Positions 1 to 64,000 of a DNA stretch of 64,000 nt are shown here, piece by piece. Position 1 is the first letter of the stretch. Each line of letters starts with the position of its first letter. This DNA comes from Tranquillimonas alkanivorans (lineage in GTDB: Bacteria > Pseudomonadota > Alphaproteobacteria > Rhodobacterales > Rhodobacteraceae). A model generated the notes under the pieces. That model saw only the letters and a program-made list of their open reading frames with translations, was not told the origin of the DNA and searched no databases. The translations under genes and the position numbers were made by a program. The DNA lies in contig NZ_FOXA01000007.1 in NCBI RefSeq assembly GCF_900115595.1, forward strand, positions 62,001 through 126,000, read 5' to 3'.

Positions 1-290
1 CCGACGCCGAGGCGGACATTCCCGCCGGCGCGTTCACCACGCACTACCGCTGCCAGGCCGCCGCGCGAGACGGCTTTCTCTCCCGCGACCGCGCAGCCCT
101 GTGTTCGGCCGCCTTCCTGCGCGTGAAGCTGCATTTCGTGGCGGACGTCGCTCCGGAACTCTTCTCCACTCTTCCCCCGAAGGCCCGCGCCGCCGCCAGC
201 CGCACGGGCTACCTCGCCTTCAAGGACTGGGAAGCCGACAACCCCGAGGCCGCGCACCGCCTCTCCCAGGGCCCCGCCACCGCTCTCTGA
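1..290 (+). CDS. C-terminal part of an unrecognised protein (5' end outside window)
   Basis: An open frame enters from the left edge (complete codons start at base 3) and stops at the TGA at 288-290, giving the last 95 residues. Codon third positions are strongly G/C, as in neighbouring real genes. I do not recognise a domain. The visible tail is mixed charged and aliphatic, with the stretch AFLRVKLHFVADVAPELF and the end TGYLAFKDWEADNPEAAH, and has no membrane segment. It converges on the YceI gene. The reading frame is well supported by coding bias, but the function is unknown. Confidence 0.6.
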   Translation, partial: DAEADIPAGAFTTHYRCQAAARDGFLSRDRAALCSAAFLRVKLHFVADVAPELFSTLPPKARAAASRTGYLAFKDWEADNPEAAHRLSQGPATAL

Positions 291-303
291 TACCGCCGCA
301 CGG

Positions 304-334
304 AAAAAGGGCCGCCGGATCGCCCCGACGGCCC
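304..334 (-). terminator. Rho-independent terminator after the YceI gene
   Basis: Read on the minus strand, a GGGCCG/CGGCCC stem (309-314 with 329-334, extended by 316-318/325-327) is followed by TTTTT (bases 308-304). It lies 36 bases past the YceI stop and may also serve the converging gene on the plus strand. Confidence 0.65.
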
Positions 335-369
335 CTGAACTCTTACTGCCTGATACCGTTACACGCGGC

Positions 370-960
370 TCAGCTTTCCTGCGCGTCCGCTTGCATCGCC
401 TCGATCGAGATCATCACCTCGACCTCGTCGCTGACATACGGCGCGAAGGCGCCCAGCCCGTAATCCGAACGCACCAGCGTGGTGGTGGCGTCGAACCCGG
501 CCCAGGGCTTGCCCTCCATCGGGTGCTCGCCCGCCTGGTTCAGCTTGGCGTCCAGCACCACTTCCTGCGTCGTGCCGTTCAGCGTCAGATCGCCGGTGAT
601 CAGCGCCGTGTCCTCGCCCGTCACCTCGATGCCGGTCGAGGTGAAGGTCACCATCTCGTCCTCGGCAGCGTCGAAGAAGTCGCCCGACATGAAGTGCTCG
701 AACCGCGCTTCCCAGCCGGTCAGCATCGAGCGGACGGGGAACGCCACCTCGACCGATGAATTGGCCGGGTCTTCCTGGTCGAACTGGATGTCGCCCTCGA
801 AACCCGAGAACATGCCGTAGCTGGTCGAGAAGCCCAGGTGGTTGTAGGTGAACACGATCTGGCTGTGGCTCGGGTCCAGATCGTAGGCCACGGGCTCGGC
901 GATCGCGGCGGTGGACAGGACGGTGCCGGCCAGAAGCGCGGCGGCGAAGGTGGTCTTCAT
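370..960 (-). CDS. YceI-family periplasmic lipid-binding protein
   Basis: A 196-residue protein with a clear Sec signal peptide (MKTTF, hydrophobic core, AIA before EP, about residues 1-22). After it comes the YceI-like lipocalin fold signature: YDLDPSHSQIVFTYNHLGFS near the mature N-terminus, then alternating beta strands and DLTLNGTTQEV in the middle. YceI proteins are periplasmic beta-barrels that bind polyisoprenoid or other lipid ligands; the ligand here cannot be read. The start at 960 is chosen because AGGAGA lies just upstream and the signal peptide begins there; a longer in-frame extension lacks both. It is a single-gene unit with its own terminator. Confidence 0.88.
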   Translation of the reverse strand: MKTTFAAALLAGTVLSTAAIAEPVAYDLDPSHSQIVFTYNHLGFSTSYGMFSGFEGDIQFDQEDPANSSVEVAFPVRSMLTGWEARFEHFMSGDFFDAAEDEMVTFTSTGIEVTGEDTALITGDLTLNGTTQEVVLDAKLNQAGEHPMEGKPWAGFDATTTLVRSDYGLGAFAPYVSDEVEVMISIEAMQADAQES

Positions 961-1205
961 GGGTCGTCTCCTGACGGTGTCTTTCGATGACCCGAAGATG
1001 CCGCGTCGCGGCGCGCGAACAACCGGCGCGGAACAACAGCCCCTGTGCGCCCCCGCGCAGAGCCGTCCGCCCGGTTGCATCGCCGCGCGGTCCGTGTATA
1101 AGGCCGCATCCTTCCGCACGGTATGAAACCGGCGCAGCCTCTCGTGGACGGGCGCGGAAGGGGTTCCCGTCCTTTGAAGTGCGCCCGCAATGATACGGAG
1201 AGCAC

Positions 1206-1559
1206 ATGCCGCTTTACGAGCATGTCATGATCGCGCGTCAGGACCTGTCCAACGCGCAGGCCGAAAGCCTCGTCGAACACTTCTCGACCGTACTCAGCGA
1301 CAACGGCGGCAAGGTCGTCGACAACGAGTACTGGGGCGTCAAGACGATGGCCTACAAGATCAACAAGAACCGCAAGGGCCACTACGCCTTCCTGCGCACC
1401 GACGCCCCGGCGCCGGCCGTCCAGGAGATGGAGCGCCTGATGCGGCTGCACGACGACGTGATGCGCGTGCTGACCATCAAGGTCGACGCGCACGAGGAAG
1501 GCCCCTCGATCCAGATGCAGAAGCGCGACGAACGCGACGGCCGTCGCGACCGCCGCTGA
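1206..1559 (+). CDS. rpsF: 30S ribosomal protein S6
   Basis: A 117-residue S6 protein that binds S18 and the central domain of 16S rRNA in the small subunit. It opens with MPLYEHVMIARQDLS and shows the family's WGVKTMAYKINKNRKGHY core. The C-terminus is a basic-acidic tail (KRDERDGRRDRR). GGAG sits 6 bases before the ATG. It is first in the rpsF-rpsR-rplI operon; S18 begins 18 bases after its stop. The roughly 240 bases between it and the divergent YceI gene should hold the operon promoter, but I cannot point to a convincing -35/-10 pair. Confidence 0.97.
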   Translation: MPLYEHVMIARQDLSNAQAESLVEHFSTVLSDNGGKVVDNEYWGVKTMAYKINKNRKGHYAFLRTDAPAPAVQEMERLMRLHDDVMRVLTIKVDAHEEGPSIQMQKRDERDGRRDRR

Positions 1560-1577
1560 TTTAAAGGAGCACACGTC

Positions 1578-1805
1578 ATGGCCGCAAAACCGTTTTTCCG
1601 CCGCCGCAAGGTCTGCCCGTTCTCGGGCGACAACGCGCCGAAGATCGACTACAAGGACACCAAGCTGCTGCAGCGCTACATCTCCGAGCGCGGCAAGATC
1701 GTGCCTTCGCGCATTACCGCGGTGTCCTCCAAGAAGCAGCGTGAACTGGCCCGCGCGATCAAGCGCGCCCGCTTCCTCGCCCTGCTCCCCTACGCCGTGA
1801 AGTAA
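1578..1805 (+). CDS. rpsR: 30S ribosomal protein S18
   Basis: A 75-residue S18 with the signature [19 protein letters not shown], followed by [20 protein letters not shown] and the basic [18 protein letters not shown] end. It forms a heterodimer with S6 on the 30S platform. AAGGAG precedes the ATG by 9 bases. It is the middle gene of the operon, and rplI starts 10 bases after it. Confidence 0.97.
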
Positions 1806-1815
1806 GGAGAGAGAC

Positions 1816-2463
1816 ATGCAAGTCATTCTGCTCGAACGCGTGGCGAAGCTGGGCCAGATGGGCGACGTCGTCTCCGTCAAGGAAGGCTACGCGCGCAACT
1901 TCCTGCTGCCGCAGAAGAAGGCCCTGTGGGCCTCCGACGCCAACGTGAAGGCCTTCGAGGCCCAGAAGGCCGACCTCGAGGCGAAGAACGCCGAGACCAA
2001 GAAGGACGCCGAGAAGACCTCGGCCGATCTCGACGGCAAGCAGTTCATCGTGATTCGCTCCGCCTCGGACGGCGGCGCGCTCTACGGCTCGGTCACCACC
2101 CGCGACATCGCGGATTCGGCCAAGGAAGCCGGCTTCGACATCGAGCGTCGCCAGGTGATCCTGACCAACCCGATCAAGGAGCTCGGCCTGCACAAGGTGT
2201 GGGTGAAGCTGCACCCCGAGGTCGAGGCCGAGGTCGAGATCAACGTCGCCCGCTCGCCGGAAGAGGCCGAGCTACAAAAGAGCGGCAAGTCGATCCAGGA
2301 ACTCGCCGCCGAGGAAGAAGCGGCCGCCGAGTTCGAGATCCAGGAGCTCTTCGACGACATCGGCGCCGCCCAGCTCGACGAGCTCGAGACGGACGTCGAG
2401 CAGCGCACCGACGAGCCCGCCGTTCAGGAAAAGGAAGAGCTCGACGAGAAGCTCGACCGCTAA
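1816..2463 (+). CDS. rplI: 50S ribosomal protein L9 with long acidic C-terminal extension
   Basis: L9 binds 23S rRNA through its N-domain. This protein begins [17 protein letters not shown] and contains the classical [16 protein letters not shown] motif, then the long charged central helix and a C-domain up to about residue 150. At 215 residues it exceeds the roughly 150 of E. coli L9; the extra 60 or so are strongly acidic ([27 protein letters not shown]) and probably helical. Extended L9 tails occur in other alphaproteobacteria as far as I recall. It is last in the operon and is followed by a strong terminator. Confidence 0.96.
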
Positions 2464-2491
2464 CTGATCCGTCACCGGGTCGGACCCTTCA

Positions 2492-2525
2492 GGGCCGCGC
2501 GACCATCGCGCGGCCCTTTTTCTTT
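2492..2525 (+). terminator. Rho-independent terminator of the rpsF-rpsR-rplI operon
   Basis: A perfect 11-bp stem, GGGCCGCGCGA at 2492-2502 with TCGCGCGGCCC at 2506-2516, has a 3-base loop and is followed by TTTTTCTTT. It lies 28 bases after the rplI stop. Confidence 0.93.
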
Positions 2526-2550
2526 GCCGTGCGGGCAAACAAGGGCCCCC

Positions 2551-2682
2551 TGTCATTCCCGCGCAAGCGGGACCTCCCACCATCAGCGCCACGCTGCCCC
2601 CGCCAGCCTCCGCCCGCGCTCCACCGGATACCCGGACGCGCAGCCCTCGCCCCTACAAATGCCCGCCGCTGCGGGCATGACA
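2551..2682. repeat. Palindromic intergenic element with terminal inverted repeats (REP/BIME- or MITE-like)
   Basis: The 132-bp stretch starts TGTCATTCCCGC and ends GCGGGCATGACA, which match as inverted repeats at 11 of 12 positions. Each end also folds alone (TCCCGC-gcaa-GCGGGA at 2557-2572; GCCCGC-cgct-GCGGGC at 2661-2676). The TCATTCCCGC..GCGGGA terminus resembles palindromic repeats dispersed through many proteobacterial genomes. No coding content is seen. It lies in the 331-base gap between the rplI terminator and the end of the GTA cluster. Confidence 0.6.
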
Positions 2683-2794
2683 GCGACGCGGCACCACCAC
2701 ACCACAAAACCCGCCCGCCCCCCTGGCGGGCGCTGCCACGCCCACCACGGGCGGCCGCTGCCCTCCCGTGGCGCAACACGCTCCACGACACCGA

Positions 2795-3010
2795 CTAATC
2801 CCGCCCCAGCCCCAGCAGCACGAACACCAGCGCTCGCCGGTACTCCCTGCACCGCAGGTCCGGCTCGGCCACCGTCTCGCGCCGCAGCGCCGCCTCCATC
2901 AGGCTGCCCCCCGACGCCCGCGCCTCGGCGCACATCCGCGCCAGCACCCAGGCCCAGCGCCGCCGCGGCACGCCCAGCAGCACCCGTGCCGCGCAGATCA
3001 CGTCGCCCAT
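2795..3010 (-). CDS. Small conserved GTA-adjacent protein (DUF7742-like)
   Basis: A 71-residue protein, MGDVICAARVLLGVP at the start, then an AEARASGGSLMEAALRRE core and a leucine-rich end. It resembles a small family I recall downstream of GTA clusters, with the pattern GDV..AAR.LL..P....GSLM.AA, so the DUF7742 label is tentative. It starts 11 bases after the DUF2793 gene stop and is the last gene of the minus-strand GTA run. Function unknown. The coding call rests on position and family resemblance. Confidence 0.6.
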   Translation of the reverse strand: MGDVICAARVLLGVPRRRWAWVLARMCAEARASGGSLMEAALRRETVAEPDLRCREYRRALVFVLLGLGRD

Positions 3011-3021
3011 GCGCGCCGGCC

Positions 3022-3738
3022 TCACACCCGCGGCACCCCGATCTGAGCGTAGTGCACCGCCAGCCGCACCCGCCCGCCGGTGAAGTCGCCGCCCTCCGCC
3101 TTCAGCAGCAAATCCGTCGCGCCGTAATACGTGGTCGGGGCACCCAGTTCTCCCTTCACCCACGCGCCCACGCCTGTCCCGATCCCCGACCCGAACCGGT
3201 CCGCCGAGCCCGCGTCGTTCCCCAGGGACCACGCCGAGGCCCCCCCGATCGCCTCCGTCACCACGCCGCTCACGCCGAAGACGATGGCCCGCGCCGGGAT
3301 CGCCCCCGCCACGACCGAGGTCGCCCCCGCGCTCACCGCGTGCTCCACCTCGATCGAGCGGAACGCCAGCGCCGCCCCGTTCTCCGAAACCGACAACGCC
3401 CCCGCGACCCACGAGACCCCGTCATGCACCGCCGCCACGCCCTCGTCCTCGATCCAGGCCCGCCACCCGGCGCGCGGAGCAACGAACGTCCATCCGCCGT
3501 TAACGAACAGCGCCACCGCGCCGTCCTGCCCGTCCCACGCATTCACCGCACCCACAGGGACGGCATACGCCTCCCCCTCCTCGGGCGCGTTCGGCGGCAC
3601 CATCACCCCGCGCGAGGCCAGCACCAGCTGGCACAGCCCGTCGAGCCGCGTCAGAGCCTCGTTCACCGTCACGTGCTTCTGCGCCTGCGCTGGCTGCACC
3701 AGCGGCAGTCCCAGCTTCGCCGTCTCATCCATCGACAT
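3022..3738 (-). CDS. DUF2793 protein, GTA-associated (putative fibre or attachment protein)
   Basis: A 238-residue protein starting MSMDETAKLGLPLVQPAQAQKH, the hallmark N-terminus of DUF2793 proteins, which include the phrase QAQKHVTVNEAL. The C-terminal part is beta-rich and Gly/Val-rich (GGRVRLAVHYAQIGVP end). The start at 3738 has AGGAGGAG a few bases upstream. It overlaps the end of the gp15 gene by 14 bases and so is translated as part of the GTA operon. Family members sit at the 3' end of GTA clusters and some phage tail regions. A role in the particle tip or receptor recognition is inference. Confidence 0.82.
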   Translation of the reverse strand: MSMDETAKLGLPLVQPAQAQKHVTVNEALTRLDGLCQLVLASRGVMVPPNAPEEGEAYAVPVGAVNAWDGQDGAVALFVNGGWTFVAPRAGWRAWIEDEGVAAVHDGVSWVAGALSVSENGAALAFRSIEVEHAVSAGATSVVAGAIPARAIVFGVSGVVTEAIGGASAWSLGNDAGSADRFGSGIGTGVGAWVKGELGAPTTYYGATDLLLKAEGGDFTGGRVRLAVHYAQIGVPRV

Positions 3739-6700
3739 TGCTCCTCCTGAAAAGCCCCGGCCCGAAACGGTCCGAAATCTGCGCCACCTCCACCGCAAAG
3801 GGCGGCGCCACCGGGTCCTCCCAGACCCACTCCGGGGCGCTCACCCGCGCCTCGGCCACCACCGCGCCGTCCTTGACGACCCGCACCAGGTACGCCTCGA
3901 CCGCCTCGCCCAGCGGCACGTCCGCCGGTCCCCAGCCATCGCCCTCGATCCGCGTCCGCCGCACCCACGCGACCTTCAGCGCGCCGCCCGACCACGCCGC
4001 CCGCACATGCACCGGGGCGTAGGGCCGCAGTCCCACGCCCTCGAACGCTCGCACCTCGTGGCGATAGACCGGATCGTCATAGCTCCGCCCCGCCGGCCCG
4101 ATCCGGTAATGCCGCGCCAGCCCCCGCTGCGCGGGCATGAGCTCCAGCTGCTTCAACCGCCCGTCCAGCAGCACCACCCGCGACCCCGCCGGCCAGGCCT
4201 CGGGCACCAGCGCATCCGTCCCCGCCTGTCCCCGCAGCCGCAGGCTCAGATCGTAGGTGCGCGGCGCGACCAGTTCGGCCCGCGCGAACTGGAACACCTC
4301 CCAGTCGTCGTCCGTGCCCGACCCGATCGCCATCCCGTTCGCACCGGCCAGCACCTGCGCCTGCGACGCTGCGCCCAGCGCCCCGGCCACCAGCCGCACG
4401 CGCAACGCCGCGCCCCGGTCCCACACGCCGGGCACGGCGCGCATCAGCGGCGTCTCGGTCACCCCCACGACCGCCGCACCGGGCAGCAGCACATCCAGCG
4501 CGTACCCCTCGTCCTGAGCCGACTCGTAGATGGCCACCGATCCCGGCCAGGGCCGCGCCGCCGCCGCGACGTGCGGCGCATGGGGCACCTCGTCCCCCGT
4601 CAGAAGCGGCAGGTCCAGGAACACCGGCAGCACCGGCACCGGCGCGACGAAGGGCTCGACCCGCACCGCCTCCTCGACGGCGTCCGACGGCCGGAACAGC
4701 CCCGGCTCCGTCCGCACCGCCTCGACCAGTTGCACCCCTGCCTGCTCGACCCGATCGATGCGCCAGGACTGCCCCTTCAGCTCGACGACATCCCCCGCGC
4801 CCACGCCCAGCGCCGAGGGCGGCACCGCGAAGCGCGCCCCGTCCCGCGCCACCCGCGCCTCGGCCAGCCAGCGCTCGGCGATGCCCTTGGCCTCGGCCCC
4901 GGTCAGCACCATCGGCAGCTCCGTCTGCCCCACCGGCAGCACGTCCTCGCCCGGGAACACCGCCTCGGCCACCCGCGCCGCGAAGCCGTCGTGCTCTCCG
5001 ACATAGGCCACGCGCACACGCCCCGCCGTCTCGGCCTCGGGGGCGCGCAGCAACTCCATGTCGCCCTCCAACTCCCCGCTCACCGCCAGCCGCTCCGGAT
5101 CGAGGGCCCCCGCGGCCCGTCCATCTCGCGAGCGGAAGGAGAGCACCCCCTCCCGCTCGAGCGCGTCGAAGCCATGCGCCAGCATCAGCGGCTGCACCTC
5201 CGCCCGCGCGTCCTGCACCTGATCCACCGCATAGCCCCGCACGACGCCGAACAGCGCCGGGGTCTCGCACGGCACGCCGCACACCTCCCGCACCACGCTG
5301 TCGAGCCCCCGGTGCGTCGCGCGCCCCGTGATCCAGTGTCCCCGCGCCCAGTTTTCTCCGTCCGCCCAGAGATCGAGGTTGCCCGGAAAGAACGGATGGG
5401 GCCGCGCGTCCCAGGCCCAGACATGCGCCCGCGACATCTCGACCATCGGTCCGCCATAGATCTCGGACACCGGGTTGTTCGCCGGATCGCTCCAGTACCC
5501 CAGCACCGCGCGCAGGTACTGCATCTGCATCAGATCGTCCCGCCGCCCGGTCGAATACCGCGGCAGCCCCGTCTCGGACGACTTCGGGTCCAGGAACTTG
5601 TTCGGCTGGTTCGTCCCCTTGTCCACCGCCGGGCAGCCGAACTCGGTGAACCACACCGGCTTCGAGCCCGGTATCCAGGCCGTCGGCGTTTGCGACCTCA
5701 CCCCCCCAATCCGCTCGTGATGCGGCCGCGACCACCACGACCGGATGTCCTTGTATCGGAACACCCACGGCTCCCCGTGCGCCCCGTCCGTGATCGGCGC
5801 GCGCCGCTGGACCTCCCGCGCCTCGGGAGAGGGATAGTACCAGTCGTACCCCTCTCCGCCCGCCACGTTGGCTTTCAGGTAGCCGAGGTCATACACCGCC
5901 CCCCACGACGCATCCGCATGATCGTCCCCGTCACGCCAGTCCGACAGCGGCATGTAGTTGTCGATCCCCACGAAATCGACGGCCTCGTCCGCCCAAAGCG
6001 GGTCCAGGTGGAAGTACACATCCCCCGACCCGTCCTGCGGCCGGTACCCGAAATACTCCGACCAGTCGGCGGCATATCCCACCTTCGCCCCCGGCAGGAT
6101 CGCCTTCACCTCCGCCGCCAGCCGCCGCAGTTCCTCCACCGCCGGAAACGAGCGCCCAGCGCCGCGCACCTGCGTCAGGCTCCGCATCTCCGATCCCACG
6201 CAGAACGCGTCCACGCCCCCGGCGGCGGCGCACAGATGCGCGTAGTGCAGGATGAACCGCCGATAGGACAGTTCGGTGCCGGCGAAGCTCACCCCATCCT
6301 CGTCGGCCGAGAACTCCCCGGGCACAGCCGTCCCGAAGAACGCCGCCACCTCGCCCTCCGCGGCCGCCGTCCCGTCCGGCGAGCCCTCCCGCCCCGGCGC
6401 GACCGAGCACGTGATCCGCCCCCGCCACGGCAACGCCGGCTGCTCCTCGCCCCCCCACGGGTCCGCCAGCCCGTTGCCGCCCATCTGCTCCATCAGCAGG
6501 AACGGATAGAACGTCACCGCCTGCCCGGCGTCGCGCAGCGCCGCGATCGCCTCCATCACCGACCGGTCGCACGGCGTCCCGCCATAGACGACGCGCCCGT
6601 CCTCCACCGGCACCACACCCGCCTCGGCGCGCCCGATCCCCGAAACCGTCCACGGCATCGACCCGTCCGGCGCACCCCGCTCCACCTTCGGCTGCACGCG

Positions 6701-7567
6701 GCACGCCCCGCAGCGCAGATCGTCCCCGAACCACGACACGACCAGCGACACCGCTCCGCAGGCCGGCAACTCACCGCACAAGGCCTCCACCGAGGCCGCG
6801 AAGTCGGTCCCGCCCAGCGGCGTGTTCACGTTCACCGCCCGCGTGACGCCCGCTTCTTCCTCGACATAGACCGGGGTCGTGGCCAGCGCGTACTCCCCCG
6901 TTCCCGGCATCATCGCCACGCCCTGCACCGCACCGGCCACGTCCGCGTCCGTCCGCGACACCTCGAACGACAGCTGCGGCACCCGGTTGCCGAAGCGCGA
7001 CAGGTCCAGGTCCTCGATCACGACATAGGCGATCCCGCGATACGCAGGCGCCATCCCCGCGCCCTCCACCGCCTCGATCTTCGGATCGGGCAGCTGGTCC
7101 TCAGACCCCGGATAGACCCGCAGCGTCAGCGCCTCGCGCTCGATCTCCTGCCCGTCCGCCCAGATGCGGCCCACGCGCCCGATCTCGCCCTCGCACAGCG
7201 CCACCGCCAGCGACACGGTATAGGAATGCTCCCGCACCGTCGGCGCACTCGGCGCCCCTTTGCCCGATCCGCCCGTGCTCTCCACGTGCTCCAGGAACCG
7301 CGTCGCCCAGATCACCTGCCCGGCCAGCCGCATCCGGCCATGCAGCCGCGGCACCGCCGCCCCTTCTCCGGCCCCCGTCAGCCGGAAGCGGTCCACCTTC
7401 CCGGTCTCCACCACACGGCTGCCCGCGCCCATCAGCGACTGGTCCACCACGCGCCCCAGCGTCGCCCCCGCCGCGCGCCCGATCACGACCGAGGACAGCC
7501 CCAGCACCGACCCGCCCACCGACGCGCCCAGCGCCGCGCCGGCGGCGGAAAGAACGATCGTCGCCAT
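3725..7567 (-). CDS. GTA gp15: baseplate multidomain protein with TIM-barrel-like domain
   Basis: A 1280-residue baseplate protein, equivalent to Rcc01698 of the Rhodobacter capsulatus GTA. The first 40 residues are a hydrophobic Gly/Ala-rich stretch typical of tail-tip proteins (AAGAALGASVGGSVLG). Residues of about 380-720 hold the glycoside-hydrolase-like TIM-barrel domain (AAGGVDAFCVGSEMRSL, KVGYAADWSEYFGY, DFVGIDNYMPLSDW). The last 500 residues are beta-rich tail domains. In the R. capsulatus particle this protein forms the tail tip and is thought to contact the cell envelope. The ATG directly follows the gp14 TGA, with GGAGGAG upstream, so translation is coupled. Confidence 0.93.
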   Translation of the reverse strand: MATIVLSAAGAALGASVGGSVLGLSSVVIGRAAGATLGRVVDQSLMGAGSRVVETGKVDRFRLTGAGEGAAVPRLHGRMRLAGQVIWATRFLEHVESTGGSGKGAPSAPTVREHSYTVSLAVALCEGEIGRVGRIWADGQEIEREALTLRVYPGSEDQLPDPKIEAVEGAGMAPAYRGIAYVVIEDLDLSRFGNRVPQLSFEVSRTDADVAGAVQGVAMMPGTGEYALATTPVYVEEEAGVTRAVNVNTPLGGTDFAASVEALCGELPACGAVSLVVSWFGDDLRCGACRVQPKVERGAPDGSMPWTVSGIGRAEAGVVPVEDGRVVYGGTPCDRSVMEAIAALRDAGQAVTFYPFLLMEQMGGNGLADPWGGEEQPALPWRGRITCSVAPGREGSPDGTAAAEGEVAAFFGTAVPGEFSADEDGVSFAGTELSYRRFILHYAHLCAAAGGVDAFCVGSEMRSLTQVRGAGRSFPAVEELRRLAAEVKAILPGAKVGYAADWSEYFGYRPQDGSGDVYFHLDPLWADEAVDFVGIDNYMPLSDWRDGDDHADASWGAVYDLGYLKANVAGGEGYDWYYPSPEAREVQRRAPITDGAHGEPWVFRYKDIRSWWSRPHHERIGGVRSQTPTAWIPGSKPVWFTEFGCPAVDKGTNQPNKFLDPKSSETGLPRYSTGRRDDLMQMQYLRAVLGYWSDPANNPVSEIYGGPMVEMSRAHVWAWDARPHPFFPGNLDLWADGENWARGHWITGRATHRGLDSVVREVCGVPCETPALFGVVRGYAVDQVQDARAEVQPLMLAHGFDALEREGVLSFRSRDGRAAGALDPERLAVSGELEGDMELLRAPEAETAGRVRVAYVGEHDGFAARVAEAVFPGEDVLPVGQTELPMVLTGAEAKGIAERWLAEARVARDGARFAVPPSALGVGAGDVVELKGQSWRIDRVEQAGVQLVEAVRTEPGLFRPSDAVEEAVRVEPFVAPVPVLPVFLDLPLLTGDEVPHAPHVAAAARPWPGSVAIYESAQDEGYALDVLLPGAAVVGVTETPLMRAVPGVWDRGAALRVRLVAGALGAASQAQVLAGANGMAIGSGTDDDWEVFQFARAELVAPRTYDLSLRLRGQAGTDALVPEAWPAGSRVVLLDGRLKQLELMPAQRGLARHYRIGPAGRSYDDPVYRHEVRAFEGVGLRPYAPVHVRAAWSGGALKVAWVRRTRIEGDGWGPADVPLGEAVEAYLVRVVKDGAVVAEARVSAPEWVWEDPVAPPFAVEVAQISDRFGPGLFRRSNVDG

Positions 7568-7993
7568 TCAGCTCTCCTCCCCAGGAAATCGAAACCGAGC
7601 CACCACGCGCCGCCGCCACGGCGCCGAAAGCGGACTCTCCACCACCCCATGCCCCGCATACGCGTGGATGAACGACGCCGCGCCCGAGGCCAGCCCCAGA
7701 TGCTTCGCCACCGCCCCGTGGCGCATCCGGAACAGCAGCACGTCGCCCGCGCGCACCGGCCCCACCGGCACCTCCCGCAGATGCGCCGCCGCCGCCCGCC
7801 AGAGCCGCTCCTCGCGCTGCGGCTCCGACCAGTCCGGCGTATAGGCGGGCACCGCCTCCGGCTCGCCCCCGCACACCTCGCGCCACACGCCCCGGATCAG
7901 GCCCAGGCAATCCGCTCCCGCCCCCTTCACCGACGCCTGGTGCACATAAGGCGTCCCGATCCACCCCCGCGCCGCATCGACCACCCGGCTCAC
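7568..7993 (-). CDS. GTA gp14: NlpC/P60-type cell-wall peptidase
   Basis: A 141-residue NlpC/P60 peptidase expected to cut peptidoglycan during DNA delivery. The catalytic cysteine is in GAGADCLGLIRGVW (about residue 29), and candidate catalytic histidines are in AVAKHLGL and SFIHAYAGHGV in the second half. GIPTY-like WIGTPYVHQ near the N-terminus is typical of the phage subfamily. The start is a GTG at 7993 overlapping the gp13 stop in a GTGA pair; no ATG fits as well. It is embedded in the tail-tip gene block gp12-gp15. Confidence 0.92.
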   Translation of the reverse strand: MSRVVDAARGWIGTPYVHQASVKGAGADCLGLIRGVWREVCGGEPEAVPAYTPDWSEPQREERLWRAAAAHLREVPVGPVRAGDVLLFRMRHGAVAKHLGLASGAASFIHAYAGHGVVESPLSAPWRRRVVARFRFPGEES

Positions 7994-8865
7994 GACAGCC
8001 TCCCGCCGTCGTTCACGCCCGCACGCGTCGGATACGCCATCAGCCAGTCCTCGCCCGGCAGGTGCGGAAAGCCCCGGAAGTTCAGAAAGTTGTCGAACTT
8101 CAGCCGGCACGTCTCCGCCCGCTTGTCGCACCCTGCCTCCAGCCGCACCCGGTCCCCCACGGCGACCTCCGCCTTCAGCGCGTCCCACAGCTCCACCTTC
8201 CGCCCCGAGCCCTCGAGCCGGTCGTTCTTGACCACTTCCTCCAGCCCCTCGGCCGCACCCGAGAGCACCCGCAGCCGCCCCTTCTCGAACCACCGGTCCG
8301 CGTAGCCCGACAGCGGATCGAACCGCAGCGACACGCCCTCGACGCCCCGCACCTCGGCCTCCACCGAATAGCCGGGCGCCGACAGGTCCACGCGGCACGC
8401 ACCATCCCCCAGCACCGCCGGGCAATCGCCCTGGAACACCCGCCCCCGTGGCTGGTTCAACGCCTCGGTCAGCCCGCGCAACTCGGCCCGGAAACTCGCC
8501 CCGACGCGCCGAATCTCGCCCAGCGTCCCGCGAAACCGCAGCACCCGCTCCTCCGGCGCGGCCCAGTTCACCAGCCAGGCCAGCACCTCCGCCCCGTCGA
8601 ACCGCCCCGCCAGCACGTCGGCCTCGCGGATCGCATCGTCGCTCAGGACCCCCAGCGCCTCCGTGTTGTTCACCGCCAGCCCCGTCGTCTCCTCCAGCGC
8701 CCGGGCACTCAGCCCGTCGGACGGCCGGAACTCCATGCCATCGAAGGCCAGCGCCACATCGTGATCGGTGAAGCCGAACGCCACACCGTCCCGCCGCATC
8801 ACGCGCCAGCAGCGGCACAGCGTCGTCGTCCCGCTCTCAAGATGCGCCCGCAGTCCGCCGCTCAT
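7990..8865 (-). CDS. GTA gp13: DUF2163 tail hub protein, probable Fe-S ligand cysteines
   Basis: A 291-residue DUF2163 protein beginning MSGGLRAHLESGTTTLCRCW. The N-terminal two thirds carry the family phrases FGFTDHDVALAFDG and NNTEALGVLSDDAI. Cysteines occur in FQGDCPAVLGDGACRVDL and later in GCDKRAETCRLKFDNF, just before the conserved FRGFPHLPGEDWL end. This spacing resembles the Fe-S cysteines of lambda gpL-like hub proteins. Structural work on R. capsulatus GTA describes this protein as part of the tail hub. It overlaps gp12 (ATGA) and gp14 (GTGA). Confidence 0.92.
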   Translation of the reverse strand: MSGGLRAHLESGTTTLCRCWRVMRRDGVAFGFTDHDVALAFDGMEFRPSDGLSARALEETTGLAVNNTEALGVLSDDAIREADVLAGRFDGAEVLAWLVNWAAPEERVLRFRGTLGEIRRVGASFRAELRGLTEALNQPRGRVFQGDCPAVLGDGACRVDLSAPGYSVEAEVRGVEGVSLRFDPLSGYADRWFEKGRLRVLSGAAEGLEEVVKNDRLEGSGRKVELWDALKAEVAVGDRVRLEAGCDKRAETCRLKFDNFLNFRGFPHLPGEDWLMAYPTRAGVNDGGRLS

Positions 8866-9494
8866 ATCCGCACCTCCACCACCGGCACGTCCGGCACCTC
8901 GCCCGCCTGGAACGAGGCGACCGAGGTCTGGATCAGGTCGGCGTCGAAGCGCACCGGCACGTCGAACTCGAACCCGGCGGTGATCTGCGCGCCTGCGGGC
9001 GGCACCGCGTCCAGCGTCACCGCGCCGGTCGTCACGTCCACCTCGAGCCCCGCACCCTCGCGCAGCGGATCGCCCGCCACCGCCAGCACGACACTGCCCG
9101 CCACCGGCTTCACGATCGGTCGGACATATTCCGCGGCCCCCGAGCGATACGTCTTCGCCAGCCGGAACACGCGCGACACCCCGTCGCCCACCGCGATCAC
9201 CTGGTCGCCCGGAGCCACCTCGCGTGCGGCCGCAGCCGACTTGAAGTCCGCCCAGTCCTTCCACCGAAACCCGTGCAACCGCCCGCGCCGCGCCTCGAAG
9301 AAGGCGATCAGCGTCTCGATATCCCCGAGCGAGCGCATCCCCAGCCCCGCATCGTAGCGCCGGCGCGAATGCGCCCAGGGCGCGTTGCGCTCCTCGAACC
9401 CGTTCGCCAGCGTCACGACCTCCGTCCGTCGCTCCGGGCCGCCCATCGAGCCAAAGCTCAACCCTGCGGGAAACCGCACCTCGTGAAAGCTCAT
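8862..9494 (-). CDS. GTA gp12: DUF2460 distal tail protein
   Basis: A 210-residue DUF2460 protein. It begins MSFHEVRFPAGLSFGSMGGP, then RRTEVVTLANGFEERNAPWAHSRR and RLHGFRWKDWADFKS, all family hallmarks, followed by a beta-rich C-terminus (EVDVTTGAVTLDAVPPAG). In the GTA particle it forms the distal tail ring connecting tube to hub. GAGGAG lies 6 bases before the ATG. It starts 10 bases after the tape measure gene and overlaps gp13 by 4 bases. Confidence 0.92.
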   Translation of the reverse strand: MSFHEVRFPAGLSFGSMGGPERRTEVVTLANGFEERNAPWAHSRRRYDAGLGMRSLGDIETLIAFFEARRGRLHGFRWKDWADFKSAAAAREVAPGDQVIAVGDGVSRVFRLAKTYRSGAAEYVRPIVKPVAGSVVLAVAGDPLREGAGLEVDVTTGAVTLDAVPPAGAQITAGFEFDVPVRFDADLIQTSVASFQAGEVPDVPVVEVRI

Positions 9495-9504
9495 GACCCT
9501 CTCC

Positions 9505-10092
9505 TCACCGGTTACGCTGCCCACGTGCCAAGGCCCGCCCGACCTGCGCCGCGACCTGCGACTGCGACCGCCGGAACCCCTCGACATCCGGGGTCGAGAC
9601 ATTGACCACCACGTTCACCGCCCGCCCGCCGCGCGCCTCCACGCCCAGCTTGCCGTCTACTCCGCGCGACAGCGGCAGGATCGCCTCCGGCCCCGCCTCG
9701 CCCATCAGTCCCGTGCCGCCGCGCATCGGGAAGGTCATCGGCCCGCGCACCACGCCGCCATCGGCGAACGGCATCACCCGCCCGCGCGAGAACGGGGCCG
9801 TCATCGCCCCCTCGATCCCCTCGGCCAGCAGCCCGCCGACATACCGCGTCACCGGCCGCACCGCTGCCGAATACGCCGCATCCGCCATCGACCGCGCCAC
9901 GCCCTGCAAGGCGTCCGACAGCTTGCGACCGTCGAACACCATCCCGTCAAAGGCACGCCTCAGCCCGCGCGACAGCCCCCCCGACAGCACGCGAACCTCG
10001 CGCCCCGTCTCGGCCACCGTGGTGCCGAGCCGCCGCAACTCGCCCTCGAACGCCGCAACCACGTCGCCCAGCGCCTCTATCTCCTCGTCCAT
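9505..10092 (-). CDS. GTA gp11: short tail tape measure protein
   Basis: A 195-residue tape measure protein. The first 60 residues form an amphipathic helix (MDEEIEALGDVVAAFEGELRRL...). The middle carries the phage tape measure signature GGVVRGPMTFPMRGG and GLMGEAGPEAILPLSRG, and the end is NVVVNVSTPDVEGFRRSQSQ. True phage tape measures are often over 600 residues; this shortness fits the short tail of GTA particles. The ATG at 10092 is chosen over an upstream in-frame start because GGAGGT lies 7 bases before it. A repeated double palindrome occupies the gap upstream. Confidence 0.9.
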   Translation of the reverse strand: MDEEIEALGDVVAAFEGELRRLGTTVAETGREVRVLSGGLSRGLRRAFDGMVFDGRKLSDALQGVARSMADAAYSAAVRPVTRYVGGLLAEGIEGAMTAPFSRGRVMPFADGGVVRGPMTFPMRGGTGLMGEAGPEAILPLSRGVDGKLGVEARGGRAVNVVVNVSTPDVEGFRRSQSQVAAQVGRALARGQRNR

Positions 10093-10115
10093 CGCATGAC
10101 CTCCCGCACCCAAGA

Positions 10116-10154
10116 GCTTTCAAACTCTCGGAAAGCTCCTTCTGTAGGAGCTTT
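10116..10154 (-). repeat. Double-palindrome intergenic element, copy 2 (between gp10.1 and gp11)
   Basis: On the minus strand, AAAGCTCCT and AGGAGCTTT (10154-10146 and 10140-10132 in plus coordinates) form a perfect 9-bp hairpin, followed by a second, imperfect palindrome (GAGAGTTTGAAAGCTC) and then TTGGG before the gp11 ribosome binding site. A third segment, AAAGCTC (10120-10114), could pair with AGGAGCTTT instead, so alternative structures are possible. The element is clearly similar to the one at 14294-14341. There is no T-run, so a simple terminator is unlikely. Confidence 0.65.
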
Positions 10155-10159
10155 AAACT

Positions 10160-10345
10160 TCACCCACCGCGCTCATCCGGAAACGCCGCCGCCAACTCCT
10201 CCAGCCGCGCCCGCGACAGAGGCGCCGGGCCGCCCTCCAGCCCCAGCACCACCAGCAGCTCGAACGGCGTCAGCCGCCAGAACTCCCACGGCCTGAGCCC
10301 GCCGCGCGTGACGCCCGCGCGCAGCAGCGCCGCCCAGTCAAACAC
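10160..10345 (-). CDS. GTA gp10.1: small phage tail assembly chaperone family protein
   Basis: A 61-residue protein, MFDWAALLRAGVTRGGLRPW at the N-terminus, then EFWRLTPFELLVVLGLEG. This is the small GTA and phage tail assembly chaperone family (TIGR02216/PF09550-like), in which xFxxLTPxEL is characteristic. The start is GTG at 10345, overlapping the gp10 stop by 8 bases. It is probably needed for tail assembly rather than present in the mature particle. It is followed by a double palindrome. Confidence 0.85.
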   Translation of the reverse strand: MFDWAALLRAGVTRGGLRPWEFWRLTPFELLVVLGLEGGPAPLSRARLEELAAAFPDERGG

Positions 10346-10658
10346 CGCCGGGCCCCGAGAACGCCCGCGCCAGCAGCCGCCCGGCCACCCGCGCCGCCTC
10401 CACCGGCCCGCCCTCGATCTCGCGGCTCAACAGGTCCTCTGACGTCCCGCGCCAGCCCCCGCCGCGCAGCCCCGCGACCACCAGCGCCAGCACGTCGCGC
10501 GACGAAAACCGCCCGCCCTCGAACCGCTCGACCAGTTCCACCAGCGACCCCTCCTGCAACTCCGCCTCCAGTTCCGCCAGCGCCCCCAGCGTCAGCTTCG
10601 CCACGTGCCGCTCGCCATCGACGACCAGCGCCACCTCGCCCGCCTGCGGATTGGCCAT
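10338..10658 (-). CDS. GTA gp10: tail assembly chaperone (GTA-gp10 family)
   Basis: A 106-residue GTA-gp10 family protein. The first half has the typical NPQAGEVALVVDGERHVAKL and LTLGALAELEAELQ phrases; the second half is alpha-helical (SSRDVLALVVAGLRGG, GGPVEAARVAGRLLARAF). It probably acts with gp10.1 as a tail assembly chaperone pair, as analogous gene pairs do in siphophages. The ATG shares its A with the gp9 stop (TGATG), so the genes are translationally coupled. Confidence 0.88.
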   Translation of the reverse strand: MANPQAGEVALVVDGERHVAKLTLGALAELEAELQEGSLVELVERFEGGRFSSRDVLALVVAGLRGGGWRGTSEDLLSREIEGGPVEAARVAGRLLARAFSGPGGV

Positions 10659-11071
10659 CAAAGCGCCGTGAAGGTCAGAAGCCCCGCCGAGGCCAGCGAC
10701 AGCTCGTAGGTCGCCTCCCCGTCGTGCGACCCCGCGTATTCCAGCGCCGTCACCTGGAACGGCCCCTGCACGATGCCGAAATCCGGCACGATCACCTGGA
10801 AATCCGGCGTCTCGCTCCCGAAGAAGATCGCCCGCGCCCGCTCGTCCGTGTCCGCGTCGCGGAACACTCCCGAGCCCGAGATCGAGGCCGACTTCACCCC
10901 CGCCCCCGACAAAAGCTCGCGCCACCCGCCCTGGCTTTCCAGCGAGGTCACGTCCACGCTCTCGGCGTTGAACGAGATCCGCGTCGCGCGAAGCCCCGCC
11001 ACCGTCTCGAACTGTCCCGCCCCCGTCAGGTCGAGCTTGATCAGAAGGTCCTTGCCGTTCTGCGCACCCAT
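10658..11071 (-). CDS. GTA gp9: major tail tube protein
   Basis: A 137-residue tail tube protein. It begins MGAQNGKDLLIKLDLTG and contains TRISFNAESVDVTSLESQGGWRELLSG split over the first third, then GSGVFRDADTDERARAIFF and ELSLASAGLLTFTAL at the end, all typical of the phage major tail protein TP901-1/GTA family. Hexameric rings of it build the tail tube. It starts 3 bases after the gp8 stop. Confidence 0.92.
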   Translation of the reverse strand: MGAQNGKDLLIKLDLTGAGQFETVAGLRATRISFNAESVDVTSLESQGGWRELLSGAGVKSASISGSGVFRDADTDERARAIFFGSETPDFQVIVPDFGIVQGPFQVTALEYAGSHDGEATYELSLASAGLLTFTAL

Positions 11072-11074
11072 TTC

Positions 11075-11494
11075 TTACGCCTCCTCTTCATCCTCGACCC
11101 GCGCGCGGAAGCGCAGGTCGATCCGCCGCCCGTCGCCCGCGCCCGTCCGGTCCGCCTTCGCCCGCAGGAACCACAGCCCCACCAGCCGCCCGCGCGCCAA
11201 TGTCAGCCCCGCATCCACCAGCGCGTCCGACACCGCGCCGGCCGCGGCCTTGGCCGTCGCGAACCCACTCGCGTCGCTCACTACGCTCACCGTGAAATCG
11301 TGCCGCGCCCCGCCCCCCGTCGCGTCCGAGCGGTCGCGCACGTCCTCCTCGCCGACGACCACGTAGGTCGCAGGCAGCGTGCCCCCCGGTACCGCGTCGA
11401 AGACCTCCGCGCCCACCAGCGCCTGCAGCGCCGTGTCGCCCCGCAGCCGCTGGAACACCGCCTCCTGCAGCACGCCCGCCATGCCGTAACTCAT
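11075..11494 (-). CDS. GTA gp8: tail terminator (DUF3168)
   Basis: A 139-residue DUF3168 protein, MSYGMAGVLQEAVFQRLRGD at the start, then LPATYVVVGEEDVRDRSDAT, HDFTVSVVSDASGF and LVGLWFLRAKADRT. It caps the tail tube and joins it to the head. The ATG at 11494 overlaps the gp7 stop (ATGA). A longer upstream reading is possible but overlaps gp7 extensively and lacks a ribosome binding site. Confidence 0.9.
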   Translation of the reverse strand: MSYGMAGVLQEAVFQRLRGDTALQALVGAEVFDAVPGGTLPATYVVVGEEDVRDRSDATGGGARHDFTVSVVSDASGFATAKAAAGAVSDALVDAGLTLARGRLVGLWFLRAKADRTGAGDGRRIDLRFRARVEDEEEA

Positions 11495-11820
11495 GCCGCC
11501 GTCTCCTCTTCCGCGAAGCACGTCAGGTAGCGGGCGTCGCCGTCGGCCTCGCCCACCGCGCGCACCAGGAACACCCTGTCACCCTCCCGGAACCGCTGCC
11601 CCGCCACGGGCCGCGAGGGCGCGCCCACCGGCGCCGCCTGCACCGTGATCCGGAACGCCGCCCGCGACAGCGCCGCCACCTCGCCACGGGCCTCCCGGCC
11701 CGAGCGCAGGTCCACCGCCGCCCAAAGCGTCCCCAGCACGACCCAGCTATCGACGAACCCGCCCGCGCCGTCGCCCGTCCGCTCCGGCGCCTCCAGCACC
11801 AGCTTCCGCGTCAGTCTCAT
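11491..11820 (-). CDS. GTA gp7: head closure protein
   Basis: A 109-residue head closure/head-tail adaptor protein (phage SPP1 gp16-like). It starts MRLTRKLVLEAPERTGDGAGG, contains WVVLGTLWAAVDLRSGREAR and ends with the conserved REGDRVFLVRAVGEAD..YLTCFAEE. It sits below gp6 at the portal vertex. The ATG overlaps the gp6 stop by 4 bases, and its own stop overlaps the gp8 start, consistent with one coupled operon. Confidence 0.9.
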   Translation of the reverse strand: MRLTRKLVLEAPERTGDGAGGFVDSWVVLGTLWAAVDLRSGREARGEVAALSRAAFRITVQAAPVGAPSRPVAGQRFREGDRVFLVRAVGEADGDARYLTCFAEEETAA

Positions 11821-12407
11821 GCGCCGCCCCCGATCCGCAGGCCGCGCCACGGCTCCAGCAACCCCGCCACCGCCACCGGCAGCGCCACCGCCGCGCGCCC
11901 CGCGTCGTGCCGATGCTCGTAAAACTCCGCCGCCAGCAGCAGCACCGCCTGCGCCAGGTCGCCCGGCACGTCCGCCCACACGCCGAAGCCCGCCTCGAAT
12001 ACCACCTCCGCCGAGCCACCCACCGGAATTGCCGGCAACGCCGCCCCCGTCGCCACCAGCGCCGGCCGGTGCATGTCCTCGGCCAGCCGGTATCGCCCGG
12101 CCTCGACCGCCGCGACCGCTCCGAACCGGTCCGTCAGCGCCAGCGACACCACCGCCGACACCGGCGCACGCGGCAGCACCTGCCGCGCCGCCTCACGCCA
12201 CGCCCCGATCCGCCAGGAAAACCGCCGCCGCAGCACCGCCTTCCCGCAGCGCGCCTCGATCCGCCCCAGCGCCGCGCGCAGGCAGCCCTCGAGCACCGCG
12301 TCCTGCACGCCATCGTCCGCAAAGCCCGTCCCGAGCCTCAGGTGATCGCGAAACGCCGCGACCGGAAGAGCTTCAGGCGTGACCTTCGCTTCCTCCCGCA
12401 AGAACAT
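11817..12407 (-). CDS. GTA gp6: head-tail connector
   Basis: A 196-residue connector protein (phage gp6/YqbG-like head-tail connector). The N-terminal region shows ALPVAAFRDHLRLGTGFADD and the helical EGCLRAALGRIEARCGK; the C-terminal part ends QAVLLLAAEFYEHRHDAG then AGLLEPWRGLRIGGGA. It forms the adaptor ring below the portal. The ATG at 12407 has GGAGA 8 bases upstream. A 150-base gap separates it from the capsid gene; I see no gene or hairpin there. Confidence 0.9.
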   Translation of the reverse strand: MFLREEAKVTPEALPVAAFRDHLRLGTGFADDGVQDAVLEGCLRAALGRIEARCGKAVLRRRFSWRIGAWREAARQVLPRAPVSAVVSLALTDRFGAVAAVEAGRYRLAEDMHRPALVATGAALPAIPVGGSAEVVFEAGFGVWADVPGDLAQAVLLLAAEFYEHRHDAGRAAVALPVAVAGLLEPWRGLRIGGGA

Positions 12408-12557
12408 GATTTTTCTCCAAAATGACCGTAAGCGAAAATGCGGGCGCACGCCCTCCGCACCGCTCGGACAGAGCAGAGCAGCTGGACGATACGAAGGCTC
12501 GATGCGCGCGCCCGCCGACGGCGCGGCCTCAACCGCGCACGCCGTCCCAAGTCCCGA

Positions 12558-13736
12558 TCAGCTGACCGAGAACTTCAGAAGCTTGATCGCGGCAAAGTCG
12601 CTCACGTCGCCGCCCACGCGCTTGGTCGCATAGAACAACACGTGCGGCTTGGCCGAGAACGGGTCGCGCAGCAGCCGCAGGTCCGGCCGCTCCGCGATGG
12701 TGTAGCCCGCGCGGAAATCGCCGAACGCCACCGCCGTCGCGCCCGAGCCGATGTCGGGCATGTCCTCGGCGATCAGCACCGGATACCCCAAAAGCCGCGC
12801 GGGCTCGCCCGAGGCCAGCCCGTCCGACCAATAGAACCGCCCGTCGCCGTCCTTGAGCTTGCGCACCACGCCCGCGGTCTTCGAGTTCATCACGAAGGTC
12901 GCGTTCGCCCGGTATTGCGCCCCCAGGGCATAAACCAGGTCGATCAGCGGATCGGCGTCCACGAACGCCCCGTCCGCGCCCGAAGCCACGTAGCCCAGCT
13001 TGCCCCACTCCCACGACGCCTGCGCCACGTGGGCATGAGCCAGAAAGCCCGTGGGCTTGTCGGCCCCGTCGCCCTCGACGAAGGCCGCCGCCTCTGCGCG
13101 CGCGAACTTCTCGGCCACCCGGGCCGCGAGCCACCCCTCCATGTCGAAGGCCGCGTCGTCCAGCAGCCGCTGCGACGCCTTCGGCAGCGCCGACAGTTCG
13201 TGCAGCGGGATGCTGATCCGCTCCAGGTTCGGCGTCCCCGTCTCGGCGGCCGGATCGGTCTCGCCCGCCCAGCCCGCGCCCGCCTCGGTGGTGTCGATCA
13301 GCACGTCGAACGACGTCGCCTCCACGTTCACCACGTTCGCGATCTGCCGGATCGACGCGGTCGAGTGCAGGACCGAGCGGATGCTCTCCGCCGTCTGCGG
13401 ATCGACCAGGTAGCCGCCGTCGCCCGCAACGGCCGTGTTCATCGCCTTGCCCTCGAGCTCGAGCCCCCGAAGCCCCGCATCGTCGCCCACGCGCAGATAG
13501 GCCCCGAACGCCTTGCGGTGCGGCGCCTCCACCTCGGCGGCCGCCGACAGCGCCGGCCGCGCGCCCCGGTGTGACTTGCGATCCAGCGTCGACATCCTGC
13601 CCTCCTGTCGTTGAAGCCGTGCCTCAACGTCTCCCTTGAATGTGCTGAGATCGCGCATGAAATCCCGCATCGCCACCTTCATCTCCTCCGCCGCGCCGGG
13701 CGCAGCTTGCCCGGCCCCGGACTTCGTCTCGGTCAT
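12558..13736 (-). CDS. GTA gp5: HK97-fold major capsid protein
   Basis: A 392-residue HK97-type capsid protein. Residues 1-100 are a charged coiled-coil scaffold (EEMKVAMRDFMRDLSTFKGD..) expected to be removed by the gp4 protease. The rest is the capsid fold: FGAYLRVGDDAG, the conserved GGYLVDPQTAESI, IANVVNVEATSFDV, ALPKASQRLLDDAAFDMEGW, FVEGDGADKPTGFL and a YPVLIAEDMPDIGSG..AVAFGDFRAGY end, all hallmarks of the family. GGGAG precedes the ATG by 7 bases. It builds the small GTA head that packages host DNA. Confidence 0.95.
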   Translation of the reverse strand: MTETKSGAGQAAPGAAEEMKVAMRDFMRDLSTFKGDVEARLQRQEGRMSTLDRKSHRGARPALSAAAEVEAPHRKAFGAYLRVGDDAGLRGLELEGKAMNTAVAGDGGYLVDPQTAESIRSVLHSTASIRQIANVVNVEATSFDVLIDTTEAGAGWAGETDPAAETGTPNLERISIPLHELSALPKASQRLLDDAAFDMEGWLAARVAEKFARAEAAAFVEGDGADKPTGFLAHAHVAQASWEWGKLGYVASGADGAFVDADPLIDLVYALGAQYRANATFVMNSKTAGVVRKLKDGDGRFYWSDGLASGEPARLLGYPVLIAEDMPDIGSGATAVAFGDFRAGYTIAERPDLRLLRDPFSAKPHVLFYATKRVGGDVSDFAAIKLLKFSVS

Positions 13737-13764
13737 TCCCGTCTCCCGTTCCTGATCGCGCGCC

Positions 13765-14283
13765 TCAGTCGCGCGCCCACTCCCGCCGCGCGTCCCGCAG
13801 GACCGCCGCCATGCGGCGCAGCGCCGCCGCCTCCGGGCCCTCGCCCTTCGCACCGACCCGCGCCTCGGCCAGCATCGGGAAGGTCACCAGGGACACCTCC
13901 CAAAGCTCGACCTCGTGCAGCACCCGCCGGCCCTGCCCGTCCTTCGTCGCGCGCCTTACGCGATAGCCGATCGACAGCCCGTCAACCGCGCCCGCCGCCA
14001 CCAGCGCCGCCGCCTCGCGCCCCTGCGCCACCTCGGTCAGAAGCCGCCCCTTCACGAACAGCCCCGTCGCGTCCTCGCGCACCTCGTCCCAGACGCCGAT
14101 CGGGCGCGCCGGGTCGTGCTGCCACAGCATCTTCACCCGCCCCGGCGCCCCGAAGGCCCCCGCCGCCACCACGTCGCCGCCCCGGTCGCACGCCCCGAAG
14201 ACCGAGGCATAGCCCTCGATCACCGCGCCGTCCGACACGGTCACGCCGCCGCCCGAGCCGCAGAACTTCCGCTCCAGCTCCAT
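13765..14283 (-). CDS. GTA gp4: HK97-family prohead protease
   Basis: A 172-residue prohead protease (peptidase family U35/S78). Visible family features are VIEGYASVFGACDRGGDVV, the catalytic histidine region KMLWQHDPARPIGVW (about residues 55-69), and the catalytic serine region VDGLSIGYRV followed by ELWEVSLVTFPMLAEA. It cleaves the capsid scaffold during head maturation. GGGAGGGG lies just before the ATG at 14283. It is preceded by a double palindrome that separates it from the portal gene. Confidence 0.93.
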   Translation of the reverse strand: MELERKFCGSGGGVTVSDGAVIEGYASVFGACDRGGDVVAAGAFGAPGRVKMLWQHDPARPIGVWDEVREDATGLFVKGRLLTEVAQGREAAALVAAGAVDGLSIGYRVRRATKDGQGRRVLHEVELWEVSLVTFPMLAEARVGAKGEGPEAAALRRMAAVLRDARREWARD

Positions 14284-14293
14284 CGCCCCTCCC

Positions 14294-14341
14294 AAAGTTT
14301 TCAGAAAACTGCGGGGAAGCTTCTTCAGAAGAAGCTTCCCC
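14294..14341 (-). repeat. Double-palindrome intergenic element, copy 1 (between portal and protease)
   Basis: Directly after the portal stop codon, GGGGAAGCTTCTTC (14313-14326) and GAAGAAGCTTCCCC (14328-14341) form a perfect 14-bp palindrome around a single base. Two bases later AGTTTTC/GAAAACT (14296-14302/14304-14310) forms a second palindrome, then TTTGGGAGG leads to the gp4 start. The arrangement and sequence match the element at 10116-10154. Possible roles are mRNA processing, stabilisation or partial termination. Confidence 0.7.
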
Positions 14342-15487
14342 TCACTCCACCGGCAGCCCCAGCATCCGCCGCTTCTCCGCGTCCGTCAGGAACGCCGCCT
14401 CGCTGACCCGCCGCCACTGCGCGTCACGCTCGGCCGCCAGCGCCGGCACCCGGTCCAGGTCGGGCCGCAGCTCCACCGCCTCGCCCGTCCGCTCGGCCAG
14501 CCAGTGCGACAGCGCCGCGCAGACCTTCTGCGCCAGCGGCAGAACCGTCAGGCGATAGAACGCCCGGTGCGCCTCCTGGTAATTTGCGTATGTCGCGTCG
14601 CCCGGCATCCCCAGCAGCATCGGCGGCACCCCGAAGGCCACCGCGATCTCGCGCGCCGCCGCCTCCTTGGTCTTCTGGAACTCCATGTCCGAGGGCGAGA
14701 ACCCCATCGGCTTCCAGTCCAGCCCGCCCTCCAGCAGCATCGGCCGCCCGGCATTGCGCGCCCCCTGGTGATGCGCCTCCATCTCCGCGGCCAGCCTCTC
14801 GTATTGCTCCGGGCTCATCGCCCCCTGGCCGTCCGCCCCGGAATAGACGATTGCGCCCGAAGGCCGCGCCGCATTGTCCAGCAGCGCCTTCGACCAGCGC
14901 GAGGCCGCGTTGTGCACGTCCACCGCCTGCCCCGCCGCCTGCATCGGAGACAACCCGTAATGGTCATTTTGTGGATGAAATGAGCGCACGTGGCAGATCG
15001 GAGAGATCCCGTCCTCCACCGCGAACCGCACCTTCCGCGCCCCCACCGCGTATTCATAGGCGACCGGCCAGCCGTCCGCCCCCGGCACCAGCCGCATCCG
15101 GTCCGAGCGCAGAACATGCAGCTCCGCCGGAGCCTCTCCGCCCACCGCCTCCACGTAGCCGTCGCCCGACAGCAGAAGCTGGCCATAGAGCGCTTCGAAC
15201 AGCTCCGCCCGCCCCTGCGCCGGGTTCGGCCGCTCGACCAGCGACATCAGCGGGTGCTCGTCGTACCGCCGCCGCCGGTCCTGCACGATCAGCGGCAAGG
15301 CCGCCGCGGCCTCGGCGATCAGCTTCACCGCCCGGAACCCAACCGGGTTGCCGATGAACCCCGCCCGCGTCATCGACCCGGTGTCGCGCCCGGACCACGC
15401 CACGCGCCCCGACCCGCCCCAGGCCACCACCCGGCCCACAGCACTCTCCTTGCGCTCCGGCGCAGCCTTTTTCCCGATCCCGAACAT
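14342..15487 (-). CDS. GTA gp3: portal protein
   Basis: A 381-residue HK97-type portal protein. It begins MFGIGKKAAPERKE, then GRDTGSMTRAGFIGNPVGFR, KLIAEAAAALPLIVQDR, RPNPAQGRAELFEAL, HPQNDHYGLSPMQAAGQA, SGAIVYSG and PMGFSPSDMEFQKTKEAAAREIA, ending with LPVE; these are conserved portal-family stretches. Twelve copies form the DNA channel of the head. AGGAGGAG lies 5 bases before the ATG at 15487, which is preferred to an upstream extension. A 207-base gap with repeats separates it from the terminase gene. Confidence 0.94.
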   Translation of the reverse strand: MFGIGKKAAPERKESAVGRVVAWGGSGRVAWSGRDTGSMTRAGFIGNPVGFRAVKLIAEAAAALPLIVQDRRRRYDEHPLMSLVERPNPAQGRAELFEALYGQLLLSGDGYVEAVGGEAPAELHVLRSDRMRLVPGADGWPVAYEYAVGARKVRFAVEDGISPICHVRSFHPQNDHYGLSPMQAAGQAVDVHNAASRWSKALLDNAARPSGAIVYSGADGQGAMSPEQYERLAAEMEAHHQGARNAGRPMLLEGGLDWKPMGFSPSDMEFQKTKEAAAREIAVAFGVPPMLLGMPGDATYANYQEAHRAFYRLTVLPLAQKVCAALSHWLAERTGEAVELRPDLDRVPALAAERDAQWRRVSEAAFLTDAEKRRMLGLPVE

Positions 15488-15524
15488 CGCTCCTCCTCCG
15501 TCCCGAAGTGCCACCGCAACCGCA

Positions 15525-15681
15525 CAACCCGCCCGCCCGGCGGCACCGCCGGGCAGCGCCTGCCTGCCCCCCGGCAGGCGCTTCTCAACGTCTCAACCCG
15601 TGGCACCGCAGAGCAGACACTCCAGCGCCGCGCCACTGGCCCCGACACCGCCCGAAGCACCAGCCCAGGCAGGCGCTGCCC
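15525..15681. repeat. GC-rich intergenic repeat bounded by a 16-bp inverted repeat
   Basis: In the gap between the portal and terminase genes, GGGCAGCGCCTGCCTG (15551-15566) recurs as a perfect inverted copy, CAGGCAGGCGCTGCCC, at 15666-15681. The left side, from AACCCGCCCG at 15525 through GGGCAGCGCC, also matches (reverse orientation) the two repeats at 36861-36906 and 37070-37115. The frames across it read as Pro/Arg-rich and do not look coding. Confidence 0.6.
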
Positions 15682-15694
15682 TCAGCGCGTCCCA

Positions 15695-17062
15695 TCACCC
15701 CAGCACCCGCACCCGAGGCCGCCGCCACGTCGCCGCCGGCTCCAGGATCAGCGCGTGCAGCGCCCAGACCAGCGCGTCCACCCGGTCGGGCGACCCCGGC
15801 CCCTCGAACCCCCGCGCCGTCATCCGGCACATCTGGTCCTCCAGCGCCTCGAGCCCCCGCAGATGGCCGACCCGCCCCTGTTCGTAGAGCGCCGCCACCG
15901 GCTCGGCCCGCGCCGCCTTGCCTCGCGTCGCGTGCACCGCACGAAACGGCACCAGCGGATCGACCTGCCGCACCACGCTCTCGACCAACTCGCCGCCCTG
16001 GTTGACCTCGGCCACCAGTCGCTCGGCCCCGTGCCGCGCCACCGCGTCCACCGCCGCCCGCGCCCATGCCATGGGAGAGGCGCCCTCGACGCTCGCATCC
16101 TCGATCACCACCGCGCGCCACTCCTGCGGCGGCCCCTCGGTCACCGCGCCCACAACCACGATCCCGCAGGCGTCCCCGTGCCCCGTCACCGGCGGGTCCA
16201 CGGCCACCGCCACCCGGTCGAAGGCCGGCGCCTCCGCCACCCGGCACGCCTCGATCTCCGACGAGGTCCAGAGCGCGCCCTCCGCGTCCTCCAGCAGCAC
16301 GCCGTCCAGCTCCTGCCGGCCCAGCCGCGTCCCGGCATACCGCGCCCGGACCTCCTCCAGGAACGACGCCGCCAGATGCGCGGCGATCGCCTCGGTCGGC
16401 GCGTGCGTCACCACCGTCGAGCCCGCCTTCAACAGCCCCTTCAGCACACCCACGTTGCGCGGCGTCGTCGTCACGCATTGCCGGGGCCGCTCCCCCAGCC
16501 GCAGCGCGAATTGCAGCATGTCCCAGGCCTCCTCCGCCCGCTTCCACTTCGCCAGCTCGTCCACCCAGGCCGCATCGAACTGCGGGCCGCGCAGGCTCTC
16601 GGGCTCGTGGGCCGAAAAGCACTGCGCCACCGCCCCGTTCGGCCACACCAGCCTGCGCCGCGTCGCCTCCCACTTCGGCCGCCGGTCGGGCGGCGAGCAC
16701 GCCAGGATCCCCGACGGCCCGAACACCATCACCTCGCGCACCTGGTCCAGCGTCTCGCCCACCAGCGCCACGCGCGCCGACCGCCCGGGGTCGAGCGGCA
16801 GCGCCCCCTCCACCTCCGCGCGCACCCATTCCGCCCCGGCCCGCGTCTTGCCCGCGCCACGGCCGCCCAGCACCACCCAACTGCGCCAGTCGCCGTCGGG
16901 CGGCACCTGATGCTCCATCGCCCAGAACTCGAACAAAAAAGGGAGCGCCAGCAGCGCTCCCTCGGAAAGCTCATCCAGGAACTTCGCCTGAACCTCCGGC
17001 GGCTCTGAGGCGATCCAGGCTGCGCCCGACCTCCTCCCGCACCTTGTCGAAATCGAGCGCAT
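15695..17062 (-). CDS. GTA gp2: large terminase subunit (TerL)
   Basis: A 455-residue headful-packaging ATPase/nuclease. The ATPase domain carries Walker A as WVVLGGRGAGKTRAGAEW (about residues 60-75), then RVALVGETLDQVREVM and the acidic AAWVDELAKW. The C-terminal nuclease region has VAVAVDPPVTGHGDACGI and RLVAEVNQGGELVESV, ending PDRVDALVWALHALI. It translocates about head-length pieces of any cellular DNA into GTA heads. The start at 17062 has GGAGGGAG upstream; it makes a 92-base out-of-frame overlap with gp1, and no in-frame start lies between there and the ATPase domain. Confidence 0.94.
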   Translation of the reverse strand: MRSISTRCGRRSGAAWIASEPPEVQAKFLDELSEGALLALPFLFEFWAMEHQVPPDGDWRSWVVLGGRGAGKTRAGAEWVRAEVEGALPLDPGRSARVALVGETLDQVREVMVFGPSGILACSPPDRRPKWEATRRRLVWPNGAVAQCFSAHEPESLRGPQFDAAWVDELAKWKRAEEAWDMLQFALRLGERPRQCVTTTPRNVGVLKGLLKAGSTVVTHAPTEAIAAHLAASFLEEVRARYAGTRLGRQELDGVLLEDAEGALWTSSEIEACRVAEAPAFDRVAVAVDPPVTGHGDACGIVVVGAVTEGPPQEWRAVVIEDASVEGASPMAWARAAVDAVARHGAERLVAEVNQGGELVESVVRQVDPLVPFRAVHATRGKAARAEPVAALYEQGRVGHLRGLEALEDQMCRMTARGFEGPGSPDRVDALVWALHALILEPAATWRRPRVRVLG

Positions 17063-17318
17063 AGGCTGCTCCCTCCGCGATCCCGCGTTCCCGTCTGGCC
17101 CGGTCCTCAAGCTTCTTCCTTTCGTCGAACGCCGTCTGCACGCTGCGCCCCAGCGCCTGCAGCACGCGCTTCACCTCCGCTTCCGGAAGATCGCGCCGCG
17201 CCCTGACGTGCCGCTTCATCTCCACGAGGGCCTGAACGGCCTCCCGATACTGCGCATCCGCCACCTCGAGCAGGGACAGCGCGCTCCGCCCCGGTGTCTC
17301 CGGGATTATCATTGTCAT
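16971..17318 (-). CDS. GTA gp1: small terminase-like protein
   Basis: A 115-residue helical, charged protein: MTMIIPETPGRSALSLLEVA, then EAVQALVEMKRHVRARRDLP, a helical KRVLQALGRSVQTAFDERKK and ALDFDKVREEVGRSLDRL. Its place as first gene before TerL and the composition match the GTA gp1, considered a small terminase subunit that lost sequence-specific DNA recognition. The start is ATG 17318 or the ATG two codons later; neither has a strong ribosome binding site. Its 3' end overlaps gp2. Confidence 0.85.
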   Translation of the reverse strand: MTMIIPETPGRSALSLLEVADAQYREAVQALVEMKRHVRARRDLPEAEVKRVLQALGRSVQTAFDERKKLEDRARRERGIAEGAAYALDFDKVREEVGRSLDRLRAAGGSGEVPG

Positions 17319-17363
17319 GGCTCGACCACCGTTGGTTGTGGGGTCTCTGCCCGAGCGAACATG

Positions 17364-17396
17364 AAAAAGCGGCCTCGGGTTCTTCACCCGGGCCGC
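17364..17396 (-). terminator. Terminator hairpin just upstream of the GTA operon
   Basis: Read on the minus strand, GCGGCC-CGGGT (17396-17386) pairs with ACCCG-T-GGCCGC (17380-17369) with one bulged base and a 5-base loop, and is followed by TTTTT (17368-17364). It would stop transcripts from the sulfotransferase gene. Only 45 bases remain to the gp1 ATG, so the GTA promoter is either in that short space or upstream, with readthrough. Confidence 0.8.
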
Positions 17397-17557
17397 CTGC
17401 CCATTTCTTCCAGCTTGCCCTTTTTCTACCTCAGAGCGTTCGGAAGGTCAAGCAAAATCTCCCTCAGGTTGCACGTCCGCCCCGGAGCGCCGCGTTCAGA
17501 GAATGGAAACCTGTCCAAGATTCTGCAGCGTTACCAATAGCCTGCACGACCTGCGCC

Positions 17558-18652
17558 TTACTCTCCAGCAGCCGCCCCGTACCCGGCCATCTGCCGCGGC
17601 CAGACACGCGCCAGCAGCGCCGTCTCTTCCCCCGACAGCCGGTTCTCGGAAGGCCGATACCCCGACACGCTGTCCAGATACGCCCGCATCCGCTCCATCT
17701 CGGCCGCTCCGCCCGGCAGGTCCAGCGCCTCCCACAGGCGCGTCAGCACCGCCTCGGGCGCCTCCACGACCTCCTCGAACGCCACCTCCGCGACCTGCGC
17801 GGCGGGCACCCTTTCCCGCGCCGCGTCCCAGCGCGCCATCACCCGCGGATAGGTCTCCAGGATCGCCGCCTCCACGTCGACGCCCCCGATATCCTGCAAC
17901 GCCAACTCCCCCAGCACCCGCCGCAGCATCCGCCGGGTCGAGGCGAAGACGTCTCGCGGATCGCGCCGGATGTGTACGATCCGCGCCCCCGGAAACAGCT
18001 CCAGCAGCATCTCCGGCGTCGCGGTGTAGGCCGGGTTCTTCAACAGCAGCGGCTCCCCGCACTGCCCGGCCATCGCGCCCACATAGCGCCGGATCGCCCG
18101 CCTGCGCGCCGCGACACGTCGCTCGGGCCCCTCGCCCAGCAGCCCGTCGCGGTAATCCCGTGCGAACCGGCTGGGGAAATAGATCGCGTGGAAATACGAC
18201 AGCCCCCCGAGGTTGGCGAGCCCCACCTCGTCCTCGGTCGGCGCGTCGGGCGACAACTCGACCGAGTCGATCAGCCGCGTCTCGGGCAGGAACGGGTCGA
18301 TGAACGGCCGGATCAGCGGGGCCATCGTCCGGCTCTCCCACGGCAGCGTCGCCGTCACCGGGGGCACCGTGCCGAACGCGCCCGAGGCCGCCATGATGTT
18401 GTGCAGGTGCGTCGTCCCGCTGCGCGGATGGCCCACGATGAACACCGGAGGCCGCACCTCGCGCCGCCGCGCCACCACCCGGTCGGCCAGCGTGAACGGC
18501 ACCCGCGCCAGCGCCGTCGCCAGCGCCACGCCATAGGCCGGCATCCCCCGCCACGACGGCGGCCCCCGCCGCACCACCAGCTCCGCCAGCGTCAGCGGGT
18601 CGGCCCCGCACAGGGGATGGAACACGCGGTGCCAGGGAAAGCCGCTGGCCAT
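17558..18652 (-). CDS. PAPS-dependent sulfotransferase family protein
   Basis: A 364-residue sulfotransferase (Sulfotransfer_3-type). The 5'-phosphosulfate loop is PPVFIVGHPRSGTTHLHNIM (residues of about 69-88), and the 3'-phosphate-binding part is ARIVHIRRDPRDVFASTRR near residue 230. The remainder resembles a bacterial family that sulfates lipids or unknown small molecules. It begins one base after the glycosyltransferase stop and so belongs to the carotenoid operon. Sulfated carotenoids are known in alphaproteobacteria, so the pigment or its glycoside is a plausible substrate, but that is inference. A terminator follows about 160 bases downstream. Confidence 0.88.
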   Translation of the reverse strand: MASGFPWHRVFHPLCGADPLTLAELVVRRGPPSWRGMPAYGVALATALARVPFTLADRVVARRREVRPPVFIVGHPRSGTTHLHNIMAASGAFGTVPPVTATLPWESRTMAPLIRPFIDPFLPETRLIDSVELSPDAPTEDEVGLANLGGLSYFHAIYFPSRFARDYRDGLLGEGPERRVAARRRAIRRYVGAMAGQCGEPLLLKNPAYTATPEMLLELFPGARIVHIRRDPRDVFASTRRMLRRVLGELALQDIGGVDVEAAILETYPRVMARWDAARERVPAAQVAEVAFEEVVEAPEAVLTRLWEALDLPGGAAEMERMRAYLDSVSGYRPSENRLSGEETALLARVWPRQMAGYGAAAGE

Positions 18653-18653
18653 G

Positions 18654-19769
18654 TCAGGCCCCGTAGCTGCGGCCGCGCCACTCCGACGGACGCCCGCGCC
18701 GGTGGTTCAGGAACGCGGCCCACTGGATCGCCAGCACCACCGCCACGCCCAACGGATGCAGCAGCACCGACCGCACCGGCTGCCGCGTGCGCACCGCCAG
18801 CGCCGCCCGCGCGGCATAGACCAGAGCCACCGCCAGCAGCGCCGGGGCCACCGCCTCGGCCGGCCCGAAGATCAGCGCCAGCGGCGCCAGCAGCACCGGC
18901 AGCACGTGCCCGCCGCCCAGAAGCACCGTCCACACGGGCAGCGCCACGGGCTTCGCCATCCCCTCGGTCGCGTTCTTCGAGAATCCCGCCCAGGTTGCCT
19001 CCCATCCGTCGTACATCCGGCACGAGGCGACGGAGGTCGCGTCGAACAGGTCGGTGCGCCCGCCCGCCGCGCGCATCGTCCGCGGCAGCATCAGCCCGTC
19101 ATGGCGCGAGGCGCGGATCGCCCGATGCCCATCCGCGCGGAAATAGGCGTCGCGCCGCACCGCCATCAACTGCCCGCATCCGGCGGCGAAGCCCGGGCTG
19201 CGGAAGATGCGCGCCATCGCCATCGGCAGATAGCCCAGTAGCAGCACGAGGATCTGGTTGACCACCAGCTGTTCGCCCAGCGTCCGCGTCACCTGCCGGG
19301 GAAACCCGCTCGCCAGGTCCAGCCTGCGCCGCTCCATGAACGCCGCCAGCCGGCCCAGCGCGTCCGGCCCCACCCGCACGTCGGCGTCGATGAAGACCAG
19401 CGTGTCCCGCCGCGCCGCCCGCGCCAGTTGCCAGCAGGCGTGCTGCTTGCCGTTCCAGCCGGCCGGCAGCCCGTCGCCCTCGATCAGCCGCACGCGCCCG
19501 TCCCGCGCCGCACGCTCGGCCACGATGCGCCCCGTCCCGTCGGTCGAGCCGTCGTCGAGCACGACGACCTCCAAATCCACGCCCTCCGAGGCAAGCACCG
19601 CGTCCACCGCGGGCCCGATATTCGCCGCCTCGTCCCGCGCCGGGATCAGCACCGAGACGTTGGCCCGCGCGGACCGGTGCGGCGGCGGACGGAAGAAGAT
19701 CAGGTTGATAAAGGTCATCCCCGCGTAAAGCACGGCGAGGGCAAGGCAGGCGACGGTGAGCGTGTACAT
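18654..19769 (-). CDS. Family 2 glycosyltransferase, CrtQ-like (carotenoid glycosylation)
   Basis: A 371-residue GT2 enzyme. An N-terminal membrane helix (residues 3-26) precedes the catalytic domain with SVLIPARDEAANIG, the nucleotide-binding VVVLDDGSTDGTG (about 69-80), GWNGKQHACWQLA and the metal-binding FIDADV (127-131). Two or three C-terminal membrane helices follow, and the end SEWRGRSYGA matches the VEWKGRQYS end of staphylococcal CrtQ. CrtQ adds glucose to a C30 carotenoid acid; length, topology and ends agree. The ATG shares a base with the acyltransferase stop (TGATG). Confidence 0.85.
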   Translation of the reverse strand: MYTLTVACLALAVLYAGMTFINLIFFRPPPHRSARANVSVLIPARDEAANIGPAVDAVLASEGVDLEVVVLDDGSTDGTGRIVAERAARDGRVRLIEGDGLPAGWNGKQHACWQLARAARRDTLVFIDADVRVGPDALGRLAAFMERRRLDLASGFPRQVTRTLGEQLVVNQILVLLLGYLPMAMARIFRSPGFAAGCGQLMAVRRDAYFRADGHRAIRASRHDGLMLPRTMRAAGGRTDLFDATSVASCRMYDGWEATWAGFSKNATEGMAKPVALPVWTVLLGGGHVLPVLLAPLALIFGPAEAVAPALLAVALVYAARAALAVRTRQPVRSVLLHPLGVAVVLAIQWAAFLNHRRGRPSEWRGRSYGA

Positions 19770-20566
19770 CAATTTCCTTCCGCCATGTGATCGGGCGCGT
19801 ATCTCTCGCCCCGGAGCGCGGCGCGCAGGCGGCTCCAGCCGCCATAGACGCCGCCGACCCCGGCCCGCCCCGCGATCAACCGGTCGAAGGCCGAGGCATC
19901 GCGCGCCGCGGCAAGCGCCCCCAGCCGGTCCATCGTTCCCCGCAGGCGCTCCTCCAACCGGCCGCGCCACGCGCGCGCCGTCAGCCCCTCGGCCCCGTCC
20001 AGCGGGTTGCCGAAGGCGGCCAGCGCCTCGGGCCGTTTCTCGGACCAGAACGGGTATTCCAGCGCCAGCGGCACCGCGACGGCGTCCGGCACCCGCTCCA
20101 TCAGGTGCGCCACGCCGCCCTGAAGCTCCAGCGGCCGGTCGCGCACGTCACGGAATTGGCCCTGCGCCGTCACCCAGAGCATCCGGTCGGGGCTCTCCAG
20201 CACCCTCAGCGAGGTCGCCAGGAAGGCCGCCGCGCCCTTGCGCGTGCCCGGCGCGATCCCGAACACGCCCAGCCGCCGCATGAAGCGGTACCGCTCCAGC
20301 GCCGCCGCCTCCATCGGGGCGAACGGCGCGCGGTCCGGAAAAGCCGCGCGCGCCAGAAGCAGGCAGAACGCCGGGTCCCACCAGGACGGGTGGTTGCAAT
20401 AGACGATCAGCGGCCGGTCCGCCGGCACCTCGGCCGCACCCGGACGGGCCAGCCGCACGGCCCGGAACGCCCCGCGCATCTGCCGCTCCATCACGCCGGT
20501 GAAGAAGCGGGCCATCGCGGGCGAGCGCAGCTCTACCGGGTCATTGTGCGGCGACCGCTGCGGCAT
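19769..20566 (-). CDS. PlsC-type lysophospholipid/glycolipid acyltransferase
   Basis: A 265-residue acyltransferase. The catalytic HxxxxD is in LIVYCNHPSWWDPAF (about residues 54-68). FAPMEAAALERYRFMRRLGVFG and MLWVTAQGQFRDVRDRP fit the acyl-acceptor and glycine-box regions. Staphylococcal CrtO, which acylates the carotenoid glucoside, is a different family, but PlsC-type enzymes take that place in other C30 clusters as I recall. Acylation of the glycosylated pigment is therefore likely but unproven. The start is uncertain: ATG 20566 overlaps crtP by 26 bases, and ATG 20515 is an alternative. Confidence 0.82.
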   Translation of the reverse strand: MPQRSPHNDPVELRSPAMARFFTGVMERQMRGAFRAVRLARPGAAEVPADRPLIVYCNHPSWWDPAFCLLLARAAFPDRAPFAPMEAAALERYRFMRRLGVFGIAPGTRKGAAAFLATSLRVLESPDRMLWVTAQGQFRDVRDRPLELQGGVAHLMERVPDAVAVPLALEYPFWSEKRPEALAAFGNPLDGAEGLTARAWRGRLEERLRGTMDRLGALAAARDASAFDRLIAGRAGVGGVYGGWSRLRAALRGERYAPDHMAEGN

Positions 20567-22064
20567 TCGACGTCGCGTCCTTGTCCAGCGTGTCGGCGGC
20601 GATCCAGCCCGACATCAGCGCCATCGGCATGCCCGGCCCCGGATGCGCCGAGCCGCCCGCCAGATACAGGTCCCGCACCTGGCGCGAACGGTTGCCGGGC
20701 TTGAACGCCCCCATCATCCGCCCGTGGCTGGCCAGGCCATAGATCGCGCCGTTCAGAACCTTGTATCGGTCGTGGATGTCCTGCGGCGTCAGCGTCCGCT
20801 CGACCACGATCCGCTCTTCCAGGTCCGGCATGCCGCCCGTCCGGGCGAGCTTGTCCAAAATTGTCCGACGATACTGCGGCAGCATCTGCGACCAGTCGTG
20901 CCCCTCGCGCAGGTAGGGCGTGTGCACGAGGACATAAAGCGCCTCTCCCCCCTCGGGCGCGACGCCCTTTTCCGTGCGCGCCGGCGCGGCGAGGTACGCG
21001 GTCGGGTCCGGCGCGGGCTCGCCCTTGTCGTAGATGGCGTGGAACTCCTCCTCCGGATCGCGGGAGAAGACGAAGTTGTGGTGTGCCAGGTGTTCGTATT
21101 CCCGGTCGAGGCCCAGATACAGCACCACGCCCGAACACGCGGCCTCGCGTTTGCGGCTCTTCTCGAAGTCGCGCCAGGCGTCGCCGCCGACGAGTTCGCG
21201 ATAGGTGCGCACGCTGTCCATGTTCGACACGATCCGGTCGAAGGCGATGCGCTCGCCATGTGCCGTCACCAGCGCTGTGGCGCGCCCCTGGTCGGTCTCG
21301 ATCCGCTCGACATCCACGCCGGTGCGGAACTCGACGCCCAGTTCTTCGGCCAGACGTTGCAGTGCCAGCGGCACGGCGCGGGTGCCGCCCATCGGGTACC
21401 AGACGCCCTCGCCCACCTGCATCTGCGCGATCCCGCACAGCACCGCCGGGGAGGCCAGGGGCGAGGAGCCCACGTACTGGATGAAGTGTTCCAGCATCTG
21501 CGCCACGCGCGTGTCCTTGACGCTGCGGCCGATCTGCTCGGACACGGTGCGCGGCATGCGCAGCGCCAGGACGTCGCGCAACGTGTCGAGCGACATGTTC
21601 TCGCGCATGTTCATGGTGTCCTTCAGGTCCTCGACCGACTTCCAGAAGAAGAAGCGGTCGGAAACGTCGGACAATCGCTTGGCGACCTTCAGGAAATCGT
21701 CGTACCCTTGCACGTCGCCCGGCGCGAAGTCGGCCAGCGTGCGCTTCATCGCCTCCGGGTCCTGGCTCAGGTCCAGGACGGAGCCGTCCTCGTAGAAGCA
21801 CCGCCATTGCGGGTCCAGCCGCACGAGGTCCAGATAGTCCGACATATCCTTCCCGGCCTCGGCAAAAACCCGTTCTAGCACGCGCGGCATGGTTAGAATT
21901 GTCGGACCCATGTCGAAGCGATAACCGTCTTCCTCGAGCAGCGCAGCCTTGCCGCCCAGCCAGGCGTTCTTCTCGAACACGGTGACCTTGTGGCCCCGCG
22001 CGGCCAGCGTGCAGGCGGCGGCCAGGCCGCCCAGCCCCGCGCCGATGATCCCCGTCTTGCTCAT
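20541..22064 (-). CDS. crtP: CrtP-like C30 carotenoid (4,4'-diaponeurosporene) oxygenase, CrtI superfamily
   Basis: A 507-residue FAD enzyme. The dinucleotide-binding fold is GIIGAGLGGLAAACTLA (residues of about 5-21), followed by GGKAALLEEDGYRFDMGPTI. Several stretches match Staphylococcus CrtP rather than CrtN or C40 CrtI: MSDYLDLVRLDPQWRCFYED, HFIQYVGSSPLASPAVL, LAHHNFVFSRD, RGAIYGL and the FAD-closing LYLAGGSAHPGPGMPMALM. CrtP oxidises the terminal methyl of C30 carotenoids to an aldehyde. AGGGAGG lies 10 bases before the ATG. It starts 22 bases after the crtN stop. Confidence 0.8.
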   Translation of the reverse strand: MSKTGIIGAGLGGLAAACTLAARGHKVTVFEKNAWLGGKAALLEEDGYRFDMGPTILTMPRVLERVFAEAGKDMSDYLDLVRLDPQWRCFYEDGSVLDLSQDPEAMKRTLADFAPGDVQGYDDFLKVAKRLSDVSDRFFFWKSVEDLKDTMNMRENMSLDTLRDVLALRMPRTVSEQIGRSVKDTRVAQMLEHFIQYVGSSPLASPAVLCGIAQMQVGEGVWYPMGGTRAVPLALQRLAEELGVEFRTGVDVERIETDQGRATALVTAHGERIAFDRIVSNMDSVRTYRELVGGDAWRDFEKSRKREAACSGVVLYLGLDREYEHLAHHNFVFSRDPEEEFHAIYDKGEPAPDPTAYLAAPARTEKGVAPEGGEALYVLVHTPYLREGHDWSQMLPQYRRTILDKLARTGGMPDLEERIVVERTLTPQDIHDRYKVLNGAIYGLASHGRMMGAFKPGNRSRQVRDLYLAGGSAHPGPGMPMALMSGWIAADTLDKDATSNAAAVAAQ

Positions 22065-22086
22065 CTGCGGATGCCTCCCTTGTCGC

Positions 22087-23634
22087 TCATTCCGCCGCCT
22101 CCTGCATCTCCGACACGTCCGGCATCGCCGGCGCCGCCAGCCCGAGGTCCTGCGCCGCCAGCGTGCTGGCGATCTTGGCGCTTTCGAAGATGGTGGGCAG
22201 GCCACTGCCCGGATGCGTGCCGCCGCCGGTCAGGTAGACGCCGTCGACATCCTCGAACCGGTTGCGCGGCCGCCAGTGCAGCATCTGGCCCAGGTTGTGT
22301 GCCAGGTTGAACGTGGCCCCGCGATAGATCGACATCTGTTCGGCCCAGTCGGCCGGCGTGATCATCCGCTCAGTCCGGATGCGACTGCGGATGTCGTGGC
22401 CGCAAAGTTTCTCCAGACGTTTCAGCACTTTCTCGCGATACATCGGGGCCAGCTGCTCCCAGTCGACACCGCCCGAAAGATTACCGACGGGCACCAAGAC
22501 GTAGAGCGTCGAATGCCCCTCGGGCGCCAGCGTCGGATCGGTGACCGAGGCGTTCTGGACATAGATCGTCGGTTCCTCGGGCGCCTGGCCCGCGTCGATC
22601 TCGCGGATGTTCTTCTGGTAATCGTCCGACAGATAGATCGTGTGGTGGTGCATGTCGTCGAACCGCCCCTCGATGCCCAGGTACATCATGAAGGTCGAGC
22701 ACGAGTACTGCTTGGATTCGATCTTCTTGTCGGTCCAGCGGCGGCGCAGCCGGTCGGGGATGATCTTCTGCATCGTTGCGGCGAAGTCGCCGTTGACCAC
22801 CACGGCGTCAGCCTCGTACCGGCCCTGCGCGGTGCGCGCGGCGGTGGCGCGGCGGCCCTCGAACTCCAGTTCCTCGACCGGCTCGGACACGCGGATGTCG
22901 ACGCCCTGCTCGCGTGCGACCCGCGCCATGGCCGCGGTGATCGCGTTGCAGCCGCCCTTGGGATGGAAGACGCCGAAGCCGTATTCGACATGCGCCACGA
23001 TGGTGAAGAGCGACGGGCACTTGAACGGCGACATGCCCAGGTACTTCGACTGGAACGTGAAGGCGAGCCGCACGTCGGGGTGGCGGAACCAGCGCCGCAG
23101 GTCCTGATCCACCGTCGACCACGGCCGGAACAGCGGCAGCGCGCGGGCCATGTCGGGCTTCATCAGGTCCGCCGCGCTCAGGAACGGGCGCTGGAGGATC
23201 GGCTTGAACGCGTCGAACTTGCGCGCGTTCTCGTTGAGGTACTTGCGCACGTTCTTGGCGTCCTCGGCGTCGATGCGCGCGATCTCGGCGATCAGCCGCT
23301 CGGGGTCGGCGGTGGCGTTCACCGTCGCGCCGTCGTCGAACTGCAACCGATACATCGGGTCGAGCTGGATCAGCTCGACCTCCTCATCCAGCGACCGGCC
23401 GCAGGCGGCGAAGATCTGGCGCAGCACCTCGGGGTACAGATAGAACGTCGGCCCGTAGTCGAACGTGTACCCGTCCTGCGTGAACGCGCCGGTGCGCCCG
23501 CCCACCCGGTCCGAGCGTTCCAGCACCGTCACGTTCGCCCCCGCCGCGCGCATCAGAAGCGCGCTGGCCAGCCCTCCGGGCCCGGCTCCGACCACCACGA
23601 CGTTGCGCCCGGTCTTCATGCGGCTGACGTTCAC
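22087..23634 (-). CDS. crtN: CrtN-like 4,4'-diapophytoene/squalene desaturase, CrtI superfamily
   Basis: A 515-residue FAD-dependent desaturase. VVVVGAGPGGLASALLM (about residues 11-27) binds FAD; YTFDYGPTFYLYPEVLRQIF, EYGFGVFHPKGGCNAI, YSCSTFMMYLGI and YLSDDYQKNIREID follow, and VYLTGGGTHPGSGLPTIFESAK closes the FAD site. The middle phrases match the C30 enzyme CrtN (SCSAFLMYIGI, SDDFRGNIEEI). It introduces conjugated double bases into a C30 backbone, most likely squalene from HpnCDE. The GTG at 23634 is chosen because GGAGGA lies 8 bases upstream; ATG 23619 also keeps the fold. It is first in the minus-strand pigment operon. Confidence 0.8.
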   Translation of the reverse strand: MNVSRMKTGRNVVVVGAGPGGLASALLMRAAGANVTVLERSDRVGGRTGAFTQDGYTFDYGPTFYLYPEVLRQIFAACGRSLDEEVELIQLDPMYRLQFDDGATVNATADPERLIAEIARIDAEDAKNVRKYLNENARKFDAFKPILQRPFLSAADLMKPDMARALPLFRPWSTVDQDLRRWFRHPDVRLAFTFQSKYLGMSPFKCPSLFTIVAHVEYGFGVFHPKGGCNAITAAMARVAREQGVDIRVSEPVEELEFEGRRATAARTAQGRYEADAVVVNGDFAATMQKIIPDRLRRRWTDKKIESKQYSCSTFMMYLGIEGRFDDMHHHTIYLSDDYQKNIREIDAGQAPEEPTIYVQNASVTDPTLAPEGHSTLYVLVPVGNLSGGVDWEQLAPMYREKVLKRLEKLCGHDIRSRIRTERMITPADWAEQMSIYRGATFNLAHNLGQMLHWRPRNRFEDVDGVYLTGGGTHPGSGLPTIFESAKIASTLAAQDLGLAAPAMPDVSEMQEAAE

Positions 23635-23802
23635 CTGTTCTTCCTCCGTCAGGGAAATCCTTGGTGGAGAGGCAGGTAGACCGAGCTTCATTGACGTCTA
23701 CTTTTTCCGTGACAGGTTGTTGCGCACACGGATTCCGCTTCCTCCGAAGAGGCTGATGAGAAAAAAGACCACGACGCCCCGAAAAGGACGCCGGAGCCCC
23801 GG
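23635..23802. promoter_or_regulatory. Divergent promoter region between crtN and hpnC
   Basis: The 168-base divergent gap must hold both promoters. A TTGACG (23691-23696) could be a -35 box on the plus strand, but no good -10 follows at 17-18 bases (AGGTTG). The AT-rich run CTTTTTCC lies next to it. I looked for a PpsR/CrtJ TGT-N12-ACA site and found none. The boxes are not firmly assigned. Confidence 0.4.
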
Positions 23803-24645
23803 ATGAAGACGGACGAGAATTTCCCGGTCGCATCGCTGCTGATCCGAGCGGAGCTTCGCGCCACGGTGCGCGACTTCTATCGCTTCGCGCGGGCCGCCGA
23901 CGACGTGGCCGACGCGCCCGACCTGTCGCGCGACGCCAAGCTCGCCCGCCTCGACGCCTTCGCCGCCGGGCTCAAGGGCGATTCTGCGGGGGCCGAGGAG
24001 GCGCGCACGCTGCGTGCGAGGCTCAGTTCCGAGCAGCGCGGGGCGCTTGTCCGGCACGCCGAGTTGCTGCTGGTCGCCTTCCGCCAGGACGCGCGCGGCT
24101 TTCACTATCGCACGTGGGAGGATCTCCTGAGCTACTGCGCCCATTCGGCCAACCCTGTCGGGCGATTCCTGCTGGATCTGCACGTCGAGGGGCCGGCGAC
24201 GCACGGTCCCTCTGACGCGCTGTGCACGGCGCTCCAGGTGCTCAACCACCTTCAGGACATCCGCGACGACCACGACCGGATCGCGCGCGTCTACCTGCCC
24301 TCGGAGTGGCTGGAGGCCGAGGGCGTGCCCCCCGCCGCGCTGTCGGGCGCCGCGCTCACCCCCGGGCTCCGGCGGGTGATCGACCGTGCGCTCGACCGCT
24401 GCGACGCCCTGCTGGTCGAGGCGCGTACCCTGCCCGCCGCCATCCGCGCCCCGCGCCTGGCGGGCGAGGCGCGCACGATCGTCCACCTCGGCCACCGCCT
24501 GTCGGCGCGGCTGCGCGCGGGCGACCCGCTGGCCGGCCGGGTGAAGCCCTCGCGCCTGGATTTCGCCCGGGCCGGGGCGCTGGGACTGGCCCGCGCACTC
24601 CGTCCCGTGCGCGGACGCACGGCCTCGGTGCGAGAGCGCGCATGA
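23803..24645 (+). CDS. hpnC: HpnC: hydroxysqualene synthase
   Basis: A 280-residue trans-isoprenyl synthase of the HpnC type. ENFPVASLL (residues 5-13) is diagnostic. The first aspartate-rich site is FARAADDVADAPD (28-40); the second is LNHLQDIRDDHDR in the middle. HpnC converts presqualene diphosphate (from HpnD) to hydroxysqualene, which HpnE reduces to squalene. GGAG precedes the ATG at 23803. The stop overlaps the hpnD ATG (ATGA), so hpnC-D-E form one coupled operon, divergent from crtN. Confidence 0.92.
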   Translation: MKTDENFPVASLLIRAELRATVRDFYRFARAADDVADAPDLSRDAKLARLDAFAAGLKGDSAGAEEARTLRARLSSEQRGALVRHAELLLVAFRQDARGFHYRTWEDLLSYCAHSANPVGRFLLDLHVEGPATHGPSDALCTALQVLNHLQDIRDDHDRIARVYLPSEWLEAEGVPPAALSGAALTPGLRRVIDRALDRCDALLVEARTLPAAIRAPRLAGEARTIVHLGHRLSARLRAGDPLAGRVKPSRLDFARAGALGLARALRPVRGRTASVRERA

Positions 24646-25499
24646 CGCTCGCCTTGCCGACACTCGCCCCGCGAGAGGAAGTGCGCCGCATCGTCGCCGC
24701 CTCGGGTTCGTCCTTCACCACCGGGATGCGCATCCTCCCGGCCGAGCGGAGGGCGGCGATCTTCGCCGTCTACGCCTTCTGCCGCTGCATCGACGACGTT
24801 GCCGACGGCGGCGGCACGCCGACGGACAAGGCGCGGGAGCTCGACGGCTGGGCGCACGAGCTCGACCGCGTCTTCGACGGCCGCCCGTCCACCGCCGTGG
24901 GCGTCGAGCTGGAACGCGCCATCGCCGCTTACGACCTGCCGCGCGAGGAGTTCGAGCTGGTGCTCGACGGCATGCGCATGGACGCCGAGGGCATGGTCGC
25001 ACCTTCGCCCGAGCGGCTGGAAGCCTATGTCCGCCGGGTCGCGGGCGCGGTGGGCATCCTGTCCATGCGCATCTTCGGCGCCTGGCGGGGCGAGCCGTCG
25101 CGCCGCTTTGCGCTGTCTCTGGCGCGCGGGATGCAGTTCACCAACATCCTGCGCGACGTGGCCGAGGACGCCGAGATGGGCCGCCTCTACCTGCCCGCCC
25201 CGCTGCTTGAGGACGCCGGACTCCCCCTGCGCCCCATGCCCGCCGCCCGTCACCCCGAGCTGCACCGCGTGCGCCGGACGCTGGGCGCGCAGGCGCGCGC
25301 CGCCTATGACGCGGCGGCGGCCGAGATCCCGTACCACAGCCGTGCGCGGCTGCTGCCCGCGCTGGTGATGATGGGCCCCTACGACCGCCTGCTGGCGCGG
25401 ATGGAGGCCGACTGGACCGCCCGCCCCGCGCGCCTGCCCGGATGGCGCAAGGCCGTCCAGGGGCTGCGCTGCGCCGCCTTCGCCGGCCCCCGGCGTTGA
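24642..25499 (+). CDS. hpnD: HpnD: presqualene diphosphate synthase
   Basis: A 285-residue squalene/phytoene synthase family enzyme. SSFTTGMRILPAERRAAIFAVY and the first Asp-rich site FCRCIDDVADGGG (47-58) lie at the N-terminus; the second site is QFTNILRDVAEDAEMGRLYLP. These are the HpnD signatures. It joins two farnesyl diphosphates into presqualene diphosphate. The similarity to phytoene synthase CrtB is a family feature; the HpnC and HpnE neighbours decide in favour of squalene. It overlaps hpnC by 4 bases and hpnE by 4 (TTGA). Confidence 0.92.
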   Translation: MTLALPTLAPREEVRRIVAASGSSFTTGMRILPAERRAAIFAVYAFCRCIDDVADGGGTPTDKARELDGWAHELDRVFDGRPSTAVGVELERAIAAYDLPREEFELVLDGMRMDAEGMVAPSPERLEAYVRRVAGAVGILSMRIFGAWRGEPSRRFALSLARGMQFTNILRDVAEDAEMGRLYLPAPLLEDAGLPLRPMPAARHPELHRVRRTLGAQARAAYDAAAAEIPYHSRARLLPALVMMGPYDRLLARMEADWTARPARLPGWRKAVQGLRCAAFAGPRR

Positions 25500-26752
25500 C
25501 CCGCAATATCCACATCGTCGGCGCGGGCCTCGCCGGGCTCGCGGCCGCAATCCGGCTGTCGGAGCGCCACGACAGCCGCGTGACGGTGTGGGAGTCGACG
25601 GGCAAGGCGGGCGGGCGCTGCCGCAGCTACTACGACGCGCAGCTCGACCGGCGCATCGACAACGGCAACCACCTGATGCTGTCGGGCAACCGCGCGGTGC
25701 TGGACTATGCCCGCCGCATCGGCGGCGACGCGCGGCTCGAGATCGGCGCGCCGGATTTTCCGTTTCTCGACCTGGCCACCGGCGCACGCTGGACTGTCCG
25801 CCTGCCCCGCACGCCGCTTGGCCTTCTGTCGCGCCACGCCCGCCCGCCGGGCGTCGCCCTGCGCGACCTGGCGGGCGTGGCATCCCTGCTGACCGCCCCG
25901 CGCGGCGCGACGGTGGCGCAGGCGATCCGGGGACGGGGCGAGATGTGGCGCGCCTTCTGGGAGCCGCTGACCATCGCCGTGCTGAACGCCGCGCCCGAGC
26001 ACGCCGATGCCGGCCTTCTGCGCACCTCGCTGCGCCGAACTTTCCTGAAAGGCGCCCGTGCCGCGCGCCCGGTGCTCGCGCCCGAGGGGCTGGGCCCCGC
26101 CTTGGTGGACCCGGCGCTGGCGCTGCTGGAGCGGCGTAACGTGCCGGTTCACCTGCGCGCGCCGCTGGGAGAGGTGTCGATCAAGGATGACCGGGTGGCA
26201 TCCCTGACGCTGGGCGGCGAGACCATCACACTCGGCCCCGACGACGCGGTGATCCTCGCCCTTCCGCCCTCGGCCCTGGGCCGCGCCCTGCCGGGCCTGC
26301 CGGTGCCGGGCGACGGCGCAGCCATCGTCAACGTGCATTTCCGCGTTGCGCCCGACCCTGCCGCGCGCCTGCCCGCGATTACCGGGCTCCTGTCGGGACG
26401 GCTGCACTGGCTGTTCCGGCGGGGCGACGTGGTCTCGGCCACCGTGTCGGCGGTGGCCGACGACCCGTTCTGGACGCGGCCCAGGGACGAGGTGCTGGCC
26501 GAGGTCTGGCCCGAGATCGCCGCCGCGCTGGACGCGCCCGACGCCGAACCGCTGGCTGCGCGCCTGCTGAAAGAGAAGGCGGCGACCTTCGATCCCGCGC
26601 CCGACAGCGCCGCGCGCCGCCCCGCCACCCAAGGCCCGGCGGCGAACCTGTTCCTCGCGGGGGACGTCGTGCAGACCGGCCTGCCCGCCACGATCGAAAG
26701 CGCGGTGGCCTCGGGCGACATGGCCGCCGCGGCGGCGCTGCGGGGGCGCTAG
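25496..26752 (+). CDS. hpnE: HpnE: squalene-associated FAD-dependent reductase
   Basis: A 418-residue flavoprotein of the amine oxidase/CrtI superfamily. It starts with TRNIHIVGAGLAGLAAAIRL, then WESTGKAGGRCRSYYD and IDNGNHLMLSGN, a phrase typical of HpnE, and ends NLFLAGDVVQTGLPATIESA. It reduces hydroxysqualene to squalene. The start is taken as TTG 25496, overlapping the hpnD stop; an ATG at 25442 exists but lies inside hpnD and adds a non-family extension. Its TAG stop overlaps the converging BLUF gene stop in a CTAG. Confidence 0.92.
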   Translation: MTRNIHIVGAGLAGLAAAIRLSERHDSRVTVWESTGKAGGRCRSYYDAQLDRRIDNGNHLMLSGNRAVLDYARRIGGDARLEIGAPDFPFLDLATGARWTVRLPRTPLGLLSRHARPPGVALRDLAGVASLLTAPRGATVAQAIRGRGEMWRAFWEPLTIAVLNAAPEHADAGLLRTSLRRTFLKGARAARPVLAPEGLGPALVDPALALLERRNVPVHLRAPLGEVSIKDDRVASLTLGGETITLGPDDAVILALPPSALGRALPGLPVPGDGAAIVNVHFRVAPDPAARLPAITGLLSGRLHWLFRRGDVVSATVSAVADDPFWTRPRDEVLAEVWPEIAAALDAPDAEPLAARLLKEKAATFDPAPDSAARRPATQGPAANLFLAGDVVQTGLPATIESAVASGDMAAAAALRGR

Positions 26753-27189
26753 CCGCGCAGCGCCGGCAGGATGTTCTGCAAGAGGCCCTGCACGGCCGGA
26801 TCGGTGCCGAGCGAATCGTCCTCGCCGCGCCGGAGGCTCATCAGCGACCGCACCGAACGCTGCGACTCCGCGTTCAGGTCCTCGGGGCTGGCGAAGCCCA
26901 TCTGCCAGTCGGGAAAGCCCCGCGCCGCGGCCTCGCCCTCGCTCACGATCCACGCTTCGCGGTGGCGCGGGTCGCGCTCGATCCGGGCGAAGCAGGCGCG
27001 CACCGCGTCCTTAGGCCCCTCGAGCACCTGGAGGAACATGCGGTCGTGATAGATCAGCAGCCCGGTGATCCCATCACGGCGATTGTTGCGGCGCGACACC
27101 TCGAGCAGCGCGTCGATATCGGCCGCCGACTGCTCTTCCGTGGCCGTGCTGACATAGAAAACCTGGTGAATCATGACCCTCGTGCCCAT
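26749..27189 (-). CDS. BLUF-domain blue-light photoreceptor, short type
   Basis: A 146-residue protein that is mostly one BLUF domain. Aligning with AppA of Rhodobacter sphaeroides by spacing places every key flavin-pocket residue without gaps: Y12 in VFYVS, N36 in SRRNN, Q54 in MFLQVLEG, and W95/M97 in FPDWQMGF; RITG-like DGITGLLIY is also present. The last 40 residues are helical and may mediate output. The start is ATG 27189 or ATG 27174 (MIHQVFYVS); neither ribosome site is decisive. It converges on the squalene/carotenoid genes, so a link to pigment regulation is a reasonable guess only. Confidence 0.93.
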   Translation of the reverse strand: MGTRVMIHQVFYVSTATEEQSAADIDALLEVSRRNNRRDGITGLLIYHDRMFLQVLEGPKDAVRACFARIERDPRHREAWIVSEGEAAARGFPDWQMGFASPEDLNAESQRSVRSLMSLRRGEDDSLGTDPAVQGLLQNILPALRG

Positions 27190-27368
27190 TACCTTGCGTG
27201 CTGCGATCTAACGCATGCTCTCCGCGGTCAAGCCTCCGGTGACGGGAAGGTCGCCGCCGCCGGCATTCGTGCCCAGGGGTGATGCCTTGCAGCCGCAGGA
27301 TGCCGACGGTAACGAACGCCGGTCAGCCGCCTTCGGCGGGCTCACGCAACGATACGAAGGGAGAGAGC

Positions 27369-28409
27369 ATGGTTTCCAAGATGATCACGGTGCTGTCGGG
27401 CAGTGCCGCCGTCCTCGCGCTGACGGGCGCGGCGCAGGCGCAGGAGTACACGTTCAAGCTGCACCACTTCCTGGGCGCCCAATCGCCCGCGCAGACCCAG
27501 ATGCTCGAGCCCTGGGCCGAGGCGGTCGAGGAGAACTCCGGCGGCCGGGTCGAGATCGAGATCTATCCGGCAATGACGCTGGGCGGCCGTCCGCCCGAGC
27601 TGATCCAGCAGGTGCGGGATGGCGTCGTGGACCTGGTTTGGACCGTGAACGGCTACACCCCGGGGCTTTTCCCGCGCACCGAGGTGATGGAGCTGCCGAC
27701 GGTGTTCAAGAACGACCCCGTGGCCGCCAACCTGGCGCTCTACGACATGTGGCAGGACGGGGACCTGGGGGACGAGTACCGCGGCACCGAGCCGATGTTC
27801 CTGCACGTCCATGCCGGCCAGGCGATCCACATGGCGGACGAGCCCGTGCGCATGCCCGCCGACCTCGAGGGCAAGAACATGCGCATCCCGACCCGCACGG
27901 GCGCGTGGGTGATCGAGGCGCTGGGCGCCAACCCGACAGCGATGCCGGTGCCGGAACTGCCGCAGGCGCTGCAGAAGGGCGTCGTGGACGGGGCCTTCAT
28001 CCCGTGGGAGATCATCCCGCCGCTCAAGATCCAGGACCAGACCGAGTACCAAATCGAAGGTGCGGACGAAGAGCGCTTCGGCACCACCACCTTCCAGGTG
28101 TCGATGAACCAGGCGAAGTGGGAAAGCCTGCCCGAGGACATCCAGCAGGCGTTCCGCGACGCTTCGGGTCCCGAATGGTGGGCCGAGGTCGGCCGCGTCT
28201 GGCGCGCCACCGACGATTTCGGCATCGACCTGGCGACCAAGGCGGGCAACGAGCACATCGTCCTGTCCGAGGAAGAGACCCAAGCCTTCCGCGACGCGCT
28301 TCAGCCGGTCGTCGACCGCTGGATCGAGGACGTGGAGTCCAAGGGCGTCGACGGTGCCGCGCTGGTCGAGACCGCGCGCGAGAAGATCGCCGAGCACAGC
28401 GACCGCTGA
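27369..28409 (+). CDS. TRAP-type solute-binding protein, DctP family
   Basis: A 346-residue periplasmic receptor. The Sec signal peptide (MVSKMITVLSGSAAVLALTG, cut after AQA) precedes EYTFKLHHFLGAQSPAQTQM. GGRVEIEIYPAMTLGGRPPELIQQVRDG in the first third, and the MRIPTRTGAWVIEALGANP region with the conserved substrate-binding arginine in the middle, are DctP marks. It would deliver a carboxylate to a TRAP transporter, yet no DctQ or DctM gene is in the window. GGGAGAG precedes the ATG. A terminator follows 22 bases after the stop, so it is monocistronic. Confidence 0.9.
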   Translation: MVSKMITVLSGSAAVLALTGAAQAQEYTFKLHHFLGAQSPAQTQMLEPWAEAVEENSGGRVEIEIYPAMTLGGRPPELIQQVRDGVVDLVWTVNGYTPGLFPRTEVMELPTVFKNDPVAANLALYDMWQDGDLGDEYRGTEPMFLHVHAGQAIHMADEPVRMPADLEGKNMRIPTRTGAWVIEALGANPTAMPVPELPQALQKGVVDGAFIPWEIIPPLKIQDQTEYQIEGADEERFGTTTFQVSMNQAKWESLPEDIQQAFRDASGPEWWAEVGRVWRATDDFGIDLATKAGNEHIVLSEEETQAFRDALQPVVDRWIEDVESKGVDGAALVETAREKIAEHSDR

Positions 28410-28429
28410 TCGGCACGACGTGACGAAAG

Positions 28430-28465
28430 GGGGCCGCGCCGGGAAACCGGGCGGCCCTTTTTCGT
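28430..28465 (+). terminator. Rho-independent terminator after the dctP-like gene
   Basis: A GGGCCG(CG)CCGGG stem pairs with CCGGGCGGCCC across a short AAA loop (28432-28457) and is followed by TTTTTCG. It lies between two converging genes. Confidence 0.88.
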
Positions 28466-28474
28466 GCCGCCCGC

Positions 28475-28771
28475 TCAGCCGCGGGCGTTGATGGCGTGAT
28501 AGACCGGCAGGACGCTGTCGAGCACCTCGCGCAACGCCCGCGGCGCGACGCGGGCGCGGCGGCGCGTCTCGGCGTCCTCGAGCAGCGGGGCTATGACCTC
28601 GTGCCCGCCATCGGCGCGCCGCACCAGCCGACACTCCCGCACCGAGAGGGTGCCCAGTTTCACCGTGAACTCCGCCAGAACGCGGTCGCCGCGTGCGCGG
28701 TTGACCGAAAAGCTCGACAAGTCGATCCGCGCGCGGCGCGCGGGCGCCGCAAGTACCCGATCGTGCATCAT
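28475..28771 (-). CDS. Unrecognised small basic protein
   Basis: A 98-residue protein with no recognised family. It begins MMHDRVLAAPARRARIDL, has a predicted beta-rich centre (DRVLAEFTVKLGTLSVREC) and an Arg-rich helix near the end (EDAETRRRARVAPRALREVL). The centre faintly recalls SpoVG-like proteins, which is not enough to assign. The start at 28771 is the first of two adjacent ATGs; a longer frame upstream reads as Arg/Pro-rich noise. It follows the antiporter gene by about 190 bases. Confidence 0.55.
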   Translation of the reverse strand: MMHDRVLAAPARRARIDLSSFSVNRARGDRVLAEFTVKLGTLSVRECRLVRRADGGHEVIAPLLEDAETRRRARVAPRALREVLDSVLPVYHAINARG

Positions 28772-28957
28772 GGTCTGCCCCAAACCTTTGCCCGTCGCCG
28801 GCCGCCTTTTCTGTCTGCGGTTCTGCGCCGCGCGGGGCCGACTGCGCCGACAATGCGGCGGGCGCGCGCGCGGATCAAGCCACGCCACCCGCCCCGCGCC
28901 ACGTTTTCGCCAGAGTGCCGCCGATTTCACCCGGTTTTTCCGGCGCTTGTGCGAAAC

Positions 28958-30223
28958 TCAGGGCCGGGCCTGACCGCCCTCGCCCTCGTGCACAACGACG
29001 CTCGAGGCGAAGCCATGCACCACGATCGACAGCAGGATGCACAGCGCGACGACGCGCCAGATGATCCCGCCATGCGGGATATCGGCGGCGTTCAGGCCGT
29101 AGGCGACATAGAAGATCGTGCCCATGCCGCGGATGCCGAAGAAGGCGACCTTTCGCCGGCTGAGCGCGTCGCAGGGATCGCCCACCAGCGACAGAAGGCC
29201 CGCGAGAGGGCGGATGACGAAGATCAGCAGGACGGCGAAGGCCAGTTCCTCCCATGTCAGCCCTTCGAGCGCGCCGCTTCCGACGAACATCCCGAACCAC
29301 AGAAGCAGCAGCACCAGCAGGATGGACTCGAACTGCTCGGCCCCGTGGTGGGCGAACTCGTGGTAGCGGTCGTCCTCGGTTCCGCGCGCGTTGGACCGTC
29401 CGGCCCGCGCGGCGGCGAAGACGGCGAGGAAGCCGTAGGCGTCCAGCGTCTCGGCCACGCCATAGGCCAGAAGCGTCGCCGACAGCATCACGGCGAGCGA
29501 GTTCCACGCCCCCTGCCGCGCATCGCCCCACGGGCTGAACACCAGCCGCGAGATCAGCATGCCGCAGGCCCAGCCCAGCGCCCAGCCCGCCACCACGCGG
29601 TAAAGCACGTCGTAGCCCAGCCAGCCCCACGCCCAGTCCCCCGGCCCCGCCGCCGCCGAGAGACCAGCGAGCGTGATGGCCAGGTAGACGAAGGGAAAGG
29701 CCAGCCCGTCGTTCATCCCCGCCTCGGCGGTCAGCGCGACCTGCATCGGCGTTTCCTTCCCGCCGGGCGGGCCCACCTGCACCGAGCGGGCAAGAACCGG
29801 GTCGGTGGGGGCGAGGGACGCGGCCAGCAGCATCGACGCGGCCGCGCCCAGGCCCAGCAGCGTCACGCCCAGCCCGTAGACGCAGGCGATGGTCAGTGGC
29901 ATGGCGATCAGCAGCAGCCGGAAGCCGGCGCGCCAGTTGTGCCACGTCATGCGGCTGTCGATGGCCAGACCCACGCCCGACAGCGACACGATGACGATCA
30001 GCTCGGACGCGTGCTCGACCACCGCCGACTGCACCTGCGACAACCGCGGGTCAAGCGTGGGCAGCCCCGCCAGCGCCATGCCCACGCCCAGCAGCACGTA
30101 GAACAGCGGCAGGTTCGCCCAGCTGTAGCGCGTCAGCGCCGGGCGCAGGGTCAGCGCCAGCAGCCCGAAACCGATGACGAGATAGGCGATCTGGACGGGC
30201 TCGAGGCTCAGGGGGAGTGACAT
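28958..30223 (-). CDS. CPA1-family cation:proton antiporter (NhaP-type)
   Basis: A 421-residue membrane protein with about 12 hydrophobic segments. LSLSGVGLAIDSRM in the third segment region, LAASLAPTDPVLARSVQVG, and LTAEAGMNDGLAFPFVYLA (with the ND pair used for ion exchange) are CPA1 marks; FFGIRGMGTIFYVAYGL appears near the end. It probably exchanges Na+ or K+ for protons at the inner membrane. AAGGAG lies 5 bases before the ATG at 30223. It is divergent from the response regulator gene, with 159 bases between. Confidence 0.9.
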   Translation of the reverse strand: MSLPLSLEPVQIAYLVIGFGLLALTLRPALTRYSWANLPLFYVLLGVGMALAGLPTLDPRLSQVQSAVVEHASELIVIVSLSGVGLAIDSRMTWHNWRAGFRLLLIAMPLTIACVYGLGVTLLGLGAAASMLLAASLAPTDPVLARSVQVGPPGGKETPMQVALTAEAGMNDGLAFPFVYLAITLAGLSAAAGPGDWAWGWLGYDVLYRVVAGWALGWACGMLISRLVFSPWGDARQGAWNSLAVMLSATLLAYGVAETLDAYGFLAVFAAARAGRSNARGTEDDRYHEFAHHGAEQFESILLVLLLLWFGMFVGSGALEGLTWEELAFAVLLIFVIRPLAGLLSLVGDPCDALSRRKVAFFGIRGMGTIFYVAYGLNAADIPHGGIIWRVVALCILLSIVVHGFASSVVVHEGEGGQARP

Positions 30224-30382
30224 TCCGGCTCCTTCGGGGCGGTCGGGGCGCCAACGCCCGCGGGCGCTTAGGGGTTGCGCGGACACGCATGCCGCGACGT
30301 CATCTCAACTTGTTACGCGGATGGCGGGAACCGGGGGCCGGTCTTGTGTCTTTCGGGTGTCGGGGACGTGCAGGAGGGGGCA

Positions 30383-30775
30383 GTGACGCCTGATCGAGTG
30401 TCCGGGCGAACCGGCCTGGAAGTACTTCTTGTCGAGGACGAGACAGTGGTCAGCATGGACCTGGAAGCCGTGCTCGAGGAGATGGGCCATACCGTGGCCG
30501 GCGTCGCCGCGCATGCCGGCCGTGCGCTCGAGATGATCGAGGCCCGGCACGCCCAGCTTGACCTGGCCCTCATCGACATCCGACTGGCGGGCGAAACGGC
30601 GCGGCCCGTGGCCGATGCGCTCGACGCTCACGGCATTCCCTATGTCGCGGTCACCGGGCTGGACGTGGACGAGGTGCGCAGCCTCGGGTTCCACGGCGGC
30701 TACGTCACCAAGCCCTGCCTCGCCCCGCAGCTCGAAACCGCGATCCGGGCGACCTTGGCGCGGGCGGAGGGCTGA
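30383..30775 (+). CDS. Single-domain response regulator (CheY-like receiver)
   Basis: A 130-residue receiver domain with no output domain. The acidic pocket is VLLVEDE (E18, D19), the phosphoacceptor is D65 in LALIDIRL, the switch threonine is T91 in VAVTGLD, and the lysine is K110 in YVTKPC. LEAVLEEMGHTVAG matches stand-alone receivers of alphaproteobacteria linked to HWE/general-stress kinases. The start is GTG 30383 with AGGAGG 7 bases before; an upstream ATG frame has no such site. No partner kinase is in the window. Confidence 0.88.
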   Translation: MTPDRVSGRTGLEVLLVEDETVVSMDLEAVLEEMGHTVAGVAAHAGRALEMIEARHAQLDLALIDIRLAGETARPVADALDAHGIPYVAVTGLDVDEVRSLGFHGGYVTKPCLAPQLETAIRATLARAEG

Positions 30776-30806
30776 GCCCCCGCGCGCGCGGGCCTTCAGG
30801 CGACCG

Positions 30807-31736
30807 TCAGCCGACCGTGAGGGCGATCTTGCCGCGGATGTGCTCGCCCTCGAGCGTGTCGTGGGCGCGCCCGGCCTGGTCCAGCGGGAAGGTGCGGTCG
30901 ACCACGACGCGGATCTTGCCCTGGTGGATCAGCGCGTCGATCTCTTCGAGCTGAGTGCCGTTGGGCTGGACGAGGAAGCGCGCGCGGTGGGCGTTCTTCT
31001 CGTTCGCCTTGCTCTCGGACGGCTCGTCAAGGGTCGAGACCATCGCGCCGCCCTTCTTGAGCACCTGCCAGGAGCGTTCCTGCGTCTCGCCGCCGATGGT
31101 GTCGAAGACCAGGTCGATCTCATCCGTCTCGTCCTCGAATCGCTGGTTGCGATAGTCGATTACCTCGTCCGCTCCGAGGTCGCGCAGGAAGTCGGCGTCC
31201 TCCTCGCGCGCGGTGGCGATGACGGTCGCGCCCTGCGCCTTGGCGATCTGCACCGCGAAGTGGCCGACGCCGCCGGCCGCGCCGTGGATCAGCACGCGCT
31301 GCCCCGCGGCCAGCCGCCCGTGGTCCAGAAGGCCCTGCCACGCCGTCAGGCCCGCCAGAGGCACCGACGCGGCCTCGGCGGCCGAGAGGTTGGCGGGGAT
31401 GGCCGCGGCCTCGTCCGACTTGACGATGACGTGCTGGGCATAGGCGCCGCGCCCCTGCCCCAGCATGGCGTGGATCGCCGCGCCCCGGTCGAAGGAGGTC
31501 ACGCCCTCGCCCGCGCGCTCGACCGTGCCGGCCACGTCGGCGCCCATGGAGAACGGCAGGTCGTCCTTCGTCACCAGCGGGTACGCGCCTTCGCGGATCT
31601 TGAAGTCGACCGGGTTCACGCCGGCGGCGTCCACCCGCACCAGAAGCTCGCCCGGCCCCGGTTCGGGCACCGGCTGGTCCTCGGCACGCAGCACGCTCGC
31701 GTCGCCGAATTCGTGGATGCGTATCACCGTGCTCAT
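30807..31736 (-). CDS. NADPH:quinone oxidoreductase / zinc-free MDR alcohol dehydrogenase family
   Basis: A 309-residue medium-chain reductase. MSTVIRIHEFGDASVLR opens the catalytic domain, VDAAGVNPVDFKIREG and PFSMGADVAGTVERAG follow, and the NADPH-binding motif is LIHGAAGGVGHFAVQIAKAQGA near residue 150. It lacks the zinc-binding cysteines of true alcohol dehydrogenases. It probably detoxifies quinones or enones. AAGGA precedes the ATG. It lies 67 bases after the SpoVR stop on the same strand and may be read from that operon. Confidence 0.9.
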   Translation of the reverse strand: MSTVIRIHEFGDASVLRAEDQPVPEPGPGELLVRVDAAGVNPVDFKIREGAYPLVTKDDLPFSMGADVAGTVERAGEGVTSFDRGAAIHAMLGQGRGAYAQHVIVKSDEAAAIPANLSAAEAASVPLAGLTAWQGLLDHGRLAAGQRVLIHGAAGGVGHFAVQIAKAQGATVIATAREEDADFLRDLGADEVIDYRNQRFEDETDEIDLVFDTIGGETQERSWQVLKKGGAMVSTLDEPSESKANEKNAHRARFLVQPNGTQLEEIDALIHQGKIRVVVDRTFPLDQAGRAHDTLEGEHIRGKIALTVG

Positions 31737-31803
31737 TCTCGCGTTCCTTTTCCCTTGGGAGTCGGGGTCGGAACGCGAGGCGCGGACAGCCGTTCCGGAC
31801 CGC

Positions 31804-33273
31804 CTATTCCAACACCACGTCGTAGCCCCATAGCCGGCGGACATGCGCCAGCGTCGCGGTGCGGTCAGCGTCTTCCAGCGGAATGCCGTCGCGGCGGAAG
31901 TGGCGGATCCGCAGCACGCGGTCGCCCATCAGGTCGGCATCGACAAGCTGGATGTCGGGCTCATTGATCGACACGTCGCGCGACCGGGCCAGCGCGTCGC
32001 GCACCCGCTCGTAGCCCTGTTCGTCGTGGATGGCGTCCACGGTCACGTAGCGGTCGGCGGCGTCGTCGGTCAGCGCGAACAGCTTGAGCTCGCGCATCAG
32101 TCGGGGGCTGAGGAACTGCTGGATGAAGCTTTCGTCGCGATAGTTCGCCCAAGCCTCGGTCAGCACGCCCAGCCAGTCGCCGCAGCCCGCGATCTCGGGG
32201 AACCAGGCACGGTCCTCGTCCTCGGGCTCGGTGCAGATGCGCTTGATGTCGCGCATCATGCCGAAGCCCAGCGTATACGGGTTGATGCCCGAATAGCGCG
32301 GATCATCAAAATCGGGCTGGGTCAGGACGTTGGCGTGGTTGTGCAGGATCTCGAACATCGCGCCGTCGTCGATGCGCCCGTCCTCGTGCAGGCGGTGCAT
32401 GATGTAAAAGTGTGTGAAGGTCGCGCACCCCTCGTTCATGATCTGCGTCTGCTTCTGCGGATAGAAGTACTGCGCGACGTTGCGCACGATCCCCAGGATC
32501 TCGCGCTGCCAGGGCTCGAGGATGGGGCTGTGGTGTTCGAGGAAGAACAGCAGGTTCTCCTCGGGCAGGTGCATGCGGCGGCGGCGTTCGCTTGCCGCGT
32601 CGGGCACGGGCGCGGCGGTCTGCGGCCTCTCGAACGTGTCGAGCAGGTAGTCCACGGCCTCTTCCTGGGCCTTGAACCGCTCGATGGCGCGGCGTTTCTC
32701 CTCGCTGGCCGACAGGTCGGGCGGGCGGCGGTGGCGGAAGACGCCGGCCGACATCAGCGCGTGGGCCGAGTCCAGCGTGCGTTCGACCTGCCGTTCGCCG
32801 TGCCGTTCCTCGCACCGGGCGATGAAGCCGCGAGCGTAGTCGAGGTAGTCGAGAATGCCGTCGGGGTCGGTCCACTGCCGGAACAGGTGGTTGTTCTTGA
32901 AGAAGTGGTTATGCCCGAAGGCCGCGTGCGCCATCACCAGCGCCTGAAGCGCCATGGTGTTCTCTTCCAGGCAGTAGCTGACGCAGGGATTCGAGTTGAT
33001 GACGATTTCAAAGGCCAGCCCCCGCGCGCCCTTGCGGTACATCCGTTCGTGCTGGATGAAATGCTTGCCGAAGGACCAGTGGCGGTACATCAGCGGCATC
33101 CCGACCGAGGAATAGGCGTCGAGCATCTGCTCGGCCGAGATGATCTCGATCTGGTTGGGGAAGCAGTCGAGGCGCAGTTCCTTCGTCGCCACCTGCTCGA
33201 TCGCCTCGTAGGCGCGGTCGAGCTTCTCGAAGGTCCAGTCGGTGCCCTCGAAGATCAGCTTGCTGTCAGCCAT
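31804..33273 (-). CDS. SpoVR family protein (YcgB-like)
   Basis: A 489-residue SpoVR/YcgB protein. Family phrases include CFPNQIEIISAEQMLDAYSS, MYRHWSFGKHFI, GLAFEIVINSNPCVSYCLEE, AHAAFGHNHFFKNNHLFR, QKQTQIMNEGCATFTHFYIM and GINPYTLGFGMMRDI. The many conserved His and Glu suggest a metal site, and the biochemical role is unknown. It is the last gene of prkA-yeaH-spoVR, a trio found together in many proteobacteria and tied to stationary-phase and nutrient stress. The ATG overlaps the yeaH stop by 8 bases, with GGGGAGGAGG upstream. Confidence 0.95.
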   Translation of the reverse strand: MADSKLIFEGTDWTFEKLDRAYEAIEQVATKELRLDCFPNQIEIISAEQMLDAYSSVGMPLMYRHWSFGKHFIQHERMYRKGARGLAFEIVINSNPCVSYCLEENTMALQALVMAHAAFGHNHFFKNNHLFRQWTDPDGILDYLDYARGFIARCEERHGERQVERTLDSAHALMSAGVFRHRRPPDLSASEEKRRAIERFKAQEEAVDYLLDTFERPQTAAPVPDAASERRRRMHLPEENLLFFLEHHSPILEPWQREILGIVRNVAQYFYPQKQTQIMNEGCATFTHFYIMHRLHEDGRIDDGAMFEILHNHANVLTQPDFDDPRYSGINPYTLGFGMMRDIKRICTEPEDEDRAWFPEIAGCGDWLGVLTEAWANYRDESFIQQFLSPRLMRELKLFALTDDAADRYVTVDAIHDEQGYERVRDALARSRDVSINEPDIQLVDADLMGDRVLRIRHFRRDGIPLEDADRTATLAHVRRLWGYDVVLE

Positions 33274-34585
33274 GCTGCGCCTCCTCCCCTCCCCGGGCGA
33301 AGAGCTCGCGGAAAACCGGGTAGATCCCCGCCGGGTTGGCGATCCGCTTGGTCTTGAAGTTCGGCCAGGCCTGCGCAACCTCGCGATAGGCCAGCCACAG
33401 CTCTGTGCCGTTACCGTCGTGTTTCAGGAAGCGCGTCTCCTCTTCGGCGATGATCTCGACATAGGCGAAGTATTGGCAGACCGGCATCAGGTGGTCGTTG
33501 AGCAACTGCATGCAGCGCGACGAGTCGCCGGGCGAGTTATCCCCGTCCGAGGCCTGCGCGGCATAGATGTTCCACTCGCGCGGGGAATACCGCGCCTCGA
33601 CGATCTTCTTCATCTGTTCGAGCGCCGAGCTGACGACCGTGCCGCCGGTTTCGCGGGCATAGAAGAACGTCTCTTCGTCCACCTCGCTGGCGCGGTGGGT
33701 GTGGCGGATGAAGACCAGCTCGACCCGGTCGTAGCGCCGGGTGAGGAACAGGTGAAGCAGGACGAAGAACCGCTTGGCCAGGTCCTTCTCGCGCTCGCCC
33801 ATCGAGGCCGAGACGTCCATCAGGCAGAACATCACCGCCTTGGCGTTGGGCTCGGGGCGCGGGACAAAGTAGTTGTAGCGCACGTCGAGCGGGTCGATGT
33901 AGGGCACGACCTTCTGGCGGCGCAGAAGTTCGTCCAGTTCCTCGCGCGTCTCCTTCAGCTCCTTGCGCTGCTTGGCGGTGGGGGCGTGTATCTCCTCCAG
34001 CTCGAAGATGCGCTTGCGCAGTTCGCGCACCGTGGCGTCGGTGGGCCGCCTTAGCGCCAGGCGGCGGCCATAGGCGTTGCGCATGGTGCGCCCGACATTG
34101 AGGTTCGCGGGCGCCCCGGTGACCGACAGGCCCGCGCGGCGCGGCTTGGCGGTCTCGATCTCCTTCAGGGTTTGCTTCACTAGGTCGGGAAGCTCGAGAT
34201 CCTCGAAGAAGATGTCGAGGAACTCGTCGCGGGACAGCACGAAGGTGAAGTCGTCCTCTCCCTCTCCGTTGTCCGAGCCCTTGCGCCCGGAGCCGCCCGC
34301 TCCGCCCGGCGGCTTCTCGATCCGGTCGCCGGCGCGGAACTGCTTGTTGCCGGGCAGGATACGCTCGTGCCGGCCGCCGCGGGGGTCGTGGTGGAACTGC
34401 GGCTCGTTGATGCCGTCGGTGGGCACCGTGACCTCGCCGCTGCGGTCCATGTCTCGGATGCCGCGCGTGCGGATCGACTTGTTCACCGCCTCCTTCACCT
34501 GCTCGCGCACCCGCTTGATGAAGCGACGGCGGTTGCCGAGGTTCTTGTCCTTGGGGTTCAGCCGGCGATCGATGAAATGGGACAT
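33266..34585 (-). CDS. yeaH: YeaH/DUF444 protein with a von Willebrand A-type region
   Basis: A 439-residue DUF444 protein. The N-terminus is basic (MSHFIDRRLNPKDKNLGNRR), and a Gly/Lys-rich linker follows (GGAGGSGRKGSDNGEGEDD). VRYNYFVPRPEPNAKAVMF and LMDVSASMGEREKDLAKRFF carry the MIDAS-like DxSxS of a VWA domain near residue 255. In this trio YeaH is regarded as a partner of the PrkA kinase. Its start is 14 bases after the prkA stop, and the stop overlaps spoVR. The ribosome binding site is weak. Confidence 0.94.
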   Translation of the reverse strand: MSHFIDRRLNPKDKNLGNRRRFIKRVREQVKEAVNKSIRTRGIRDMDRSGEVTVPTDGINEPQFHHDPRGGRHERILPGNKQFRAGDRIEKPPGGAGGSGRKGSDNGEGEDDFTFVLSRDEFLDIFFEDLELPDLVKQTLKEIETAKPRRAGLSVTGAPANLNVGRTMRNAYGRRLALRRPTDATVRELRKRIFELEEIHAPTAKQRKELKETREELDELLRRQKVVPYIDPLDVRYNYFVPRPEPNAKAVMFCLMDVSASMGEREKDLAKRFFVLLHLFLTRRYDRVELVFIRHTHRASEVDEETFFYARETGGTVVSSALEQMKKIVEARYSPREWNIYAAQASDGDNSPGDSSRCMQLLNDHLMPVCQYFAYVEIIAEEETRFLKHDGNGTELWLAYREVAQAWPNFKTKRIANPAGIYPVFRELFARGGEEAQHG

Positions 34586-34598
34586 GATGCGGTCCGGC

Positions 34599-36533
34599 TC
34601 ACCCCGCCTTGTTGACGCGCATGTACCACTCGACCAGACGCCTGACCTGCTTGGGCGTGTAGCCGCGGGCGACCATGCGATCGACGAACTCGGCGTGCTT
34701 GGCCTGGGTGTCGCTGTCGCTTTTCGCGCCGAAGCTGATGACGGGCAGCAGGTCTTCCACATGGCTGAACATGCGCTTCTCGATCACCCGGCGCAGTTTC
34801 TCGTACTTGCGCCAGTCCGGGTTCTGGCCCGACCGCTCGGCCCGGGCGCGCAGGACGAACTTGACGACCTCGTTGCGGAAGTCCTTGGGGTTCGAGATGC
34901 CGGCCGGTTTCTCGATCTTCTCGAGCTCCTGGTTGAGCACCTCGCGGTCGTACATCTGCCCGGTGTCGGGGTCCTTGTAGTCCTGTTCCTCGATCCAGGC
35001 ATCGGCATAGGCGATGTAGCGGTCGAAGAGGTTCTGGCCGAAGTCCGAGTAGCTTTCCAGGTACGCCTTCTGGATCTCCTCGCCAATGAACTCGGCGTAG
35101 CGGGGGGCGAGCTCGGCCTTCACGAAGTTCATGTAACTCTGCTCGACCTCCTCGGGGAACTGCTCGCGCTTGATGGTCTGTTCGAGCACGTACATCAGGT
35201 GCACCGGGTCGGCGGCGACCTCCTCGGGGTCGTGGTTGAAGGTCTCGGACAGCACCTTGAAGGCGAAGCGGGTCGATATGCCGGTCATGCCCTCGTCCAC
35301 CCCGGCCGCGTCGCGGTACTCCTGGATCGAGCGGGCGCGCGGGTCGGTGTGCTTGAGCGTCTCGCCGTCATAGACCCGAAGCTTGGAATAGAGCGACGAG
35401 TTCTCGTGCTCGCGCAGCCGCGTGAGGACCGAGAACTTCGCCAGCATCGGCAGTGTCTCGGGCGCGCGCGGTGCCTCGCCCAGGGTCGAGTTCGTCAGGA
35501 GTTTCTCGTAGATCTGCGTCTCTTCCGTCGCCCTCAGGCAGTACGGCACCTTCACCACGCTGATCCGGTCGAGGAACGCCTCGTTGTTGCGGTCCGACTT
35601 GAACTGCTGCCACTCGGCCTCGTTCGAGTGGGCAATGATGATCCCCTGGTAGGGCATCGCGCCGATGTTCTCGGTCCCGACATACGACCCCTCCTGCGTC
35701 GCCGTCAGAAGCGGGTGCAGCACCTTGATCGGCGCCTTGAACATCTCGACGAACTCCATCAGCCCCTGCGTGGTCCGATTGAGCGCGCCCGAGTAGCTGT
35801 AGGCGTCCGGGTCGTTCTGGCTGAAGTGTTCCAGCTTGCGGATGTCGAGCTTGCCGACCAGCGACGAGACGTCCTGGTTGTTCTCGTCCCCCGGCTCGGT
35901 CTTGGCGACGCCGATCTGGCGCAGCTTAGACGGCTGGAGCTTCACCACCGAAAACTTCGAGATGTCGCCGTCGAATTCCTCGAGCCGCTTGACGGCCCAG
36001 GGCGACAGGAGCCCGGTCAGAAGGCGCTGGGGGATGTTGTACTTGTCCTCGAGCACCGCGCCGAAGCGTTCGCGCTCGAACAGGCCCAGGGGGCTTTCGA
36101 AGACGGGGCTGATCTGCTCGCCCGCCTTGAGGACGTAGATCGGCTCTTTCTCCATCAGCCGCTTGAGGATCTCGGCGATGGTGGATTTGCCGCCGCCGAC
36201 GGGGCCCAGCAGATAGAGGATCTGCTTGCGCTCTTCGAGGCCCTGGCTCGCGTGCCGGAAGAAGCCCACGATGCGCTCGATCGTGTCCTCGGCCCCGTAA
36301 AGCTCGGCGAAGGCCGGGTATCGCGAGATGGTTCGGTTCTGAAAGATGCGGCTGAGCCGCTGGTCCTGACTGGTGTCGATACGCGTGGGTTCGCCGATGG
36401 CCGAGACCATCCGCTCGGCTGCCGTGGCCCGCATTCTCGGGTCTTCCCGGCACCCCAGCAGGTAGTCCTGCAGGGACATCTCCTCCACTCTGCTCTGCTC
36501 GTACGCCTCCGCGAATTCCGTGAACAAGTCCAT
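34599..36533 (-). CDS. prkA: PrkA serine protein kinase / AAA+ protein
   Basis: A 644-residue PrkA. The AAA+ part has the P-loop ILYLLGPVGGGKSTIAEIL (about residues 105-123) and YQGIIIAHSNEAEWQ; the kinase-like C-terminal domain includes DPDTGQMYDREVLNQELEKIE. It matches the family length closely. PrkA homologues respond to nutrient stress, and recent work on Bacillus PrkA suggests protease activity, so the kinase label is historical. It is first of the prkA-yeaH-spoVR operon. An AT-rich perfect palindrome (36579-36598) lies 46 bases upstream of its ATG. Confidence 0.96.
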   Translation of the reverse strand: MDLFTEFAEAYEQSRVEEMSLQDYLLGCREDPRMRATAAERMVSAIGEPTRIDTSQDQRLSRIFQNRTISRYPAFAELYGAEDTIERIVGFFRHASQGLEERKQILYLLGPVGGGKSTIAEILKRLMEKEPIYVLKAGEQISPVFESPLGLFERERFGAVLEDKYNIPQRLLTGLLSPWAVKRLEEFDGDISKFSVVKLQPSKLRQIGVAKTEPGDENNQDVSSLVGKLDIRKLEHFSQNDPDAYSYSGALNRTTQGLMEFVEMFKAPIKVLHPLLTATQEGSYVGTENIGAMPYQGIIIAHSNEAEWQQFKSDRNNEAFLDRISVVKVPYCLRATEETQIYEKLLTNSTLGEAPRAPETLPMLAKFSVLTRLREHENSSLYSKLRVYDGETLKHTDPRARSIQEYRDAAGVDEGMTGISTRFAFKVLSETFNHDPEEVAADPVHLMYVLEQTIKREQFPEEVEQSYMNFVKAELAPRYAEFIGEEIQKAYLESYSDFGQNLFDRYIAYADAWIEEQDYKDPDTGQMYDREVLNQELEKIEKPAGISNPKDFRNEVVKFVLRARAERSGQNPDWRKYEKLRRVIEKRMFSHVEDLLPVISFGAKSDSDTQAKHAEFVDRMVARGYTPKQVRRLVEWYMRVNKAG

Positions 36534-36578
36534 GTGTCGCTCTCTCGCCTCGCTGGCGCCGAAGCGCCTTGTTGACGC

Positions 36579-36598
36579 TAAGTCATATTAATGACTTA
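36579..36598 (-). promoter_or_regulatory. Perfect AT-rich palindrome upstream of prkA, candidate operator
   Basis: TAAGTCAT-atta-ATGACTTA: 8-bp perfect arms and a 4-base centre, in very GC-rich surroundings. It lies 46 bases before the prkA start and includes a -10-like TAATAT on the minus strand. No matching -35 is seen. It may bind a dimeric regulator. Confidence 0.5.
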
Positions 36599-36860
36599 TG
36601 ACGGGCCCGCGTACTTGCAAGACACATGACCGTAACCGGAACGGACCCGACTGCGGTTGATGCGTCCATTGTACGCGCAAAGGGCGACTTGGCTACAGAA
36701 AGCGACACTCCGGTGTCAGGTGTGATCACCGCGTGAGGTACCCGACAGCCGCGTGAGCGGATCGCGGGCGGACCGGAGCGTCGCGGACCGCAAGCCGGTG
36801 GCGACGGGGCTGCGGCACGTGGGACATGGAGTGCGCCCAAAGGGCAGCGATCGCCTTGGT

Positions 36861-36906
36861 GGGCGGGCGGGCGCTGCCCGGGCCGCTGGCCCGGGCGGGT
36901 TGGCTT
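36861..36906. repeat. 46-bp direct repeat, copy A
   Basis: Identical over 46 bases to 37070-37115 (offset 209). It contains the hairpin GCCCGGGCC-gct-GGCCCGGGC. Flanking sequence is also related (GGGCAGCG before it and GGCGCGC after it), so a larger unit of roughly 140 bases appears to be duplicated. A related copy in reverse orientation is at about 15525-15566. Confidence 0.75.
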
Positions 36907-37069
36907 CGAGCGGCGCGCAATCGTTGGCCGCACGGACCAGAGGCTGTGGCAGCGGATGCTTCGCGGAGTGATCGACAGGTGATCTGGTTTGACGCGCCGG
37001 CACGTGGCGAACGGTGCGTCCCAAGAGGGCAGCGTCCACACGTGGTGGGCGTGAAAGCGTCCGCCGTGG

Positions 37070-37115
37070 GGGCGGGCGGGCGCTGCCCGGGCCGCTGGCC
37101 CGGGCGGGTTGGCTT
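37070..37115. repeat. 46-bp direct repeat, copy B
   Basis: This is the second exact copy of the repeat at 36861-36906, including the GCCCGGGCC-gct-GGCCCGGGC hairpin. It lies 44 bases beyond the ugpC stop and directly abuts the ugpC 3' hairpin. Confidence 0.75.
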
Positions 37116-37120
37116 GGGGC

Positions 37121-37151
37121 GGCGCGCGGCGGTCCGACCGGGCCGCGCGCC
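37121..37151 (-). terminator. Strong hairpin at the 3' end of the ugp operon
   Basis: GGCGCGCGGC (37121-37130) and GCCGCGCGCC (37142-37151) form a perfect 10-bp stem that can extend through GGT/ACC in the loop. It begins 8 bases after the ugpC stop. There is no T-run, so it may act as a 3' end stabiliser or a non-canonical terminator. Confidence 0.55.
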
Positions 37152-37158
37152 GTGAGGG

Positions 37159-38214
<1,056 letters not shown>

Positions 38215-38223
38215 GTCTTCTCT

Positions 38224-39069
38224 TTACTTCTCGACCTCGACGAGCCCGCGCACGAACAGGCGCTGCATGCCGAGGATCACGATGACGGGGGGCAGGAGCG
38301 CGAGGATCGCGGTCGCCATGATGAGGTGCCATTCCGGCAACGAGTCGCCGGCATTCGCCATCCGCTTGATGCCCATGACGACGGTGTAATAGCTCTCGTC
38401 CGTGGTCACGAGCAGCGGCCAGAGGTACTGGTTCCAGCCGTAGATGAAGAGGATCACGAACAGCGCGGCCAGGTTGGTCCGGCTCAGCGGCACCAGGATG
38501 TCGCGGAAGAACTTCATCGGCCCGGCCCCGTCGATACGCGCCGCCTCGGTCAGCTCTTCCGGCACGGTCATGAAGAACTGCCGGAACAGGAACGTCGCCG
38601 TCGCCGAGGCGATGAGCGGGATGGACAGGCCGGCATAGGAGTTCAGCATGCCCAGCTGCGCCACGACCTCGTAGGTGGGCAGGATACGCACCTCGACCGG
38701 CAGCATCAGCGTGATGAAGATCGTCCAGAACGCCAGAACCCGGAACGGGAACTTGAAATAGACGATGGCGAAGGACGACAGCAGCGAGATCGCGATCTTT
38801 CCCAGCGCGATGGCCATCGCCATGATCGTCGAGTTCATCAGCATCAGCCCGATGGGCGGCGCGCCGGCGGTCGACAGCCCCTCTCCCAGCACCGTCGCAT
38901 AGTTCTGGAAGAACTGGTCGCCGGGCAGAAGCGGCAGGCCCCGGTTCACCTCGATCCCGGTATGGGTCGAGGCAACGAAGGCCAGGTAGATCGGGAAGGC
39001 GAAGATCGCCGCGCCGAGGATCAGCACGAAGTGCTGGACGAAGTTCAGGACGGGTCTGCGTTCGACCAT
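38224..39069 (-). CDS. ugpE: sn-Glycerol-3-phosphate ABC transporter permease UgpE
   Basis: A 281-residue inner-membrane permease with six hydrophobic segments. The conserved EAA loop is [20 protein letters not shown] near residue 185, where the ATPase docks. [16 protein letters not shown] and [20 protein letters not shown] match UgpE of E. coli. It pairs with UgpA. Its ATG overlaps the ugpA stop by one base, and ugpC follows. Confidence 0.95.
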
Positions 39070-39953
39070 CAGTATTCCACCCTGCGTTCGATGTAACGGA
39101 ACTGGATCGCGGTCAGCGCGATCACGATGACCATGAGGATCACGGACTGCGCCGCCGAGGAGCCGAGGTTCAGGCCCTCGAAGGCGTCCCGCCAGACCTT
39201 GTAGACCAGGATCACCGTCTCGTTGCCCGGACCGCCGCCGGTGGTGGCGTGCACGATGCCGAAGGTTTCGAAGAAGGCGTAGACGACGTTGACGACCAGA
39301 AGGAAGAAAACCGTCGGCGACAGGAGCGGCAGCTGGATCGACCAGAAGCGCTTGAACGGCCCGGCATTGTCGATGGCCGCGGCCTCGATCAGCGAGCGCG
39401 GGATCGCCTGGAGCCCGGCGAGGAAGAACAGGAAGTTATAGCTCACCTGCCGCCACGCCGCCGCGATGACGATCAGTGCCATGGCGTCGTTGCCGTCCTG
39501 GAAATGGTTCCAGTCGTAGCCGAGCTGGCCCATGGCGTAAGCGCCGATGCCGATGGTGGGGTTGAACAGGAACCACCAAAGCACGCCCGCGATGGCGGGG
39601 GCCACGGCGTAGGGCCAGATCAGCACGGTGCGGTAGACCAGCGCCGACTTGATCACGCGGTCGGCCATTACGGCCAGCACCAGCGCGATGCCCATCGACA
39701 GGCCTGCGACCAGTGCGCTGAAGACGATCGTGGTCCAGAAGCTTTCCAGGTAGGCGCTGTCGCTGAACAGGCGTTCGAAGTTGGCGAGGCCCACGAACTC
39801 GGTCTTCAGACCGAAGGCGTCCTCGCGCAGGACGGACTGGTAGATGGCCTGGCTCGCCGGCCAGAGAAAGAAGACCGCCGTGATGACGATCTGGGGCGCC
39901 ACCAGCAGGTACGGTAACCAGCGGTGGCGGAAGGTAACCCTCTTGGTGCGCAC
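39069..39953 (-). CDS. ugpA: sn-Glycerol-3-phosphate ABC transporter permease UgpA
   Basis: A 294-residue permease with six membrane segments and the EAA loop [41 protein letters not shown] at the N-terminus, and [22 protein letters not shown] near the end, are UgpA-like. The start is GTG 39953; GGAGGA lies about 11 bases upstream. A terminator-like hairpin stands between ugpB and this gene, as often seen where the binding protein is made in excess. Confidence 0.95.
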
Positions 39954-39980
39954 GGGGCGGCATCCTCCGATGTTGCAACG

Positions 39981-40011
39981 AAAAGGGGGCGGTGCCTGTC
40001 GGCCCGCCCCC
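39981..40011 (-). terminator. Attenuator-like hairpin between ugpB and ugpA
   Basis: On the minus strand GGGGGCGG (40011-40004) pairs with CCGCCCCC (39992-39985) and is followed by TTTT. It lies between the binding protein and permease genes, where partial termination would give more UgpB than permease. Confidence 0.65.
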
Positions 40012-40030
40012 GGCGCCAGATGGCGCGGTC

Positions 40031-41338
40031 TTACATGTTGGTGTCTTCGAAGTCGCGCAGCATGGCGTTGCCACGCTCGGCCGCGTTCGACAGCGCCTCT
40101 TCGGCGGTCTGGTCGCCGCTCCAGAGGTCCTCAAGCTCTTCGTTGATCACGTCACGGATCTGCACGAAGTTGCCGAAGCGCAGGCCGGCCGAGTTGGCGG
40201 TCGGTTCGTTCAGCGACAGCTGCTCGATGGCGGTCTGGGTGCCCGGGTTCTCGTCGTAGAAGCCCTGCTCCTGGGCCAGCTCGTAGGCCGCCGTGGTGAT
40301 CGGGACATAGCCCGTGGACATGTGCCAGTCGGCCTGGATCTCGGGCTGCGAGATGAAGTCGAAGAACTCGGCCACACCCTGGTAGTCCGCGTCCTCGTGG
40401 CCCGACAGCACCCACAGCGTGGCGCCGCCGATGATCGAGTTCTGCGGCGCGTCCGCGGCCTCGGTGTTCAGCGGCAGCATGGTCTGGCCGAAGTTGAACT
40501 CGGCCTGCTCGACCATGTCGGGGTAGTAGGCCGACGAGTTGATCCACAGCGCGCACTCGCCGCTGGTGAACAGCGGGAGCGAGTCGCCGCGACGACCGCC
40601 GTAGACGAAGGTTCCGTCTTCCTGGCTGTCGGCGATGCGCTGCAGCAGGTTGGCCAGGTCCTCGCTTTCGTCGATGGTCAGCTCGGTGTCGAACCCGGCA
40701 AAGCCGTTCTGCTGGGTGCCGATGGGCTGGTTGTGCCAGGCCAGGTAGTTCTCGATCATCGACCAGGACTGCCAGCCGAACGACACGGCGCACTCATGGC
40801 CCTCGGCCTGCAGCGCGTCGGCCAGCTCGAACACCTCGTCCCAGGTCTGCGGCACGTCCTTGCCCGCCTGGTCCAGCAGGTCCTGGTTGTACCACATCAC
40901 CGGCGTCGACGAGTTGAAGGGCAGCGACAGAAGCTGGCCCTCGGGGGTCGAGTAGTACGAGCGCACGGCCGGCAGATAGGCGTCGCTGCTCCACTCGATA
41001 TCGGCGTTTTCCATCACCTCGTAGACCGGCTTGATCGCGCCCTGCGCGGCCATCATCGTGGCGGTGCCGACCTCGAACACCTGCACGATGTGCGGCTGCT
41101 CGCCGGCGCGGAAGGCGGCGATCGCGGCGGTCATGTTCTCGGTGTAGTTGCCCTTGTAGGTGGGCACGACGACGAAGTCGTCCTGGCTTTCGTTGTAGGC
41201 GGTGGCCATCTCCTCGACCTTCTCGCCGAGCGCGCCGCCCATGGCGTGCCAGAAGTTGATCTCGGTCTGCGCCATGGCGGCCGGAGCGGCAAGCGCCATG
41301 ACCGAGGCCATGGCCGTCATCGAAAGAGTGGATTTCAT
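40031..41338 (-). CDS. ugpB: sn-Glycerol-3-phosphate-binding periplasmic protein
   Basis: A 435-residue receptor. The signal peptide [20 protein letters not shown] is cut after AMA before [84 protein letters not shown] and [20 protein letters not shown] agree almost phrase by phrase with E. coli UgpB. It captures glycerol-3-phosphate or glycerophosphodiesters. It is first in the operon, divergent from a LysR gene with a candidate operator in between. No ugpQ phosphodiesterase is present. Confidence 0.96.
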
Positions 41339-41470
41339 CGGAACGTCCCCGTTTATTGTTTGCTGCGCAGCGCGACCGGAGCGAAATGTTCCGCCGGCAG
41401 CCGCACCTGCTGCTGCACAAAAAGCCAGCAAAGTGGCGATGCATCAAATGAAAATTTTCCAACAATGTTT

Positions 41471-41485
41471 ATAACCTGATGTTAT
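41471..41485. promoter_or_regulatory. Candidate LysR operator between ugpB and the LysR gene
   Basis: ATAAC-ctgat-GTTAT is a perfect inverted repeat containing the LysR-type T-N11-A pattern (T41472 to A41484). It sits in the 198-base divergent gap, 52 bases before the LysR ATG, in an AT-rich patch (CAAATGAAAATTTTCC) that is unusual for this sequence. It is the likely binding site of the adjacent regulator. Confidence 0.55.
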
Positions 41486-41536
41486 GAAGCAGCGACGGCA
41501 CACAGGGGGTGCCGTTTCCGCCGGGGATTTCGCCGC

Positions 41537-42460
41537 ATGACCGACCACACCCGCACCGGCGCCGGCGTCCGCGTGCGCCAGCTTGAAGCCTTCCAGGCAG
41601 TGGCGCAGACCGGCAGCTTCACCCGCGCCGCCGCGCTTCTGGGCGTGTCGCAGCCCGCCGTCAGCCGGCTGGTGCGCGATTTGGGGGCATCGGTGGGCGT
41701 GCCGCTTTTCGCCCGCGACGGCGGCGCGATGGTCCCCACACAGGAGGCGCGCTACCTGCTCAGCGAAACCGGCCGCGTGCTCGAGGCGCTGTCGGGGTTC
41801 GAAAAGCTGACGCGCGAGTTGCAGGGCCAGCCGCAGGGGCGGCTGCGGATCACCTGCCTGCCGGGATTCGCCACCGTCCACCTGCCCTCGGTGCTCGCCC
41901 GCTTCCTGTCGCAACGCGAGGGCGTGTTCGCCACGCTTGAACCCGACCGGCCCGAGCGCATCCTCGACTGGATCGTGGCCGAGAACTGCGACATCGGCCT
42001 GACCGCCGACTTCGAGGGCCACGCCGCCGTCACCCGCACCCGCGTGCAGGTCCGCACCGTCTGCGTACTGCCGCCGGGCCACCCGCTGGCGGCGCGCGAC
42101 GAGATCACGCCCCACGACCTGCGCGGCGAGAGGCTGATCCACGCGCGCCGGGACGAGCCGTTCTGTTGCAGCCTGATGCGTGCGTTCGACGAGGCGGGCG
42201 TGCAGCCGCGTTCGACCGTCGAGACGCGCCAGTTCTCGGCCGCCTGTCGCATGGTGGCCGAGGGCTTCGGCGTCACCGTCGTCAGCGAGCTCGACGCGCG
42301 CGAGTACCTGCATACCGGGATCGCCATCCGGCCGTTCTGGCCGCGCGTGCCGCACAACCTCGATATCCTGCTGTCGCGCCTGTCGCCGCAGTCGGTCCTG
42401 GCGCTGGAGTTCGTCGAGGCGTTCGTTGAGAGCCTTGCGGACGTACGGCTGGAGCGCTGA
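41537..42460 (+). CDS. LysR-family transcriptional regulator
   Basis: A 307-residue LysR protein. The N-terminal helix-turn-helix is QLEAFQAVAQTGSFTRAAALLGVSQPAVSRLVRDL split over residues 14-50, followed by a linker helix. The effector domain begins GRLRITCLPGFATVHLPSVL and includes AENCDIGLTADFEG. It is divergent from ugpB and probably controls that operon, or else the converging dehydrogenase gene; the stop codons of the two abut (TGATCA). Effector unknown. Confidence 0.92.
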   Translation: MTDHTRTGAGVRVRQLEAFQAVAQTGSFTRAAALLGVSQPAVSRLVRDLGASVGVPLFARDGGAMVPTQEARYLLSETGRVLEALSGFEKLTRELQGQPQGRLRITCLPGFATVHLPSVLARFLSQREGVFATLEPDRPERILDWIVAENCDIGLTADFEGHAAVTRTRVQVRTVCVLPPGHPLAARDEITPHDLRGERLIHARRDEPFCCSLMRAFDEAGVQPRSTVETRQFSAACRMVAEGFGVTVVSELDAREYLHTGIAIRPFWPRVPHNLDILLSRLSPQSVLALEFVEAFVESLADVRLER

Positions 42461-43390
42461 TCACCAGTCGAACGGTTCGACCACCCGCCGCCGGCCCAGC
42501 GTGAAGGCGTCGGCCACGTGCACCATCGGGGCAAGGTCGACCTCGGACGTGCCGGCGCGCACGAGTTCGGCCATGCGGGCGTAGAGCCGGGGGTATTCGC
42601 GGTCCGGCCCCTCGACGGGCGCGGCGCCCTCGGCGCGGAAGGTGGCGCCGCCGTCGCTCAGCCGCATGGTCCCGGCGTCGGTCTCGGCCTCGATGTCCCA
42701 GGTCTGCGGCCCCTCCTGCCGCCAGTCGAACACCGCCGACACCTCGGCCCCGCCGGGATGGGCGAAGTCGAGCTCGGCGGCGATGGGCGTGTCGCGGTTC
42801 CCGGGGAAGTCGAGCACGGCGCGCGACAGGTGCACCGGGGCGGGCAGGATCTCGGTCAGGATGGACAGCGCGTTGATGCCCGGGTCGAAGACACCCAGCC
42901 CGCCGGCCTGCCAGATCCATTCCTGCCCCGGATGCCAGCGGCGCACGTCCTCTTTCCACGTCACGCGCAGGCGCTTCAGCTCGCGTTCGGCCAGCCACTC
43001 CTTCGCCGCCGCCACGCCATGCGCCATGCGGCTGTGCCAGGTGGCATGGAGGGTTACGCCCGCCGCCTGCGCCTGCGCGGACAGAGCGTGGCACTCGGCC
43101 AGCGTTGCGCCCGGCGGCTTTTCCAGCATCACGTGCCGTCCCGCCCCGATGGCGGCCGCGGCCATGGCGAAGCGCGGCACCGGCGGCACGGCGAGCGAGA
43201 CGACACCGATATCGGGCCGGGCTTCCAGCATCTGCGGCAGGTCGGCGAAATTCTCGACGCCGTCCACGCCGCCCGACCGGCTGACGGTGGCGGCCAGCGT
43301 CCAGTCGGGATCGGCGTTGAGCGCGGGAATGTGCTGATCCCGGGCGATCTTCCCGATCCCCACCAGCGCGACGGACAGCGGCTCGGCCAT
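42461..43390 (-). CDS. D-galactose/L-arabinose 1-dehydrogenase-like Gfo/Idh/MocA oxidoreductase
   Basis: A 309-residue NAD(P)-dependent sugar dehydrogenase. VALVGIGKIARDQHIPAL is the Rossmann motif, HVMLEKPPGATLAE gives the EKP catalytic loop, and ATWHSRMAHGV, VTWKEDVRRWHPGQEWIWQ and GGLGVFDPGINALS match Azospirillum L-arabinose/D-galactose 1-dehydrogenase. It would oxidise the sugar to its lactone in a non-phosphorylating pathway; the lactonase and dehydratase are not nearby. It ends directly against the LysR gene. Confidence 0.87.
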   Translation of the reverse strand: MAEPLSVALVGIGKIARDQHIPALNADPDWTLAATVSRSGGVDGVENFADLPQMLEARPDIGVVSLAVPPVPRFAMAAAAIGAGRHVMLEKPPGATLAECHALSAQAQAAGVTLHATWHSRMAHGVAAAKEWLAERELKRLRVTWKEDVRRWHPGQEWIWQAGGLGVFDPGINALSILTEILPAPVHLSRAVLDFPGNRDTPIAAELDFAHPGGAEVSAVFDWRQEGPQTWDIEAETDAGTMRLSDGGATFRAEGAAPVEGPDREYPRLYARMAELVRAGTSEVDLAPMVHVADAFTLGRRRVVEPFDW

Positions 43391-43460
43391 GAAACTCCTC
43401 CTTCTCGACCCTCGCCGCCTTTGTGGCGCGCGCGCCGCGGCGGCGCAACAGCGGTGGCGG

Positions 43461-45008
43461 TCAGCCCGTCGGGGCGAGGTCGCGCAGGACGGCCGGCAGC
43501 GTCTCCGGCAGATCCTCGGCGATCAGGCCGGGGCCGAAGCGGCGCGCGGTCTCGGCGTGCAGCCAGACGGCGGCCTCGGCGGCCTCGAACGCGGGCAGGC
43601 CGCGCGCCAGAAGGCCGGCGACGAAGCCCGCCAGCACGTCTCCCGCCCCGGCGGTGGCCAGCCACGGCACCTCGCGCGCGCGCACGGCCGCGTGCAGCGA
43701 CAGCCGTCCGTCCGGCGCGGCCACCACCGTGTCCACGCCCTTGAGCAGCACGACAGCGCCCGACCGCGCCGCCGCCTCGGCCGCCGCGTCGGCCTTGGAA
43801 TAGGCCGGGCCGTGCTCCGGCACGCCCTTCAGCCGCCCGGCGAGGTCGGGAAACAGCCGCGCGAACTCGCCCGGATGCGGCGTGAGCACCGCGCCGGGAT
43901 GCAGCGCGGCGAACAGCGTCTCGGGATCGTCCTTGAAGTTGGTCAGGGCGTCGGCGTCCAGCACCGTACCCCGCCCGGCGCGCAGGGCCGTCAGCACCGT
44001 GTCGCGCACGCCGTCGCCATGGCCCAGCCCGGGGCCGAGGCAGAGGGTGTCGAGCCGGGCGTCCTCCAGCATCTCGCCCAACGCCACCGCGTCGGCCACC
44101 GGGCGCAGCATGATCGCGTCGAGCCGGCCGGCATTCTCGGGCACCGCGTCGGGCGGGCAGCCCAGCGTCACTAGCCCCGCGCCCATGCGAAGCGCCCCGC
44201 GCGCGGCCATGCGCGCCGCGCCGCCGCGCCCCGGCCCGCCCGACAGGACCAGCACATGGCCGTGGGCGTACTTGTGCCCACCCCCCGCCTTGCCGAGCGC
44301 CCGCGGGTCGAGCGTGGCGGCGTCCGGGCAGCGGGCCACCGCCGGGTCCCGCGACGCCTCTTCGACCTCGCGGGCCAGCCCGATGGGCACGACGGCGAGC
44401 GCACCGCTGCGCGCCGCGCCCTCGGCCATGAGGTGCCCGCGCTTGGGCGCGTCGAAGGTGACGGTCAGCGCGGCCTGCGCCGCCCGGTCGGGGTCGGCCA
44501 GCAACCGACCGCTGTCCGCGCAGATGCCGCTGAGGATGTCCACCGCCACCAGCGGCCGCCGCGCGGCACGGTGCAGAAGCCCCGCCAGGTCGGGCGACAG
44601 GGGCCGCTGGAGCCCGGTGCCGAACAGCGCGTCGACCACCAGGTCGGCGGCCTGAAGCGCGTCATCCGGCGTCTCGTCCAGCGGCAGGACCTCGCCGCCC
44701 CAGTTGCGGCAGGCGGTCGCCGCGTCGCCCGTGAGCCGGGCGACCTCGCCCAGCAGGCGCAGCTCGACCCGCCAGCCGCGCGCGCGCAGCAGACGCGCGA
44801 CGACGAAGCCGTCGCCGCCGTTGTTGCCCGGCCCGCACAGCACCAGCGCCCGGCCGGGTACGGCGGCGAGCGCCGGAAAGTAGTCGAGAATGGCCGAGAC
44901 CACGCCCTCGCCCGCCCGCTCCATCAGGCCCTGCCCGGTCACGCGGCCGCTGTCGATCGCGGCGCGCTCGACCGCGCGCATCTGGTCGGATGTCAGGCAA
45001 ATGGGCAT
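43461..45008 (-). CDS. Bifunctional NAD(P)HX epimerase / ADP-dependent dehydratase
   Basis: A 515-residue fusion of the two nicotinamide repair enzymes. The N-terminal epimerase domain (NnrE/YjeF_N) has ALVLCGPGNNGGDGFVVARL and LVVDALFGTGLQRPL. The C-terminal ribokinase-like dehydratase (NnrD) has GHVLVLSGGPGRGGAARM, VLTPHPGEFARL and the catalytic TAGAGDVLAGFVAGLL. Together they restore damaged NAD(P)H hydrates. GGGGAG precedes the ATG at 45008. It is divergent from glnB. Confidence 0.94.
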   Translation of the reverse strand: MPICLTSDQMRAVERAAIDSGRVTGQGLMERAGEGVVSAILDYFPALAAVPGRALVLCGPGNNGGDGFVVARLLRARGWRVELRLLGEVARLTGDAATACRNWGGEVLPLDETPDDALQAADLVVDALFGTGLQRPLSPDLAGLLHRAARRPLVAVDILSGICADSGRLLADPDRAAQAALTVTFDAPKRGHLMAEGAARSGALAVVPIGLAREVEEASRDPAVARCPDAATLDPRALGKAGGGHKYAHGHVLVLSGGPGRGGAARMAARGALRMGAGLVTLGCPPDAVPENAGRLDAIMLRPVADAVALGEMLEDARLDTLCLGPGLGHGDGVRDTVLTALRAGRGTVLDADALTNFKDDPETLFAALHPGAVLTPHPGEFARLFPDLAGRLKGVPEHGPAYSKADAAAEAAARSGAVVLLKGVDTVVAAPDGRLSLHAAVRAREVPWLATAGAGDVLAGFVAGLLARGLPAFEAAEAAVWLHAETARRFGPGLIAEDLPETLPAVLRDLAPTG

Positions 45009-45134
45009 CGGCGCCGCTCCCCTGTTCACAAGATGCCCACGGAATGAGCGATTTGCACATTTTCGCGGCACAGCGTAGCAATTCGGCAGTGGGCCGCTTT
45101 CTCTCGCACCCTACCGAATTGTGACGCGGAATGA

Positions 45135-45518
<384 letters not shown>

Positions 45519-45605
45519 CGCGCCACCGAAACGCAGGGACATTCCGCCACCCGGGCGCCTCGCGCACCGGGACCCACATCAAACGAACCAAGGAAACGAG
45601 TAACC

Positions 45606-47012
<1,407 letters not shown>

Positions 47013-47039
47013 TCCCCGCCGGACCGGCGAGACAGCGAA

Positions 47040-47066
47040 GGGGCGCCCACCGGGCGCCCCTTTTTC
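47040..47066 (+). terminator. Rho-independent terminator of glnBA
   Basis: GGGGCGCCC (47040-47048) and GGGCGCCCC (47052-47060) form a perfect stem, followed by TTTTTCG. It lies 27 bases after the glnA stop. Confidence 0.93.
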
Positions 47067-47182
47067 GTCTCAGCGCCCGGACGGAAGGCCTTGCCGCAGC
47101 CGAATTGCCAAAGCCTCGCCCAAATCTTTCCGCATTTTGCGGCGAATCTGGCCTCGAGCAGAAAGCCACCGGGAGAAGCGTC

Positions 47183-48016
47183 ATGGCTCAGAGATTCGAG
47201 GAGACGACCGCCGTCATTTCCTACGAGGGCACAGTCCAGCTCGCCACCAGCGCGCTGGCCGAGACCATCGAGAAGAAGCTGGCCGCCAAGGGCGTCGCCT
47301 TCGACCGGACCGACCTGATCGGCACCGACGAGATCCAGTTCGTCAGCCGCGACCTCGTCGTGTCCGTCAGCCTTGATTCCGAGGACGCCGACGAGGTCCG
47401 CGTCGCGGTGGAAAGCCCCGTCGACGCGCCGCAGCCGCGCGAGATGGCCAAGACCCGCTTCCGGGTCTGCGCCGACATCGTCCGCCACTTCATCCTGAAC
47501 ATCCCCGCCAGCCGCGTCGAATGGCGCCACAAGGGCGGCCGCTACATCACCGAGCCGGGCCGCGAGACGGTCGTCGAGCGCCCCACCGTGCGCCGGTTCG
47601 AGCCGTCGGGCACCACGGCACGCCGGCGGGCCGCGCAGCGCGCGCAGACGATGGCGGTGCCGCAGATGGCCGCCGAGGCCGCCGTCGACCGCCGCCCGGT
47701 CGGCGCCGAGGCCGCGATCCGGCACGAGGCGATCGAGGCGCGGCGGCGCGCGAAGATGCGGCTTCAGCCGCTGCCGCCCGTCGACGCGATCGAGGAGACC
47801 GACCGCAACGGCATGAACCTGCCGGCGAAACTGACCCTTTACACGCTGAACTCGACGCTGTGCATCATGTCCTTCCCCATCGGGGCGGGGATGATGACGT
47901 ACAACCTGCTGTCGGGCGGCTCGATCAACGGCACGGCGCGGGCGATGGGGCTGACCGGCGCGCTGATCGGCCTGATGCACATGCCCGGTGCGCAGGCGTT
48001 GCAGATGTTCCTCTGA
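47183..48016 (+). CDS. Unrecognised protein with soluble N-terminus and C-terminal membrane segments
   Basis: A 277-residue protein with no recognised domain. The first 120 residues look globular (QRFEETTAVISYEGTVQL, FRVCADIVRHFILNIPAS), the middle is an Arg/Ala-rich helical linker (TTARRRAAQRAQTMAVPQ), and two hydrophobic segments lie at the end (TLYTLNSTLCIMSFPIGAG and AMGLTGALIGLMHMPGA). It is probably membrane-anchored and resembles nothing I can name. GGGAG precedes the ATG. Coding bias is strong, and it lies alone between the glnA terminator and a hairpin. Confidence 0.7.
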   Translation: MAQRFEETTAVISYEGTVQLATSALAETIEKKLAAKGVAFDRTDLIGTDEIQFVSRDLVVSVSLDSEDADEVRVAVESPVDAPQPREMAKTRFRVCADIVRHFILNIPASRVEWRHKGGRYITEPGRETVVERPTVRRFEPSGTTARRRAAQRAQTMAVPQMAAEAAVDRRPVGAEAAIRHEAIEARRRAKMRLQPLPPVDAIEETDRNGMNLPAKLTLYTLNSTLCIMSFPIGAGMMTYNLLSGGSINGTARAMGLTGALIGLMHMPGAQALQMFL

Positions 48017-48057
48017 CTTCCTCCCGCCGCCCCTCTCCCTCGGCGGCTCTCAGCGCG

Positions 48058-48087
48058 CACGGCCCGTCGGTCCTCCGGCGGGCCGTG
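48058..48087 (+). terminator. Stem-loop after the unknown membrane protein gene
   Basis: CACGGCCCG (48058-48066) and CGGGCCGTG (48079-48087) form a perfect 9-bp stem. There is no T-run. It lies 42 bases after the stop codon, in the convergent gap 48017-48291. Confidence 0.5.
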
Positions 48088-48146
48088 TCGCGTTCCGGGG
48101 GGCGGTCGCGGGCGGCGGACCGGCGGCCGGAACGCCCTTCGTGCGT

Positions 48147-48180
48147 GCCTCCGGCGGGAGTATTTGTAGCAAGAGGAAGA
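48147..48180. repeat. Dispersed Rhodobacterales intergenic motif (GCCTCCGGCGGGAGTATTTG type)
   Basis: GCCTCCGGCGGGAGTATTTG followed by an AAGAGGAAGA tail matches a motif I recall recurring in intergenic regions of Rhodobacteraceae genomes. It is the only copy seen in this window. The assignment is from memory, not from a search. Confidence 0.4.
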
Positions 48181-48291
48181 CAGGGGACCGCGCGGGCGGT
48201 GGGCAGAGGACGAGGGATATGTGTGCGCGGCGCGTCGGGTCGCCTGGCCTGCACGTGCGAGAGGAGGTGGCGCCCTGCTTTGGCGGGCTCG

Positions 48292-48510
48292 CTATCCGCC
48301 GCTCTTCAACTTCAGCGCCGTCTCGGTCGTCCAGACGCCGTCGGCCCCGCCCCAGTCTCCGCTCTTGACCTCGTGAACGCGCACCGATGTGTTGTCCTGC
48401 AAGGTTTTCCCGGCGACCGCTCCGAACGCCTTCGCGGTCTCGGTGATGAGGCGCGCCTTTTCCTCTTCTGAAAAGACGCCTTCCAGGACATGGATGTCGA
48501 TCAGTGGCAT
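48292..48510 (-). CDS. 4-Oxalocrotonate tautomerase-family protein
   Basis: A 72-residue tautomerase. After removal of Met, the catalytic Pro is at the N-terminus (MPLIDIHVLEGVFSEEEK), and KARLITETAKAFGAVAGK and TSVRVHEVKSGDWG follow the 4-OT/MIF fold. Substrate is unknown. It is a single gene on the minus strand, downstream of bioY by 130 bases and after a terminator. Confidence 0.82.
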   Translation of the reverse strand: MPLIDIHVLEGVFSEEEKARLITETAKAFGAVAGKTLQDNTSVRVHEVKSGDWGGADGVWTTETALKLKSGG

Positions 48511-48593
48511 GACAGCCCCCCCCAACGGGTCGCGACAGCCTAGCAGACACCGCTTGTCCTGTCCCTGTCGGCCGGGACACCTGCAAAGAAATA

Positions 48594-48617
48594 GGCGCGG
48601 CCGGGGCCGCGCCTTTC
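48594..48617. terminator. Bidirectional-looking terminator after bioY
   Basis: GGCGCGGCC (48594-48602) and GGCCGCGCC (48605-48613) form a perfect stem, flanked by AAAGAAATA on one side and TTTCG on the other. It lies 28 bases past the bioY stop on the minus strand. Confidence 0.75.
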
Positions 48618-48640
48618 GTGATTGCCGGGGTCCTGCGGGA

Positions 48641-49240
48641 TCAGGCGCGGGCGTCGCCCACGGCCTTCCACAGCGCGGGCAGCAGGAGCGCGGCCAGCAC
48701 CAGCTTGAGCGCATCGCCGATCAGGAACGGCGTCAGGCCCCAGGCCAGGATCGGCTGGTCCCAGCCGTAAAGCTGGCCCAGCCACAGCAGGCCCGGCGCA
48801 TAGATGATGGCGTTGCCGATCAGCATGGCGGCGGCCATCTTCGTCACCGACCGGTCCCAGCCCTGCCGTGCCAGCGCGCCGAGCGCGACCGCGGCCAGCA
48901 CGAAGCCCACGAGGTAGCCGCCGGTGCCGCCCAACATGTAGATCAGGCCCGACGCCTCGGCGCCCGAGCCGGCGAAGACATCGAAGCCCACCGCGCCCAG
49001 CAGCATGTAACCCAGGATCGTCGCCAGCCCGAGCCGGGGGCCGTAGGCCGCGCCGATACCGAGCACGGCGAACGTGCCCATCGTCACCGGCACCGGCCAC
49101 ATCGGCACCTTGATCTTGGCGGCGACCGCCAGCGCGGCGATGCCCAGCACCACCAGAACCGCCTGCTTGATGCGCAGCGCCGTGCCCTCGCGCGGGCCGA
49201 TCGCCTCGACCAGCACCCTGTCCGTCAAACTCGTGGCCAT
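48641..49240 (-). CDS. bioY: Biotin transporter BioY (ECF S-component)
   Basis: A 199-residue membrane protein with about six hydrophobic segments. KIKVPMWPVPVTMGTFAVL and YGPRLGLATILGYMLLGAVG are the BioY hallmarks, then GTGGYLVGFVLAAV and WGLTPFLIGDALKLVLAALL near the end. It binds and imports biotin; the ECF ATPases are not in the window, but BioY alone can work. GGAG precedes the ATG at 49240. It lies 72 bases after the DUF6314 gene. Confidence 0.93.
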   Translation of the reverse strand: MATSLTDRVLVEAIGPREGTALRIKQAVLVVLGIAALAVAAKIKVPMWPVPVTMGTFAVLGIGAAYGPRLGLATILGYMLLGAVGFDVFAGSGAEASGLIYMLGGTGGYLVGFVLAAVALGALARQGWDRSVTKMAAAMLIGNAIIYAPGLLWLGQLYGWDQPILAWGLTPFLIGDALKLVLAALLLPALWKAVGDARA

Positions 49241-49312
49241 GTCCGTCTCCGATTGTCTTGCGTTTCGCTCGGTTCTGCACCCATTGCCGCGCGCTCGCAA
49301 GAGCCACGCGCG

Positions 49313-49726
49313 TCAGCGGCGGTAGAGGCTCTCGAGCCGGTAGTCCTTGCGCGGACCGCGCACCTCCCACACCGCGCGCCATTGGGGCCAGGCGGAGAAG
49401 TCGTAGCGGACCTCGTAGCGGTCGGGGTCGCAGTCGTGATCCGCCGTCGCGTGCGGGGCGTCGAGCGCCATGAGGTGGAAGAAGCGGCCGTCGTCGAAGT
49501 GCACGGCGACGCCGCCCGGGGCGGGCCGCCAGAGGTAGCGCCGCTCGGCCGTGAGGGGCGGCTGGCCCGGCAGGCGCAGGGTGCCACTTTCGATATAGAC
49601 GTGCCCGCCCTGCCCCGACGCGACCTGCGCCTCGCCCTCGAGCCTGCCCGTCGCTCCGGCGCGGTGATCCTCGATGCACCGCGACAGGGTCCAACTTCCC
49701 TCGAAATCCTCGATCCTCAGCGTCAT
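49313..49726 (-). CDS. DUF6314-like small beta-rich protein
   Basis: A 137-residue soluble protein with beta-barrel character. DFEGSWTLSRCIEDHRAG at the start, TAERRYLWRPAPGGVAVHF, GRFFHLMALD and the end YRLESLYRR match a family I recall as DUF6314. Function unknown. The start is ATG 49726; ATG 49738 is possible. It is divergent from purB, with 124 bases between, and may be co-transcribed with bioY. Confidence 0.8.
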   Translation of the reverse strand: MTLRIEDFEGSWTLSRCIEDHRAGATGRLEGEAQVASGQGGHVYIESGTLRLPGQPPLTAERRYLWRPAPGGVAVHFDDGRFFHLMALDAPHATADHDCDPDRYEVRYDFSAWPQWRAVWEVRGPRKDYRLESLYRR

Positions 49727-49850
49727 CCTGCCTCTCATCTCAACGGCCGCAGCATCGGGCGGCGGGCGGCGAAGCGCCAGCCCTTGTGACGCAGGGATGC
49801 GCGGTCTAAGAGGCGCGCGACCCCATCAACGACGCTGCGGAAGCCTTCCC

Positions 49851-51158
49851 ATGATCCCTCGCTACTCCCGTCCCGACATGGTCGCCATCTGGTCGCCGGA
49901 AACCAAGTTCCGCATCTGGTTCGAGATCGAGGCGCATGCCTGCGACGCGCAGGCCACGCTTGGCGTAATCCCGAAGGAGAACGCGGAGGCCGTGTGGAAG
50001 GCGAAGGACGTGGAGTTCGACGTCGCCCGCATCGACGAGATCGAGGCGGTGACCAGGCACGACGTGATTGCCTTCCTCACCCACCTGGCCGAGATTATCG
50101 GCAACGACGCCGCTCGCTTCGTGCATCAGGGGATGACGAGTTCGGACGTGCTGGACACCACGTTCAACGTCCAACTCGTGCGCGCCGCCGACATCCTGCT
50201 GGCCGACATGGACGGGCTGCTGGGCGCGCTCAAGCGCCGCGCGTTCGAGCACAAGGACACGGTGCGCATCGGCCGCTCCCACGGCATCCACGCCGAGCCG
50301 ACGACCATGGGCCTGACCTTCGCCCGCTTCTACGCCGAGATGGAGCGCAACAAGCGCCGCCTTCTGGCCGCGCGCGAGGAAATCGCCACCGGCGCGATCA
50401 GCGGCGCCGTGGGCACCTTCGCCAACATCGACCCGCGGGTCGAGGAGCACGTCTGCGCGAAGATGGGCCTGACCCCCGAGCCGATCAGCACGCAGGTCAT
50501 CCCGCGCGACCGGCACGCGGCGTTCTTCGCCGCGCTCGGCGTTGTCGCCTCGTCGATCGAGAACCTTGCCATCGAGATCCGGCATATGCAGCGCACCGAG
50601 GTGCTTGAGGCCGAGGAGTTCTTCTCGAAGGGCCAGAAGGGCTCTTCCGCGATGCCGCACAAGCGCAACCCGGTGCTGACCGAGAACCTGACCGGCCTCG
50701 CCCGGCTGGTGCGCATGGCGGTGGTCCCGGCGATGGAAAACGTGGCGCTCTGGCACGAGCGCGACATCTCGCACTCGTCGGTCGAGCGCAACATCGGCCC
50801 GGACGCGACCGTGACGCTGGACTTCGCGCTGGCGCGGCTGACGCAGGTGGTCGACAAGCTGGTGGTTTACCCCGAGCACATGATCGCCAACATGAACAAG
50901 TTTCGCGGGCTGGTGCATTCGCAACGGGTGCTTCTGGCGCTGACGCAGAAGGGCGTGAGCCGCGAGGACGCGTATTCGCTGGTGCAGCGCAACGCGATGA
51001 AGGTCTGGGAACAGGGCGCGGACTTCATGGAAGAGCTCAAGGCCGACGCCGACGTGACCGCGGTGATGAGCGAGGCCGAGATCGAGGAAAAGTTCGACCT
51101 CGGCTATCACACCAAGCACGTGGACACGATCTTTGCTCGGGTTTTCGGCGAAAGCTGA
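49851..51158 (+). CDS. purB: Adenylosuccinate lyase
   Basis: A 435-residue lyase of the fumarase/aspartase superfamily. IPRYSRPDMVAIWSPETKFR at the N-terminus and FVHQGMTSSDVLDTTFNVQL in the middle are PurB marks; the signature loop is KGSSAMPHKRNPVLTENLTG near residue 265. It acts twice in purine synthesis, forming AICAR and AMP. Length is normal. An ATG further downstream is unlikely, because the conserved start is intact. Confidence 0.96.
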   Translation: MIPRYSRPDMVAIWSPETKFRIWFEIEAHACDAQATLGVIPKENAEAVWKAKDVEFDVARIDEIEAVTRHDVIAFLTHLAEIIGNDAARFVHQGMTSSDVLDTTFNVQLVRAADILLADMDGLLGALKRRAFEHKDTVRIGRSHGIHAEPTTMGLTFARFYAEMERNKRRLLAAREEIATGAISGAVGTFANIDPRVEEHVCAKMGLTPEPISTQVIPRDRHAAFFAALGVVASSIENLAIEIRHMQRTEVLEAEEFFSKGQKGSSAMPHKRNPVLTENLTGLARLVRMAVVPAMENVALWHERDISHSSVERNIGPDATVTLDFALARLTQVVDKLVVYPEHMIANMNKFRGLVHSQRVLLALTQKGVSREDAYSLVQRNAMKVWEQGADFMEELKADADVTAVMSEAEIEEKFDLGYHTKHVDTIFARVFGES

Positions 51159-51255
51159 AACAGGTGGCGGCGAGCCGCCGGGACGGTCCGCCGCAGGTGA
51201 CTTTCCCCTGCGTCAGTCTATCATTTGAGGCGTCCGGAAACAGGAGGACGTATCC

Positions 51256-51420
51256 ATGACCAAGACGCTTCTTACCGCCGTCGTCCTGGCGCTTGCGCCG
51301 GCGCTGTCGGCCAGCGCCGCGTGCTGGACGGGGCACACCGACCAGACCGCGACGTCCTGCGCCGAGGGCATGGTCTATGACGCCGAGGCCGGCACCTGCG
51401 TCGAGCAGGTCACCGGCTGA
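51256..51420 (+). CDS. Small secreted cysteine-containing peptide
   Basis: A 54-residue protein with a signal peptide (MTKTLLTAVVLALAPALSA, cut near SAA). The short mature part, CWTGHTDQTATSCAEGMVYD then AEAGTCVEQVTG, has three cysteines and a C-x-G...C-x-x-G-x-x-Y-D pattern recalling chitin-binding-like peptides. The function is not known. AGGAGG lies 9 bases before the ATG, and codon bias is strong. It lies in a gap otherwise empty between purB and fliG. Confidence 0.7.
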   Translation: MTKTLLTAVVLALAPALSASAACWTGHTDQTATSCAEGMVYDAEAGTCVEQVTG

Positions 51421-51517
51421 CCCTTCGCGGCGGGCGGATCGGTTCGCCCACCGCTCGCGGTAAGCGCGCGTTAAGCCGGCTCTGCCACCTTGGCCCCGTC
51501 AGGCGCGGAGGACGGGA

Positions 51518-52582
51518 TTGAGCGGCACCGAACTTTCCACAGCGACGGACGGAAACTGGACGGCCGGGGCGGACTCGCCCGCGGCGAAGGCGCACCTGAC
51601 CCGCCGGCAGAAGGCCGCGGTGGTCGTGCGCCTGCTTCTTGCCGAGGGGGCACAACTGCCGCTGTCGGAACTGCCCGAGTCGCTTCAGACCGAACTGGCC
51701 GCACAGATGAGCCAGATGCGCTATATCGACCGCGCCACGTTGCAGGAGGTGGTCGAGGAATTCGCCGCCGAGCTCGAGGCGGTGGGCCTGTCGTTTCCCG
51801 GCGGGCTCGACGGGGTGTTGTCGATCCTCGAGGGGGCGATCAGCCCGGACATCGCCGCGCGCCTGCGCAGCCAGTCGGGGCTGGTCTGGACCCACGACCC
51901 CTGGGACACCATCGCCGAGATCGAGGTCGAACGCCTTTTGCCCTTCCTGCGCGAGGAAAGCGCCGAGGTGGCGGCGGTGATCCTGTCGAAGCTGAAGGTG
52001 TCGAAGGCGGCCGAACTGCTGGGCCGCCTGCCCGGCGACCGGGCGCGGCGCATCACCTATGCCGTGTCCGAAACGGCCGAGATCGCGCCCGACACCGTGC
52101 GCCGCATCGGGCTGTCGCTGGCCGCCGCGCTCAAGGCCGAGCCGCCACGCGCCTTCGTCAGCGGCGCAGTGGACCGCGTGGGCGCGATCCTCAACGTGTC
52201 CGAGGCCGACACCCGAGAAGGCGTGCTCAAGGGGCTGGAGGAAGAGGACGAGGCGTTCGCCGCCGAGGTGCGGCGCGCCATCTTCACGTTCGAGGATATT
52301 CCCAGGCGGGTCGAGCCGTTGGACGTGCCGGTGATCCTTCGCAGCGTCGATCAGTCCGCTCTGGTCACCATCGTCGCCGCCACCGATCCGAAGACGCAGG
52401 ACACGGTCGAGTTCCTGATGGACAACATGTCCAAGCGCATGGCCGGGGCGATCCGCGACGAGGCCGGAGAGCTCGCCGGCGTGAAGGCCAAGCAGGCCGA
52501 GAACGCGCGCCGGCAGGTGCTCGACACCATCCGCCAGCTTCTGGACTCGCGCGAGATCACGCTGGTGGGCGACGACGACTGA
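51518..52582 (+). CDS. fliG: Flagellar motor switch protein FliG
   Basis: A 354-residue FliG. The N-terminal domain (LTRRQKAAVVVRLLLAEGAQ) binds FliF, the middle has AEIEVERLLPFLREESAEVA in place of the usual EHPQ region, and the C-terminal torque domain carries EVRRAIFTFEDIPRRV and LRSVDQSALVTIVAA. The start is TTG 51518 with GGAGGA 7 bases before; no ATG fits. No other flagellar gene is in the window. Isolated fliG occurs in several Rhodobacterales. Confidence 0.92.
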   Translation: MSGTELSTATDGNWTAGADSPAAKAHLTRRQKAAVVVRLLLAEGAQLPLSELPESLQTELAAQMSQMRYIDRATLQEVVEEFAAELEAVGLSFPGGLDGVLSILEGAISPDIAARLRSQSGLVWTHDPWDTIAEIEVERLLPFLREESAEVAAVILSKLKVSKAAELLGRLPGDRARRITYAVSETAEIAPDTVRRIGLSLAAALKAEPPRAFVSGAVDRVGAILNVSEADTREGVLKGLEEEDEAFAAEVRRAIFTFEDIPRRVEPLDVPVILRSVDQSALVTIVAATDPKTQDTVEFLMDNMSKRMAGAIRDEAGELAGVKAKQAENARRQVLDTIRQLLDSREITLVGDDD

Positions 52583-52680
52583 CCACCCCGCCCAGCCCTG
52601 CGCTTGTGGTCGTTCCGGCGCAACACTAAGACGGGCGCGGCGCACGACGCGACGTCGCGCCGGACCGCACCGGGGGATCG

Positions 52681-53589
52681 ATGGGCAAGAAGAACCGCAA
52701 CGTCACCAGGGACAGGATCACCTCTCACGTGATCGCGGCGCTCCTGTGGGGCGTGCTGCGCATCCCCTACCGCGTGCGCGTGCCGATGATGGGCTGGCTG
52801 ATGGCGCGGGTCGTGGCGCCACTTCTCAAATGGGACCGGCGCATTCGGGACAACCTTGCCCACGTCATGCCCGACCTGCCCGAGGCCGAGGTGGGGCGCC
52901 TGACCCGCGCGGTCCCCGACAACTGGGGCCGCACAATGATCGAGATCTACTCTGGCGCCGAGTTCCGCCGCCGCCTTGCCGACACGCCGCTGTCGGGACA
53001 GGGGGTCGAGCCGATGAAGCAGGCGCGGGCCGAGGGCCGGCCGGTCATCCTGGTCACCGCCCATATCGGCAATTTCGACGCGCTGCGCGCCGCGCTCTCG
53101 GCGCAGGGCTACACGCTGGCAGGGCTTTACCGGCCGATGCGGATCGAGCCGTTCAACACCAAGTACGTCAAGACGCTGGAGGAAAACGGCCCCGTCTTTC
53201 CCGCAGACCGCTACGGCGTGCCGCGCTTCGTGCGGCACCTGGCCAATGGCGGCATGGTGGGCATCCTGACGGATATCTACTCGTCCAAGGGCGCGCCGGT
53301 GACCTTCTTCGGCAAGCCGGCGCCCACGGCGACCTCGGTCTGCCAGTGGGCGCTGAACCACGACGCGCTGCTGATCCCGATCTACGGCATCCGCCGGCCC
53401 GACGGGCTGAACTTCGACCTGATCACCGACGCGCCGGTGGCCCACAGCGACCCGGTGACCATGACGCAGGAGCTCAACGATTTGCTGGAACGGCAGGTGC
53501 GCAGCCACATGGACCAGTGGTTCTGGATCCACCGGCGCTGGAAGCCGGAAAGTCAGTCGACCCGGGCGGCGGCCACCACGGGTCCGTGA
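52681..53589 (+). CDS. LpxL/HtrB-family lauroyl acyltransferase
   Basis: A 302-residue lipid A acyltransferase family protein. The catalytic HxxxxD is in ILVTAHIGNFDALRAAL (about residues 123-139); a hydrophobic N-terminal segment anchors it to the membrane. GLYRPMRIEPFNTKYVK and GILTDIYSSKGAPVTFFGKP are family features. It probably adds a secondary acyl chain to lipid A. The gene overlaps the converging DUF1223 gene by 37 bases at the 3' end. Confidence 0.9.
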   Translation: MGKKNRNVTRDRITSHVIAALLWGVLRIPYRVRVPMMGWLMARVVAPLLKWDRRIRDNLAHVMPDLPEAEVGRLTRAVPDNWGRTMIEIYSGAEFRRRLADTPLSGQGVEPMKQARAEGRPVILVTAHIGNFDALRAALSAQGYTLAGLYRPMRIEPFNTKYVKTLEENGPVFPADRYGVPRFVRHLANGGMVGILTDIYSSKGAPVTFFGKPAPTATSVCQWALNHDALLIPIYGIRRPDGLNFDLITDAPVAHSDPVTMTQELNDLLERQVRSHMDQWFWIHRRWKPESQSTRAAATTGP

Positions 53590-54251
53590 CCCTTGCGCTG
53601 AAACAGAACCGCCGCGGGCGCGTCCTCGGGCAGCTCGGTCGTCAGCGTCAGGGGCTTTGAGCCGTTCCACTCGCCCAGCACGCTCCAGCTCGTGACCACG
53701 TTGGAATAGGTCAGGCGCTTGCCCGCGTTCTCGCCCCGCTCGATATCCACCGTCTTCTCGGGGGCGTAGGTGACGAGCTGAACGACCAGGGGACCAAGGC
53801 TCTCGCCTTCGGGACGTGCCTCGATATGCAGTTCGCGCCCTTCGCGCGCCACGTCCAGCGCAACCGGGTCCGGCACGTCGCGGTGCGCCTGGATCAGCTC
53901 GGCCAGCTCCATCGGGCGGTAGCCCAGGACGTGGTCCTTTCCGCCGACAATCATCTGCGGCGTATAAACCGAGCGTTCGCCGTTGGCGTGCGCATACGCC
54001 TTCTGCCGGGCCGAGTAAGCGGGCGAGGCGAACTTGTCCTTCCAGCCGATATAGTCCCAGTAATCCACGTGCAGGGCCAGCGGCAGAACGTCGTCGCGGT
54101 CCGCGAGTTGCGTCAGCAGCGCGTCCGCAGGCGGGCACGAGGAACACCCCTGAGAGGTGAAAAGCTCGATCACCACCGGCTGATCGCCCGCTTCGACGGC
54201 CCCTGTGACCCCAAGCCAGACCGCCAGTACCGCCGTTGGAAGCGCGCGCAT
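53553..54251 (-). CDS. DUF1223 thioredoxin-like periplasmic protein
   Basis: A 232-residue exported protein. The signal peptide MRALPTAVLAVWLGVTG is followed by VVIELFTSQGCSSCPPADAL, the DUF1223 motif with its CSSC redox pair, and by ALHVDYWDYIGWKDKFASPA and YTPQMIVGGKDHVLGY. It adopts a thioredoxin-like fold; the function is unknown. It starts at ATG 54251 and is divergent from acnA. Confidence 0.92.
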   Translation of the reverse strand: MRALPTAVLAVWLGVTGAVEAGDQPVVIELFTSQGCSSCPPADALLTQLADRDDVLPLALHVDYWDYIGWKDKFASPAYSARQKAYAHANGERSVYTPQMIVGGKDHVLGYRPMELAELIQAHRDVPDPVALDVAREGRELHIEARPEGESLGPLVVQLVTYAPEKTVDIERGENAGKRLTYSNVVTSWSVLGEWNGSKPLTLTTELPEDAPAAVLFQRKGHGPVVAAARVD

Positions 54252-54372
54252 ATTGTCCCCTCGCAGATGGTGCACTCTTGCCTACGCAAGCGGAACCGCC
54301 AAGACCAATCAAGGTTTTGAGAGAAACCGCGTGCGTCCGTCATCGTGCGGCGAGAATGCCACTCGCCAATGC

Positions 54373-54391
54373 TTGTGCACAATGGTATACA
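54373..54391 (+). promoter_or_regulatory. Palindrome and -10-like box upstream of acnA
   Basis: TTGTGCACAA (54373-54382), a perfect palindrome, is followed by TATACA (54386-54391), a possible -10 box. There is no clear -35. The elements lie about 80-100 bases before the acnA ATG. The role is a guess. Confidence 0.35.
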
Positions 54392-54469
54392 GCGCGCGAT
54401 CCTCTTGCGCCGCGCCTTTCCCTGCGGCACTTGAGGCGCAAGTTTCACGCAAAGCCAGGGAGAGGCCAG

Positions 54470-57247
<2,778 letters not shown>

Positions 57248-57567
57248 CCGCCACGGCATACCGAATTGGAAAGCCCCGGCCATCGCGCCGGGGCTTTTTC
57301 GTTCCGGCGGATTTCAGCGCAGCGGAAAACGTTGCCACATTCTCGCCCGAATCCGCCTGTTACTTGGGGTCATTGGCCGCCTGGCGGCCCCGAGACCGTT
57401 AGATTCGAACACACATTTAGACAAAATTGCGGCGTTCTATGGAAACGAACGTGCCGCGTCCCGCCAGATTGTGGCGGAAAAACGGACCGATCCGGCCCAC
57501 ATCGCATTGTTTCCTCGTCGGTCGTCCGCGACCGCGTTTTATTTGGACCCAGTCACTGGGGGACTGC
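57248..57567. other. Intergenic region downstream of acnA
   Basis: The 320-base gap holds the acnA terminator and then about 260 bases with lower GC than the surroundings (for example CACACATTTAGACAAAATTG). It may carry the promoter of the small open frame at 57568. No repeat, RNA gene or operator was recognised. Confidence 0.5.
57272..57300 (+). terminator. Rho-independent terminator of acnA
   Basis: AGCCCCGGC (57272-57280) and GCCGGGGCT (57287-57295) form a perfect stem with a 6-base loop, followed by TTTTTC. It lies 25 bases after the acnA stop. Confidence 0.93.
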
Positions 57568-57672
57568 ATGTATTTGAACGACATCCTGCGCACCGCGCGA
57601 AGCTACTCGCCCAGCGTGCCCTTCTTTGAAACCGCCCTTCTGCTGCTGCTGGCGTTCGCCGCCGGCGCCTAG
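57568..57672 (+). CDS. Possible 34-residue hydrophobic peptide
   Basis: A 34-residue frame: a polar start (MYLNDILRTARSYSPSVPF) followed by a single hydrophobic segment ETALLLLLAFAAGA. GGGGG lies 5 bases before the ATG, and the codons fit the genome's usage. The TAG stop overlaps the converging ccmG stop in a CTAG. It could be a small membrane protein; coding status is not certain, and no function is assigned. Confidence 0.45.
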   Translation: MYLNDILRTARSYSPSVPFFETALLLLLAFAAGA

Positions 57673-58205
57673 TCCGCCGCCTCTTTCAGCGCCGGCCGGA
57701 TCTGGCTGTCCATCACCCTTTGGGTGATGGGCCCGGCGAAGCGAAGGACGATCTGCCCGTCGCCGTCGATGACATAGGTCTCGGGCACGCCGTAGAGCCC
57801 CCAGTCGAGCGCCGTGCGCCCGTTCACGTCCGCCGCGACTGCGACATACGGGTTGCCCAGTTCGTCCAGGAAAGACAGCGCGTTGTCGGGGTTGTCTTTG
57901 TAGTTAATGCCGTAGATCGGCACCCCCTCCTCGGCCAGCACCTCGAGGTTCGGGTGCTCGACCCGGCAGGGCGCGCACCAGCTGGCCCAGAAGTTCACCA
58001 ACTTCACGCCCGGCGCGTCCAGTGCCTCGTCGCCGAAGGCCGGCAGATCGCCCAGCGGCGTCAGCTCCAGCGACGGCGCAGGCTTGCCGGCGATGGCCGA
58101 GGGCAGCGCGTCGGGGTCGTCGCGCTGCATGCCGATCCAGAAGGTCGCGGCGAGCCCGGCGAACAGCACCGGCGGCAGGATCATGAGCGGAGAGATCTTA
58201 GCCAC
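57669..58205 (-). CDS. ccmG: CcmG/DsbE thiol:disulfide interchange protein (HelX)
   Basis: A 178-residue membrane-anchored periplasmic thioredoxin. An N-terminal helix (residues 5-22) precedes the active site NFWASWCAPCRVEHP and the cis-proline region YGVPETYVIDGDG with GINYKDNPDNAL, all CcmG marks. It reduces apocytochrome c or CcmH for haem attachment. The start is GTG 58205, overlapping the ccmD stop by 8 bases. It is last in the ccmA-B-C-D-G run. Confidence 0.94.
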   Translation of the reverse strand: MAKISPLMILPPVLFAGLAATFWIGMQRDDPDALPSAIAGKPAPSLELTPLGDLPAFGDEALDAPGVKLVNFWASWCAPCRVEHPNLEVLAEEGVPIYGINYKDNPDNALSFLDELGNPYVAVAADVNGRTALDWGLYGVPETYVIDGDGQIVLRFAGPITQRVMDSQIRPALKEAAD

Positions 58206-58347
58206 GGCGCCGCGCCTCCGCCGCCTCGAGCTGGCGCTTGACCTTCCGGCCCCGCGCGATCGACAGCCACACGATGCCACCCAGCAGCGCCAGAGACACG
58301 CCATAGGCCGTCAGCACCTCGGCCGCGTACTTCCCAAGGTCGGGCAT
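58198..58347 (-). CDS. ccmD: Haem exporter accessory protein CcmD
   Basis: A 49-residue protein: MPDLGKYAAEVLTAYGVSLA, one membrane helix, and a basic end (ARGRKVKRQLEAAEARRRG). This is the CcmD pattern; the protein helps release holo-CcmE from CcmABC. Its ATG shares a base with the ccmC stop (TGATG). Confidence 0.9.
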   Translation of the reverse strand: MPDLGKYAAEVLTAYGVSLALLGGIVWLSIARGRKVKRQLEAAEARRRG

Positions 58348-59075
58348 CACGCCATCCTTTCACGCAGGCGCAGGGCGTGCAGCCGCCGCGCCCGGATTTC
58401 CGTGCGGGTGCGCTGAAGCACCAGCGCGATGAACAGAAGAACGAACCCGCCGATGGCGACCAGCAGCGGGAGATAGAAGACGTCGGCCACGTTCTCCTCG
58501 GCGTCCAGCGACAGCGATGCGCCCTGGTGCAGGCCCTGGTTCCAGAAGTTCACCGCGTAGCGGCTGAGCACCGCGAAGACCGAGCCCACGAGGCACAGCA
58601 CGCTGGTCAGATCGGCGGCGGTGTCCGGATCCTCGATCGCGGACCACAGCGCCATGTAGCCCAGGTAGAACAGGAACAGGATCAGGAATGACGTCAGCCG
58701 CGGGTCCCAGGCCCACCAGGTGCCCCACATCGGCTGGCCCCAGACCGCCCCCGTGACCAGCGCGATCAGCGTCATCGTCACGCCCACCGGAGCGGCCGCC
58801 TTGGCCGCCAGGGCGCTGACGTGATGCCGCCGGATCAGCCAGATCAGCGAGGCGGCGAGCATCATGAACCACGCGTTGATCGCGATCAGCGCCGCGGGCA
58901 CGTGGAGGTAAATGATCTTGACCGTCGAGCCCTGACGGTAATCGTCGGGCGTGAAGAAGAACCCCCAGACCAGCCCCACGGCCAACGCCACGGCGGCCAG
59001 CCACGAAAGGGCCGGCACCAGCCGCTCGGTTGTGGCCATGAACTTGGCCGGGTTGGCGTATCTCCAGATCGACAT
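58347..59075 (-). CDS. ccmC: Haem ABC exporter permease CcmC
   Basis: A 242-residue protein with six membrane segments. The haem-handling tryptophan-rich motif WGQPMWGTWWAWDPRLTS is intact, with flanking periplasmic histidines in YLHVPAALI and GLHQGASLS. It hands haem to CcmE. It starts 108 bases after the ccmB gene, a gap with two palindromes; ccmD follows directly. Confidence 0.95.
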   Translation of the reverse strand: MSIWRYANPAKFMATTERLVPALSWLAAVALAVGLVWGFFFTPDDYRQGSTVKIIYLHVPAALIAINAWFMMLAASLIWLIRRHHVSALAAKAAAPVGVTMTLIALVTGAVWGQPMWGTWWAWDPRLTSFLILFLFYLGYMALWSAIEDPDTAADLTSVLCLVGSVFAVLSRYAVNFWNQGLHQGASLSLDAEENVADVFYLPLLVAIGGFVLLFIALVLQRTRTEIRARRLHALRLRERMA

Positions 59076-59142
59076 GGTCCCGATTTATCCGCGCCCGCGC
59101 CCCGCAACAAGGCGACACTTTCGCCGCAGCGACCCCGGTTTT

Positions 59143-59184
59143 ACGTCGAAAAGCCGGACGTGCGATCTTTCGTCGAAAGATCGC
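59143..59184. repeat. Two palindromes between ccmB and ccmC
   Basis: GCGATCTTTCG-t-CGAAAGATCGC (59162-59184) is a perfect 11-bp palindrome ending against the ccmB stop codon. A second, ACGTC/GACGT (59143-59147/59157-59161), lies next to it. There is no T-run. The architecture recalls the double palindromes in the GTA cluster, but the sequence differs. Confidence 0.6.
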
Positions 59185-59840
59185 TAGCGAAGGTTCACGC
59201 GCAGTGCCGCGGCGGCCGCGAAGGGCAGCACCGCCAGCGTGCCGGCGGTGATCCCGGCCAGCATCAGGAGCGGCGTCTCGACGCTCAGCCCCTCGGCGCC
59301 GCGGCGCACGGCCTCGGCCCCGAAGATAAGCGTCGGGACATAGAGCGGCAACACCAGCAGAGACAGCAGAAGCCCGCCGCGCTTGAGCCCCACCGTCAGC
59401 GCCGCGCCGAACGCGCCGATCACGCTGAGCGCCGGGGTGCCGAGCGCCAGCGACACGACCAGCCACACGTAGCCCGGCCCTGACAGGTTCAGCAGAAGCC
59501 CGAAGAGCGGCGCCGCGACCACCAGCGGCAGCCCGGTGGTCAGCCAATGCGCCAGCGCCTTGGCCGCGACCACCCCTTCAAGCGGCACCGGCGCGGTGGC
59601 CAGCAGGTCGAGCGACCCGTCCTCCCAGTCCAGCGCGAACATCCGGTCGAGCGACAGAAGACACGCCAGCAGCGCGCCCACCCACAGGATGCCCGGCGCG
59701 ATGCGGGTCAGCACAGCACCCTCGGGGCCCACGCCGAACGGGACCAGCACCGTGACGATCAGGAAGAAGGCGAGGCCCAGGCCGAAGCCGCCCCCCGCCC
59801 GCACGGCAAGCCGCACGTCGCGCAGCACCAGCCGGATCAC
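59184..59840 (-). CDS. ccmB: Haem ABC exporter permease CcmB
   Basis: A 218-residue protein with six membrane segments. [15 protein letters not shown] at the N-terminus, [40 protein letters not shown] and [19 protein letters not shown] are CcmB features. It forms the membrane part of the CcmAB complex. The start is GTG 59840, overlapping the ccmA stop (GTGA). Confidence 0.95.
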
Positions 59841-60451
59841 AGGAATGCCTCGTCGAACGCGCCGGCTTCGCGCTGTTTTGCGCGAAATCCGCCGATATCG
59901 AGCACGCGTGCATCGAGCCCTAGATCGATATGCGTCGCGATGATTGCAGCGCCGCCTTTTTTCAGATGCGCCCGGACCGCGTCGGCGAACAGCGCGACCG
60001 ACGCGGTGTCGAGCGACACGGTCGGCTCGTCCAGCGCCCAGACGGGCCGACCGGTGACCAGCAGGCGCGCCAGCCCCAGCCGCCGCTTCTGCCCGGCCGA
60101 CAGGTTCTGCGCCGCCCGCTCGCGCAGGTCCTCCAGGTCGAAGGCCGCAAGCGCCGTGGCGATGTCGCGCGTGCCATAGACGCCGGCCCAGAACGACAGG
60201 TTCTCTTCCACCGTCAGCGTCGCCTTCAGCCCGTCGGCGTGCGCGCCATAGGCCAGCGCCTCGGCCGGCATCGACACCTCGCCCGCCAGCGGCGGCTGAA
60301 GCCCCGCCAGCGTGCGCAGAAGCGTCGTCTTGCCCGATCCGTTGGGCCCCCGCAGCACCAGCGCCTCGCCGGAGGACAGCGTGAAGCTCACGCCCTCCAG
60401 CACCGGCACCCCGCCCCGCGCGCAGGCCAGATCCCTCACCCTCAGTTCCAT
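59837..60451 (-). CDS. ccmA: Haem ABC exporter ATP-binding protein CcmA
   Basis: A 204-residue ABC ATPase. Walker A is [20 protein letters not shown] (about residues 32-51), the signature is [16 protein letters not shown], and Walker B is [15 protein letters not shown]. It drives release of holo-CcmE. It is the first gene of the ccm run, with about 40 bases between it and the Mth938-like gene upstream. Confidence 0.95.
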
Positions 60452-60490
60452 GGATGTCCGCTTAGACCATTGATCGCGCGGCGGGAAGTG

Positions 60491-60844
60491 TCAGACGGGC
60501 AGCAGCGCCACGCCGACGCGGCGGCCTTCGCTCAGCAGCACGTTATAGGTGCGGCAGGCGGCGGGCGAGGCCATGCTCTCGACCCCCAGCCCCGCCTCCT
60601 CGAGCGTCTCGCGCAGGGTGCGGGGGACGTGGGCGACCTCGGCCCCGGTGCCGATGAACAGCACGTCGATGCTATCCACGGCCGCCATCAGCGTGGCGTG
60701 GTCGTCGTAGCCGCCCCAGTCCTTCACCCCCTCGGGCAGGACCGCGACCGCCCCCTCGACGACCTGCCCGCCGACGCGGAAGAAGCCGGGGCCGTAGCCG
60801 TCGATGGGCTGCGCGTCGGTAAAGGTGACCTCGTTCATGCGCAT
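60491..60844 (-). CDS. Mth938-like (DUF498) protein
   Basis: A 117-residue protein of the Mth938/NDUFAF3-like fold. NEVTFTDAQPIDGYGPGFF opens it, then DVLFIGTGAEVAHVP and GVESMASPAACRTYNVLLSEGRRV, all family phrases. Eukaryotic relatives help assemble complex I; the bacterial role is unknown. GAGG lies 7 bases before the ATG. It sits in the conserved secDF-ccm neighbourhood. Confidence 0.9.
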   Translation of the reverse strand: MRMNEVTFTDAQPIDGYGPGFFRVGGQVVEGAVAVLPEGVKDWGGYDDHATLMAAVDSIDVLFIGTGAEVAHVPRTLRETLEEAGLGVESMASPAACRTYNVLLSEGRRVGVALLPV

Positions 60845-60853
60845 GGGAGTACC

Positions 60854-61603
60854 TCAGTCGAGAAGCGGCAGGCCCGACAGGGCCGACGCCGCGATGATCG
60901 TGTAGGCGACGGCGCGGTACGCCGTGGCCCGCTCGGGCCGAAACAGTGCCGCACCCGCGATGTTGGCCAGAGTGTAGGGCAGGATCAGCAGAAGTCCCAG
61001 CCCCAGCGCCGACCACGCCAGCCCGCCCGTCGCGCCCAGGAGCGCCAGCAACAGCGCGTCCGTGAGCACGAGGTAGAGAAGCGTGTTCGCCCGGATCGCC
61101 GCCGGCGGCAGGGGGCTGGCCATGTAAAGCAGGATGACCGGCGGCCCCGGCAGGCCCGCCGCGCCGCCCAGGAAGCCGCCCAGCCCGCCGGTGCCGAAGA
61201 TCAGCGGCGGCGACATCGGACCGCGATACCGCAGCCCCGCCACCAGCGCCGCCAGTAGTCCCAGCGCCAGCAGCGACACGGCATAGCGGAACAGCTCGGG
61301 CGGGGCGACGTACAGAACCCAGACGCCCATCGGCAGCGCCACCAGCATCCCCGCCCCCAGCCGCGCCACATCGGCCGGGTGGCCGTCGCGCAGGGCGCGC
61401 GGCACGTTCGGCAAGGGGCCCACGAGGTCCATGATCACCAGCGCCGTGATCGCCTGAACCGGGCTCAGCACCTGCGTGGCGACCGGCAGGAACACCATGC
61501 CGGTCCCGAAACCGGAAAAGCCGCGGACGATCCCCGCAAGGATCGCCGCGGCCACCAGCCATGTCAGGCCGGGCGCGGCCAGAAGCTCGCCCGGCAGGCC
61601 CAA
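60854..61603 (-). CDS. TauE/SafE-family membrane permease
   Basis: A 249-residue permease with about eight hydrophobic segments. GIVRGFSGFGTGMVFLPVAT near the N-terminus and LPGPPVILLYMASPLPPAAIRAN in the second half are TauE/SafE marks. The transported anion is unknown. The start is TTG 61603, 2 bases after the secF stop; translation is probably coupled. Confidence 0.9.
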   Translation of the reverse strand: MGLPGELLAAPGLTWLVAAAILAGIVRGFSGFGTGMVFLPVATQVLSPVQAITALVIMDLVGPLPNVPRALRDGHPADVARLGAGMLVALPMGVWVLYVAPPELFRYAVSLLALGLLAALVAGLRYRGPMSPPLIFGTGGLGGFLGGAAGLPGPPVILLYMASPLPPAAIRANTLLYLVLTDALLLALLGATGGLAWSALGLGLLLILPYTLANIAGAALFRPERATAYRAVAYTIIAASALSGLPLLD

Positions 61604-61604
61604 T

Positions 61605-62573
61605 TCAGGCGTCGATGTTGGCGAACTGGTTGCCCTGGTTCGCGTCGGGCTTCGACCAGTCGCGCTTCACGCCCAGCCACAGCACGACGTTCTTGGCCAC
61701 ATAGACCGACGAATACGTGCCGACCACGACGCCCCAGGTGATCGCGAAGACAAAGCCCCGGATCACGTCGCCGCCTAGAATCAGCAGGGCGATCAGCGCG
61801 ATCAGGGTGGTGCCCGAGGTCATGACCGTCCGGCTGAGCGTCTCGTTCACCGACAGGTTCATCACGTCCTGAAGCGCACGCTGCTTGTACTTGATCAGGT
61901 TCTCGCGCAGCCGGTCGAAGATCACGACGGTGTCGTTGATCGAATAACCGATGATCGTCAGGATCGCTGCGATGGTCGCCAGGTCGAACCGGATCTGGAG
62001 AAGCGAGAACAGGCCGATCGTCAGCACCACGTCGTGAAACAGCGCCACGACCGCCCCGACCGAGAACTGCCACTCGAAGCGCAGCCAGATGTAGAACAGG
62101 ATCGCCGCGAGCGAGGCCGCCACCGCGATGAACGCCGTCTGGATCAGTTCGCCCGACACCTTGGGCCCGACGGATTCCACCGACGGGAAGGTGATCGACG
62201 GGTCGACCTGCTGCAGCGCCGTCTCGACCTCGGCGATGGTCTCGGCGGTGACGCTCTCCTGCCCCTCCTGGGCCTGGATGCGGACCATCGCGACGTTCTG
62301 ATCCTCGTCGAACGAGGGATCGAAGATCTCGGTGATCGTCACGTCGCCCAGGCCCAGCGGCGCGATGGCGTCGCGATAGGCGCCGACATCCACCGCCTCG
62401 GTCGACTGGGTGCGGATCGTGGTGCCGCCCCGGAAGTCGATGCCGAAGTTCAGGCCCATCACGGCCCACACCACCAGCGACAGGACCATCAGCACCATCG
62501 ACACCCCGAAGGTCGAGCGCCGGTACTTGAAGAAGTCGATGTCGGTGGTCTCGGGAACGAGTCTCAGACGCAT
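61605..62573 (-). CDS. secF: Protein translocase subunit SecF
   Basis: A 322-residue SecF with six membrane segments. The periplasmic P1 domain follows LNFGIDFRGGTTIR; ALFHDVVLTIGLFSL and the conserved GYSINDTVVIFDRLRENL loop are intact. With SecD it uses proton motive force to help protein export. The ATG is one base after the secD stop. Confidence 0.96.
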   Translation of the reverse strand: MRLRLVPETTDIDFFKYRRSTFGVSMVLMVLSLVVWAVMGLNFGIDFRGGTTIRTQSTEAVDVGAYRDAIAPLGLGDVTITEIFDPSFDEDQNVAMVRIQAQEGQESVTAETIAEVETALQQVDPSITFPSVESVGPKVSGELIQTAFIAVAASLAAILFYIWLRFEWQFSVGAVVALFHDVVLTIGLFSLLQIRFDLATIAAILTIIGYSINDTVVIFDRLRENLIKYKQRALQDVMNLSVNETLSRTVMTSGTTLIALIALLILGGDVIRGFVFAITWGVVVGTYSSVYVAKNVVLWLGVKRDWSKPDANQGNQFANIDA

Positions 62574-62574
62574 G

Positions 62575-64000
62575 TCAGACCTCGATTGTCTTGGGGCGGC
62601 GACGCTCGAACCACGTCACGATGATCAGGCGCGTCACGAAGATCGCGGTGAACACCGACGTGATGATCCCGAGGCCGAGCGTGACGGCGAAGCCGCGCAC
62701 CGGGCCGGAGCCCAGCATGAACAGGATGGTGGCGATGATGAACGTGGTGATGTTGGCGTCCACGATGGCCGAAAGCGCCCGGTCGTACCCAAGCTCGATC
62801 GCCCGCGCGGGGCCGCGCGCCGTCTTCATCTCTTCCCGGATACGCTCGAACACCAGCACGTTCGCGTCCACCGCCATGCCGATGGTCAGCACGATGCCCG
62901 CGATGCCCGGCAGCGTCAGCGTCGCCCCGATCATCGACAGAAGGCCGAACAGGAGCCCCACGTTGATGAGCAGCGCGATGTTGGCGAAGATGCCGAACAG
63001 CCCGTAGCTCAGGCCCATGAAGACCAGCACGGCCGTGAACGCGACGATCGCCGCGATCTCGCCCGCCTCGATGCTGTCCTGCCCCAGCTCGGGGCCGATG
63101 GTCCGCTCTTCCAGGAACGTCATCTCGGCCGGCAGCGCACCCGCGCGCAGAAGCACGGCAAGCTGCGTCGATTCCTCGACCGAGAAGTTGCCGGTGATGA
63201 TGCCCGAGCCGCCGGGAATGTGATCGCGGATCACGGGGGCCGAGATCACCTCTTCGTCCAGCACGATGGCGAAGGGCGAGCCGATGTTCTCGGCCGTGTA
63301 GTCGCCGAACTTGCGCGCGCCCGAAGGGTTGAAGCGGAAGTTCACCGCCGGCTGGCCGTTCTGGTCGAAGGCCGGCTGCGCGTCGACCAGATCCTCGCCG
63401 GTGACGACGGGCGACTCCTCGACAGTGTAGTACGTCCCCTCCTCGGTCATCGACGGCAGCAGCTGAGCGCGCGGCGGCACGTCGGCATCCGCGTCGCCGG
63501 TGCGGCCGAGCACCGGGTGGAAAGTCAGCTGCGCGGTGGTGCCGATCAGATCCTTGAGCTCCTGCGCCGAGCCGATGCCGGGCACCTGGATCAGGATGCG
63601 GTCAGCGCCCTGGCGCTGGATCGTCGGCTCGCGGGTGCCCGCCTCGTCCACGCGGCGGCGGATGATCTCGAGCGACTGGCGAATGGTGCGGTCGTCGGTG
63701 GCCTGCTGCTCGGCTTCCGAGAGCTGGACGATGATTTCGTCCCCCTGGCCCGCCACGACGATGTCGGTCGCGCCGACGCCCGACAGGCTGGTGACGGGGC
63801 TTGCCAGCCCGCGCACGACCTCGAGCGCGCGGGCCATCCCCTCGGGTCGCGATACGCGGATGCGAAGCTCGCCCGCGGGCGCGTCCTGCCGGCGGATCGT
63901 GCCGACGGTGTCACGCTCGTCGCGCAGGGCGTCGCGGATTTCCGGCCAATAGGCGTCGAGCCGGTCGTCGTAGACGTCCTCGACCTGCACTTCGGCCAGA
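62575..64000 (-). CDS. secD: Protein translocase subunit SecD, 5' end outside window
   Basis: The C-terminal 475 residues of SecD are visible; the frame stays open to the right edge, so the N-terminal membrane segment is missing. LTSLSGVGATDIVVAGQ-type P1 domain, GGSGIITGNFSVEEST, VVFMGLSYGLFGIFANIALL and the DANVLVFERIREEM loop are present. It forms the SecDF complex with the next gene. A start at a GTG near 63990 is not real; the gene continues. Confidence 0.96.
   Translation of the reverse strand, partial: LAEVQVEDVYDDRLDAYWPEIRDALRDERDTVGTIRRQDAPAGELRIRVSRPEGMARALEVVRGLASPVTSLSGVGATDIVVAGQGDEIIVQLSEAEQQATDDRTIRQSLEIIRRRVDEAGTREPTIQRQGADRILIQVPGIGSAQELKDLIGTTAQLTFHPVLGRTGDADADVPPRAQLLPSMTEEGTYYTVEESPVVTGEDLVDAQPAFDQNGQPAVNFRFNPSGARKFGDYTAENIGSPFAIVLDEEVISAPVIRDHIPGGSGIITGNFSVEESTQLAVLLRAGALPAEMTFLEERTIGPELGQDSIEAGEIAAIVAFTAVLVFMGLSYGLFGIFANIALLINVGLLFGLLSMIGATLTLPGIAGIVLTIGMAVDANVLVFERIREEMKTARGPARAIELGYDRALSAIVDANITTFIIATILFMLGSGPVRGFAVTLGLGIITSVFTAIFVTRLIIVTWFERRRPKTIEV

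What the first reader, a model, noticed from the sequence alone, without database searches (positions are those of the whole stretch)
17558..26752. Probable C30 carotenoid pathway fed by squalene from HpnCDE
Seen: hpnC, hpnD and hpnE (squalene synthesis) are divergent from two CrtI-superfamily genes. Phrase-level resemblance ties one to staphylococcal CrtN (SCSTFMMYLGI, SDDYQKNI) and the other to CrtP (QYVGSSPLASPAVL, LAHHNFVFSRD, RGAIYGL). A CrtQ-like glycosyltransferase and a PlsC acyltransferase follow in the same operon. No squalene-hopene cyclase and no CrtB-type phytoene synthase for C40 pigments is present. Known: C30 carotenoids can be made from squalene by CrtN in Methylobacterium and planctomycetes. 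Inference: the host makes a staphyloxanthin-like glycosyl ester instead of the C40 spheroidenone series usual in Rhodobacterales.
Basis: partly seen in the sequence, partly recalled or inferred. Interest (0 to 1): 0.78.

Follow-up and report, generated by a model that had tools for sequence, protein, structure and literature searches.

The report
Squalene-based pigment cluster with sulfotransferase
A bacterium that also has genes for photosynthesis and normal 40-carbon pigments carries a second set of genes that very probably turns squalene into a sugar- and fat-decorated 30-carbon pigment, and the last gene of that set predicts a sulfate group on it, which would be a new kind of pigment.

Summary
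hpnCDE (+) diverge from a tightly packed minus-strand operon: crtN, crtP, plsC-type acyltransferase, GT2 glycosyltransferase. A 42-row tree puts the two desaturase-like proteins with CrtN and CrtP of Methylorubrum, Azospirillum and others, not with C40 CrtI/CrtD. GT and acyltransferase are 48-51% identical to a Methylorubrum pair whose AM1 counterparts were tested by deletion (PMC10448405). No squalene-hopene cyclase was found in the genome. So the C30 reading is supported. 'Instead of C40' is wrong: the genome also holds crtB, crtI, crtD, bchC and bchX. 'Staphyloxanthin-like' fits less well than the Methylobacterium ester: no CrtM, no CrtO-like protein. New here: the ST is in 9 of 37 assessable Rhodobacterales C30 clusters, straight after the GT, forms one clade (100/100), and its nearest relatives found lie mostly in hopanoid clusters (10 of 11 loci) of genomes with the cyclase (10 of 10). 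Best reading: a sulfated acyl-glycosyl C30 carotenoid, encoded beside C40 pigments. Sulfation is inferred.

The parts
17558..18652 (-). sulfotransferase (Sulfotransfer_3), last gene of the operon; motifs GHPRSGTT and VHIRRDP
   Evidence: PF13469 115.8 bits; motifs (their PAPS role is recalled); AF2 model, best folds mycobacterial STF9/STF1 Z 21.9/19.5; ATG one base after the GT stop
18654..19769 (-). GT2 glycosyltransferase, like that of the Methylobacterium C30 carotenoid cassette
   Evidence: PF00535 79 bits; 51% identical to Methylorubrum GT, 25% to staphylococcal CrtQ, 28% to HpnB of L137; ATG overlaps the plsC stop
19769..20566 (-). PlsC-type acyltransferase
   Evidence: PF01553 27.9 bits, cut-off 23; 48% identical to the Methylorubrum acyltransferase, no hit to CrtO
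20541..22064 (-). CrtP-like C30 carotenoid oxidase
   Evidence: TIGR02734 447 bits; CrtP clade 100/99
22087..23619 (-). CrtN-like squalene desaturase (a start at 23691 is also possible)
   Evidence: TIGR02734 538 bits; CrtN clade 100/100
23620..23802 (.). divergent gap between crtN and hpnC; no perfect TGT-N12-ACA (PpsR-type motif, recalled) inside it
23803..24645 (+). hpnC, makes hydroxysqualene
   Evidence: TIGR03464 242 bits, cut-off 250
24642..25499 (+). hpnD, presqualene diphosphate synthase
   Evidence: TIGR03465 258 bits, cut-off 279; CrtB models at most 114 bits, cut-offs 480 and more
25442..26752 (+). hpnE, hydroxysqualene dehydroxylase
   Evidence: TIGR03467 308 bits, over cut-off

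Best explanation
A squalene-route C30 carotenoid cluster with a sulfation step added. HpnD, HpnC and HpnE make squalene from farnesyl diphosphate; with no cyclase found in the genome, squalene goes to CrtN, which desaturates it, and CrtP, which oxidises the ends to aldehyde or acid. The GT2 enzyme adds a sugar and the PlsC-type enzyme acylates it, as in Methylobacterium. The adjoining sulfotransferase then most likely moves sulfate from PAPS to a free hydroxyl of the sugar (or of the carotenoid end), giving an anionic sulfated acyl-glycosyl C30 carotenoid. The cell also encodes the C40 pathway of its photosynthesis cluster. Gene identities are shown here; squalene as precursor and the GT/acyl steps rest on tested relatives; the sulfation step and its site are inferred. 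My confidence is about 0.93 for the C30 core and 0.55 for sulfation of its product.
For: Families. Tree: own CrtN in a 12-row CrtN clade (100/100), own CrtP in a 12-row CrtP clade (100/99), the genome's other two paralogues with Roseobacter litoralis CrtI and CrtD. GT and PlsC 48-51% identical to Methylorubrum, taken as counterparts of the AM1 genes META1p3663 and 3664, tested by deletion and complementation (PMC10448405: abstract, Results part 1 of 2, Discussion). No SHC in own genome, while the same model hits 10 others of 24 searched. Sulfotransferase: in 9 of 37 assessable Rhodobacterales C30 clusters, directly after the GT; its likely start overlaps the GT stop in 6 of 7 named loci (for L062 the list was cut before it) and in the Palleronia LCG004 annotation, and lies one base after it in the window; the 9 form one clade, 100/100. 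Of 248 family genomes the two with an ST of 50% identity or more are both among the 6 with this CrtP. APS kinase in own genome (208 bits, over cut-off). 6 of 8 ST genomes searched have no CrtB over the cut-off, so a C40 substrate is unlikely.
Against: No pigment, transcript or enzyme data for this organism. The ST is absent from 28 of the 37 clusters, so it is accessory, and its relatives point to hopanoid clusters rather than to carotenoids. Own genome and Roseitranquillus lack the aldehyde dehydrogenase found in 31 of 35 GT-bearing named loci (best own match 31%), so the acid end group is less sure here. Roseitranquillus has the ST but no APS kinase match (draft genome). HpnC and HpnD score just under their cut-offs. 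The two other genomes held of the genus lack this CrtP and the ST. The AF2 model is moderate (pLDDT 73, pTM 0.75).
Confidence: 0.6

Rival explanations
1. The C30 pathway is as described but the sulfotransferase acts on something else: another squalene-derived lipid shared with hopanoid makers (for example hydroxysqualene), or an unrelated lipid, and is only co-transcribed.
For: Its nearest relatives found sit near hpnA (10 of 11 loci), 7 of them also near hpnB, hpnC and hpnD, so the common theme is squalene-derived lipid, not carotenoid as such. The ST is missing from 28 of 37 C30 clusters.
Against: In C30 clusters the ST directly follows the GT, at the far end from hpnCDE, and forms its own clade on a long stem (1.27 changes per column), which fits a changed substrate.
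Confidence: 0.3
2. One reading: a staphyloxanthin-like C30 glycosyl ester made instead of C40 carotenoids.
For: CrtN, CrtP, a GT with 25% identity to CrtQ and an acyltransferase are present. For relatives 'instead' may be true: 23 of 31 C30-cluster genomes searched have no match near the cut-off of the Rhodobacter-type CrtB model.
Against: Own genome has CrtB, CrtI, CrtD, BchC, BchX; no CrtM found and no CrtO similarity.
Confidence: 0.04
3. HpnCDE squalene is used as such or for another triterpenoid, and CrtN/CrtP act on a C40 or other substrate.
For: The substrates of CrtN/CrtP are inferred from phylogeny only.
Against: No SHC found; hpnC, hpnD and hpnE lie in the same locus as crtN-crtP in 33 of 37 named Rhodobacterales loci (not in L068, partly or not in L077, L083, L117); separate C40 desaturases exist in the own genome.
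Confidence: 0.05

Closest known systems
Methylobacterium (Methylorubrum) extorquens AM1 C30 carotenoid genes: HpnCDE, META1p3670 (CrtN), 3665 (CrtP), 3664 (acyltransferase), 3663 (glycosyltransferase)
   Same: Same enzyme set and the same CrtP-acyltransferase-GT order; against an M. populi MAG (L125) CrtP 68%, CrtN 52%, GT 51%, PlsC 48% identical (AM1 itself was not compared)
   Different: There the hpn genes are elsewhere, next to squalene-hopene cyclase (PMC10448405); here hpnCDE are divergent neighbours, no cyclase was found, and a sulfotransferase is added
Palleronia sp. LCG004 plasmid cluster (L152)
   Same: Same cluster including the sulfotransferase; the strain also has photosynthesis clusters (PMC11638410, passages)
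   Different: Has a convergent aldehyde dehydrogenase; published as 'crtIP and hpnCD', the word sulfotransferase occurring 0 times in the main text
Staphyloxanthin-type operon (S. xylosus plasmid, L151)
   Same: CrtP, CrtN, GT2 and an acylation step
   Different: A CrtM-type synthase instead of HpnCDE; CrtO-type acyltransferase; identities 25-35% where there is a hit
Sulfated C40 carotenoids of Erythrobacter
   Same: A carotenoid carrying a sulfate ester, with activity in cell extract (PMC6627997, passages)
   Different: C40 xanthophylls; no sulfotransferase gene named in the passages read
Mycobacterial STF9/STF1
   Same: Closest solved folds, Z 21.9 and 19.5 over 315 and 301 residues
   Different: 16-19% identity; no C30 or hopanoid link known to me (recalled, not searched)

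Membership tests
Squalene-route C30 carotenoid pathway | HpnC, HpnD, HpnE present | tested here: met
   (E over its cut-off; C and D best family but slightly under)
Squalene-route C30 carotenoid pathway | CrtN and CrtP in the clades of squalene-type relatives | tested here: met
Squalene-route C30 carotenoid pathway | No dedicated CrtM | tested here: met
   genome search with NF042419 finds three genes: CrtB, HpnD and HpnC
Squalene-route C30 carotenoid pathway | Pigment with C30 backbone | not testable with these tools
   needs LC-MS
Staphyloxanthin pathway | CrtM dehydrosqualene synthase | tested here: not met
   HpnD is 25% identical to S. xylosus CrtM and HpnC has no hit to it
Staphyloxanthin pathway | CrtO-type acyltransferase | tested here: not met
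   PlsC family instead; no BLAST hit to CrtO at E 1e-4; CrtO was not searched genome-wide
Staphyloxanthin pathway | Aldehyde dehydrogenase for the terminal acid | tested here: inconclusive
   no cluster-type ALDH; 7 distant ALDH matches, best-scoring 31% identical
Hopanoid pathway | Squalene-hopene cyclase | tested here: not met
PAPS sulfotransferase | Family, fold and PAPS-binding motifs | tested here: met
   (role of the motifs recalled)
PAPS sulfotransferase | PAPS supply (APS kinase) in the host | tested here: met
   own genome 208 bits, over cut-off; of 14 genomes searched only Roseitranquillus has no match
PAPS sulfotransferase | Sulfation of the C30 pigment | not testable with these tools
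   needs enzyme assay or mutant LC-MS
C40 phytoene-derived desaturases | Window CrtN/CrtP group with CrtI/CrtD | tested here: not met

The most novel reading that the evidence does not exclude
One sulfotransferase family works on squalene-derived membrane lipids: its main branch sulfates hopanoids (the gene sits with hpnA, often an unknown gene, hpnB and hpnCDE), and a derived branch in Rhodobacterales without cyclase was re-aimed at acyl-glycosyl C30 carotenoids. Neither sulfated hopanoids nor sulfated C30 carotenoids showed in what my searches listed.
Probability: 0.4. Interest if true: 0.75.

Novelty: new variant of a known kind. Interest (0 to 1): 0.52.

Why it matters
It predicts a specific, checkable new class of pigment (sulfated acyl-glycosyl C30 carotenoid) in named Rhodobacterales strains, and shows hosts that encode two separate carotenoid pathways, C30 from squalene and C40 from phytoene. 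The link to hopanoid clusters offers a candidate for what the unexplained hpnA/hpnB neighbourhood might do: a 2025 survey says the functions of hpnA and hpnB are not established and saw no obvious candidate genes near the cluster other than hpnA, hpnB, hpnL and hpnM (PMC12583986, passages).

Tried and rejected
Rejected: 'C30 instead of C40' for this genome (C40 genes found). Rejected: a strict swap of aldehyde dehydrogenase for sulfotransferase, suggested by the first six clusters; among 37 clusters the two genes occur together in 7. Rejected as unlikely: a C40 pigment as the ST substrate, since 6 of 8 ST genomes searched have no CrtB over the cut-off; Palleronia LCG004, which has crtB by its paper, was not in that search. 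Not supported: PpsR-type control of the divergent gap; 9 perfect TGT-N12-ACA sites in the window, none in 23620-23802 (no chance expectation computed). The first desaturase tree had two rows in a wrong frame and one row under a wrong name and was replaced. A BLUF gene was not found near five other clusters. The genes between hpnA and ST in L136, L144 and L145 gave no NCBIfam hit, those in L144 and L145 no Pfam hit. A general search for Rhodobacterales genera with 'diapolycopene' gave 607 papers with two or more of six terms; none of the 15 listed holds 'diapolycopene'.
Full report
What is there. The window is part of contig C49 of a 4.54-Mb genome (92 contigs, completeness 100%). Between 17558 and 26752 lie eight genes. 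On the plus strand hpnC, hpnD and hpnE follow one another with overlaps. On the minus strand, across a 183-base gap, come crtN, crtP, a PlsC-type acyltransferase, a GT2 glycosyltransferase and a sulfotransferase. crtP and plsC overlap, the GT start overlaps the plsC stop, and the sulfotransferase ATG lies one base after the GT stop. One of its quoted phrases is slightly off (NGAIYGL, not RGAIYGL).

C30, not C40, for this cluster. A search of the genome with the window's CrtP finds four full-length relatives: the two here and two on contig C38. In a 42-row tree with reference proteins from annotated plasmids and named genomes, the window's CrtN falls in a 12-row clade (100/100) with Methylorubrum, Azospirillum, Salinisphaera and Brocadiaceae CrtN, and its CrtP in a 12-row clade (100/99) with the same groups. 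The two C38 proteins pair with Roseobacter litoralis CrtI (100/100) and CrtD (100/100). Staphylococcal CrtN and CrtP stand on long branches and their exact sisters are not resolved. By BLAST the window's CrtP and CrtN are 68% and 52% identical to those of an M. populi MAG and 35% and 30% to S. xylosus CrtP and CrtN.

The pathway model. In Methylobacterium extorquens AM1 the pigment is an octadecenoyl-glucosyl ester of 4,4'-diapolycopenedioic acid; deletion and complementation tied the glycosyltransferase and acyltransferase to it, and crtN and crtP mutants are colourless (PMC10448405: abstract, Results part 1 of 2 and Discussion seen). The window's GT and PlsC are 51% and 48% identical to the M. 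populi proteins in the same order; that these are the counterparts of the AM1 genes is inferred from order and annotation in the paper, not compared directly. No squalene-hopene cyclase was found in the own genome. In a search of 24 genomes the same model hit 10, all over its cut-off, and none of the other 14, which are 12 Rhodobacterales with a C30 cluster and the two other genomes of the own genus. So squalene has no other evident use here. A 2025 survey found shc in 3 of 203 Rhodobacterales genera, and Rubellimicrobium, Wenxinia, Pseudoroseicyclus and Roseitranquillus appear in what reads as its list of genera without it (PMC12583986, passages; the heading of the list was outside the passage).

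Two pathways in one cell. On C38 the genome has CrtB (522 bits, cut-off 500), CrtI (636 bits by the family model, cut-off 238), CrtD (729, cut-off 580), BchC (444, cut-off 291) and BchX (438, cut-off 331). So the host encodes both pathways and 'instead of the C40 series' fails. Of 31 C30-cluster genomes searched, own included (one more that I asked for was not held), 7 have a Rhodobacter-type CrtB over the cut-off and one (Limimaricola pyoseonensis) lies just under at 478.7; the other 23 have only matches of 116 bits or less, the range of HpnD and HpnC in the own genome, or none. The combination is in print for one strain: Palleronia sp. LCG004, whose authors list 'crtIP and hpnCD' beside photosynthesis clusters (PMC11638410, passages).

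How common the cluster is. This CrtP (E 1e-100 or better) is in 6 of 248 family genomes, one per genus; all six have the order hpnE-hpnD-hpnC / crtN-crtP-plsC-GT (for five, the window for the sixth). A scan of species genomes gave 64 loci (80 stretches matched a pattern, which may be a cap): 37 Rhodobacterales, 15 Methylobacterium/Methylorubrum, 3 Salinisphaera and 9 others. Of the 37, 33 hold hpnC, hpnD and hpnE in the same locus and 31 show the exact order; L068 has no hpn genes within its 10-kb flanks, L113 has them on the other side, and L064, L077, L083 and L117 are cut short or incomplete. The two other genomes held of the own genus have neither this CrtP nor the ST, so the cluster is patchy.

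The accessory genes. Of the 37 named loci, 35 show the GT (L064 ends before it; L083 shows neither PlsC nor GT). Among these 35, 31 have an aldehyde dehydrogenase next to the cluster (20 of one kind, 11 of another) and 7 have the sulfotransferase, 6 of them with both. Adding the Palleronia LCG004 plasmid (both genes) and the window (sulfotransferase, no such dehydrogenase: best own match 31%) gives 9 sulfotransferases in 37 assessable clusters. Carriers are Rubellimicrobium rubrum, arenae, roseum and aerolatum, Palleronia aestuarii, Palleronia LCG004, Pseudoroseicyclus aestuarii, Roseitranquillus sediminis and the window. Rubellimicrobium mesophilum and R. sp. CFH 75288 have the cluster without it. 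A missing dehydrogenase is no obstacle in principle: in M. extorquens two AldH candidates were deleted without effect (PMC10448405).

What the sulfotransferase is. It matches Sulfotransfer_3 (115.8 bits), keeps PRSGTT and RRDP motifs (their role in PAPS binding is recalled), and its predicted structure (pLDDT 73, pTM 0.75) is closest to mycobacterial STF9 and STF1 (Z 21.9 and 19.5). An APS kinase, needed for PAPS, is in the own genome and in 13 of 14 genomes searched; Roseitranquillus, which has the ST, is the exception. In 248 family genomes only own and Roseitranquillus have an ST of 50% identity or more, and both are among the six C30 genomes.

Where its relatives are. In 385 Alphaproteobacteria, 10 genomes match at E 1e-40 or better, own included. 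I fetched the surroundings of the 10 matches outside the own genome (9 genomes) and of one 39% match in the own family. Of these 11 loci, 10 have hpnA within about 3 kb (best family HpnA, but under its cut-off in the three checked), 8 have an unknown gene similar to that of L144 or L145, 7 have hpnB, hpnC and hpnD, and 6 show the full order hpnCD(E) / hpnB, hpnA, unknown gene, sulfotransferase; L142, a second copy in one genome, has none of these. All 10 genomes have a squalene-hopene cyclase over the cut-off, against ca. 23% of alphaproteobacterial genomes in the 2025 survey (PMC12583986); the 10 are not independent, as several share a genus. In the 25-row tree, rooted at the midpoint, the nine C30-cluster proteins are one clade (100/100) within a 20-row group (100/99) that holds these 11; five weaker matches from the family fall outside, and their 3.9-kb loci show no hopanoid or C30 gene. 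So in the cyclase-bearing genomes seen this family sits mostly with hopanoid genes, and in cyclase-free Rhodobacterales with C30 carotenoid genes: the common theme is lipid made from squalene.

Reading. The best-supported mechanism is squalene to desaturated, end-oxidised C30 carotenoid, glycosylation, acylation, and then sulfation by the adjoining sulfotransferase. Shown: gene identities, order, phylogeny, conservation, no cyclase found, presence of C40 genes. Carried over from tested relatives: precursor and the GT/acyl steps. Inferred: that the sulfotransferase acts on this product, and where. A C40 substrate is unlikely, because 6 of 8 carrier genomes searched lack a CrtB over the cut-off.

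Literature. 'C30 carotenoid' with 'sulfotransferase' occurs together in 2 held papers, neither on this subject by title and start of abstract. Of 39 papers with two or more of five related terms, none of the 15 listed holds 'sulfotransferase'. A search for sulfated hopanoid terms gave 16 papers, of which the 10 listed held only 'sulfated triterpenoid'. The listing for sulfated carotenoids was led by Erythrobacter C40 pigments (PMC6627997, passages). The library holds only open-licence papers, and the main survey of the squalene route is not in it, so absence from print is not established.

Noticed in passing
L136, L138-L141, L143-L145 (alphaproteobacterial genomes with SHC); also L137 and L146 without the middle gene: An hpnA - unknown gene - Sulfotransfer_3 neighbourhood in hopanoid clusters (8 of 11 loci with all three), a candidate for an undescribed sulfated hopanoid; the unknown gene has no NCBIfam hit in three members and no Pfam hit in two.
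   Followed up: partly
window 3725-17110: A gene transfer agent-like cluster (GTA TIM-barrel protein, DUF2460, capsid, prohead protease, portal, terminase) lies just beyond the sulfotransferase gene.
   Followed up: partly
window 26749-27189: A BLUF blue-light sensor gene converges on hpnE; not found beside five other C30 clusters.
   Followed up: partly
L020 4881-6242, L022 4410-5795 and others: Two different aldehyde dehydrogenases accompany 31 of 35 GT-bearing Rhodobacterales C30 loci; candidates for the missing terminal oxidation enzyme of the squalene-type pathway.
   Followed up: partly
L152; L078: The cluster lies on plasmids in Palleronia sp. LCG004 and Limimaricola hongkongensis (pLokhon01), which fits its patchy spread.
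   Followed up: no
L019 3790-4497 and relatives: An unnamed predicted protein without Pfam hit recurs in 23 of 37 named Rhodobacterales C30 loci, on either side of the operon (MEMB).
   Followed up: no
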